A stretch of DNA of 35,545 bases. Origin: a virus. Numbering within the stretch: the stretch's first letter is position 1; every line of letters begins with the position of its first letter. Location of the stretch: the IMG/VR virus record IMGVR_UViG_3300036768_000965, positions 1 through 35,545 of that record. One strand, 5' to 3'. The notes beneath the pieces are model-generated. The model did not search any database, was not told the DNA's origin, and saw only the letters and a program-made list of their open reading frames with translations. Below are positions 1 through 35,545 of this stretch, piece after piece. A program made the translations under genes and the position numbers.

Positions 1-112
1 TAAAAATTTTCTAAAAAATAAAATTTTCTTTATTCAATTTTCTTATTTTTAAAAATACCCCTGCAAAACTATTGTAAATAAAAGGCTTGCTGGCATTTTA
101 ATATAAAATTAG
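1..112 (+). repeat. Intergenic repeat block R1 (partial, cut by window edge)
   Basis: Left part of a repeat block that recurs at 12108, 16787, 27044 and 35340. It contains most of the AT-only spacer (1-57) and one 36-nt hairpin core at 58-93, which runs CCCCTGCAA, then about 20 nt, then TTGCTGG. Its partner core would lie left of the window. It matches 35431-35545 as a direct repeat with several differences, so the two ends are not identical terminal repeats. It sits upstream of the replication genes on the + strand. Confidence 0.9.
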
Positions 113-202
113 AACCTTAACACCTGAGCAAAGTAATATTAAAGGCACGGATAAAAACTAAAATTGTAGGTTTTTAGAAAAGAAACAAAAAAGAGGGGGA
201 CT

Positions 203-258
203 GGAGGTTTTTTTTTATTTTGTAAAAAAGGAGGTTTTTTTATTTTGTAAAAAAGGAG
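203..258 (+). repeat. Tandem leader repeat carrying ribosome-binding-site-like sequence
   Basis: Two tandem units (203-229 and 230-254) each read GGAGG, a run of T, then ATTTTGTAAAAAA, and are followed by another GGAG at 255-258. The same TTGTAAAAAAGGRG string is the ribosome binding site of the primase (about 396-410) and polymerase (about 3150-3164) genes. Copy 2 is followed by a possible 13-codon GTG-started peptide (266-307). No gene of convincing length follows either copy, so these may be remnants or a regulatory leader. Confidence 0.6.
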
Positions 259-292
259 TGTGTTTGTGTTCATCCCCCGTTCTATTTATATA

Positions 293-321
293 ATAACATA
301 TTTTTAGTAATTATGTATAAT
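293..321 (+). promoter_or_regulatory. Candidate sigma70 promoter for the replication module
   Basis: ATAACA at 293-298 (four of six -35 bases) is followed after 17 bp by a perfect TATAAT at 316-321. The first gene starts about 90 nt downstream. The spacing is ideal, but the region is so AT-rich that chance matches are likely. Confidence 0.45.
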
Positions 322-368
322 ATAATTGTAAATTTTTGTTAATTTTATTAGAAGCTTTTTGTATGTAT

Positions 369-394
369 ATATTATCATATAAATATGATAATAT
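369..394. promoter_or_regulatory. Perfect 12-bp-arm palindrome before the primase start
   Basis: ATATTATCATAT at 369-380, a 2-nt centre AA, and ATATGATAATAT at 383-394 form a perfect inverted repeat. It ends 7 nt before the AAGGGGG ribosome binding site. It could be a repressor operator just downstream of the candidate promoter, or an mRNA hairpin controlling translation. It also covers the upstream in-frame ATG at 385, which makes that codon a poor start candidate. Confidence 0.6.
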
Positions 395-414
395 TTTGTA
401 AAAAAGGGGGAACA

Positions 415-3126
415 ATGAAAAACCTACCAAACAAACTAAATGAAATTGCTTTCTGGTCCAAAAACACTCAAAAATCTATTCATTATACAAAAAACGACGC
501 GGGGCTCTGGACAGATAAAAGCGGGCAATCTTTTTCTTTAGACGCTTTGTATAGTTTATATAATGACAATGATTACTATTTACAGTTAAACCCAGTTGTA
601 AATAATAAAACACATTTTATTGTGTTGGATATTGATACTAAAAAAATTGAAAGCGACCCTCAAAGAGAAGCTATTAATAAAGGTGTTGGAGCAATATTAA
701 GAGAAAACAGAATTAGTTTTTTAAATTGCTATTCTAGAAGTGGAAAAGGGTATCATTATTGGATACCTCTTAGCAACCCATTAGATATTGAAATAACCAC
801 TAGATTATTTCAAGGTATAGCGGACTACGTAAATTCAAAATTTGATATTTCTAATCTTATAGAAGTATTTCCTAAAGGTTTGAATTCAAAAATAGTTGCA
901 CCTGTTTACGAGGGTGCAAAAATAATCGCGGGGGAGTTTGAACTTGAGTATGGCGGAAAAGATAACTATAATAGAATATCAAATATAATAGAATTTATAC
1001 AAACAAATAACATTCCGACATCCATAATAGGTTATTTTTTATTATACAAAACCCCCGTATCTAATGGTTATAGAAATAGTTTAATTAATGGTTTAGTCGG
1101 TGTAGTAAAAAATAGCTTATCTTTACCCGACAAAGATATTGAAAAAACATGTATAAATTTGTGGAATTTAATAAAGAATGACAGTGATGAGGACAGAGTT
1201 GCACAAATAAAAAATACTGTTAGAAATAAGAGACCCGCAGGTGCTAAAATTTTTACCGAAGGTGTTGTAGGTTTTGACTTGGATAAAGATTTGAAAGCGG
1301 TATTTAAAAAAGATATTACAGAAACCATGTCTTTAGAAGAGAATATACTAGCAATTACAAAGGATATTTACAAAAATAATAAATTCTATTATTTTGAAGA
1401 CGATAAGAAAGTGTTTATTAAAGAGGGGGATAATGTAAGAGAATTTACTAAAGAAGAGTTCTTTTCTTTATTAGAAGCCCCTTTATTAGATAAGGATATT
1501 TCAGTATCAGTTACTAAAAAGAATAATATGTTTAGTTCTTTCTTAACATTAGTAATGACAGGTCAAAAAAAGGCGGGACTATACTTATCTAGTCTTGATA
1601 ACTATATTTATGAAAGGTTAATAGATGAGAAATACATATATTTAGAAAATGGTGTATTTAATATAAATGAGAATAAACTTTATGGTTACGATGATTTGAA
1701 TATTTTACCCTTAAAAGAACTAAAATTAAACAGAAAAATAGTAAATAATAGAGACGACCTTCTTAAAATAGAAGAGTATTTAAAGAGTTTAGTAGACCCC
1801 GCCGATTATAATACTTTCGTAAGAATTTTAGCATCAACTTTATATAGAGACAATGAAAAAACAGAGTTCGCATCTATATTCACTGGTAAAGGTGCGAATG
1901 GTAAAAGCGGTCTCTTAAATGTTTTAAAAGATATGCTTGGCTTCCAATTCTGTAGTAATATACCACTAAAAAGATTAGTAGCGGGCGGTTTCATATATTC
2001 AGAATTGTATAATAAAATGTTAAATGTAGGAGAGGAGATAGGGGCGTCTAATGAATTAACCTCTAATGACTTGTCTATATTAAAAACATTATCATCTGGT
2101 AACCCATTGCTTGCTGATAAAAAGTTTTCAAAGGGCGTGGCTTTCTCCCCTTTTAGTAAATTAATATTCACTACCAACAATTTACCTAGAATAGATATTG
2201 ACGACTACGGTTTCTACAGAAGAATAATTTTAATTAATTTTCCTTATAATGTAGATAGTATGCCAAAGCAATCAAGGCAAACATTTAGATTATTAAAGGA
2301 TAAGACAACTAAAGATTATTGGTTAGATTGCTTATTCACATACTTATTAAAACATTTAAATAAAATGTTAGAAGAACTAAAAGCAACTGAAAGCATACAT
2401 TTTGATTATTGTTATGAAGTTGAAGATAATGAAAAGAAATATAAAGAATTATCAATACCTGCACTAATTTATTTAAAAAGTTCAAATTCTAAATTAGAAA
2501 TAACAGGTAATCCAAACGATGTTTTAACAACAAGAGAAGTAAGAGACATTATAGTAACAGGGTTAAATGAAATGAAAATTAACCACCATTATGACACTTT
2601 TAATGATGGTGGGTTATTAACTAAAGATTTGCAAAAATGTGGTGATGTGCATTCAAGTAGAAAAACAATGGGCGGGGAAGTAAAAACAGTATATACAGGT
2701 ATTAGAATAAAAAACGATGATGGTCCAAAAGGTAAAGAAAAAATAGAAAAAGAAAATAAAGATGTTAAAATAATAGACGTGTTAAATGATAATAATAGCT
2801 GTGATTTCATTAAAAATGAAATAGTAAATGAAAAAACTAGCGATAATCAAATAAATAGTGAAATAAAATGTATAGAACCAGTAAAAAGAACTAGCGACGG
2901 CGGTTATGTAATAAATGGTTACATATTATATGAAAAAGACATTAGAGAATATAATGTAGTATTTATAGAAGCTGGATGCAGGGATTTTGTTCAGCCTAAT
3001 TATACATATGTTATAGAATTCATAAACCCTCTTACTAATCAAAAAGACTACACTGTCCTCCCAACAGAAAAATTCTTATTAGCATGTTTAAATAACGTGT
3101 TTAAACATATTGACAATTTAAAATAA
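415..3126 (+). CDS. Primase-helicase (AEP-like primase plus SF3/D5 helicase)
   Basis: This 903-residue protein should start phage DNA replication by priming and unwinding. The N-terminal part has an archaeo-eukaryotic-primase-like LDID acidic pair (D72, D74) and a later His in GYHYW (H114). The C-terminal half is a superfamily 3 helicase of the P4/D5 type: Walker A GKGANGKS at residues 491-498, an acidic LNVGEE segment as Walker B, FTTNN as sensor 1, and GFYRRI with the likely arginine finger. An in-frame ATG at 385 lies inside a palindrome without a ribosome binding site, so I choose ATG 415 behind AAGGGGG. It is the first gene of module A, followed 41 nt later by the polymerase. The last 150 residues are charged and low in complexity before a short folded tail. 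Domain assignments rest on motifs read by eye. Confidence 0.85.
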   Translation: MKNLPNKLNEIAFWSKNTQKSIHYTKNDAGLWTDKSGQSFSLDALYSLYNDNDYYLQLNPVVNNKTHFIVLDIDTKKIESDPQREAINKGVGAILRENRISFLNCYSRSGKGYHYWIPLSNPLDIEITTRLFQGIADYVNSKFDISNLIEVFPKGLNSKIVAPVYEGAKIIAGEFELEYGGKDNYNRISNIIEFIQTNNIPTSIIGYFLLYKTPVSNGYRNSLINGLVGVVKNSLSLPDKDIEKTCINLWNLIKNDSDEDRVAQIKNTVRNKRPAGAKIFTEGVVGFDLDKDLKAVFKKDITETMSLEENILAITKDIYKNNKFYYFEDDKKVFIKEGDNVREFTKEEFFSLLEAPLLDKDISVSVTKKNNMFSSFLTLVMTGQKKAGLYLSSLDNYIYERLIDEKYIYLENGVFNINENKLYGYDDLNILPLKELKLNRKIVNNRDDLLKIEEYLKSLVDPADYNTFVRILASTLYRDNEKTEFASIFTGKGANGKSGLLNVLKDMLGFQFCSNIPLKRLVAGGFIYSELYNKMLNVGEEIGASNELTSNDLSILKTLSSGNPLLADKKFSKGVAFSPFSKLIFTTNNLPRIDIDDYGFYRRIILINFPYNVDSMPKQSRQTFRLLKDKTTKDYWLDCLFTYLLKHLNKMLEELKATESIHFDYCYEVEDNEKKYKELSIPALIYLKSSNSKLEITGNPNDVLTTREVRDIIVTGLNEMKINHHYDTFNDGGLLTKDLQKCGDVHSSRKTMGGEVKTVYTGIRIKNDDGPKGKEKIEKENKDVKIIDVLNDNNSCDFIKNEIVNEKTSDNQINSEIKCIEPVKRTSDGGYVINGYILYEKDIREYNVVFIEAGCRDFVQPNYTYVIEFINPLTNQKDYTVLPTEKFLLACLNNVFKHIDNLK

Positions 3127-3167
3127 ATAGTATAATATAAAAATATATTGTAAAAAAGGAGGGGTAA

Positions 3168-4901
3168 ATGATTCTTTCTAAAGAAACTTATGCAATTGAT
3201 GTGGAAACCTACTCAAAATCAGGGAATAAGGAAGATAACCTAAACCCTTTTAAAAATAAAGTAAGGTGTATATCAATATCAGACGGCGAGAATAAATTTG
3301 TATTAGATACGGACTTGTTATCAAAAGAAGTTATTAGTTCTATATTAAATAAGTTGTTTAAAAAACAATTAGTATTTCATAATGCTAAATTTGATATTTT
3401 AACATTAATGAATAACTATCAATTACCTGTTCCTAAACATGTTTGTGATACCATGTTACTAGCAAACATACTAAATAATGCTACTTTAAAAGAGGGGGCT
3501 TCTTTAAAAGAAGTATCAAAAAATCATTTAAATATAGATATGGATAAAACACTACAATCCCAAGACTGGGGGCAGTTATCTTTAAGTTTTGATTCTTATC
3601 TATATTCAGGAGTAGATGTGGTTTTTTTAATAAAACTTATGCATGTCTTAGTAGAAAAAATAAACAACTTATATAGTTTTGTTTTTAAAGAAAAACATCT
3701 TGCTAATAAACCACATTGGACAGGTTTAACACATTTTGTTCCTGTTATGGAAATGGAATTTTTAGTAAATTTAATAAAAATAGAATATGCGGGCATACCT
3801 TTAAACGAACCTTATTTGGAAAACTTGTTAAAAGAAACTAACAGTAACATAAACAAATACACAACAGAATTACAAAACAAATATGGTATAAAAAACCCAA
3901 ATAGTCCTAAACAATTACTAGAATTCTTCAGTAAAGAAGGTATAAATATAGATAGCACCGCGGAGGATAAAATCAAAGATATAGACCACCCTGTTATAGA
4001 CACTCTTTTACAACTAAGAAGTCAAATTAAAATGAAAGGAATGTTAGAAGGTTATTTAGATGCTGCTATAGATAACAGAATTCACCCTTCATTTAACCAA
4101 TTAGTAACAACAGGTAGAATGAGCTGCAGGAAGCCAAATGTTCAACAAATCCCCCGTGAATTAAAAGATAATTTTTATAAAGGGCACATCATTAAAAAAG
4201 ATTACCCCGCTATTGAATTAAGAATTTTAGCATCTTATCTAAAAAAGCATTATAATGATGATACGATGGTAAATATATTTAAAAGAGAAGATGCCGATCC
4301 TCATAAGGTTACTGCTTCTTTGATGTTTGGTAAAACCGAAGAAGAGGTTACTAAAGAAGAAAGACAAGCAGCGAAAGCTGTTAATTTCGGGTTATCGTAT
4401 GGAATGGGGGCGGAGAAGTTTAAAGATTATGCAAAAGGATACGGTTTAAACTTATCCGTAGAAGAAGCACAATCCTTTAAGGACAAGTTCCTAAAAGCAT
4501 ACCCTTCTTTAAGAGAGTGGCATAATAGTGCAGGAAGGGCGGTTAATTATATAAAAAATGCTATTCATATTAAAACCGATGATACTATAGAATTATACAA
4601 TCAAGTAACCACGCTCGCAGGTAGAATAATTGCTGCAGATAAATACAACGATATGCTAAACTACCCAATACAAGGAACGGGCGGGGATATTACAAAATAC
4701 GCGGTCAATATTTTCTACAAGCTTCTTGAAGAATATGAAATAGAATATTTAGCAGATATAATAAACATAGTTCATGATGAGATTATTGTTGAGGTCTATT
4801 CTGATAATGAAAATGATATTAAATTAATAGATAGTCTCTTATCCTCTGCAATGAGCATCTCAGCAGATTTCATTTTAAAATATTTTAATACAAAAGTATA
4901 A
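3168..4901 (+). CDS. polA: Family A DNA polymerase with 3'-5' exonuclease
   Basis: A 577-residue phage replicative polymerase. The N-terminus carries a DEDD exonuclease: AIDVETY with D11/E13, then HNAKFD, then YSGVDVVFL. The polymerase half has GRMSCRKPNVQQIPR, motif A KDYPAIELRI (D345), motif B RQAAKAVNFGLSYG (R399, K403) and motif C VHDE (H536-E538), so every catalytic element is present. Motif A departs from the common DYSQIELR by having Pro-Ala in place of Ser-Gln; the Glu is kept. The protein is shorter than E. coli Pol I because it lacks a 5' nuclease domain. The start at ATG 3168 follows AAGGAGGGG. It lies between the primase-helicase and a RecB-like nuclease and presumably acts with both at the fork. 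Confidence 0.92.
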   Translation: MILSKETYAIDVETYSKSGNKEDNLNPFKNKVRCISISDGENKFVLDTDLLSKEVISSILNKLFKKQLVFHNAKFDILTLMNNYQLPVPKHVCDTMLLANILNNATLKEGASLKEVSKNHLNIDMDKTLQSQDWGQLSLSFDSYLYSGVDVVFLIKLMHVLVEKINNLYSFVFKEKHLANKPHWTGLTHFVPVMEMEFLVNLIKIEYAGIPLNEPYLENLLKETNSNINKYTTELQNKYGIKNPNSPKQLLEFFSKEGINIDSTAEDKIKDIDHPVIDTLLQLRSQIKMKGMLEGYLDAAIDNRIHPSFNQLVTTGRMSCRKPNVQQIPRELKDNFYKGHIIKKDYPAIELRILASYLKKHYNDDTMVNIFKREDADPHKVTASLMFGKTEEEVTKEERQAAKAVNFGLSYGMGAEKFKDYAKGYGLNLSVEEAQSFKDKFLKAYPSLREWHNSAGRAVNYIKNAIHIKTDDTIELYNQVTTLAGRIIAADKYNDMLNYPIQGTGGDITKYAVNIFYKLLEEYEIEYLADIINIVHDEIIVEVYSDNENDIKLIDSLLSSAMSISADFILKYFNTKV

Positions 4902-4910
4902 GGAGGTTAT

Positions 4911-5597
4911 ATGCGTGTTTATTTAGATAAGTTAACACACAGGTATTATGATACTGAAGGCAATTTCTATAAAAGTGTTACTACTTTTATAAATGAATTG
5001 TTTCCAAAATTTGATGCTGATAAAATGGCAGGGTTTGTAGCTAAAAAAAGAGGTGTTTCTAAAAGTGAGGTTTTAGCAGAATGGGAAAACAAAACTAAAC
5101 AAGGGACAAACATACATGCACAATTAGAATCCGAAATATTCTTTCAAGGCGGGGCGTATTTTAAAAATACTTTTTTACCTTTATTAGAAAACGTAGAGGA
5201 ACTAAAAGAAAAAGAAGCTGGTTTATTAAATGAAGTAATAATATTTGATACTAAATTAAAATTAGCAGGAACAAGCGACCTTATATTAAAACATGAAAAC
5301 ACTGTTTACATAATAGATTTCAAGAGTAACCTAGATATGAGCACTTATTATAAAATATACCCTAATAAAACAAAAATAGAAGGAATAGAAAACTGTAAGC
5401 ACCATAGATATTCTTTACAACTAACTATTTATAAACATTTATTCAAGGCGTTATATAACGAAAGTATAAATATAAGATGCTTTATTTCTCCTGTTATTGA
5501 CCAGCTTGGAATAAACGATGTTTTAAATAATACAGAAGGTTTAATAGAAGCTAAAGATTTTTCAAATAAAATAGTTAATATTTTTAGTTATATATAA
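4911..5597 (+). CDS. PD-(D/E)XK (RecB/Cas4-like) nuclease
   Basis: A 228-residue single-domain nuclease of the RecB family. The expected residues occur in order: GTNIHAQLE with H69, a conserved acidic residue near E108, GTSD with D123, IIDFK with D136 and K138, and a LQLTIYK motif with Q170/Y174. Members act on DNA ends in recombination, repair or host DNA breakdown. No Cas4 iron-sulphur cysteine cluster is evident. The start at ATG 4911 has a strong AAGGAGG 4-5 nt upstream, and the gene follows the polymerase stop by 9 nt. Translational coupling with the polymerase and the reductase downstream is likely. Family placement is firm; the exact substrate is unknown. Confidence 0.85.
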   Translation: MRVYLDKLTHRYYDTEGNFYKSVTTFINELFPKFDADKMAGFVAKKRGVSKSEVLAEWENKTKQGTNIHAQLESEIFFQGGAYFKNTFLPLLENVEELKEKEAGLLNEVIIFDTKLKLAGTSDLILKHENTVYIIDFKSNLDMSTYYKIYPNKTKIEGIENCKHHRYSLQLTIYKHLFKALYNESINIRCFISPVIDQLGINDVLNNTEGLIEAKDFSNKIVNIFSYI

Positions 5598-5607
5598 GGA
5601 GGTTATT

Positions 5608-7557
5608 ATGAGAGGAGTGGAACTATTATCTAAAATAGTAGAACTTAATTATTCCATAACAGAAGATACTTACGATAAAGTTGTTAACGTGCTAACTGAT
5701 GCAGCAATATTCCCTGATGCTGATGCTTCTACTTTTAATAAATTAAAACTTTATTATAAAGAAGAAATAACAGAACAAATGAAAAATAAACAATTAGTGC
5801 CATCAATGAGGTTATACCAATGGCAAGAACTTATTCTAAAAAATCATACAAAATTATTTAACTGTGCGGGATGTTATTTATATTCATTAGATGCTTTTGC
5901 TAAAATTTTTTATTTATTATTATGCGGATGCGGAGTTGGTGTTTCTTTAAGAAAGAAATTTGTTAGCAAACTACCAAATCTACCTGGTTTTAACAAACCT
6001 TATTTTGAATTTTCAACAGAAAGATATGTTATACAAGATAGTATAGAAGGCTGGGCGGATGCTATAGCTTCTCTTATGGAAAAATTTTTTAATGGAACTA
6101 TGTTATACTTTGATTATTCAAAAATTAGACCAGCGGGCAGTTTAATAGCGGGGCGTTTTGTTTCTACTGGTTACAAACCATTAGAGAATGCGATTACTAA
6201 AATAAAAGAAATACTAATGACCGCCCACAATAATAATCAAAAACAATTAACAACTCTTCAATGTTATGATATTCTAATGCACCTTGCTAGTGCTGTAAAA
6301 AGCGGTGGCGTTAGAAGAAGTGCCGTTCTAATTCTTATGGACAAGGACGATAAGGAATTAATAAATGCTAAAACTGGTAACTGGTTTGAAACCAACCCAC
6401 AAAGAGCTTACTCCAACAATTCTATTGGTTTATTACATTCAGAAGTTAATGAAGAAGTTATTAAGGAGTTGATTTCAAAAAATAACGGAATGGATGATGT
6501 TGGTTTATTGTTGGTAAAGGATGAGGACGAGATAACCAACCCCTGTGCTGAAATTAGGTTTAACTTTTTTAAAAAAATAAAAAACAAAAACAAATTCGTT
6601 GCTCAGTTTTGTAATCTAACAGAGTTTAAAATAGATGCGTTGTTTAGTATTACTAATAACTATTCATTAGTGCGATTAGCAACCATACTAGGAACTTTAC
6701 AAAGTGGTTTTACAAACCATTCATACCTTGGACCAGAAACTATAAAACTAGCAAAAGAAGAACCTTTATTAGGCGTTTCAATGACAAATATTTTTAGAGG
6801 AATTGTTCCTGATATTTTTGATAGCGGGTATTTAATACACGATCTTGCGGAGTATGCTGTTGAAACAAATAAAAAATGGGCGGAGCTGTTAGGTATCCAA
6901 ACGGCTCGTAGAATAACAACAGTTAAACCCAGCGGTAATACAAGCGCACTATTAATGTCTTCTAATGGTATCCACCCTGATTTTTCTAGAAGATATTTTA
7001 GAGTGGTTCAGATAGGTAAAATAACTGAGCTAGGTAAATACCTTGAAAAATATATGCCTGACTTCATTGAAGAAAGTGTGTATAACAAACAAAATTATGC
7101 TTTATATATTCCTATTTATAGTGGTGCTATAAATAGAAAATATTTAAGTAACACAACAGCTTTAGAACACTTGAATGTTTATAAAGAAGTTTATAAAAAT
7201 TGGGTGGAACCTGGTAGCAACGGCAGTTTCCCTAATAGTATATCCATAACACTAAAATTTAAAAGCAATGAAATAGAAGAAATCGCAGAAGAAATTGCAA
7301 ATAATAAAAATATATATACAGGAATAGCATTTATGCGGGATGATACTCATATACTATACCCACAATCGCCTATTACTTTAATAGATGAGTATAAAGATAG
7401 CGTGGTATTTAATGACCACTACGAAAAAATGAACAAAAAATGGAACTATCTCAATGAAAAACTAAAAGATATTAATATACCATCCAATATAAAACAACAA
7501 TTAGAAATAACAGAATTTACTGCTAAAACTTGTAATGGTAATGGTTGTATGTTATAA
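5608..7557 (+). CDS. nrdJ: Adenosylcobalamin-dependent (class II) ribonucleotide reductase
   Basis: A 649-residue enzyme that would make deoxyribonucleotides for phage replication. The catalytic pattern matches the monomeric class II type (Lactobacillus leichmannii RTPR): NCAG with C86 as first redox Cys, NPCAEI with C313 as thiyl-radical Cys plus N311 and E315, FCNLTEF with C335 as second redox Cys, and a C-terminal C-x4-C (TCNGNGC) pair that passes electrons from thioredoxin. No partner radical-generating subunit gene is present, as expected when cobalamin supplies the radical. It is about 90 residues shorter than RTPR. The host must supply or import B12 and thioredoxin. ATG 5608 has AAGGAGG upstream. 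A class II reductase in so small a phage genome is notable. Confidence 0.88.
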   Translation: MRGVELLSKIVELNYSITEDTYDKVVNVLTDAAIFPDADASTFNKLKLYYKEEITEQMKNKQLVPSMRLYQWQELILKNHTKLFNCAGCYLYSLDAFAKIFYLLLCGCGVGVSLRKKFVSKLPNLPGFNKPYFEFSTERYVIQDSIEGWADAIASLMEKFFNGTMLYFDYSKIRPAGSLIAGRFVSTGYKPLENAITKIKEILMTAHNNNQKQLTTLQCYDILMHLASAVKSGGVRRSAVLILMDKDDKELINAKTGNWFETNPQRAYSNNSIGLLHSEVNEEVIKELISKNNGMDDVGLLLVKDEDEITNPCAEIRFNFFKKIKNKNKFVAQFCNLTEFKIDALFSITNNYSLVRLATILGTLQSGFTNHSYLGPETIKLAKEEPLLGVSMTNIFRGIVPDIFDSGYLIHDLAEYAVETNKKWAELLGIQTARRITTVKPSGNTSALLMSSNGIHPDFSRRYFRVVQIGKITELGKYLEKYMPDFIEESVYNKQNYALYIPIYSGAINRKYLSNTTALEHLNVYKEVYKNWVEPGSNGSFPNSISITLKFKSNEIEEIAEEIANNKNIYTGIAFMRDDTHILYPQSPITLIDEYKDSVVFNDHYEKMNKKWNYLNEKLKDINIPSNIKQQLEITEFTAKTCNGNGCML

Positions 7558-7619
7558 TAATATTATAATAAAAGAGGGCGGGGTTTTGTGTTCTATTTAT
7601 TTATTCAAGAGGTTAAAAA

Positions 7620-8057
7620 ATGTTTAGAAAGGGTTTAGAGGAGAAAGAAAAGTTTTTAGGTTTATTAAATGTAGGTAATGAGGGGGAAAGGCATGTAAAT
7701 AATATATTACTAAATAAAGGTTATATTCCCTACTCCGCGGATAATAAAACTAAGCAACCTTTTGATAAGTTTGTATTAACACAAGACTTGAAAATGTTTT
7801 TAATAGAGGTTAAACATAAAACAAGGTTAAGAATGGGTGGGTTTGGAATTCCTGAGGAAGAGTATAAAGGTTATTTAGAGGTTAGTAAAAAACTAAACAT
7901 ACCTTTGTATTTAGTATTTGTTGAAAAAATAACATTAAACTCCTATTATATTCCTATAGAAACTCCACCAGAATTCAAAGTAAAAACTAAGTATAATAAT
8001 ATAATGTATGTTTGGAAAAACATGGGGGACTTTGAAAATGGCTTCGTTTTCACCTAA
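7620..8057 (+). CDS. Small PD-(D/E)XK-fold nuclease-like protein
   Basis: A 145-residue protein with the core of the restriction-endonuclease fold: NEGER near residues 20-24 (acidic residue on the first helix), PFDKF with D49, and FLIEVKHK with E63-x-K65. The spacing resembles Holliday-junction resolvase-like or VRR-like small nucleases. Unlike the RecB-like nuclease at 4911 it lacks a QxxxY motif. The start at ATG 7620 lies after an AAGAGG-type site. Its last 20 nt overlap the next gene. It could resolve replication intermediates before packaging, since terminase genes follow. That role is inferred from position only. Confidence 0.65.
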   Translation: MFRKGLEEKEKFLGLLNVGNEGERHVNNILLNKGYIPYSADNKTKQPFDKFVLTQDLKMFLIEVKHKTRLRMGGFGIPEEEYKGYLEVSKKLNIPLYLVFVEKITLNSYYIPIETPPEFKVKTKYNNIMYVWKNMGDFENGFVFT

Positions 8058-8376
8058 AATAAGAAAACTTTATAAGATAGGGGCTACTAAGTTTGTAACT
8101 TTACCAGCAAAACTGATTGGTGAAAATTGGTTAAAACAGTTACATTATGACCCCATGGTTTATGTAGAAACTTTGAATAATAAAGAGTTTATTGTTTTTA
8201 GAAAGCCCGCCGCTAACTCTTTTAAAGCTGGTGTAGTAAATTATGGTTTATATTGTTTTGGTTTATCTCAGTATGTTATTTCTAAAGAACTATATGTTAA
8301 CACTAGAAGTACTGATACAGTAATAGTGCAGGAAGCCACAAAAGATTATGTGAGTTTTAAACTGTTTATTAAATAA
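8038..8376 (+). CDS. AbrB/SpoVT-like DNA-binding protein, putative
   Basis: A 112-residue protein whose N-terminus (IRKLYKIGATKFVTLPAKL) resembles the swapped-hairpin AbrB/MazE DNA-binding motif, a basic strand followed by a K-x-VT-x-PA turn. The rest has beta-rich stretches and no recognised domain. I choose ATG 8038 rather than ATG 8008, because GGGGGA lies 9 nt upstream and this start gives a short 20-nt overlap with the preceding gene. It sits between a nuclease and the small terminase, so it may be a late-gene regulator or bind DNA during packaging. The assignment rests on a short motif and is tentative. Confidence 0.45.
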   Translation: MASFSPKIRKLYKIGATKFVTLPAKLIGENWLKQLHYDPMVYVETLNNKEFIVFRKPAANSFKAGVVNYGLYCFGLSQYVISKELYVNTRSTDTVIVQEATKDYVSFKLFIK

Positions 8377-8408
8377 ATAGAGGTGTAATTTTACAAATAA
8401 CCTAGTAT

Positions 8409-8717
8409 ATGGATATAAATATAATAAATTTCTATTTAAAAGGTTTAGCCACCTTAGAGGAGATTGCTACTTTATTGCAAGTTCCTTATAAGGAATTATG
8501 TGTTTTTATAAAAGAAAATAAAAATATAGAACCTCTTGAGTATCAGAAAAAATTGCATTTAGAAACAAAAATGCTTATAAGGAATAAATTAATAGAACTG
8601 GCTTTGGAGGGGGATAAGAGTGTGCTAATGTTTGTTGCAAAAACCTATTTAGATAATAAACATCCTATAATACAGAGACCCCTTGATTATTCAGAATTTA
8701 TAGACTTGTTAAATTAA
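8409..8717 (+). CDS. Small terminase subunit, putative
   Basis: A 102-residue protein with an N-terminal helix-turn-helix-like segment (about residues 12-35, ATLEEIATLLQVPYKELC) and a helical second half. Its stop overlaps the large terminase start (TAATG). DNA recognition by a small HTH protein directly upstream of the large terminase is the classic arrangement for the small subunit, which selects phage DNA for packaging. Sequence similarity within this family is low, so the call depends mainly on position and the HTH. No good ribosome binding site is visible at ATG 8409. Confidence 0.6.
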   Translation: MDINIINFYLKGLATLEEIATLLQVPYKELCVFIKENKNIEPLEYQKKLHLETKMLIRNKLIELALEGDKSVLMFVAKTYLDNKHPIIQRPLDYSEFIDLLN

Positions 8718-10087
8718 TGTTAGAAAAATTATTAGAAAAAGCTCGCAACGATTTCTACATTTTTTGTAGATTACTAGCACCTGATTTTTACAAGAAGGAC
8801 AGGGGTTATTTAAAGATATTATGCACTAAACTAAATGAATTGTATTATAAAGAGGGCGGGGGCAGGTTAAGAATTCATATGCCCCCTAGACATGGAAAAA
8901 CAAGGACTATTATTCTTTTTGTTAGTTGGTTACTTGGAAAAAATAACAATAACAAAATAATCACTGCTACATATAACGAAACTCTGTCTTCAAGACTAGG
9001 AAAAGATATTAGAGATATGATTATGCAAAGGTTGGTTGGTTCTACAAGTATTACTTATCGCGATATTTTTCCTACAACTGAAATAAACCCCGCCGATAGT
9101 AGTAAAACTTTATGGTCTCTAAAAGGTAAAAATTTTAATTTTTTAGCAACTTCTCCGAATGGAACTGCTACAGGTATTGGTGCTAATTTTATTATTATTG
9201 ATGACATTATCAAGAACCATGAAGAGGCGTTGAATTCTAATCATAAGGAAAAACTTTGGGAGTGGTATATTTCTACATTACAAAGTAGAATGGAAAAGAA
9301 TGCTAAAGTAATAGTAGTAAATACAAGGTGGGCTCTTGATGACTTGGGCGGGCGATTAGAAGAAAGTGAGAAAGGTTTGTGGGATGAGGTTATATTCCCA
9401 GTTTTTGACGGTAAAAATATGTTATGTGAAGAAATAAAAGGTTTAGAAGAACTAAAAATGCATGAAGAAAAGGTAAAGAATAATAAAACCTCGTGGGCTA
9501 TCTACCGTGCAAACTATTATCAAGAACCTTTATCAGTATCACTATCCAACGAGTTTGCAAGTCTACCTACATATGATTTTATAGATAAGAATAAAATTAG
9601 AAACTACATAGGTTATATAGATGTTGCAAACGGCGGGGACTATTTATCTTTTGTAAAATGTGGTATTATTGATAATAAACTATTTCTTTTAGATGTTTTG
9701 TATGAACAAGATAGTATTTCTAATACTATTCCTAAAATAATAGAAAAAGCGGGCGTGGATAAAATAGACATTTATGTAGAAACCAACGGTGCGATTGGTT
9801 TTCTAGATATGGTACAAAAACAAGCACCAAAAAATATTACTTTTTATGGTATTAGAAATACACAGAATAAAATACAAAGAATAAATAATGCGATGGTGGT
9901 TGCTGGTGAGTATTTAGTTTTACCTAAAGAAATATGGGTTAAACATCCAATATTTTATGACCATTTAGTAACATACAACCCAAAAGGTAAAAATAAATAT
10001 GATGATGCTCCAGATAGCATTGCTGGTGTTATAAAAATATTTCAAGAAAAATATAAATACGATGCTTATAAAGGATGGGTGTTATGA
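8717..10087 (+). CDS. terL: Large terminase subunit (packaging ATPase/nuclease)
   Basis: A 456-residue motor that cuts phage DNA and drives it into the prohead through the portal. The ATPase domain has Walker A PPRHGKT (K61), Walker B FIIIDD (D162/D163) and a VNTRW motif. The RNase-H-like nuclease domain begins at GYIDVANGGDY, with an Asp as metal ligand, and ends with DDAPDSIAG, the conserved C-terminal metal-binding Asp. The gene overlaps the small terminase at its start (TAATG) and the portal at its end (ATGA), which suggests strict translational coupling. It appears full length. Confidence 0.92.
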   Translation: MLEKLLEKARNDFYIFCRLLAPDFYKKDRGYLKILCTKLNELYYKEGGGRLRIHMPPRHGKTRTIILFVSWLLGKNNNNKIITATYNETLSSRLGKDIRDMIMQRLVGSTSITYRDIFPTTEINPADSSKTLWSLKGKNFNFLATSPNGTATGIGANFIIIDDIIKNHEEALNSNHKEKLWEWYISTLQSRMEKNAKVIVVNTRWALDDLGGRLEESEKGLWDEVIFPVFDGKNMLCEEIKGLEELKMHEEKVKNNKTSWAIYRANYYQEPLSVSLSNEFASLPTYDFIDKNKIRNYIGYIDVANGGDYLSFVKCGIIDNKLFLLDVLYEQDSISNTIPKIIEKAGVDKIDIYVETNGAIGFLDMVQKQAPKNITFYGIRNTQNKIQRINNAMVVAGEYLVLPKEIWVKHPIFYDHLVTYNPKGKNKYDDAPDSIAGVIKIFQEKYKYDAYKGWVL

Positions 10088-11313
10088 AATTATTTAGAGA
10101 CGGTTGGAAAAATGTTTTAACAGGAATATTATCTAAAAAGGATAAGCGGGCGGTATATTCTTTTAGTTCTAATTATCTTACTGATACTGAAAAGTGGAAT
10201 ATTTATATTCATGATAAGATGTTATCAAAAATTATTGATTTGATACCTAATACTGCACTAAAAAAACCAATAGAAATAAAAACTGATTACAATAACCCTC
10301 AACAAATACACGATATTTTAGATAATTTAGAATTGCATAAGAATTTAGCAACTATATGGAAATATAGTAGATTATTAGGGGGCGGGGTTATTATTCTGAA
10401 TATTCAAGACGGGCGTTTAATGAGTGAGCCTGTAAATTATTCTAAAATTTCTAGTATTTCAGTAGCAAGAGTGGTAACAAAAGAATATTTTTATATGAAA
10501 AAAGAAGATTACGATTATTTATATTCATATAATCAAACTAAAATTCATAAAGATAGGTGTCTAATTATAGACGGCGAGGTTTGCAATGAAGAATATAGGT
10601 GGAATAATAATGGCTGGGGTGCGAATATAACAGATAGTATAATAAAAGAAATATATTATTATCATTTATGCCATGAAGTGCCAAGCATTCTATTAACTGA
10701 TTTTTCAAAACCTATATACAAATTAAAAGATTTGAATATGAAAATGGTGCATAATGAACAGGATGTTATACAAAAAATGCAATTATTAGAATATATAAGT
10801 AGTTCCTTAAATGCCGTTGTTTTAGATAGCGAGGACGATTATCAGCGGGTAGAGGTTACTTCCAATGGACTAGACAAATTATTATACCAAATAGAAAGAA
10901 AATTGTGTGCATTAACAAATATCCCGCATACATTGTTACTAAACGAAGCCCCCGAGGGTGCATTATCAAGAACAAAATCACAGCAACAAGAAGATTTCTA
11001 CGATTTTGTGGAAAATCAAAGAAATATAAATTTAACTGGTCCAATAAAACACTTGTTCAAATTAATAAAAGCAATGTTAAAAATAAATTATCTAGATTTT
11101 GAATTTGCAAATTTATTTTTACTAGATAAGAAAGAAGAGGCTGAAATAAAGAAAATAAAAGCGGAAGCAAGTAAAATAAGAATAGAAAATATTTTAAATT
11201 TACTAGAATTACAAATCATAACAGTTGAAGAAGCCCGTAATCTGATACTAAAAGAAGAGAATTTAATAGATAATGATAGTAGGGAAGTGTTAAATGAGGG
11301 TTCTTGGCAATGA
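10084..11313 (+). CDS. Portal protein (DUF1073 type)
   Basis: A 409-residue portal, the dodecameric ring at the capsid vertex through which DNA enters and leaves. It resembles the DUF1073 portal family: an early KIIDLIP segment, LLGGGVIILN, and a conserved APEGALSRTKSQQQEDFYD stretch at about residues 289-307. A basic, Glu/Lys-rich helical C-terminus follows. The start at ATG 10084 overlaps the terminase stop (ATGA) with AAGGATGG upstream; an ATG three codons earlier is less well spaced. It lies between the large terminase and the MuF protein, as expected. Confidence 0.82.
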   Translation: MKLFRDGWKNVLTGILSKKDKRAVYSFSSNYLTDTEKWNIYIHDKMLSKIIDLIPNTALKKPIEIKTDYNNPQQIHDILDNLELHKNLATIWKYSRLLGGGVIILNIQDGRLMSEPVNYSKISSISVARVVTKEYFYMKKEDYDYLYSYNQTKIHKDRCLIIDGEVCNEEYRWNNNGWGANITDSIIKEIYYYHLCHEVPSILLTDFSKPIYKLKDLNMKMVHNEQDVIQKMQLLEYISSSLNAVVLDSEDDYQRVEVTSNGLDKLLYQIERKLCALTNIPHTLLLNEAPEGALSRTKSQQQEDFYDFVENQRNINLTGPIKHLFKLIKAMLKINYLDFEFANLFLLDKKEEAEIKKIKAEASKIRIENILNLLELQIITVEEARNLILKEENLIDNDSREVLNEGSWQ

Positions 11314-12044
11314 TATTTTATCCAATCAATATAGAACTAAAATTTTTTAAATTGTGGCGGGAGTTTTTAAAGAAATTAATAGCGGGTATAAAAAGTATAT
11401 ACTGGCGGGATGATATTATTTTTACACAAAAAGAAATAGAACAGTATTTTGAAAAAGAGTATTTTAACATCCAACAACAATTACCTTTTTTATTTTCAGA
11501 AATAGTTGCTTTTTCAAAAAGCACTTTTTATAAAAAACTAATGAAAGTAATTAATAAAAATAGATTTCTTAGAGAAAAATATACTATAGAAGCATTAAAA
11601 ATAAAGTTAAATGATATTGATACTTCTAAATATTTAGAAGAATTTATTTACAAAAATAATATTTATAAGGAACAACTAAAAAATGAACTTTTACAGAGAA
11701 CCCTTCCGATAACAAGTCGTGCTATTGAAAAGGGCGAGTCTATAAAAACAATATCAAATTCATTACAAGAAGTTTACGGGTGGGCGGAGAGCAAGGCATC
11801 CTTGCATGCTTCCACTCAAACCGCTAACATACTCGGGGTTATAAATAGACAGCGTTTTTTAGCAAACGGGTTAAAACATTACATATGGAGCACCAGCCGA
11901 GATAACAGGGTGCGACCATCCCATCGTGCCTTGGAAGGAACTAAAAGAAAATGGGGGGAGGGTTTAGAACCAGGGCAAGACTTCCGTTGTAGATGCGTAG
12001 CACTCCCCGTAGAAGAAGAGGTAATATCAATATTAAATGCATAA
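11310..12044 (+). CDS. MuF/SPP1 gp7-like minor head protein
   Basis: A 244-residue head morphogenesis protein. The first part is helical and basic. The C-terminal domain from residue 190 carries the Mu gpF/SPP1 gp7 signature: HYIWSTSRDNRVRPSHRAL, then QDFRCRCVALPV with its paired Cys. Such proteins sit inside the head near the portal and may be ejected with the DNA. ATG 11310 overlaps the portal stop (ATGA), with a GAGGG site upstream. This is the last gene of module A. Capsid protease and major capsid usually follow directly, but here they are 15 kb away. Confidence 0.85.
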   Translation: MIFYPINIELKFFKLWREFLKKLIAGIKSIYWRDDIIFTQKEIEQYFEKEYFNIQQQLPFLFSEIVAFSKSTFYKKLMKVINKNRFLREKYTIEALKIKLNDIDTSKYLEEFIYKNNIYKEQLKNELLQRTLPITSRAIEKGESIKTISNSLQEVYGWAESKASLHASTQTANILGVINRQRFLANGLKHYIWSTSRDNRVRPSHRALEGTKRKWGEGLEPGQDFRCRCVALPVEEEVISILNA

Positions 12045-12107
12045 AAATAATATTCTATTTATTATTTCTCTATTAATAATTTTCTATTCTTATTTCATAA
12101 TAATATT
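12045..12107. other. AT-rich intergenic stretch after the MuF gene
   Basis: These 63 nt between the MuF stop and repeat block R2 are almost entirely A and T. I see no hairpin, ORF or promoter that I could support. Together with R2 and the promoter region they make up the 370-nt gap 12045-12414. Confidence 0.5.
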
Positions 12108-12360
12108 ACTAATGCTGGGGTATTAATTTTATACTAAAAATGCCAGCAAGCCTTTTATTTACAATAGTTTTGCAGGGGTATTTTTAAAAATAAGAAAGTT
12201 GAATAAAGAAAATTTTATTTTTTAGAAAAATTTTATAATGTATTAAAAATTTTAGTGAAAAATAACCACCCAGCAAGCCTTTTATTTACAATAGTTTTGC
12301 AGGGGTGGTCTATTTTGCTTAACACTACTTAACATATGAATTATAAGTTTTTATTAAATA
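12108..12360 (-). repeat. Intergenic repeat block R2 (inverted, two cores)
   Basis: A complete block in reverse orientation relative to R1, R4 and R5. Cores lie at 12143-12178 and 12270-12305, with starts 127 bp apart and an AT-only spacer between them. The second core has an extended stem, ACCACCC pairing with GGGGTGGT. On its right flank is the TTAACA-N4-TTAACA promoter region. Positions 12270-12360 are identical, base for base, to 16829-16919. The block separates module A from module B. Confidence 0.92.
12319..12347 (+). promoter_or_regulatory. Promoter for module B with doubled TTAACA
   Basis: TTAACA at 12319-12324, a 17-bp spacer and TATAAG at 12342-12347 make a good sigma70-like promoter, five of six matches in each hexamer. 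A second TTAACA at 12329-12334 lies exactly 10 bp after the first, one helical turn, which suggests a protein-binding site overlapping the promoter. The same arrangement with the same bases lies upstream of the sheath gene. Confidence 0.75.
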
Positions 12361-12414
12361 CTTAAATTTATATTATAAAATATACTAATTATATAATATA
12401 GAGTTAGTTAGAAA

Positions 12415-13752
12415 ATGCCAAAACCAACAAGTTATCCGCAGTGGGCGTCGTTACCTACAGCACTAAAAACAGAACCGCCCCTTTATAGAAAAGAGAATGG
12501 TTATAGCGTCGGGGATAAACCAAACGCTGAGAATTTCAATTGGATATTGAATAACCTTTACGAATGGATAAAGTTTTTTGACGAGGCGGGTTTTTTACCT
12601 TATAAAACACTTTCAGAATTGCAATCTTTAAATGGTAATGATTTTCCTAACAATTCATTCTTTTTAGTAGAGGGTTACGGCATATATAGATATGATAGTA
12701 GTTCTACATTAGGACCAGATAATTTGTATATAATATCCCCTGCGGATAATGTAGGAAGGTTTATTCTATTTGTTGCTGAACCTCTAGTTCAAAATGAAAT
12801 TGGTAGTGTTATTTTAGATGAGTTGCCTTTTTATTATTATCCTAGTATAGAGGGTTATTCTATTTCTAATAGAATATTCCCTTTACCTTTTCAAATAAAT
12901 AGTGGGTTAAACTGGGCGGGTAAAATAAATTCTTTTTTAAATACTGGTGGAAAATTTGTAGGATATTTCACTACAAACAATTCTACTCTTATACAGACGC
13001 CAGCTGATAGTGTATTATCCGCTTTTATAGGGGGCGGGATAACAGATAGCGGAGAAGTAAAGGAAGGACAGGGCGGGTTATATATTTACAATACAACTGA
13101 TTTTAATACAAGTAATAACATAGTATATAAATTATTTGTAGAAAACGCTGGAGTTCAACAGCCTAGCATAACTAGTAACACTAATGGTTCTATAAACACT
13201 TTTAGTGGTATTTTTCCAAACGCTACAAATAATCAAGACATTGGTAGTGCTACTTTAAGATATTCTACTATCTATTTACAGAACACTCCGAATGTTGCTT
13301 GCGACATTCGTATAAAAAGGGATATTATTAGGTTAAATGATACTATGGTATTACCTTTCTTTACAAAATTAAGAGAAAAAAATAGTATTATAAAGTATAA
13401 ATTTAACAATATTTCTTATGAATATCCTATATATGAAAACGGTAAAGTTATCGGATATGAACAAAAAGAAATACAAGGAAATAGATACCACCTTGGTATA
13501 GAAGCACAGAAAATAGTAGAAACAATACTTGAACTTGGTATTACAACGAGGGATTGCTCTTTAGTTAGCATAAATAATTATCAAGAGGGCGATGAGAATA
13601 AAATAAACATACCTATAGAAGAAGGCGGGGCGGGGTTATTAACTGTCGCCTACGACGAGTTCGTTCCTTTACTAGTTCAAGCGACGGGTTTCCTAATAGA
13701 AAAAGTAAATAATTTAGAAGAAAGAATTAGTATTTTAGAGGGTGGTGCATAA
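12415..13752 (+). CDS. Tail fibre with C-terminal S74 intramolecular chaperone
   Basis: A 445-residue fibre protein. Residues 1-60 (YPQWASL, then KPNAENFNWILN) look like the baseplate-attaching N-terminus of many phage fibres. The middle is beta-rich. From about 290 onward is a peptidase S74-type chaperone, which trimerises the fibre and then cuts itself off: CDIRIKRDI, YHLGIEAQKI, YDEFVPLLVQA, and a terminal coiled coil. The position of the catalytic Ser is Cys (C296), and the Lys five residues on (K301) is kept. The start at ATG 12415 has no clear ribosome binding site. It is the first gene behind the R2 promoter and likely contributes to host recognition. Confidence 0.8.
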   Translation: MPKPTSYPQWASLPTALKTEPPLYRKENGYSVGDKPNAENFNWILNNLYEWIKFFDEAGFLPYKTLSELQSLNGNDFPNNSFFLVEGYGIYRYDSSSTLGPDNLYIISPADNVGRFILFVAEPLVQNEIGSVILDELPFYYYPSIEGYSISNRIFPLPFQINSGLNWAGKINSFLNTGGKFVGYFTTNNSTLIQTPADSVLSAFIGGGITDSGEVKEGQGGLYIYNTTDFNTSNNIVYKLFVENAGVQQPSITSNTNGSINTFSGIFPNATNNQDIGSATLRYSTIYLQNTPNVACDIRIKRDIIRLNDTMVLPFFTKLREKNSIIKYKFNNISYEYPIYENGKVIGYEQKEIQGNRYHLGIEAQKIVETILELGITTRDCSLVSINNYQEGDENKINIPIEEGGAGLLTVAYDEFVPLLVQATGFLIEKVNNLEERISILEGGA

Positions 13753-13856
13753 TGAATAAACTTTTAGAAAAATTAATTTTTACTTTAGTTCCGATAATTG
13801 TAAAAGTAGTATTAGAAGAACTAGAAAAAGAAAAAGAAGAGAAAAAGGGAGAATAA
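13752..13856 (+). CDS. Tiny hydrophobic-charged peptide, unknown
   Basis: A 34-codon gene whose ATG overlaps the fibre stop (TAATG) behind AGAGGGTGG. The peptide has a short basic start, one hydrophobic stretch (LIFTLVPIIVKVVL) and a run of Glu/Lys at the end. It could be a small membrane peptide. Its place shortly before the endolysin makes a lysis role possible but unproven. The good ribosome binding site and the tight fit between two genes support it being real. Confidence 0.5.
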   Translation: MNKLLEKLIFTLVPIIVKVVLEELEKEKEEKKGE

Positions 13857-13859
13857 TAT

Positions 13860-14948
13860 ATGTTTGTAGAAAATTTTTTAAATAATATACTCGCTGGTAA
13901 CATTACAAGTAGTGCATTACAAACACTACTAACTTCGGATGCTACCTATAGAGTAGCATTACAAAAAATATATAATTCGCATAAATATTCAAAATTGTTA
14001 GCATTATCCAACACAGGTATGAAAACAGTGTTTGGTAGTGAAAAAGCGGGCGAGTTGTTTAAGGATAATGAATTAATTCTTTTGCATCACATAAATTCAC
14101 ATAATAGTCCGTATGTTTTAGAAATTTTTAAAAATAAAAATGCTACATTATCATTAACTAAAAATTCATTATACGAACAGTTAATAAAAAATCCTGTATT
14201 AGCAAACCTTATTGAAAGTGAAATAAATGCCAATCCTACAAACTTTATTGTAAAAAGATTACAAATTACTAGTAGTGGAACATGGACGCCCCCAGCAACT
14301 CTTTCCTTCCTTGCTGTGTTATGCTTGGGTGCGGGGGGTAATGCTGGAGTAATGAGTGGTGCAAATGTTTATTCAGAAGGTGGTAGCGGTGGAGAAAGTA
14401 AATGTGTAGTTCTATATGATAATTTTCCTACAAGTCCTGTTACTGTTACGATAGGAACTCCTAATACTGGTAATACTGTGCAGGCGGGTTCTACTAGTTT
14501 TGGTAGTATATGCACCGCTGTCGGCGGTTTTAATGGTGGGGTAGACTTCACAATAAACAACCTCTCTCATAGAAAGGGTGGTGGAACAACCACGAATGGG
14601 GGTAGAAAGCAATTAAATGGAACAAACGTTGATACCGTAATAATACAAAACCGTCCTTTTTCACAACAAGGTGGTAATGGTGGGGGTTCTGTCTCTGTAG
14701 GTTCAACAGCACTACAAGTAGCAGGAGTAGGGTTACAAGGAACAGCGGGGGTTAATTATGGAGCTTCTACTAGCACAGCAACAGCGGGCTCTCCTTATGG
14801 AAATGGTGGTGGTTACAATGCTGCAGGAGGGGGCGGTAGCGGACAGGATGCTGCTGCTAATAGTGGAAGTGGTGCGGGCGCTCCTAGTTCTTTAAACACT
14901 ACTAGAAATGGTGGCAGTGGAAAGGTTTGGTTATGGTGGATAGAGTAA
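13860..14948 (+). CDS. Glycine-rich tail fibre/adhesin-like protein
   Basis: A 362-residue protein. Residues 1-125 are helical and of ordinary composition. From about residue 135 (TSSGTWTPPATLSFLAVLC) the rest is a Gly-rich beta domain with many GG and GGG motifs, ending in SGKVWLWWIE. Gly-rich domains of this kind occur in phage receptor-binding tips, for example T4-type gp38 adhesins, where they pack as polyglycine-II-like sheets. It lies between another fibre and the endolysin, fitting a host-recognition role. The specific family is not certain. AGGGAG lies upstream of ATG 13860. Confidence 0.65.
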   Translation: MFVENFLNNILAGNITSSALQTLLTSDATYRVALQKIYNSHKYSKLLALSNTGMKTVFGSEKAGELFKDNELILLHHINSHNSPYVLEIFKNKNATLSLTKNSLYEQLIKNPVLANLIESEINANPTNFIVKRLQITSSGTWTPPATLSFLAVLCLGAGGNAGVMSGANVYSEGGSGGESKCVVLYDNFPTSPVTVTIGTPNTGNTVQAGSTSFGSICTAVGGFNGGVDFTINNLSHRKGGGTTTNGGRKQLNGTNVDTVIIQNRPFSQQGGNGGGSVSVGSTALQVAGVGLQGTAGVNYGASTSTATAGSPYGNGGGYNAAGGGGSGQDAAANSGSGAGAPSSLNTTRNGGSGKVWLWWIE

Positions 14949-15391
14949 ATAATTATAAAATTTCACAAGAGGGTATAAATTTAATTAAGAAATGGGAGGG
15001 TAGCAGTCCTGTTCCTTATATATGCCCCGCTGGTTATAAAACAATTGGTATTGGACATGTGATTAGAACTAATGAAAGTTATCAGCGTCCTTTAACTTCT
15101 AAAGAAATAGAAGAACTTTTTAGAAAAGATATTCTAATCTTTGAGGGGGCGGTTAATAATTATGTAAAAGTTCCAATAAAACAAAATCAATTTGATGCTC
15201 TTGTTAGTTTTGTCTTCAATGTAGGTATAAATGCTTTTAGAAATTCTACTATGTTAAAGTTAATAAATAGTAAAAAACTAAAAGAAGCTGGCGAGCAATT
15301 TACTAGATGGGTATATGCTAATGGTAAAGTATTAGAGGGGCTTCGTAGAAGAAGGGAAGATGAGAAGCAATTATTCTTAAGGGGGTTATAA
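14933..15391 (+). CDS. Endolysin (GH24 lysozyme)
   Basis: A 152-residue phage lysozyme that cleaves the glycan chains of peptidoglycan. The catalytic triad of the T4/P1/lambdoid GH24 family is visible as E22-x8-C31-x5-T37 in KKWEGSSPVPYICPAGYKT, followed by IGIGH. P1 Lyz has the same E-C-T arrangement. There is no signal peptide or SAR anchor, so release should need a holin. I choose ATG 14933, with GGAAAGG 7 nt upstream; a TTG two codons earlier is too close to that site. It overlaps the preceding gene by 16 nt. Confidence 0.9.
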   Translation: MVDRVNNYKISQEGINLIKKWEGSSPVPYICPAGYKTIGIGHVIRTNESYQRPLTSKEIEELFRKDILIFEGAVNNYVKVPIKQNQFDALVSFVFNVGINAFRNSTMLKLINSKKLKEAGEQFTRWVYANGKVLEGLRRRREDEKQLFLRGL

Positions 15392-15855
15392 TGAATATAG
15401 ATGCTATAACAACAATTTTAACCACAGGTGCGAGTGTTGTATTTGGGTTATTTTTAAAATTACAAAAAGATTACAATGATAAGTTAAAAATTGCTTATGA
15501 TGAGAAAGTAGAACTCCTTAGAAACGAAATAAATGAATTGAAACAAAAGCAATTGAAATATGAACAAGAAATAAAAATTCTGAATAATAAAGTATATTTA
15601 CTACAAGAAGAGTACGACATTAATATTCCTGTGTTTTTTCATAAAGAAGATGGTAGTATTATTTTTCAGAATAAGAACGGGGTGGGGTTTAACCTGAAAG
15701 AAAACGATGAGCTTTTAGCATTTTTCAAAAAAATAAAAAGGTTAAAAAAAGCCACTAAAGAAATAAACATAAACGGGGAAGATTACTTGATAGCAAGTTG
15801 TTTAAAAGAATATCCTTTAAATGATATTATAGTTTCTTTTTTATTTACAAAATAA
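15391..15855 (+). CDS. Membrane-anchored coiled-coil protein with PAS-like C-terminus
   Basis: A 154-residue protein of unusual make-up. Residues 5-23 (AITTILTTGASVVFGLFL) form one membrane segment. Residues 25-75 are a strongly charged coiled coil. Residues 78-154 (IPVFFHKEDGSIIFQNKNG and so on) resemble a small PAS-type alpha/beta domain. The start overlaps the endolysin stop (TAATG) behind AAGGGGG. A single-pass protein directly after an endolysin suggests a role in lysis, as holin partner or spanin-like bridge, or membrane sensing. I do not recognise the family. Confidence 0.5.
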   Translation: MNIDAITTILTTGASVVFGLFLKLQKDYNDKLKIAYDEKVELLRNEINELKQKQLKYEQEIKILNNKVYLLQEEYDINIPVFFHKEDGSIIFQNKNGVGFNLKENDELLAFFKKIKRLKKATKEININGEDYLIASCLKEYPLNDIIVSFLFTK

Positions 15856-15856
15856 T

Positions 15857-16135
15857 ATGGTTATTATAGAAGTAAAATCAAATAAAATAGAAATTAAATT
15901 GAAAAAACATTTAATAGTTCTTGAATTTGATGAGCAAATAGAATTGTTTCATTTGCTTATAAATAAAATAAAAAAGAAAGTAGAAATTAAGGAACTAGAA
16001 GAGAATAAATTCTCTTTAGAATTAAAAGAACCTTATTTAACTTTTATATACAGATGGCTGAAGGGAATAGAAACGGGCGAGGTTTCTAAAACTGATATAA
16101 GAAAAAGTAAATTATTGCCTGTTATCATGAGTTAG
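15857..16135 (+). CDS. Hypothetical protein
   Basis: A 92-residue protein of alternating Lys/Glu/Ile-rich strands, with no membrane segment and no motif I recognise. It begins one nucleotide after the preceding stop and has no evident ribosome binding site, so translation is probably coupled. Its last 24 nt overlap the 3' end of the convergent minus-strand gene. It is the last gene of module B, so it would share the R2 promoter. Confidence 0.55.
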   Translation: MVIIEVKSNKIEIKLKKHLIVLEFDEQIELFHLLINKIKKKVEIKELEENKFSLELKEPYLTFIYRWLKGIETGEVSKTDIRKSKLLPVIMS

Positions 16136-16717
16136 GGATTGTTCTTTCAAATCTGCTAAGAAAAGTAATTCATTTTTCTCCTCTTCACTTAATACCTTCC
16201 ATAAAGGAAGCTTTTCTTTTATTTTTTGAATTTGGTCCACACTATCAGCTTCATTTATTTTAGTTTGTGTGTAAATAAAATGAGGGGAAAGCTCCCTCTT
16301 TGTTGTTGATTTTACTTCTTTTGTATCGTCAAGGTCCTGAGTAAAGAATTCAGACATTCCAAAAAAATTTATAACCGCCCCGACTAGTGCTCTTTTTTGT
16401 GCAAGTTTAATAGTCGTATTATGGTTTTCAAACTCTTGTATTGTTGCTATTCCGTATGACTCGCCAAGTCGTCCGCTATTCTCTTCTATAGTTGCTTTTA
16501 TAATATAAACATTATCATTATTGCTTATTAAACTATAACTAACTCCTTTAGTATTTATTAGGTGTAGAAACTTTTCAGCCCCTGCTTTTGTTAACACTAG
16601 TTTGTGAGTAGCTTCGCTCTTATAATAATCTATTTCTGCTAGTAATAAATTGTCTATTACATTTTTAATGTCTTTATAATATTTTACCACACTATCTAAA
16701 ATATCATTAGTGATCAT
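16112..16717 (-). CDS. Putative ssDNA-annealing/recombination protein
   Basis: A 201-residue protein transcribed against nearly all other genes. Two segments recall phage single-strand annealing proteins of the Rad52/DdrA-like sort: LTKAGAEKFLHLI at about 43-55, and KLAQKRALVGAVINFF with a following SEFFTQDLDD at about 105-131. Such proteins pair complementary single strands in phage recombination. The C-terminus is charged and probably flexible. GGAGGT precedes the ATG at 16717, and a strong promoter lies just upstream on the minus strand. The family assignment is from remembered motifs and is moderate at best; a structural role is not excluded. Confidence 0.45.
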   Translation of the reverse strand: MITNDILDSVVKYYKDIKNVIDNLLLAEIDYYKSEATHKLVLTKAGAEKFLHLINTKGVSYSLISNNDNVYIIKATIEENSGRLGESYGIATIQEFENHNTTIKLAQKRALVGAVINFFGMSEFFTQDLDDTKEVKSTTKRELSPHFIYTQTKINEADSVDQIQKIKEKLPLWKVLSEEEKNELLFLADLKEQSLTHDNRQ

Positions 16718-16748
16718 ACTACCTCCAGAATAAAAATACTATATTAAT

Positions 16749-16777
16749 ATTATAATACAAAAATATAAAAAAGTCAA
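16749..16777 (-). promoter_or_regulatory. Strong sigma70 promoter for the minus-strand gene
   Basis: Read on the minus strand, TTGACT (16777-16772) is followed after exactly 17 bp by TATAAT (16754-16749). This is the best consensus promoter in the window. It starts just outside repeat block R3 and points to the gene at 16717. Together with the + promoter at 16878 it makes R3 a divergent control region. Confidence 0.8.
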
Positions 16778-16786
16778 TAGTACAAT

Positions 16787-16920
16787 AATTATGCTGGGGC
16801 TCTAAATTGATAATTTTATATTAAAATGCCAGCAAGCCTTTTATTTACAATAGTTTTGCAGGGGTGGTCTATTTTGCTTAACACTACTTAACATATGAAT
16901 TATAAGTTTTTATTAAATAT
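16787..16920 (-). repeat. Intergenic repeat block R3 (inverted, single hybrid core)
   Basis: This block has one core only (16829-16864). Its left flank (ATGCTGGGG, then TTAAAATGCCAGC) is that of the outer core of R2 and R4. Its right flank (GGGGTGGTCTATTTTGC) is that of the other core. The 127 bp that separate two cores elsewhere are missing. Positions 16829-16919 equal 12270-12360 exactly. It lies between divergent genes, so it is not needed there as a terminator. Confidence 0.9.
16878..16906 (+). promoter_or_regulatory. Promoter for the tail module with doubled TTAACA
   Basis: TTAACA at 16878-16883, a 17-bp spacer and TATAAG at 16901-16906, with a second TTAACA at 16888-16893. It is identical to the promoter before the fibre gene, so modules B and C should be co-regulated as late genes. 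The transcript would start about 60 nt before the sheath gene. Confidence 0.75.
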
Positions 16921-16970
16921 AAAAATTACTTATATTTATTAATATATTTATATATTAATGTGGAGGAAAC

Positions 16971-18302
16971 ATGTCTAATTTTGTTGTAGATGTGATTATC
17001 AGCACGCTTTCAACAGCGGTTGGTGTTGCTACTTTTGATACTATAGGGGTTTTTACAAATGACACCCCTATAACTACCTTTAATGTAGGCGAAGGAAAAC
17101 TTTATGAGGATTTGGCTTCGGTTTCTACTGACTGGGGGTCTTCTAGTAATACATATAAACTAATAAATGCTGTTTTTTCACAAACACCGAGAGTTGATAA
17201 GGTTTTAGTGTATAGAAGAGAACCAGCAGCACCACAAACCAAAAAAATTACAAAAACTGGTTCTTTTGTAACTGGTAATGTAATAACCTATAATGTAAAT
17301 GGTATTGGTGGAACAGTAAATTTTACCACAGACGACGCGACCACTTTTAATAATTTAGCTAGTGCATTAAACAGCATTTCTACCATTATTAGTAGCGCAA
17401 CTGTAAGCGGTTCTGATATTGATGTTGTTGGAGTGGCGGGGGCTACCTTAGACATTAATTTAAGCATCAGTGGCGGAGCTTCACAACCAAATTTAGATAT
17501 TACTACTACTGTAGCAGGTTGGAACGCAGGAGACGATGTGCTAAAAGCCAGTGAAAATTACGATTTCTATTGGGTTGTTGAAACCTCTCACAATAAAAAT
17601 ACTCAATATGCTTTAGCAAAAGCGGGGCAGGGGTTAAACAAATATGTAGCAATCAGTTCCAACGAGGCGGGTATTTTAACAAATTCTACAAGTGATATTT
17701 TTAGTATGCTTGCAAACAAGAACTTTAACAGAGTTTTTGGTATATATAGTAGCACCTCTGATACTGAATTTATAGAGGGGGCTTGGTTAGGAAGGGTTAT
17801 AAAAGTTGGTAATGGACAGATTACCTTTGCATTTAAAAAGCTCGCGGGGGTAACAGTTGATAAATTAACCCCTTCACAACGAACTAATATTCTAAACAAA
17901 AAAGCAAACTTTTATGTAGAAAACGGGGGCGTTCCTATTACTTATATAGGGAACAATTTTGCTAACGAACCGATAGAATTTACCTGGGATATTGATTATT
18001 TCAAAGCGAGACTAACTGAGAATGTTTATTCTCTTTTAGTATCACAAAATAAAGTTCCTTATAATGATAAGGGCATTAATTTAATTGGTGCTATTATAAG
18101 AAGTGTAGTAACACAAATGGTTCAAGAGGGTGTCTTGTTAGGTAGTGATGAGAACGGCAATCCACCTGTTATAACTATACCTACACTAGCATCTATACCA
18201 AACACAGACAAAATGCAACAAATAATGAGTGGGTTTAAAGTAGAAGCAAGATACTTGGTTGCGGGGAAAAAAGTAAAAATAAATGTAAGCGTATTAATTT
18301 AA
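16971..18302 (+). CDS. Tail sheath protein (DUF3383-like)
   Basis: A 443-residue protein whose N-terminus (VVDVIISTLSTAVGVATFDTI) and C-terminal half (NIFNRVFGIYSS-type strands, WLGRVI) fit the DUF3383 family of contractile-tail sheaths. The sheath surrounds the tube and shortens on infection. Residues about 91-181 look like an inserted beta domain (VNFTTDDATTFNNLASALN) that also occurs in the two capsid cement proteins of this phage. The start at ATG 16971 follows GGAGG by 5 nt. It heads module C and is followed 15 nt later by the tube gene, the usual order. Confidence 0.8.
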   Translation: MSNFVVDVIISTLSTAVGVATFDTIGVFTNDTPITTFNVGEGKLYEDLASVSTDWGSSSNTYKLINAVFSQTPRVDKVLVYRREPAAPQTKKITKTGSFVTGNVITYNVNGIGGTVNFTTDDATTFNNLASALNSISTIISSATVSGSDIDVVGVAGATLDINLSISGGASQPNLDITTTVAGWNAGDDVLKASENYDFYWVVETSHNKNTQYALAKAGQGLNKYVAISSNEAGILTNSTSDIFSMLANKNFNRVFGIYSSTSDTEFIEGAWLGRVIKVGNGQITFAFKKLAGVTVDKLTPSQRTNILNKKANFYVENGGVPITYIGNNFANEPIEFTWDIDYFKARLTENVYSLLVSQNKVPYNDKGINLIGAIIRSVVTQMVQEGVLLGSDENGNPPVITIPTLASIPNTDKMQQIMSGFKVEARYLVAGKKVKINVSVLI

Positions 18303-18317
18303 TAAGGGGTAAAAAAG

Positions 18318-18761
18318 ATGAGTGCTAGTTCAACAGTTTATAGTTATGATGTTGATAAGATATTATTAACTTTAACAAAAAATAATGCAACTTTTACAGT
18401 TTCAGGGTTTGCACCTGACAGTAAAGTAACTATAGAAAAGGATGAGGATAACTGGGCGTTCAAGAGTTCGTGCGATGGTTCTATTCATGTGAGAAGCAAA
18501 CTGCACCCCCTTGTTTATACAGTAACAATAAAGTTATTGTGGAACTCGCCTTCTAATGAAATATTAAACACTTGGACCAATCTTGACATTTCATCCAATG
18601 ATGGTTTGTTTGACATTTCAATAGCAGAAGAGGGTAACAAAAAAACATTTACAGGTAAGAATGCTTTTGTAACAAAAATACCTAGTGTAAATATTGATAA
18701 AGAAGCCGCAGAAATAGAATGGGCTATAAAAGTTCCTTATGCTGATTTTACTATAAAATAA
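18318..18761 (+). CDS. Tail tube protein
   Basis: A 147-residue beta-rich protein directly after the sheath, the usual place for the inner tube of contractile tails (DUF3277-like). Features are the central KVTIEKDEDNWAFKSSCDGS hairpin, then VYTVTIKLLWNSPSNE, and a closing AAEIEWAIKVPYADF strand. Hexamers of such proteins stack into the tube. Two further genes (19306 and 19727) share the same layout and appear to be paralogues. AAGGGG lies upstream of ATG 18318. Confidence 0.75.
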   Translation: MSASSTVYSYDVDKILLTLTKNNATFTVSGFAPDSKVTIEKDEDNWAFKSSCDGSIHVRSKLHPLVYTVTIKLLWNSPSNEILNTWTNLDISSNDGLFDISIAEEGNKKTFTGKNAFVTKIPSVNIDKEAAEIEWAIKVPYADFTIK

Positions 18762-18770
18762 GAGGTGAGT

Positions 18771-19112
18771 ATGAAAGAGGTTACAATAAACAATAGACTA
18801 TATAAAATTACAAATTTTTATGGTTCGGACGGTTTGAAAATTAGTTTTGAGTTAGTAAAATTACTAGGGACATTACAAAGTGGCGGGGATATTGGTTTAG
18901 AAAAACTAGACGTTGATAAATTATACGAAATAGTAAAAAAATTATTTTCAGTAGTAATAACAGAAAACAACAAAAAATTAAGTGATGTTATGGATACTGA
19001 ATTAATAAATAATTATTCTATAGTTATTCCTTTAGCAAAGGAGGTTATTGAATATAACGGTTTTTTATCCCTATTCTCGGGACTACAAGAAATGGTTCCC
19101 ACCCTCAAGTAA
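18771..19112 (+). CDS. Tail assembly chaperone, short form
   Basis: A 113-residue, mostly helical protein between the tube and the tape measure gene, where phages place the tail assembly chaperone that coats the tape measure during tail polymerisation. The second half contains the slippery heptamer TTTTTTA at 19061-19067 in the correct phase. A -1 shift there would join it to the reading frame ending at 19306, giving a 178-residue long form (the lambda G/GT scheme). I choose ATG 18771 behind AAGAGG; a GTG two codons earlier is possible. Confidence 0.75.
   Translation: MKEVTINNRLYKITNFYGSDGLKISFELVKLLGTLQSGGDIGLEKLDVDKLYEIVKKLFSVVITENNKKLSDVMDTELINNYSIVIPLAKEVIEYNGFLSLFSGLQEMVPTLK
19061..19067 (+). 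promoter_or_regulatory. Programmed -1 frameshift slippery site
   Basis: The heptamer T-TTT-TTA lies in zero frame (codons TTT 19062-19064 and TTA 19065-19067). It is a well known -1 slippery sequence. The -1 frame is open from 19058 to 19306 and carries a sensible protein. A hairpin with 8-bp arms (AAACTCCC at 19113-19120 and GGGAGTTT at 19143-19150) lies 46 nt downstream, farther away than a usual stimulator. Confidence 0.7.
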
Positions 19113-19306
19113 AAACTCCCCCGCCTTCTTGTATTGAAGAATGGGAGTTTCTAAAATATATGTTAATTGTAAATAAAATAGTTGGGCCGTTAGAATTTGA
19201 ACAATTAACTTATACAGAGATAATAAAAATAGCTAGCATGTATATATACCAAAAAGAGGTAGAGGTTGAGCTTATGGAACAATCTACAAAAGCAGGTAAA
19301 AAATAA
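19061..19306 (+). CDS. Tail assembly chaperone, frameshift extension
   Basis: This is the -1 frame part of the long chaperone form: about 79 codons added after the slip (IPILGTTRNGS, then EEWEFLKYMLIVNKI and a helical Glu/Lys-rich end). In other phages this 'T' segment binds the growing tube while the 'G' part binds the tape measure. An ATG at 19160 could also start a separate 48-residue product, but the frame is open well upstream of it and no good ribosome binding site precedes it. The stop overlaps the next ATG (TAATG). Confidence 0.65.
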   Translation, partial: FFIPILGTTRNGSHPQVKTPPPSCIEEWEFLKYMLIVNKIVGPLEFEQLTYTEIIKIASMYIYQKEVEVELMEQSTKAGKK

Positions 19307-19722
19307 TGATATTATCATATAGTATAAATGATGTGATAATTTTATGCAATAAGATACCAGTCATTTCATTTGCAGAAGATAGGAAAATAGAAATAGAGGC
19401 GGAGGCAGAATTTTATTCATATAAACAAGACGCCGCTGGCGATTATAATTTCATAGTACAAAATAACAATAAAAATTATAATATAAAAATACCATTATTA
19501 AAAGGCAGTCCCTCAAATATATTTTTCACTGAAAGGATGATGGGTAAGACATTTTTTGATATTATTTTGCTTCAGGCTAATTTAAAACTAGAATTTGCTA
19601 GTTTTTTTTATTCAAAAGCCTGCACAATTATAAAAGCTCCTGTTGTATTATATTCAAGAGAAGTACCTACTATTGAGTGGGAGATAAAAGCTTTCAATGG
19701 TGAATTTGTAGTAGGTAAATAA
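19306..19722 (+). CDS. Tube-like tail protein, paralogue 2
   Basis: A 138-residue protein with the same plan as the tube protein at 18318: RKIEIEAEAEFYSYKQDAAGD in the hairpin position, YNIKIPLLKGSPSN, and a closing VPTIEWEIKAFNGEF strand. It starts on the stop of the chaperone extension (TAATG). It lies on the tape-measure side of the chaperones, where a second tube-fold protein may cap or start the tube at baseplate or head. The role is inferred; homology is judged by eye from aligned patterns. Confidence 0.55.
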   Translation: MILSYSINDVIILCNKIPVISFAEDRKIEIEAEAEFYSYKQDAAGDYNFIVQNNNKNYNIKIPLLKGSPSNIFFTERMMGKTFFDIILLQANLKLEFASFFYSKACTIIKAPVVLYSREVPTIEWEIKAFNGEFVVGK

Positions 19723-19726
19723 GGAT

Positions 19727-20137
19727 ATGTATATATTTAACCCAGCGAATGTATCTATAATAATAGATAAAGATGAGTTAGAAGGTTTAGATAAGGAGGA
19801 ATTAATTAGAATAGAAACTGAGAACGATTTTTACGAGTATAAATACGGGGCAGGTGGGCAGAACTATATTAGAAAAAAAAGACAAAATGAAATCTATAAA
19901 ATAACATTATTTTTATTACCTTTTAGTAAAGGTAATAATTTATTATACAAATATTACAAAAAAGATTTGGACCAAAATAAAGGGAAATTTAGTATGGTAG
20001 TTTCTTACGAAAAAGAAACTTTTCTATTTGAAGATTGTAGTATTACTAAATATCCAACAATTACCTATAAAGGTGAAACATGGGTTAATGAATGGGTAAT
20101 CACCAGTCCTAATGTGGAGTTAAATAATGATAGTTAG
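19727..20137 (+). CDS. Tube-like tail protein, paralogue 3
   Basis: A 136-residue protein resembling the two preceding tube-fold proteins: LIRIETENDFYEYKYGAGGQ, IYKITLFLLPFSKGNN, a CSITKYPTITYKGETW strand and a closing VNEWVITSPNVE. AAGGA lies close before ATG 19727. Its end overlaps the tape measure start by 11 nt. It may be a tube initiator or terminator, or a connector between tube and baseplate hub. Confidence 0.5.
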   Translation: MYIFNPANVSIIIDKDELEGLDKEELIRIETENDFYEYKYGAGGQNYIRKKRQNEIYKITLFLLPFSKGNNLLYKYYKKDLDQNKGKFSMVVSYEKETFLFEDCSITKYPTITYKGETWVNEWVITSPNVELNNDS

Positions 20138-22496
20138 CGAATTACTTGCCCGACTTGGTTGGCAGGTTGATAATAGAGGACTAAATGAGTTCAGGAATAA
20201 TTTAAACAATCTTGCTAATCATACTAACAATATAGTATCAAAAATAAAATCACAGTTTGCTGGTCTAGGAACAGCAATAGCCAGTGTTTTTACAGTGTCT
20301 GGTATAAAAAATATGACTAAAGAGATAGCTTCTTTAGAGGACTTGTTCTTAAGGTTAAAAGCACTAACAAAAACAACAGACGCGGATTTTCAAAAGTTGA
20401 AAAATTCTGTATTAGAAAGTGCAAAAGTTACTTCTTTTACAACAGAAGAGGTTATTAGGGGTGCTATTTCACTTGCAACTGGTGGACTAAATGCGGAGCA
20501 AATAAAGAATGCAATTTTACCACTAACACAATTTTCAGAAGCAACAGGAAAAGTAATGCCGATGGGCGACTATGCGGAGCTTGTCGCTAATGTAATGAAC
20601 GCATGGGAAATGAAAAATGAAGAATTTTTCAAAGCCACAGACATTATGACAGCAGCGGTTAATAATGCTACATTAGACATAAAAGATTTTGCATACTCAA
20701 TGCGTTATATAGCTGGTATAAGTGCTGATATGGGGAAAGTGTCTTTAGAAGAGACAGCGGCGTTAATTTCTACCGTATCCACCATATCAAAAGGAACAAT
20801 GAGCGGAACAGCATTAGCACAGCTTGTTGGTCGTTTAGCTGCACCAAGCAAGGGAATGCTTGAACAATTTCAAAAAGTTGGTATAAACCCTTTTACAAAA
20901 GAAGGGTTTCTTAGACCTCTAAAAGAGTTGATTCCTGAAATATCAAAACAAATGCAAAAAAGTAAGAGCAGGCGAGAGATAGCTGATTTCTTTAGAAAAG
21001 AGTTTGGACAACCTGCTTTGGCTGAAGTGTTATACTTGTTTTCAAGACCACAAAAATTTCTTAATATGGTTAAGATTATAGAAAACTCACAAGGAACAAC
21101 AAGTACCACTGCATCTGCTTCTATTTCACCACTAACTAAAATGTTTAGTGCAATAGAAGTATCCACAACACAACTCAAATCAGCTATTATAGAACGATTA
21201 GAACCTGTTATTCTTAGATTAGGCGATGTTATTGTTGATCTCAGTAATAGTTTAACAACTTTAATAAAGAACTCTTCTACACCAACATTATTAGGAGGGT
21301 TTGGAACTACTATAGCAACAATGCTAGGTTTAATATTAGGTGTGAACATTCCTAATAGTGTTGAAAACGCATTTTTTAAAATGTCTGAATTGTTTTTTAA
21401 TAATTTTCTACCAAAAACCAGAAACATGTTTAGAAGCTTATTTAATTCTGGTTATCAAAGTTTAAACCCGTTTTCAAAATTAATAAATTTCTTTGATGAG
21501 GATTTTATTGATTTTTTAACACTTTCTAATGCTCCGCCCGCTGTAACTAAATTAGACAAAATAAAACAAGCTCTTAATAGGTTAAACCCTTTCTTTTTAT
21601 TAGGAAGAGAAAGAGCATACGCTTTTATAAATGCTTTATTAGAACTAGAAGTGCAAAGTGGGCGGGTAGTTGATAGTTTAGCAAATTTTAATATATTACC
21701 AAATATAGGTGAAAAACTTGGCAATATAGTAAATACTATAAAAAAATTCATACCAACACTAGGAGCTTTAACAGCAATAGTTTTATCCTTCTTTTTAGTA
21801 TTCGAGGATTGGTTTGTATTTTTACAAGGTGGTGATTCTTTTGTTGGTGTCGCCCTAGGTTTTGAAGAATTTAGAGATACTATATTGCTCCTTATAGGTA
21901 GTCTGGAGCAGGGTCTTGAAGACCTGAAATCTTTATGGGTAGGTATTCTTGCTGAGTTAGGAATATATACAAACGGGGAATGGAAAGATATTTTATTGAA
22001 AACATTTACAGCTATTTATATTGGTGTACTATTCCTAGCAAATGCTTTTATACCTATTGCTAAGATTATTCTTAGTCTTCTTTATTCTTTTATTAAAACC
22101 GTAAAATTCTTTTGGCCATATATAAAAAGTTTTATTGAGTGGATAGCTGAGAAGCTAGGAAAGTTATCAGTATCAATACCAAAAACCATTGAAAACATTG
22201 TAAATGATATTATCTGGTTAAGGAATGAAGTAATATTGTTTTGGAATAAACTAAAAGGATTCGCATCTTTTATTGGTGGTGGTTTAGCTGGTTCATGGCA
22301 ATGGTTAAAGGACATATTATCAGGAAAAGAAAAAATAGGATTAGATACGAAGCAATTAGCAATGGCTGGAATTAGTGCAGGTGCTACCAAGAATATAGTG
22401 CAAACAAATAATATTACAGTAAATACTTCAAGCACCCAGCCAAACGATATTGCCAAATCTATAAAAAATAATATTCCGAGGGAGTTTATTTTCTAA
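20127..22496 (+). CDS. Tape measure protein
   Basis: A 789-residue protein that sets tail length and is ejected ahead of the DNA. The N-terminal 350 residues match the TP901-type core: LEDLFLRLKALT, SFTTEEVIRGAISLATGG, TDIMTAAVNNATLDI and TISKGTMSGTALAQLVGRL. Hydrophobic segments follow at about 387-410, 546-562 and 625-660, as in tape measures that insert into the host membrane. By the common rule of about 1.5 angstrom per residue, a tail near 120 nm is expected. It overlaps the gene before by 11 nt and the next by one base (TAATG). Confidence 0.9.
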   Translation: MIVSELLARLGWQVDNRGLNEFRNNLNNLANHTNNIVSKIKSQFAGLGTAIASVFTVSGIKNMTKEIASLEDLFLRLKALTKTTDADFQKLKNSVLESAKVTSFTTEEVIRGAISLATGGLNAEQIKNAILPLTQFSEATGKVMPMGDYAELVANVMNAWEMKNEEFFKATDIMTAAVNNATLDIKDFAYSMRYIAGISADMGKVSLEETAALISTVSTISKGTMSGTALAQLVGRLAAPSKGMLEQFQKVGINPFTKEGFLRPLKELIPEISKQMQKSKSRREIADFFRKEFGQPALAEVLYLFSRPQKFLNMVKIIENSQGTTSTTASASISPLTKMFSAIEVSTTQLKSAIIERLEPVILRLGDVIVDLSNSLTTLIKNSSTPTLLGGFGTTIATMLGLILGVNIPNSVENAFFKMSELFFNNFLPKTRNMFRSLFNSGYQSLNPFSKLINFFDEDFIDFLTLSNAPPAVTKLDKIKQALNRLNPFFLLGRERAYAFINALLELEVQSGRVVDSLANFNILPNIGEKLGNIVNTIKKFIPTLGALTAIVLSFFLVFEDWFVFLQGGDSFVGVALGFEEFRDTILLLIGSLEQGLEDLKSLWVGILAELGIYTNGEWKDILLKTFTAIYIGVLFLANAFIPIAKIILSLLYSFIKTVKFFWPYIKSFIEWIAEKLGKLSVSIPKTIENIVNDIIWLRNEVILFWNKLKGFASFIGGGLAGSWQWLKDILSGKEKIGLDTKQLAMAGISAGATKNIVQTNNITVNTSSTQPNDIAKSIKNNIPREFIF

Positions 22497-23152
22497 TGGC
22501 TAAACGAACTTATATAGAATTAATAAAAGATAATGGTAAAGGGTCCAAGTTTGCTTTAACTAAAAATAATGAAGTAATAGTTAAAAATTTTTCCATTAAT
22601 TCAAGCACTAAAGTTCCTGAACACTCAACAGTAACAGGGTTTATAAATGATAGTTATATAAAACAACCAAAAGAAATATCAATAGATATTGAAATTACAA
22701 ACGAGGACCTGATATTTTCTCCTTTTAGTAAACAAAAAGCAAAAGATACAGCCAAGAATAAATACTTAGATTTTTTTGAAGGTTTATTATTTGAACCTGA
22801 TCCTGTTGCTTTATATCTAGGCGGGGTTACTTATGATAATTTACATTTAGAGAGTTATTCATTTTCAGAAGATGCTGATTTGAATTTAGAGTTTTCCTTA
22901 GTTTTTAAAGAAGTTTTTTTTGCATCTACAAAGAAAACAAAAAGTAAAAAAGTTCCAAACAATAATACAAAAAAACAACAGGCGGGTGGTTCAGCAAATA
23001 ATAAAACACAAAGTAGTGGTAATAATAACGGGGGAAATACAGGCAAAACAACAGGTTCAAAAGAGTGTGGTAAAGGAGAACAGAAAAGCAAAAAGGAAAC
23101 TAAAAAAAGTATATTAAAATCTTTAACTGATTTTCTAGGTTTAACAAAATGA
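22496..23152 (+). CDS. Baseplate protein after the tape measure (Dit-like), putative
   Basis: A 218-residue protein. Residues 1-145 are beta-rich (YIELIKDNGKGSKFALTKNNE, then KYLDFFEGLLFEPDPV and VTYDNLHLESYSFSED), resembling small hub or distal-tail proteins found directly after the tape measure in myophages. Residues 146-205 are a low-complexity Asn/Gly/Lys/Ser tract with one Cys, followed by a short helix. This tail could be a flexible tether. Gene order supports a baseplate role. Neighbouring genes overlap by 1-4 nt on both sides. Confidence 0.55.
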   Translation: MAKRTYIELIKDNGKGSKFALTKNNEVIVKNFSINSSTKVPEHSTVTGFINDSYIKQPKEISIDIEITNEDLIFSPFSKQKAKDTAKNKYLDFFEGLLFEPDPVALYLGGVTYDNLHLESYSFSEDADLNLEFSLVFKEVFFASTKKTKSKKVPNNNTKKQQAGGSANNKTQSSGNNNGGNTGKTTGSKECGKGEQKSKKETKKSILKSLTDFLGLTK

Positions 23153-23433
23153 TAGAAGTAAAACTATTAACTGATTATGACTTGAATAAAAATTATTTGT
23201 CCATAGAGGATAAGGAATTATATTTAAAAGTAATATCATTAACCAGGGGCGGATTTTTATTGGAGGTCTACGATATTGATAACTTATTAATTTTTTCTAC
23301 TAGAATAACAGAAGGAATAAATAAATTAGAGGATTTTAATCTATTAGGGTTAAATAACTATATTATATTAGTAGAAAAAAACGGAACTGCTTTAACTTTA
23401 TACTTTGCTACCAAACAGGAGCTTTTAGAATGA
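23149..23433 (+). CDS. Baseplate plug-like protein (DUF6983-like)
   Basis: A 94-residue all-beta protein between the Dit-like protein and the hub. Small proteins of this size and place include the Pam3 gp18-type plug that closes the tube above the spike (DUF6983). Visible are an early LLTDYDLNKNYLSIEDKE, then LYLKVISLTRGG, and a closing LTLYFATK strand. Start and stop overlap the neighbouring genes by four nucleotides each (ATGA). Identification is by position and size. Confidence 0.5.
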   Translation: MIEVKLLTDYDLNKNYLSIEDKELYLKVISLTRGGFLLEVYDIDNLLIFSTRITEGINKLEDFNLLGLNNYIILVEKNGTALTLYFATKQELLE

Positions 23434-24284
23434 TTTTAAAAGATCGGGTGCTAAAGGTATATATAAAAGATGTGTATTTAGAGGATTTCTATTATTCTTT
23501 TTCAGTATCAAAAGAAAATAATAATTCTAATCCTAGTAATGCTAATGTAATCATATTAGGATATGAAGACAAAATTAGTATTGGTGATGATGTTACTATC
23601 AAGGCGGGGTATTTAGAAGGTGAAGTTAGTACTATTTATCAAGGTAAAGTTGTAAAGAAATCTACAAAAGTAGCAAATAATGAAAGAACTGTAGCTTTAG
23701 AATTATCAGAAACATTAGAATTTACTCGTATAATAATAGAGCCTTTTAAAACAACAAAAGGGACACCCCTTAAGAGTATTGTAGAACAAATTATACAAAA
23801 AAGTGGATTAAAGCCAGGTAAGATATCTGTTCCAAACATAAATATAAATAAGAATTATACTATCTTTAAATATCCTTTAAAAACACTGAAAGAATTAGCA
23901 TTTTCATATGATTTTTACTTTAATATTGAAAAAGGAAAGGTAAATTGTTTTAAAAATCTAGGTGATGCTGTTGTGCTAAACCACAACAGTGGTTTATTAG
24001 CATATGAATTAATACAAGATATTACAAAGGTTCAAAAGCAACAAGAAGAACAAATTCGTAATCCTAAAAAGAAAATAACAAAAAATAGAGAATCAAAAGA
24101 AATAAAACCATCCCCGAACACTAATTATTTCAATGCTTCTTGTTTGTATATTCCAGATATTTCGTTAGCAAAACAAGTAAAATTAGAGCCTGAAAATCTT
24201 TTTGGTATTATAGAAAAACTAAGTATAGATTTGAGTAATTATGATGATACTTGGACCATGAATATAGAGGCGAGGGTAATATGA
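23430..24284 (+). CDS. Baseplate hub protein (gpD/gp44-like)
   Basis: A 284-residue hub protein of the Mu gp44 / P2 gpD / T4 gp27 type, forming the trimer between tube and spike. Residues 1-95 form beta strands with EDKISIGDDVTIKAGY. Residues 110-180 carry the typical TPLKSIVEQIIQKSGL and YPLKTLKELAFSYDFYFNIEKGKVN segments. The C-terminus returns to beta strands (FGIIEKLSIDLSNYDDTWTM). It overlaps its neighbours by 4 nt each, and the spike gene follows, as in related phages. Confidence 0.75.
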   Translation: MILKDRVLKVYIKDVYLEDFYYSFSVSKENNNSNPSNANVIILGYEDKISIGDDVTIKAGYLEGEVSTIYQGKVVKKSTKVANNERTVALELSETLEFTRIIIEPFKTTKGTPLKSIVEQIIQKSGLKPGKISVPNININKNYTIFKYPLKTLKELAFSYDFYFNIEKGKVNCFKNLGDAVVLNHNSGLLAYELIQDITKVQKQQEEQIRNPKKKITKNRESKEIKPSPNTNYFNASCLYIPDISLAKQVKLEPENLFGIIEKLSIDLSNYDDTWTMNIEARVI

Positions 24285-24955
24285 ATTTTGATGATGTTTT
24301 AGATTATACTTTATCAAGTATATACTTATCATTACCAGGAAAAATCTTAAAAATAGATGATAAAAACTTTTGTGAAATACAACTTTTGTATGGAATACCT
24401 TTTGTAGAAAAGACGGGTAATATAGATTTTCAATTAGCACCTGTTATTGAAAATGTTCCTTTATTGTATATAGGTAACAAGGAATATTTTATTAACATTC
24501 CTTCTAAAAAGGGCGACCTCGTAACAGTGTTTTTTACAAACAAAGATTTGTATGAGTATTATCAGAGCGACGGGGAGGACGCTTATGCTCCAAACCTTAT
24601 CAATGCAAATGATCTTAACAACTGTTTTGCATTACCTATAACTTTAAATAAAGGAGCGTCCCCTACATTTATTAATGATACTTTTAGTATTGAAAAAAGG
24701 AATGGTAATGTAAAATTATATGTAGGAAAAGATGATGAGGTCCAAGTAAAAGCGGATAAGGTGCGATTAGGAGAATTGAATGCAAGCGAGCCCCTTGCAT
24801 TAGCAAACCTTGTAAAACAAATGTTAGATGGCATTACAACAGCATTTAATTCACATACACATATTGCTACTTCTTTAGGTAGTCCAACAACACCGCCTGC
24901 GACACCTATAACACAAAGTAATCAAGTAAAAAGTAATAAAGTATATGGAGTATAA
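24281..24955 (+). CDS. Baseplate spike (gp138/gpV-like)
   Basis: A 224-residue spike. An N-terminal OB-like domain (PGKILKIDDKNFCEIQLLYGI, then KKGDLVTVFFTNKDL) is followed by a beta helix and a C-terminal SHTH motif with H192-x-H194. Spikes of the P2 gpV and phi92 gp138 group hold an iron ion at the tip with such HxH residues. I choose ATG 24281, which overlaps the hub stop (ATGA) behind GAGGG; the longer reading from 24251 has no ribosome binding site. The spike punctures the outer barrier of the host. Confidence 0.75.
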   Translation: MNFDDVLDYTLSSIYLSLPGKILKIDDKNFCEIQLLYGIPFVEKTGNIDFQLAPVIENVPLLYIGNKEYFINIPSKKGDLVTVFFTNKDLYEYYQSDGEDAYAPNLINANDLNNCFALPITLNKGASPTFINDTFSIEKRNGNVKLYVGKDDEVQVKADKVRLGELNASEPLALANLVKQMLDGITTAFNSHTHIATSLGSPTTPPATPITQSNQVKSNKVYGV

Positions 24956-24958
24956 AAT

Positions 24959-25306
24959 ATGCATTGGAAACTAGATAACACACACGATTTGATTGTTCCT
25001 TTAAGGGCGGTAGAAAAAGAAGAGGAACTAGCTCAAAGAATAAAGGTGGCACTGCTAACATATTATAATGAGTGGTTTGATAATAGAAATCTTGGTGTTG
25101 ATTACATAAATACAATTTTTCGTAGATACCCTGATTTGAACGGTTTAGCAAATGAAATTCGTAGAGTATTAAGTGGTTTTGAAGAAATTAGGAGGATAAT
25201 AAATATAAATATAGAAAAAGTTGGCATTACTTATAATATAAATATACTAATAGAAAGTATATATAATGAAAATCAATATATAAACATATTATTTGGAGAA
25301 GTATAA
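24959..25306 (+). CDS. Baseplate wedge protein, gp25/gpW-like
   Basis: A 115-residue protein of the T4 gp25 / P2 gpW family, which joins the sheath to the baseplate wedge. Key pieces are LIVPLRAVEKEEELAQRIKVALLTYYNEWFDNRNLGVDY near the start, the RYPDLNGLANEIRRVL helix and the closing INILIESIYNENQ strand. GGAG lies 8 nt before ATG 24959. The next gene starts on its stop (TAATG). Spike, gp25 and gpJ in this order is the usual baseplate arrangement. Confidence 0.8.
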   Translation: MHWKLDNTHDLIVPLRAVEKEEELAQRIKVALLTYYNEWFDNRNLGVDYINTIFRRYPDLNGLANEIRRVLSGFEEIRRIININIEKVGITYNINILIESIYNENQYINILFGEV

Positions 25307-26484
25307 TGACGGGTTTAACAAATAGCGGTTTTATAATAAAAACCTCCGACCAGATATTTTCTGAAATGCTTACAGAAGCTCGTAGTTACTGGGGTGATAC
25401 TTTTGCACAAAATCAAAGTTCTATAGAATATATAGAATATGCTAATCGTGCAAATGCCTTGGGGTTATTGTGGGAACAGCTTGCGTTGGTGTATAATTCT
25501 TTATTTCCTGATACTGCAGAGGGGATCTCTTTAGACAGGGCTTGTTCTCTTGTTGGTATAAGTAGAATAAAAGGTAAAAAAAGTATCGTTAGGAATGTAG
25601 ATTTGGTAAATAGTAATTCTAGTCCAATTACATTACCAGCGGGCACGAAAGCACTACAAAGTTCTACAAATATTATATGGGAACTAATAAACAATGTAGT
25701 TATCCCCGCTAACGGCACCGCCCAGGGAGATTTTATTTGTAGTATAGAGGGGGAATATTACTGTCCAATTGGTAGTTTAAATACTACTATTGATATTATT
25801 CCAGGATGGGCGTCTATTTCAAATACTCAAGATGTGTTAATAAACGACCTCGGCAGGTTTAAAGAAACCGATGCGGAGTTGAGGTTACGAAGAGAACGTT
25901 TTATTAACAAGCCTGGAACTGCTAGCGGACTAGCAATTTGTAATAAAATACTAGAAGAAGTTCCTAATACAATATATGCTAATTATAGAGAAAATAGAAC
26001 TGATACCACTGATAGTAACGGGTTACCTTCGCATAGTATAGAAATATTTGTATTAGGTGGAGTTCCACTAGACATAGCAAAAACTATCTTTAAATACTCC
26101 CCCGCAGGAATTCAAACACACGGAAGCTCGTCTAATATAGTAACAGACGAGTTTGGTAATTCTTTTGTAATTAAACACTCTTCTTTAATACAAAAAAATA
26201 TTTATTTCAGAATAGAAATAGATACTAATACTTTATGGATGCCCTCTTATGAAATAGAATTAAAGAATATAATAATAGATTATGTAAATAATAAACATCC
26301 TTTTAATTCTACTTTGTATAATTGGAAGTATTATACTTTATTAGACACTCTTATTGGTGTGGATAATATACAAATATTTCAAGGTTTTAGTAGCAACCCG
26401 ACTGTTCCAAACACAAATTTAACAACTTCTGTTTATGAAAAACCTTATACTACACCTAGTTTTTTTACAATTGTATATGTGTAG
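25306..26484 (+). CDS. Baseplate wedge protein J-like
   Basis: A 392-residue member of the baseplate J family (T4 gp6 / P2 gpJ). The N-terminus has SDQIFSEMLTEARSYWG, then LFPDTAEGISLDRACSLVGISR. Strands with ITLPAGTKALQSS, GEYYCPIGSLNTTIDIIPGW and ETDAELRLRRERFINKPGTA follow; the last is the family hallmark. These proteins form the ring of wedges around the hub. It is complete and directly coupled to the gp25-like gene. Confidence 0.85.
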   Translation: MTGLTNSGFIIKTSDQIFSEMLTEARSYWGDTFAQNQSSIEYIEYANRANALGLLWEQLALVYNSLFPDTAEGISLDRACSLVGISRIKGKKSIVRNVDLVNSNSSPITLPAGTKALQSSTNIIWELINNVVIPANGTAQGDFICSIEGEYYCPIGSLNTTIDIIPGWASISNTQDVLINDLGRFKETDAELRLRRERFINKPGTASGLAICNKILEEVPNTIYANYRENRTDTTDSNGLPSHSIEIFVLGGVPLDIAKTIFKYSPAGIQTHGSSSNIVTDEFGNSFVIKHSSLIQKNIYFRIEIDTNTLWMPSYEIELKNIIIDYVNNKHPFNSTLYNWKYYTLLDTLIGVDNIQIFQGFSSNPTVPNTNLTTSVYEKPYTTPSFFTIVYV

Positions 26485-26491
26485 GTAGAAT

Positions 26492-27031
26492 ATGAATTAC
26501 GAGCAAGAACTAAAAAATAAACAACTTTCTCAATTTAAAGAAGCCCCCTCTTTTAACAAGTGGTTAGAAATATATGCAAAACAACTTCAAGACATTGAAG
26601 ATGCGGGGCAGTCTATAATAGACCATTTACATTTAGCAGATGTCGGCGGAGTAGTTCTAGATAGGTTTGGTTATATATTAGGAACACCAAAAAGAACAGT
26701 TGGCATGAATGATAATACATACAGGGGGTTAAATTATGGGCAAATTTTATTGAATATTTATCAGGGTACTAGACAGGAACTATTACAATTCTTTAAACTT
26801 TTAGGTGCTACTAGTGTAATCTATAAAGAATATTATCCAGCAAAAGTAGAAATACAATACAATAACATTAGCCCAGCGGTATTATCCCCTACAACAATAA
26901 AAAATATGTTAATAAAAGCAACTCATCCTATAGGATGGGAAATTTCTTATTTTACAGACGCCCCTTTTGTATTTGAGGGCGATAGTACAGGCTTTGGTTT
27001 TGATGTTGGAGAATTAGGAACAAACTATTAA
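26492..27031 (+). CDS. Baseplate wedge/tail protein I-like (DUF2612-like)
   Basis: A 179-residue protein after J, the place of P2 gpI and of the DUF2612 family. The pattern VGGVVLDRFGYILGTPKRTVGMNDNTYRGLNY followed by ILLNIYQGTRQELLQFFKLLGA is typical. Such proteins link the wedge to the fibres. It is the last gene of module C. The tail fibre genes that usually follow are here in module B, about 10 kb upstream. Block R4 begins just after the stop. Confidence 0.75.
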   Translation: MNYEQELKNKQLSQFKEAPSFNKWLEIYAKQLQDIEDAGQSIIDHLHLADVGGVVLDRFGYILGTPKRTVGMNDNTYRGLNYGQILLNIYQGTRQELLQFFKLLGATSVIYKEYYPAKVEIQYNNISPAVLSPTTIKNMLIKATHPIGWEISYFTDAPFVFEGDSTGFGFDVGELGTNY

Positions 27032-27043
27032 ATAAATTGTTAC

Positions 27044-27268
27044 GAACTGTTAAGCAAAATAGACCACCCCTGCAAAACTATTGTGAATAGGCGTCTTGCA
27101 GGGTGCCTGTTTTTCACTAAAATTTTTAATACATTATAAAAATTTTCTAAAAAATAAAATTTTCTTTATTCAATTTTCTTATTTTTAAAAATACCCCTGC
27201 AAAACTATTGTAAATAAAAGGCTTGCTGGCATTTTTAGTATAAAATTAATACCCCAGCATAATTATTG
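27044..27268 (+). repeat. Intergenic repeat block R4 (two cores)
   Basis: A complete block in + orientation with cores at 27067-27102 and 27194-27229, 127 bp apart. It is the reverse complement of R2 with a few differences. The first core is the most symmetrical copy: CCCTGCAA pairs with TTGCAGGG, and CTATT pairs with AATAG inside the loop. It is followed by GCCTGTTTTT, so it could terminate module C transcription. The TTAACA motif on the left flank, read on the minus strand, has decayed to TTAACA-N4-GTAACA. Confidence 0.92.
27065..27117 (+). terminator. Possible rho-independent terminator within R4
   Basis: CACCCCTGCAA and TTGCAGGGTG form a stem with one bulged C and an inner CTATT/AATAG stem, followed by CCTGTTTTT. 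It lies about 35 nt after the last baseplate gene. The loop is long for a simple terminator, and related cores occur where no terminator is needed, so termination may be a side effect. Confidence 0.4.
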
Positions 27269-27294
27269 TTAAATATATTATTAGTAATTATTAA
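27266..27294 (+). promoter_or_regulatory. Candidate promoter for the head module
   Basis: TTGTTA at 27266-27271 and TATTAA at 27289-27294 with a 17-bp spacer, about 14 nt before the first head gene. Matches are weak (four or five of six). It lies just outside R4 on its second-core flank, the place where R3 carries the minus-strand promoter. Confidence 0.35.
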
Positions 27295-27307
27295 TTAATA
27301 TAGAATT

Positions 27308-28201
27308 ATGAAATACTTTACTGATAAAATAGATATTGAAATTCCTGAGAGTTGGGTTATCCTTGATAATGGCTCAATAGAAATACCTGCTAAATTTACC
27401 AGGTATGGAGTTTTTGAATATTCTTTTGGAAATGTATTAAGACCGCCCGAGGAAGTCTTTAAAAAAGAAAGTTTAGATAGTATTTTATACAAACCTTTAA
27501 CTATAGACCACCCAAATGAAGCAGTAACTATTGATAACTGGGGGGAATTAACAAAAGGTATAATAAAGGATGCTTTTATAGATGGCGACCTTATTCGTGG
27601 CACTCTTTTAGTGTGGGATAAAAATACCATAGAAATTCTAAAAACAAAAAAGCAATTATCAATGGGATATTTTGCTGATTATGTAGAAGAACCAGGTGTG
27701 TTTAATAATATTAAATATGATTACAAACAAAAAAATATAAAATATAATCATGTATCAGTAGTGGAACAAGCTCGTGCTGGTGCTGATATTACTGTAGATA
27801 GTTTAGAAAAAAAGGAGGATAAAGTGTCTGAAAATAAAGAAAAAGAATTTACTATAGACAAATACGAAGCAAAAATTCAAGTTCTTGAAAAGAGAATAGA
27901 AGAACTAACAACTGACAAAAAAGAATTAGAAGCAGCACTTGAAAAATATCAAGTTTCTGAATTAAAACAAAAAATAGAAAAATTAGGTATGAGTTTTTCT
28001 TTAGATGGTAAAGATGCTCAGTCTATAAAAAGAGAAGTTGTTAATAAATTTTTATCCTTAGACAGTAATAAAATATATTCTAAAGAATTTATAGACGGGG
28101 CGTTTGATAGTATAATAGAACTTCAAAACAAAAAAATAGTAAACTCTTTAGACAAAGCAACCTCTAATCAAGAAGTAGAGGTTATAGATATTAAAATATA
28201 A
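27308..28201 (+). CDS. Prohead protease fused to scaffold (DUF2213-like)
   Basis: A 297-residue protein. Residues 1-165 resemble the DUF2213 phage protease fold: LTIDHP with H68, GIIKDAFIDGDLIRGTLLV, LSMGYFADY, and YNHVSVVEQARAG with H148 and S150. Residues 173-297 are charged helices and coiled coil (KIQVLEKRIEELTTDKKELEAAL), a scaffold-type tail. An in-frame GTG at 27824 (codon 173) lies 5 nt after a perfect AAAGGAGG, so a 125-residue scaffold alone is probably made as well, like lambda C/Nu3. The main start ATG 27308 has little ribosome binding site. It heads module D. Confidence 0.75.
   Translation: MKYFTDKIDIEIPESWVILDNGSIEIPAKFTRYGVFEYSFGNVLRPPEEVFKKESLDSILYKPLTIDHPNEAVTIDNWGELTKGIIKDAFIDGDLIRGTLLVWDKNTIEILKTKKQLSMGYFADYVEEPGVFNNIKYDYKQKNIKYNHVSVVEQARAGADITVDSLEKKEDKVSENKEKEFTIDKYEAKIQVLEKRIEELTTDKKELEAALEKYQVSELKQKIEKLGMSFSLDGKDAQSIKREVVNKFLSLDSNKIYSKEFIDGAFDSIIELQNKKIVNSLDKATSNQEVEVIDIKI
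27811..27826 (+). promoter_or_regulatory. Internal ribosome binding site and GTG start for scaffold
   Basis: AAAGGAGG at 27811-27818, then ATAAA, then GTG at 27824-27826, in frame with the protease-scaffold gene. This is a better translation signal than that of the full-length start. It falls exactly at the junction between the protease and the coiled-coil part and predicts a separate 125-residue scaffold product. Confidence 0.7.
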
Positions 28202-28211
28202 GGAGAATTAG

Positions 28212-28931
28212 ATGAGCGTTCAAAATCAGTATAATTTAACCATGCAAGGTGCAACTGCTGGGGTAGTAGAAAAGCACCTTTATTCAAAATCTTTTCCTGC
28301 GAATGATAATTTAGAGTTTGGTAGATTTGTAAGAATTAGAAATAATGGAACTATTGCTCCCGCAGGGGCGGATGTTATTAGAACTACTTCTAATATTACT
28401 AGTGGAACTATTACTTTAACAATAGTGAAAAAGAATTTAGAAACTGGTAGTTCTTCTACAAATAACCTTACTGTTCCTTTTGCAACTGATAATAATACTA
28501 CTTATGCAAACCTTTCTACCGCTATTAGTGGTTTAGGAGATGTCAATGCAACAGTAATCAGTGAAAGTGGTAATAGTAGGGGTATTTCTTTAGAACCTGT
28601 GGGCGATTTTGAATTTTATATTACAGCACTAAGCATGCCAGTAAATTATACTATTGATTACAATAGATTGGGCGGGGTTTTAGTGTATAAAAACAACGAA
28701 GCGGGCGTTCTAAAAAGAACTGAAAGCGGAGAAGTGTTATTACAAGGGGTTATAGCAGTATCAAGTGTAGATAGTGATATTAACTATAATGATAATCTAT
28801 ACATAATAGGTATTGGTGCAATAGACGATTTGGGTAAAATAACAAAAATAAAAAATCCTGAAAATTATTTATTAGGTAAAAATTTAATAGATAATAACAA
28901 CGGAATAGCAATTATTAAGGTAAATGTATAA
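28212..28931 (+). CDS. Head cement/decoration protein 1
   Basis: A 239-residue beta-rich protein between protease/scaffold and major capsid, where capsid-stabilising cement proteins are coded. The N-terminus MSVQNQYNLT and the framework FGRFVRIRNNG, then LLQGVIAVSS, are shared with the next gene. Residues about 56-150 form an inserted domain (LTVPFATDNNTTYANLSTAIS) like those in the next gene and the sheath. AAGGAG lies upstream of ATG 28212. It probably coats the outer capsid surface. Confidence 0.65.
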   Translation: MSVQNQYNLTMQGATAGVVEKHLYSKSFPANDNLEFGRFVRIRNNGTIAPAGADVIRTTSNITSGTITLTIVKKNLETGSSSTNNLTVPFATDNNTTYANLSTAISGLGDVNATVISESGNSRGISLEPVGDFEFYITALSMPVNYTIDYNRLGGVLVYKNNEAGVLKRTESGEVLLQGVIAVSSVDSDINYNDNLYIIGIGAIDDLGKITKIKNPENYLLGKNLIDNNNGIAIIKVNV

Positions 28932-29698
28932 TGAGTGTTCAAAGTTCATATAATTTAACACCCGAGGAATTAGTAAGCGGGCAAGCTCTTACAAGAGAAA
29001 GTTCGCTTACATTCATTGCTGGGCAAAGAATTCTCGCTGGTAGAATTGTTAGAATAAGCGATACTAATTTCAAAAAGGTAGTTCCTGTAGCAAACAATGT
29101 TTTTAGAGTAATATCTACTTTAACCGCTTCACAAACAATAACATTAAGAATAGCAAAACTAGAAAATGAAATAACAGACTATTATAATTTTACAATACCT
29201 TTTAACAGTTCGCATACAACAACAATGAACAACCTCAAAAATGCTATTGAAACTACTGTTCCTAATTGTTCAGTAACTTTATTGAGTTTAGGTTCTACAA
29301 TTCCAAACCATGCATTAATTTCAACTACAAACGATGATGCTTTTATATGGTTGGCGGATGCTGATGTTAGTGGTGGGGGCTGGGTTTTAAATATGAGCTG
29401 GGCGACCACCTCACGTTTTATTGGTCTCGGGGTTGCTATGTATAAAAATGGCATGCCCCCTGTTAGAGAAAAAGGCGATACTGTAGAAATATTAATTGAT
29501 GGTATAATAACCGTACCAACAGTGCAATCTAGTTCAGTTCCGCTAGACGCTAATACTTATTATATGGGTGGCGGGGATGATTACGAGCAACTTGGAAAGA
29601 TTAGTTTTGTTCAGAATAAAGATAGTAATGTTGCAGTTTCAAATTTTAGACCAGTATCGGGTATTTTTAATTCAAAATGTTTATTTAATATGTGGTAA
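28931..29698 (+). CDS. Head cement/decoration protein 2 (paralogue)
   Basis: A 255-residue paralogue of the preceding protein, starting on its stop (TAATG). Shared are MSVQSSYNLT, AGRIVRISDTN, the inserted domain at about 58-160 (FTIPFNSSHTTTMNNLKNAIE) and the closing ILIDGIITVPTV strand. A duplication that has since diverged explains the pair. They may occupy different positions on the capsid or form mixed trimers. Confidence 0.65.
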   Translation: MSVQSSYNLTPEELVSGQALTRESSLTFIAGQRILAGRIVRISDTNFKKVVPVANNVFRVISTLTASQTITLRIAKLENEITDYYNFTIPFNSSHTTTMNNLKNAIETTVPNCSVTLLSLGSTIPNHALISTTNDDAFIWLADADVSGGGWVLNMSWATTSRFIGLGVAMYKNGMPPVREKGDTVEILIDGIITVPTVQSSSVPLDANTYYMGGGDDYEQLGKISFVQNKDSNVAVSNFRPVSGIFNSKCLFNMW

Positions 29699-29713
29699 AA
29701 TATTGGAGGGTAA

Positions 29714-30691
29714 ATGAAAAAAAGAATAGAATTAACACAGGACGCTAAGGATTTTTATAGTGGTGCTATAAACTTCATAAATGACTTGCTTACTAAAGAT
29801 GAGCAGGACACTTTTTTCCTTGTAAAAGAATTGAACTTGCTTAGAAATGTAGCAAAGGAAGTTAAGTATGAAAACTTGATAGCAAGAAATTTATTTCCTT
29901 TTGTAAGCGGGCTTGGTGCGGGTTTGGAAACAATATCATATGAAATATACGATATGCAAGGAAAGGCAGGTTACATAGAGGGTGCAAGTGATATTCCAAA
30001 AGTTAATGCTACTAGAAAAGAAAATAAAGAAAATGTTAGGACCATAGCTAGTTCTTATAGCATTAACATGTTTGAAATGGAAAGAGCATTAAGAACGGGC
30101 AGGAATTTAGAACAAAGAAAACTTTTAACCGCATTAAGAGTATTAGAAAATGAATTAGATAAGGTAGCATTCTACGGGGATAAGGAACACGGGTTAAATG
30201 GTTTGTTATCAAAGCCGTCTAATCTTGAAGTAGTAACAATAGTAGCAGACGGTTCGGGTTCTTCTAAAAAATGGGTTACAAAAACCGCCGATAAAATAGA
30301 AAGAGACATCAACGATATGTTAAGAAAAATACCAGACGAGTTTATGAATATGCCATTAACCTTGTTATTATCGCCTACCAACTATATGCTTTTAAACACA
30401 ATAAGAATAAACAATACTTCAACTTCTTTAAGAGAGTATATACTTCAAAATACTGATATTTCTAGAATAGAAAAAACAAGTAAGTTAAAGAGTGTTCCTA
30501 CAATGAGCAATAAAGAGGTCGGCGTGCTTTTTGTAAATAGTTCTGAAGTTTTAGAACTTGTTGTTCCAAGAGACAGGGAGCAAAGAGCACCATTTAGAGA
30601 AGGCAGGGAGCTTGTTACTGATGTTGTTATGGATATTAGTGGCTTGCACCTCTACCATCCGAAGAGTATCATAGTAACCGACGAAATCTAA
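29714..30691 (+). CDS. Major capsid protein (DUF2184-like)
   Basis: A 325-residue shell protein of the DUF2184/HK97-fold group. Typical parts are an N-arm with FFLVKELNLLRNVAKEVKYENLIARNLFPF, then YEIYDMQGKAGYI, a long RTIASSYSINMFEMERA helix with REN-type E-loop surroundings, DKVAFYGDKEHGLNGLL, and a late IDTLLLSPTNY-like strand. The end, MDISGLHLYHPKSI, matches the capsid closing strand. GGAGGG lies before ATG 29714. A perfect cluster of scaffold, cement and capsid genes supports the call. Confidence 0.85.
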   Translation: MKKRIELTQDAKDFYSGAINFINDLLTKDEQDTFFLVKELNLLRNVAKEVKYENLIARNLFPFVSGLGAGLETISYEIYDMQGKAGYIEGASDIPKVNATRKENKENVRTIASSYSINMFEMERALRTGRNLEQRKLLTALRVLENELDKVAFYGDKEHGLNGLLSKPSNLEVVTIVADGSGSSKKWVTKTADKIERDINDMLRKIPDEFMNMPLTLLLSPTNYMLLNTIRINNTSTSLREYILQNTDISRIEKTSKLKSVPTMSNKEVGVLFVNSSEVLELVVPRDREQRAPFREGRELVTDVVMDISGLHLYHPKSIIVTDEI

Positions 30692-30697
30692 TGTTCT

Positions 30698-31045
30698 ATG
30701 AACAAAAAAACAGAAATATTGAATTTCTTAGGTTCTCTAAATGCTAATTTCTTAACACACCCTTCTGTAAATTCATTGGTGGATATGGAAATGAATATCC
30801 ACAAGGAAACTTTTTTAAAAAATTTGTATGTTCCCGCGGTTGCTTATATAGTTGCACACAAATTAACTTTATTGAATATAGCATCTAGCGGGGCGTCGGG
30901 GTTAATAACAAAAGAAAAATTAGGAGACCAGGAAATACAATATGGAAACAACAGCGGGGCTTCTAAAGATAATACATTCAATACTTTTTATTATCAAGAG
31001 TATAAAAGATTGGTATCTAGTCTAATTGGTAATTTCAATGCCTAG
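30698..31045 (+). CDS. Head-tail adaptor (DUF4054-like)
   Basis: A 115-residue helical protein directly after the capsid gene, in the place of head completion adaptors (DUF4054; HK97 gp6-like). FLTHPSVNSLVDMEMNIHKETF, then VPAVAYIVAHKLTLL and the closing TFYYQEYKRLVSSL helix match the family layout. The adaptor ring binds under the portal. ATG 30698 is in frame; an ATG at 30691 opens only an 18-codon frame. The last nucleotides overlap the next gene. Confidence 0.65.
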   Translation: MNKKTEILNFLGSLNANFLTHPSVNSLVDMEMNIHKETFLKNLYVPAVAYIVAHKLTLLNIASSGASGLITKEKLGDQEIQYGNNSGASKDNTFNTFYYQEYKRLVSSLIGNFNA

Positions 31046-31472
31046 AAATCAAAATATTGTATTAAATACTAGAGTGTTGGACCAAATAAGAAATAATTTA
31101 AACACTTTTGATAATAAATATATAGTAGTAGGTTTGTTAGGAACGGCTGGTTCTGAAATAGTTATGCGGGGCGTATATACTGAGTTTGGAACTAGTAAAA
31201 TGCCAGCATGGAGGTGGTTAAAAAGAAGTGTTGATAGGATGACCCCTACCTACAAAAATTATGCTTTTACTTTAATTAGAAATATACTAAATAACCGCCC
31301 ACCTAATTACGATATAATTGGTTTGTGGGCAAAATCACAAGTTCAAACATTTTTAGCAGAAGTAAGAACGCCCAGGTTATCGTGGGCTACCATTCAAAAG
31401 AAAAAAAGCGACAAACCTCTTATAGACACGGGGCAGATGAGAATGTCTATAAGTTATGAAGTGAGGGGATAA
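31038..31472 (+). CDS. Neck/tail completion protein (HK97 gp10-like), putative
   Basis: A 144-residue protein with VLDQIRNNLNTFDNKYIVVGLLG near the start, then YTEFGTSKMPAWRWLKRSVDR and IDTGQMRMSISYEVRG at the end. The EFGT, PAWRWL and DTGQMRMSI elements are characteristic of the HK97 gp10-like neck family. I choose ATG 31038 over a TTG four codons earlier. Overlap with the adaptor gene before is 8 nt; the next gene begins on its stop (TAATG). Confidence 0.7.
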   Translation: MPRNQNIVLNTRVLDQIRNNLNTFDNKYIVVGLLGTAGSEIVMRGVYTEFGTSKMPAWRWLKRSVDRMTPTYKNYAFTLIRNILNNRPPNYDIIGLWAKSQVQTFLAEVRTPRLSWATIQKKKSDKPLIDTGQMRMSISYEVRG

Positions 31473-31828
31473 TGGTTAATACAAATTTTCTACAAGAAGA
31501 TACTATTACAATTAGTAGGGTAGTCAGCGGTGGTAATTATGATAGTAACGGCATATGGATACCTGAGACTAGAAATACTTTACAAATTCAAGGATGCGTG
31601 CAACCTTTAGAAATGTTTGTAATAGACAGGGCGGGGAATAAAAGATTACAAAAGAAAGGATGTCTAGTAGTATATTCAGAACAGGAACTTCAAGTAGCAA
31701 GTGAAAATAATACCGCCGACATTGTTATATTTCAAGGAAAAGAGTATGAAGTAATAGAAAAAAGTTGGTGGGAAGGGGTTACGATGAGTTTTTGGAAGTA
31801 TCAATGTGAGTTGCTAAACAATGTATGA
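31472..31828 (+). CDS. Head closure protein, putative
   Basis: A 118-residue beta-rich protein between the gp10-like and terminator-like genes, where head closure or stopper proteins are coded. Visible are DTITISRVVSGGNYDSNGIW, GCVQPLEMF and FQGKEYEVIEKSWWEG, as in small beta-barrel stopper proteins. The start overlaps the preceding stop; GAGGGG is upstream. Function is assigned by order and fold impression. Confidence 0.55.
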   Translation: MVNTNFLQEDTITISRVVSGGNYDSNGIWIPETRNTLQIQGCVQPLEMFVIDRAGNKRLQKKGCLVVYSEQELQVASENNTADIVIFQGKEYEVIEKSWWEGVTMSFWKYQCELLNNV

Positions 31829-32456
31829 AATTACAAAAGATTTGAATTTTTGTATAAGAGAATGGTTATCCAATTCTTTAGGTATTTCTAAAGAAAAAAT
31901 AATTATTGCTAATCAGAATAAAAAACTCCCCGCCCCGCCTTTTATATGGTTACACTTGGTAACTAATATTGAAAGGCTTGGGTGGGATATTGTAGAATAT
32001 ACGAACGATAATAAAGAAAAAAGAGTAAATATATTCAAAGTAAATAGTAGTATAGAATTTATAGGGTTTGATATTCTTAGCAATCCTGTTATAAAAGCAA
32101 TAAATGAATTAGAGTATTATTCTGATATTTTTCATAGTAAAAATATAGGGGTAATTAGGGATAGTTTAAATTTATTGAATATTCCTAATTATTTTGAAGA
32201 AACCAACGAAATTACTAAACATATTTTAGATATTTCATTTTACATAAATGGAGAAGTTGAAAAAGAATTTATTCCTACACAAAGAATTAGATACGAAATA
32301 GAAACTCAAAATACAAACGGTAATGCGGGCGATTTTCCTATTGTAAATGTAGAAATAAAAACTTTTCCAAACATAACTACAATACCTACAATAACTAATG
32401 TTATTATAAATATAACAAATATAACATCTAGCGGGGCTACCATAACATGTATATAG
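31821..32456 (+). CDS. Neck/tail terminator (LIC_12616-like) with partial FN3 tail
   Basis: A 211-residue protein. Residues 1-165 resemble the LIC_12616/gp12 neck family (PAPPFIWLHLVTNIERLGWDIVEY, a SSIEFIGFDI strand, ILDISFYINGEVE). The final 45 residues are an extension: a Thr/Pro/Ile linker and PTITNVIINITNITSSGATIT, which looks like the first two strands of a fibronectin type III domain. The rest of that domain begins in the overlapping gene in the -1 frame. The stop (TAG 32454) lies inside that gene. Either the domain was split by a frame change or the two proteins complement each other. Confidence 0.65.
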   Translation: MYEITKDLNFCIREWLSNSLGISKEKIIIANQNKKLPAPPFIWLHLVTNIERLGWDIVEYTNDNKEKRVNIFKVNSSIEFIGFDILSNPVIKAINELEYYSDIFHSKNIGVIRDSLNLLNIPNYFEETNEITKHILDISFYINGEVEKEFIPTQRIRYEIETQNTNGNAGDFPIVNVEIKTFPNITTIPTITNVIINITNITSSGATITCI

Positions 32457-33496
32457 AATTAGATGTTGCCTTGGATAATAATTTTACTAATTATGTATAT
32501 AGAAGAGTGTTATTACAAAGCGGGCAACCTTTTGTTTTATCAGAATTACAAGAGAACACCACTTATTATGTAAGGGCGAGAAGAGTAGAAAATAATCAAT
32601 TTTCAGAATATACTTATGATAGTTTTACTACTAGTGCTACTCCAACGCTTAGTGGTTATGTGTTTAATATTTCTACTTCCCCTAGATTATTATTTTACCA
32701 CGAAGCCCCGATTACTTATAGTAATTATAAAAGGTTTTTGGATAATAACAATAGAGAAGAAAGAGATTTTTCATACAACCCTATTAAAAAGCAGGGCGTT
32801 TTTCTAAGAAAGTTTGGTATTAGTTCAGTTTATACTTTTGAACCTTTTATATTTGATTTTAATACTATGGTGGAAAGTAGAGTAAATTCTGAATATGATT
32901 ATTATCCTTTATTAGTGAGCGTGCCAGCAATTTATACCTATCCGTGGGCATGTCCTTTTATAATAGACGACGATGTTTATATGTTAAACACGCATTCTAA
33001 TAGTAGTCTAGCGGGGTTTTGGAAAGTGAATTTAACCTCAAAAATATACACAAAAGTAAATAATATTACCTTTTTAAGTTCCGCACCATACGAAGCAATG
33101 GACTATGATTATGATAGTGAATATTTTTATTTTTCAGAAGGTAATAATATATATAGAATTAATAAAAATAATATGACTACCAGCCCGCAGGTTTTAATAA
33201 CCGCAGGAACAGACCATATAAGGGGCGTCTGTTATTCTAAAAGTGATAATAAAATATATTATAGTCGTTTAGTTGGTGGTTATCACAAACTACACAGAGC
33301 CAATCCTGATGGCAGTAATCAAGAGCTTTTAGATAATGCTAATTGGACTGTTTTAGTATTAAGGGATAATAGTTTTTATAATGTTAGAAGAGACGCTTAT
33401 ACAATGGGAATATCCCCTAAAGAACTGCACGATATTAACGCCCAAATCTTTTGGAATAATCAAGAAATAAGGTATCATGATAAGGTAGGAGACTAG
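32447..33496 (+). CDS. FN3 remainder plus beta-propeller-like protein
   Basis: A 349-residue protein. Residues 1-67 are the later strands of a fibronectin III domain (ELDVALDNNFTNYVY, LSELQENTTYYVRARRV, closing DSFTT). Residues 70-349 are beta-rich with YWTD/NHL-like repeats (for example DNKIYYSRLVGGYHKLHRANPDGS). ATG 32447 lies 10 nt inside the previous gene, in the -1 frame, open from 32432. It lacks an initial FN3 strand, which is present at the end of the previous gene. It could be a neck or head fibre that binds host surface sugars or proteins. Confidence 0.6.
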   Translation: MYIELDVALDNNFTNYVYRRVLLQSGQPFVLSELQENTTYYVRARRVENNQFSEYTYDSFTTSATPTLSGYVFNISTSPRLLFYHEAPITYSNYKRFLDNNNREERDFSYNPIKKQGVFLRKFGISSVYTFEPFIFDFNTMVESRVNSEYDYYPLLVSVPAIYTYPWACPFIIDDDVYMLNTHSNSSLAGFWKVNLTSKIYTKVNNITFLSSAPYEAMDYDYDSEYFYFSEGNNIYRINKNNMTTSPQVLITAGTDHIRGVCYSKSDNKIYYSRLVGGYHKLHRANPDGSNQELLDNANWTVLVLRDNSFYNVRRDAYTMGISPKELHDINAQIFWNNQEIRYHDKVGD

Positions 33497-33497
33497 A

Positions 33498-34490
33498 ATG
33501 CCATTACCTTTAACAATTCCTAATTACACACTAAGCGGGTTAAATGTAACCGACCCCATGTTATTACTTTATACAAGGCACTCTTCAGATGCTTTGAGTG
33601 GTCAGAGTTTTGCTTGTTTTTATGATAGTGACAATCTAAAATTATTTGATAATTATTTACTTAGAACTGATTTTAATAAAGGAACAGAAGTTCATTATCA
33701 GTATTTAAACTGGGGGGATAATTATTTATTATTCAAAAGAAATTATTCTAGTAATACAAAGCATCAACTTTATGTTTATAATGTTACTGATAAAAGTGTT
33801 ACACAACTAATAGACGATTTTTCTACAAGTTATGATAGCCCCGCGATAGTAGAAACGGGCGGGCAGGTATATATTTTCTATACTAAAGAAGATAGTAAAA
33901 TTTATAAAAAACAGTGTATATTGGATAGTAGTAATAAAATAATTGGAACATACGGGGCGGAGACTATAATTTATAATGCTGGTAGTGCATATATTGGACC
34001 ATTAATTTATGATAAAATAAATAATAGAATATTATTTACTCCGCAGGTAGCAAACACTGGGAGCATACAGTCAATAAATATAACTAATGACACTGTAACT
34101 AGTGTTATTAATTCAAACGCCTTGTTTGGTTATCCAAGCCCCGATGGCACGAAGATATGTTTTTTAAGAAATAATAATGGTTATTTGAATATTCATATAG
34201 CAGACGCGGACGGGGCAAACATTGTAGCAAAAACATTCTTTTTAGAACATTTAAATAGGTTCCTAATAGGTAGTCCTTATTCTAATTTTCCACCAATATG
34301 GTTAAATGAAAATAGTATAATATTTACACTTCATTATGGAGTAGCTATTGATGGCGTAAGTAGTATCAATATATGTAGGTTAAATTTACAAACAAATAGT
34401 GTTGAAATTTGTAATGATTTTAATAGTCGTTTTGGTTCGGATAGGGTAGTAATGTTTTTTAATGCAATAAAAGGAAATATTATGCTATAA
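33498..34490 (+). CDS. Beta-propeller (PD40/TolB-like) protein
   Basis: A 330-residue all-beta protein with repeating blades such as DNYLLFKRNYSSNTKHQLYVYN, then GYPSPDGTKICFLRNNNGYLNIHIADADGAN, which is a clear PD40/TolB-type blade. Five to seven blades fit the length. It begins one nucleotide after the preceding stop behind GGAGAC and may be a distant paralogue of the propeller part of its neighbour. Its place at the end of the head-neck module suggests a virion decoration or host-binding protein. Confidence 0.6.
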   Translation: MPLPLTIPNYTLSGLNVTDPMLLLYTRHSSDALSGQSFACFYDSDNLKLFDNYLLRTDFNKGTEVHYQYLNWGDNYLLFKRNYSSNTKHQLYVYNVTDKSVTQLIDDFSTSYDSPAIVETGGQVYIFYTKEDSKIYKKQCILDSSNKIIGTYGAETIIYNAGSAYIGPLIYDKINNRILFTPQVANTGSIQSINITNDTVTSVINSNALFGYPSPDGTKICFLRNNNGYLNIHIADADGANIVAKTFFLEHLNRFLIGSPYSNFPPIWLNENSIIFTLHYGVAIDGVSSINICRLNLQTNSVEICNDFNSRFGSDRVVMFFNAIKGNIML

Positions 34491-34517
34491 TATTATTATA
34501 AAATATTAGAGAATAAT

Positions 34518-34817
34518 ATGTTATATTTACATTTAAATAATATTATCGTCGGGGATATGGATGAGTTTAGTTATTTGAATAGAATAGCTAATGAATTGAA
34601 CCGTGATATTTTTAATAAGAAACTATTAATAGAAAACAAGGACCAGCTAGATTATTTTTTAACAATACTAACAAATTATTTAGCTGCGATAATAGAAAGA
34701 GACTTGGCTTTAGGTATTCTTTATAAAGAAACATTAGATGGGCGTCCTTTATGTTTTAAACTAGTAGATAATAAGCAGGATTTGGAGAGAGGTTATATAC
34801 AATTATATGCAAACTGA
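34518..34817 (+). CDS. Hypothetical protein
   Basis: A 99-residue helical, acidic protein (YLNRIANELNRDIFNKKLLIENKDQLDYFLTILTNYLAAIIERDL) ending in a short beta part. I do not recognise it. It lies 27 nt after the propeller gene and overlaps the next small gene by 11 nt. The ribosome binding site before ATG 34518 is weak. Confidence 0.55.
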   Translation: MLYLHLNNIIVGDMDEFSYLNRIANELNRDIFNKKLLIENKDQLDYFLTILTNYLAAIIERDLALGILYKETLDGRPLCFKLVDNKQDLERGYIQLYAN

Positions 34818-34962
34818 AATTAAAAGTATAAATAAAAAAATAAGAGAAATGCGAAAAGAATTAATAAAAAAATATGTAGTATATGAAATGTTGGATAAGT
34901 TATTGTTAATTAGTTTATTAATAATAAACGCATTAGTATGGTATATTATTCTTCGTCTGTAA
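34807..34962 (+). CDS. Small membrane protein, candidate holin
   Basis: A 51-residue protein with a basic, helical N-terminus (residues 1-30) and one membrane segment at the C-terminus (LLLISLLIINALVWYIILRL). It overlaps the preceding gene by 11 nt and the convergent minus-strand gene by 17 nt. Single-span phage proteins of this size include holins, but the endolysin gene is 20 kb away, so the label is tentative. Confidence 0.45.
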   Translation: MQTEIKSINKKIREMRKELIKKYVVYEMLDKLLLISLLIINALVWYIILRL

Positions 34963-35269
34963 AATAAAACTCGCCTTGTAAATTTAAGTAAAAAGCAAAT
35001 AATTGTAAATAGTTAATAAGGTCGGTAATAGTATCAGTTAAATTGTTATTAGATTGTAACCCATTATTTAACCTTTGCACCTTTAAATTAATTAAAAAAC
35101 TAAAAACTTGTGTAATAGGAAGCCCAGTTAATAATGCAATCTCTTCAAAACCTTTAATAGCATTATCAGTATTACAATAATCTTTATTTCTTTCCTCTAG
35201 GATTTCTAATTGTTTACTTTTAAACTTATTAAAAAAAGAAATTAAATTGTTTAAACTTTTGTCTTGCAT
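34946..35269 (-). CDS. Nucleotide-modification-associated (DUF1599/MazG-like) protein, putative
   Basis: A 107-residue helical protein. The layout ILEERNKDYCNTDNAIKGF, then a K-x-x-R-x-N helix (LKVQRLNN) and TDTITDLINYLQLFAFYL resembles short phage proteins of the DUF1599/MazG-like group, in which an acidic DL-x-NY helix binds metal and nucleotide. These may bind or hydrolyse (deoxy)nucleotides. It is on the minus strand with GAGG 5 nt before the ATG at 35269, and an extended -10 promoter upstream. Assignment is by pattern and needs a profile search. Confidence 0.45.
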   Translation of the reverse strand: MQDKSLNNLISFFNKFKSKQLEILEERNKDYCNTDNAIKGFEEIALLTGLPITQVFSFLINLKVQRLNNGLQSNNNLTDTITDLINYLQLFAFYLNLQGEFYFTDEE

Positions 35270-35296
35270 AATAACCTCACTAAAAATAACACTATT

Positions 35297-35308
35297 TATA
35301 TTATAACA
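35297..35308 (-). promoter_or_regulatory. Extended -10 promoter for the terminal minus-strand gene
   Basis: On the minus strand TGTTATAAT (TATAAT at 35305-35300) is a perfect extended -10 with TG one base before the hexamer. No convincing -35 lies 17 bp upstream. It is about 31 nt before the gene start. The TTAACA-N4-TTAACA pair of R5 lies about 24 bp farther upstream and could be an activator or repressor site. Confidence 0.6.
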
Positions 35309-35339
35309 TATGAACGCCCGCTTTTATTAATTGTTAATG

Positions 35340-35545
35340 AATGTTAAGCAAAATAGACCACCCCTGCAAAACTATTGTGAATAGGCGTCTTGCTGGGTGC
35401 TTGTTTTTCACTAAATTTTTTAATACATTATAAAATTTTTCTAAAAAATAAAATTTTCTTTATTCAACTTTCTTATTTTTAAAAACACCCCTGCAAAACT
35501 ATTGTAAATAGGCGTCTTGCTGGCATTTTTAGTATAAAATTAATA
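35340..35545 (+). repeat. Intergenic repeat block R5 (two cores, to window end)
   Basis: A block in + orientation with cores at 35361-35396 and 35488-35523, again 127 bp apart. Both cores carry the loop variant GGCGTC, unlike the AAAGGC loop of R1, R2 and R3. Read on the minus strand, its left flank holds TTAACA-N4-TTAACA, as in R2 and R3. The block runs into the window edge. Positions 35431-35545 resemble 1-115. Confidence 0.92.

Follow-up and report, generated by a model that had tools for sequence, protein, structure and literature searches.

Within the window, the whole stretch of 35,545 bases of virus record IMGVR_UViG_3300036768_000965 (GC 30%), one intergenic repeat element carries a single copy of a 37-bp core, and three of its relatives on the same DNA carry two. 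This raises the question of whether the single-core element is a recombinant of two core types and, if so, how the exchange took place. Judged from its predicted genes, the source virus is an unclassified tailed phage, an orphan myophage with a contractile tail. The contig encodes replication-side proteins (primase/helicase, family A DNA polymerase, PD-(D/E)XK exonuclease, and ribonucleotide reductase) as well as virion and lysis proteins, i.e., terminase, portal, MuF-like head protein, tail fibres, endolysin, sheath, tail tube, tape measure, baseplate, head protease, and major capsid protein. In protein searches, the best full-length terminase matches were only 34–40% identical and those of the ribonucleotide reductase 28–32%. 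Upstream of the first gene, a 25-bp sequence (TTTTTTTATTTTGTAAAAAAGGAGG) stands in two tandem copies (210–259), and a third, diverged copy (386–410) lies at the start of that gene.

Five mutually related, hairpin-bearing elements, R1 to R5, were found between genes on the contig, where they occupy all five non-coding gaps of at least 200 bp (the next-largest gap is 193 bp). They measure 135–260 bp here, and a full element is laid out as a left flank, a 37-bp core, a 90-bp spacer, a second 37-bp core, and a right flank, with a core-to-core spacing of 127 bp in the two-core elements R2, R4, and R5. The core (CCAGCAAGCCTTTTATTTACAATAGTTTTGCAGGGGT), present once or twice per element, is imperfectly palindromic, keeps its centre conserved, and occurs in both orientations on the contig; the spacer adjoins the outer core in four of the five elements. 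The elements are as follows.

1–143, minus strand: R1, with the outer core (57–93) and 56 bp of spacer; its inner half is lost to the contig end.
12101–12360, plus strand: R2, with outer core 12143–12179, spacer 12180–12269, and inner core 12270–12306.
16785–16919, plus strand: R3, with one core (16829–16865).
27015–27271, minus strand: R4, a two-core element with outer core 27193–27229 and inner core 27066–27102.
35309–35545, minus strand: R5, a two-core element with outer core 35487–35523 and inner core 35360–35396, its left flank cut by the contig end.

Within their left half, the elements also hold a motif, TGC[AT]GGGG, that recurs in alternating orientation about 28–29 bp apart (12113, 16792, 27252, and in the cores); this array could be a set of protein-binding sites or of competing hairpin halves. 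We searched for the family elsewhere. Protein and DNA searches found no close relative of the phage, and none of the distant relatives reached by protein-based searches carries R-type elements. DNA patterns of the core gave zero matches among viral contigs and 84,980 species genomes, and blastn with R2 gave zero matches among phages and plasmids. A right-flank pattern matched two sequences (L048 and L049) over 18–20 bp each, as expected by chance, and neither has the element in common with the window. Rfam and tRNA scans of the contig returned nothing.

The single-core element falls into three parts.

16785–16828, plus strand: left flank of the outer type, made up of a TGCTGG half-hairpin and the outer left arm TTAAAATG, as aligned and tested against shuffled sequence.
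16829–16865, plus strand: the single 37-bp core, the interval that holds the exchange junction.
16866–16919, plus strand: right flank of the inner type, identical to 12307–12360.

An earlier note on this DNA had described R3 as joining the left flank of an outer core to the right flank of an inner core, and both the shuffle tests and a map of exact matches bear this out. None of 2000 shuffles reached the score of the R3 right flank against any of the three inner right flanks, whereas its similarity to the outer right flanks is at chance level (P about 0.33–0.36). The left flank behaves in the opposite manner: it is at chance level against the inner left flanks (P 0.54–0.80) and resembles the outer ones of R1 (0 of 2000 shuffles), R4 (P 0.004), and R2 (P 0.011), as well as that of R5 over 22 bp only (P 0.026). 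The exact match between 16829–16919 and 12270–12360, claimed in the same note, also holds; it is maximal, measures 91 bp, and extends 54 bp past the core on the inner side of R2. The note had likened both flanks to those of R2. This holds for the right flank; the left flank is instead closest to R1, with which R3 shares 55 bp exactly, core included (16811–16865 against 57–111 in reverse orientation). The start of R3, which the note put at 16787, is approximate, and the resemblance of the left flank sets in near 16785. The exchange must have fallen between 16828 and 16866 and is not placeable more finely than these 37 bp; over this interval, the candidate parental cores differ little or not at all. 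These alignments confirm, at the level of sequence, that R3 is a hybrid of an outer-type left half and an inner-type right half.

A metagenome contig could contain assembly errors, and a hybrid may be suspected of being an assembly chimera, joined over the identical core. Both ends of this contig fall inside R elements (R1 and R5), and its first 99 bases are identical to 27137–27235, the longest exact repeat in the window; this is the mark of a repeat that the assembler did not resolve, which is very likely what the contig end represents, and the genome is probably incomplete, its ends being assembly breaks. However, if the 99-base start reflects the word length of the assembler, as we infer, its words were longer than the 91-bp repeat shared by R2 and R3, and a false join there would be unlikely. 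Moreover, the identity stops at 16919 within non-coding DNA and gives way to unique sequence. We thus hold a chimeric origin of R3 to be very unlikely.

We then asked in which direction the change went. In the two-core elements, the outer and inner cores are each embedded centrally in a longer imperfect palindrome whose arms match each other (TAAAAATG and GTATTTTTA for the outer cores; AAAAATAACCAC and GTGGTCTATTTT for the inner core of R2), and the predicted RNA energies are about −10 to −13 kcal/mol for outer hairpins and about −14 to −20 kcal/mol for inner ones. When arms were exchanged over a constant core and the energies predicted again, the means were −12.3 kcal/mol for outer with outer arms, −16.5 kcal/mol for inner with inner arms, and −8.0 kcal/mol for an outer left with an inner right arm. 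The last combination is that of R3, whose two arms do not pair (−8.0 kcal/mol), while its left arm with an outer partner reaches −10.5 kcal/mol and its right arm with the inner left arm of R2 −20.3 kcal/mol. Relative to shuffled sequence, the inner hairpins of R2 (z −3.4 and −3.1 on the two strands) and R4 (−2.9 and −2.2) stand out, the outer hairpins are weakly better (−0.8 to −2.7 in sense, near 0 in antisense), and R3 is not better (+1.3 and +0.7). By predicted folding, the stem-loop is thus strong at inner cores, weak at outer cores, and lost in R3.

These folds bear on the reverse history, in which the single-core form is ancestral and the two-core elements arose by later duplication of the core. 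R3 is the only element with one core, and the change is not polarised by relatives. However, in a functional ancestor with a single core, the arms should match, and the unpaired arms of R3 stand against two self-matching hairpins in each two-core element. The spacer argues in the same direction: the similarity of its ends to the flanks did not go beyond chance when alignments were compared with shuffles (P 0.1–0.9). Tandem duplication of a single-core element is not supported, as the spacer neither starts like the right flank nor ends like the left flank; lacking any resemblance to a fusion of the two, it would be left unexplained by a simple duplication. Its place beside the outer core in four of the five elements also counts against this history. 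The earlier note had named this ancestry as the outcome that would overturn its reading; the mismatched arms and the flank-free spacer both speak against it, and we consider it unlikely. R3 was probably derived from a two-core form, although the small set of elements and the predicted nature of the RNA energies make this an argument and not proof.

The hairpins and flanks also suggest what the elements may do. Strong hairpins edged by A/T runs are predicted on either strand at the inner cores of R2 and R4, and both elements sit between operons that run in one direction. Since these hairpins stand between co-directional operons, the simplest role that can be inferred for them is that of transcription terminators, which remains a prediction from folding; a terminator scan that covers short loops only did not flag the element hairpins. 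The right flanks of R2 (12319–12347) and R3 (16878–16906) contain a promoter-like TTAACA-17-TATAAG, which matches the consensus at 10 of 12 positions as read from the sequence and faces the next gene, in the case of R3 the sheath gene. The promoter scan requires T at the last position and therefore did not list it. The motif occurs in R2 and R3 only, the corresponding stretch being divergent in R4 and R5. On the other side of R3, the promoter scan returned a second candidate.

16749–16777, minus strand: promoter-like TTGACT-17-TATAAT, facing the leftward gene.

R3 lies between divergent genes, with divergent predicted promoters on its two sides, a place where a terminator would not be needed. 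The loss of its hairpin would fit a relaxation of constraint once the exchange had happened.

How the halves came together can be approached through the core variants. An outer-type core (GCCTTTTATTT) is present in the outer cores of R1, R2, and R4, in R3, and in the inner core of R2, and an inner-type block (GACGCCTATT) in the inner cores of R4 and R5 and in the outer core of R5. Variants therefore cross between outer and inner flank types, R2 and R5 each being uniform internally and R4 having both, which is the pattern expected if cores convert one another; the sequences thus suggest gene conversion between cores. Such conversion might also account for the hybrid itself, if the inner half of R2 was copied onto the right half of R3, or the reverse, independently of the step in which the second core was lost, with a shared promoter function perhaps preserving the identity. 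The 91-bp identity of R2 and R3, from which R4 and R5 clearly diverge after TTAACA, agrees with this history, as does the outer-type sequence that the inner core of R2 shares with R3. Conversion alone, however, leaves the loss of spacer and core unexplained unless the partners were mispaired, in which case it becomes the explanation that we prefer. As a separate event, we regard it as possible but doubtful.

The explanation that we consider probable is that R1 to R5 belong to a single family of regulatory cassettes, which sit in the intergenic regions that separate the gene blocks of a myophage and recombine with one another by homology, and that R3 resulted from an exchange within the 37-bp core that they have in common. 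An outer core with an R1-like left flank would have been joined, within the core, to an inner core with an R2-like right flank; the spacer and one core (127 bp) would have been removed, and two non-matching hairpin halves would have remained. A 37-bp direct repeat with copies 127 bp apart is of a kind on which annealing, slippage, or RecA recombination ordinarily acts. By one route, the deletion would have taken place in one two-core element, through annealing or slippage between its direct repeats. By another, the outer core of R3 would have mispaired with the inner core of R2, and the R2 right flank would have been copied up to 16919; this route would account for the R1-like left half and the 91-bp identity with R2 in one event. 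With a left half like that of R1 and a right half identical to R2, R3 could as well stem from exchange between two elements as from deletion within one. The number of exchanges is uncertain with five elements only, and DNA and protein searches found no relative with a two-core R3, so the deletion lacks a before-and-after pair. Two proteins encoded on the contig may be relevant to homologous exchange.

4911–5597, plus strand: PD-(D/E)XK exonuclease, a candidate DNA-end resection enzyme (phrog_298, E 2.8e-21; Pfam PDDEXK_1 just under the cut-off).
16112–16717, minus strand: phrog_10048 protein beside R3, possibly a single-strand annealing protein (PHROG E 7e-12).

Pfam and NCBIfam searches with the second protein gave no match, and its structure model is of low confidence (pLDDT 48), too poor for a structure search. 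Its homologue in Geobacillus virus E2, which has an ExoX-like C-terminal piece, is encoded directly after a Gp157-like gene and before the replication genes; this setting would suit an annealing protein and is a lead only.

The earlier note had gone further and taken the cores as crossover points, by homologous or site-specific recombination. The first part stands insofar as the junction lies inside a core; the hybrid does not single the cores out as special sites, for a 37-bp repeat also recombines by homology or slippage. In a site-specific version, the cores would be recognition sites of a recombinase, encoded by the host or by a missing part of the phage, that deletes, inverts, or exchanges segments. 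The palindromic core with its conserved centre, its two orientations, and the position of the elements at block boundaries would all fit, and a contig incomplete at both ends could have lost the gene. Against this, the scan of the ORFs revealed no member of an integrase, resolvase, invertase, or transposase family, a statement qualified by the few ORFs without a match and by the incomplete genome; the 37-bp resolution of the junction points to no particular site; and exact matches of 91–99 bp far exceed a core, as homologous copying predicts. We regard site-specific recombination as improbable here. Our best reading is that these repeats exchange sequence among themselves, for which ordinary homologous recombination is the simplest mechanism.

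The order of the gene blocks may record further exchanges. We compared it with that of Clostridioides phage CD1801, an annotated myophage with a similar terminase, in which the genes run terminase, portal, capsid, XkdM-type tube, tape measure and baseplate genes, fibres, and endolysin. The window (8409–34817) instead reads terminase-portal-MuF, R2, fibres-endolysin, R3, sheath-to-baseplate, R4, protease-capsid-neck, and R5, i.e., a block order of 1-4-3-2 relative to CD1801, all in one direction, and each change of order coincides with an R element. Such a coincidence suggests a role of these elements in block shuffling, although the evidence is circumstantial, as operon borders are also the sites of terminators. 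A stronger version, to which we give very little credence, holds that the two-core elements form a dedicated module-shuffling system with paired hairpin sites at each block border, in which an unseen recombinase or an annealing protein (e.g., 16112–16717) would reorder, invert, or excise virion blocks and R3 would be a spent site.

Phage genomes are mosaics, and the sequences through which blocks were exchanged are usually erased. Here, one genome keeps five candidate exchange sequences at block borders, and R3 preserves an exchange as mismatched hairpin halves. Among the closest known counterparts are the PeSL (promoter early stem-loop) cassettes of T4-like phages, reportedly the subject of work by Arbiol in 2010 and Comeau in 2014. 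These promoter/stem-loop cassettes are said to mediate gene shuffling (PMC4503421). The two families are alike in being small, repeated, intergenic cassettes with stem-loops, predicted ones in the case of R1 to R5, and promoter-like sequence, and the shuffling of gene blocks by recombination through PeSL has its likeness in the location of R1 to R5 at block borders, in every gap of at least 200 bp, and in the recombination between copies that the R3 hybrid and the mixed core variants point to. They differ in that the elements described here have a two-core 37-bp palindrome of unrelated sequence, reside in a 35-kb non-T4 myophage, and carry the promoter-like part in R2 and R3 only, with roles that are predicted; no mini-circles or paired genomes were seen here.

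In the Campylobacter group II phages CP21 and CP220, similar repeats in direct and inverted orientation (RR1 to RR4) mark off modules of the genome. Related phages differ in the number of repeat units and, through inversion, in the orientation of modules, for which the authors invoke recombination or slippage between the repeats (PMC4546147). The position of repeats at module borders in both orientations is common to both systems. However, the Campylobacter regions are 1–2.9 kb long, with up to 18 units per arm, units of 72–86 bp, and a 13-bp core, AAACTTAAAGCAA (PMC4546147), whereas the elements here span 135–260 bp with one or two 37-bp cores, as read from a single genome; the 13-bp core is not part of the 37-bp core, and arrays of 72–86 bp units were not found. 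Lambdoid phages, in a passage of the same source, carry linker sequences at module borders whose short homologies are used for homologous exchange (PMC4546147). Short homology at module borders is again the likeness, but lambdoid linkers are shared between phages at matching positions, and here one sequence stands at five positions in one genome. Sites of the att, res, hix, or dif type differ in having a cognate recombinase beside them, and here none was recognised among the ORFs scanned. By analogy, R1 to R5 appear to work like the PeSL cassettes and the Campylobacter repeats. They open repeat-mediated block shuffling to tests in a small phage that is not T4-like. If ordinary homology is the true mechanism, they are one more case of a known process.

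Follow-up and report, generated by a model that had tools for sequence, protein, structure and literature searches.

An incomplete fibronectin type III domain behind a phage neck gene: a possible product of gene fission

Genes and start signals at the neck junction

The window analysed here is the whole of IMG/VR virus record IMGVR_UViG_3300036768_000965, a contig of 35,545 bases whose gene content is that of a contractile-tailed phage. Genes for the sheath, tail tube, tape measure and baseplate J are followed in the window by those for the major capsid protein, the head-tail connector and the neck, the sheath, tube, tape and baseplate genes preceding the head genes within 16971-31828. Because the tail genes come before the head genes, the neck genes run into propeller-like genes, whereas in FP_Brigit the neck gene is followed by a sheath gene with no propeller in between. 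The neck protein matches PF23961 (Phage_tail_terminator_9) over residues 11-160 with an E value of 6.7e-4 and 19.8 bits, which is below the curated cut-off of 27 bits. The position of its gene after the capsid gene agrees with FP_Brigit, and the protein aligns with the Tc1 proteins of relatives at 14-18% identity. The features of the junction are collected in Table 1.

Table 1. Features at the junction of the neck gene and the genes that follow it (window coordinates)
Feature	Position	Strand	Description and basis
Neck / tail-terminator (Tc1-like) gene	31821..32456	+	211 aa; PF23961, gene order, Tc1 alignment
Neck-protein tail, read as FN3 strands A and B (candidate)	32376..32450	+	Sequence TTIPTITNVIINITNITSSGATITC; PSSM, register and half-profile tests
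CGGGG, Shine-Dalgarno-like site of the downstream gene	32432..32436	+	Duplex energy -5.5 kcal/mol with the anti-Shine-Dalgarno
Stretch open in both frames	32432..32456	+	Read as a break in the FN3 B-C loop
Downstream (second) gene	32447..33496	+	349 aa; truncated FN3 (residues 1-62) and probable beta-propeller
FN3 strands C to G (predicted)	32447..32632	+	Profile match and VIA-align to 2rbl
Next (third) gene	33498..34490	+	330 aa; possible second propeller, weak PD40 match

The neck gene closes with a TAG at 32454-32456 and the second gene opens with an ATG at 32447 in frame -1; the frame of the second gene contains a TAG at 32429-32431 and is open from 32432, and a GGGG run occupies 32433-32436. 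An earlier sequence-only reading had described two frames that differ by -1, are both open only at 32432-32456 and lack a classic slippery heptamer, and the ORF coordinates and codon pairs agree with that description: inspection by eye of the neck-frame codon pairs in this stretch revealed no heptamer of the form X XXY YYZ. The start-stop overlap of 10 bases is ordinary here, other genes overlapping by 8, 8, 11 and 13 bases.

The start signals of the second gene are ordinary as well. Its Shine-Dalgarno is of median strength, 17 of the 34 other listed starts being stronger, and its ATG lies within 10 nt of the neck stop, a distance that extracts of PMC3711429 give as a sign of translational coupling. 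The RNA folding of 32430-32540 is nothing unusual, with a z value of -0.72 and 44 of 200 shuffles as stable. The unusual recoding that had been offered as one explanation of the locus has no support, for want of a slippery site and of any but ordinary downstream structure; a coupled gene pair that makes two proteins is the likelier reading.

Other features of the window lie apart from this junction. A tandem paralogous pair (28212-28931 and 28931-29698; 31% identity, E 1e-18) is found immediately 5' of the major capsid gene, and two small ORFs in different frames overlap by 50 bases at 7620-8376; Pfam gave no match for either member of the pair or for either small ORF. The genome has about 30% G+C, and words made of G and C only are strongly over-represented, for example at 30888, 30954, 31166 and 32431; over the whole window GCGGGG was observed 40 times against 2 expected, GGCGGGG 21 against 0.4 and GCGGGGC 13 against 0.4. 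An intergenic repeat element is present between gene modules in both orientations (1-143, 12101-12350, 16785-16957, 27015-27271 and 35309-35545), with a 37-base core that occurs twice, 127 bases apart, in two of the copies examined; an exact-pattern search of viral contigs did not recover this repeat.

An FN3 domain that begins at strand C

The start of the second gene had been read as FN3-like, and both profile and structure comparisons bear this out. An FN3 subtype profile matched residues 4-56 of the second protein at model positions 19-71 of 75, with 29 bits and E values of 2.7e-8 to 4e-8 among more than 2000 ORFs from the window and related loci, and it matched no other ORF of the window. 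The subtype profiles were seeded on an FN3-rich Persicobacter protein, which had been reached via a weak tblastn match, and in three rounds they gave 33, 21 and 19 bits on the isolated piece of the second protein. Earlier FN3 profiles (19-locus and 73-domain) detected only the E-F motif, at 7-8 bits; the first of these drew on 19 loci out of 37 with FN3, the remaining 18 having been left out for the stops they contained as extracted. The motif L..L...T.Y.V.A/R of strands C to G is present at the N-terminus in both profile and structure alignments. In Pfam, PF00041 (fn3) did not match the second protein, and two related sandwich families, Ig_7 (E 0.0034) and Pur_ac_phosph_N (E 0.18), stayed below their cut-offs.

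A single-sequence AlphaFold2 model of the second protein has a mean pLDDT of 39.5 and is confident only at residues 1-60, with strands at 2-8, 16-23, 39-48 and 51-61. VIA-align superposed its residues 1-62 on numerous FN3 structures, in most cases at 1.5-2.4 A, with middling Z values of 5-6.6; the match to 2rbl (Z 6.6, 1.9 A over 60 residues) starts at residue 831 of that structure, and the anastellin structure 1q38 is also among the matches. Foldseek alone gave no match for this model at E 0.001 or better.

The match that starts at profile position 19, together with complete FN3 structures that align only from about residue 29-30 onward (3b83 from 29, for example), implies that strands A and B are absent from the second protein. 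In its own frame a stop ends 15 bases 5' of the ATG. As read from the profile match and the predicted model, the second protein carries FN3 strands C to G but lacks A, B and the loop that joins B to C; the incompleteness suspected from the sequence is thereby upheld. A complete FN3 within the second protein alone, named beforehand as one result that would speak against a split domain, was searched for and not found.

The remainder of the second protein probably forms a beta-propeller. A DUF5050 match over residues 215-311 (E 1.2e-5) reaches 25.2 bits, under the curated cut-off of 27, hence the propeller is called only probable, and this part of the protein yielded no usable structure model. 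The FN3 profile searches gave no match for the protein of the third gene.

The neck-protein tail and the position of the break

The best candidate for the missing strands is the tail of the neck protein. Its end (…TNITSSGATITC) resembles, on modest evidence, strands A and B in the expected register, as judged with an ungapped strand A-B PSSM made from 92 FN3 segments that end at the conserved Trp. With 25 columns, the register of the neck tail ranks 8th among 10019 window positions (shuffle p 0.00045); with shorter column choices it ranks 111th (20 columns) and 34th (15 columns) of 10019. For all four column choices the best of 18 registers is the one that aligns the final Cys with the conserved Trp column, which thereby falls on the last residue but one of the neck protein, adjoining the break. 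A gapped half-profile gave the tail a score that was equalled or beaten by 27 of 4943 chunks and by 134 of 2000 shuffles. A Pfam search of the tail gave no match, and taken alone it was recognised as FN3 neither by Pfam nor by any FN3 profile used. Structure prediction gave a poor model for the neck protein (mean pLDDT 37), with low-confidence strands at residues 196-202 and 205-210 in its tail. The sequence-only reading had taken this end as the first strands of an FN3 domain; the register ranks speak for it, while the missing Pfam match and the shuffles that score as well do not.

Tail length was compared among 18 tail-completion (Tc1) ORFs, that of FP_Brigit included. In 13 of these 18 a pattern search detected a conserved F..V.I-like motif close to the C-terminus, followed by 5-16 residues; beyond this motif the neck protein of the window has 32 or 23 residues, depending on the alignment. 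Its tail is longer than in most of the relatives' Tc1 proteins, one of which (L014) also has a long tail, unrelated to this one. The tail-completion ORFs L002, L004, L005, L007, L009, L018, L020, L021 and L028 share a C-terminal SGG(G) followed by GYF.NVEI or similar, a pattern that sits a few residues from the C-terminus in the tail-completion proteins of related phages. Judged by sequence comparison, the longer tail and the A-B-like register lend moderate support to strands A and B on the neck tail, and are suggestive of an A-B hairpin that would belong to the same FN3 as the strands of the second protein.

With regard to the exact point of the break, codon usage speaks for the neck frame as far as 32447, where five of its codons give +3.3 bits and four codons in the other frame -0.6, and for the second frame past that position. 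In the best strand-B register the conserved Trp position coincides with the TGT codon at 32448-32450, 3' of the G run, and the registers required by a switch within the run score lower. A pure read-through would leave a Trp-to-Tyr spacing of 1. Among 100 FN3 domains, 6 of them unmeasured, the spacing is 8 in 43 of the 94 measured and at least 5 in 90, with a spacing of 1 in three domains and of 3 in one; the read-through is thus about seven residues short in the B-C loop. Since it leaves one residue where typical domains have 8, the break looks like a loss within the B-C loop, of 3n+1 bases with n about 7, as far as sequence registers allow such a reading. The sequence-only reading had proposed a recent one-base change in the GGGG run, which fits worse than a break in the loop: the best strand-B register places its Trp position beyond the run, and codon usage speaks for the neck frame up to 32447. 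A one-base change there would, in addition, discard strand B.

Eight frame-switch read-throughs did not usefully extend the match of the subtype profiles into the neck tail, the largest extension being 6 residues and 1.2 bits with one of three profiles at one switch point. Such an absence of gain is expected if the loop and the Trp are lost, yet it offers no positive evidence.

Relatives were sought in several ways. With the neck, second and third proteins as queries, tblastn against phages gave none, and single-protein scans of viral contigs with the same three found no relative. In 398 genomes of one phylum, the neck protein (E 7.5e-4) and the second protein (E 7.8e-4) obtained one borderline match each, which is about the level of chance. 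A phmmer search with these three proteins in 25 capsid-related loci (19 viral and 6 from bacterial genomes) and two phage records matched only the window's own copy. As no relatives were found, conservation of either a fused or a split arrangement cannot be demonstrated, and an isolated mutation or an error of the contig stays a real possibility.

Origin of the arrangement and comparison with known systems

What the analysis establishes at this locus is the course of the two frames, the truncation of the FN3 in the second protein and a start with ordinary signals. We tentatively favour, as the best explanation, that a neck-FN3-propeller fusion gene was split into two coupled genes by loss of the B-C loop. 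The ancestor would have been a neck tail-terminator gene in frame with FN3 and propeller, encoding a single virion protein; it is hypothetical, no fused relative having been found. A short loss of 3n+1 bases, about 22, inside the FN3 B-C loop would have cut this gene, and the neck protein would since then have terminated after strands A and B, with strands C to G and the propeller being read from the ATG at the break. Translation of the second gene would putatively rely on its own GGGG Shine-Dalgarno and on re-initiation at the 10-base start-stop overlap, and both halves may still be made and be present in the virion. A break inside an FN3 domain with a working start at that very place would represent a snapshot of gene fission.

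Rather doubtful is the possibility that illegitimate recombination placed a 5'-truncated FN3-propeller gene, now the second gene, behind the neck gene, in which case the neck tail would be unrelated and would only resemble strands A and B. The tail is FN3 in no model, the gain from read-through is near nil, the half-profile score is reached by shuffles as stated above, and the sheath that follows the neck gene in FP_Brigit would make the propellers an insertion or rearrangement. On the other hand, the best register of the tail is exactly the expected one, with the shuffle p given above for the 25-column profile, and the tail exceeds most of the relatives' in length.

It is also conceivable, by analogy with fibronectin fragments and though on balance unlikely, that the FN3 is completed in trans, the A-B hairpin of the neck protein inserting into the C-G half of the second protein and anchoring the propeller to the neck. 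This functional reading is compatible with fission. According to extracts of two reports, anastellin, an FN3 without strands A and B, swaps strands with the A and B of another FN3 (PMC9772232; PMC2671840), and its structure is among the matches of the second protein; moreover, the break sits in a loop with every strand intact, and neighbouring coupled genes would supply matched amounts. Against this stand the weak FN3 likeness of the neck tail and the possibility that the tail is a by-product of recent breakage. If true, each neck subunit would hold a propeller arm through split-domain complementation.

That the junction reflects an error in sequencing or assembly, or else a minority variant, in a virus population that encodes a single fused protein, appears quite unlikely. 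There is one contig and no near relative for comparison, and singleton frame breaks are, in extracts of PMC3711429, probably indels or sequencing errors; nevertheless, a one-base error in the G run puts the best-scoring strand B out of frame, the expected loss of about 22 bases is untypical of read errors, and the downstream gene has ordinary start signals. Very improbable is programmed frameshifting, by which some ribosomes would yield a neck-FN3-propeller protein of about 558 residues similar to FN3 extensions elsewhere in phage tails: phages do add FN3/Ig-like domains in this way, as extracts describe for SPP1 gp17.1 (PMC8718954) and several others (PMC5009743), but the overlap has no slippery heptamer and folds ordinarily, the product would be without a B-C loop, and the known cases, so far as the extracts go, describe the extension as a domain behind the shift.

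Returning to the favoured fission of a fused gene, a limited literature search found no phage FN3 split between two chains. Coupled pairs as defined by GeneTack likewise have a start at most 10 nt from the upstream stop, here with a median-strength Shine-Dalgarno; that class rests, in the extracts of PMC3711429, on conservation across homologues, whereas here there is one sequence. As the extracted reports show for anastellin, a folded FN3 fragment may lack A and B, and foreign A-B strands can pair with it (PMC9772232; PMC2671840). The FN3 of the second protein similarly begins at strand C, without A and B, but anastellin is a recombinant fibronectin fragment, whereas here the truncation is phage-encoded and the candidate A-B strands are specified by the adjacent gene. 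Should the halves still assemble, they would constitute a natural split-domain dock resembling the strand exchange of that recombinant fragment.

FN3/Ig-like domains behind frameshifts are described, in extracts, for SPP1 gp17.1, T3, A118 and PSA (PMC8718954; PMC5009743), and such domains have been suggested to move by non-homologous recombination (reported in PMC5009743). As in those extensions, so far as the extracts describe them, a beta-sandwich domain is tied here to a structural protein across a frame change; unlike them, the present locus has no slippery site and its downstream frame has a start of its own. Structural proteins of phages are already known to gain FN3/Ig-like domains, in some cases over a shift of frame, and where the domain in those systems lies behind the frameshift site, the change in this phage falls inside the domain itself.
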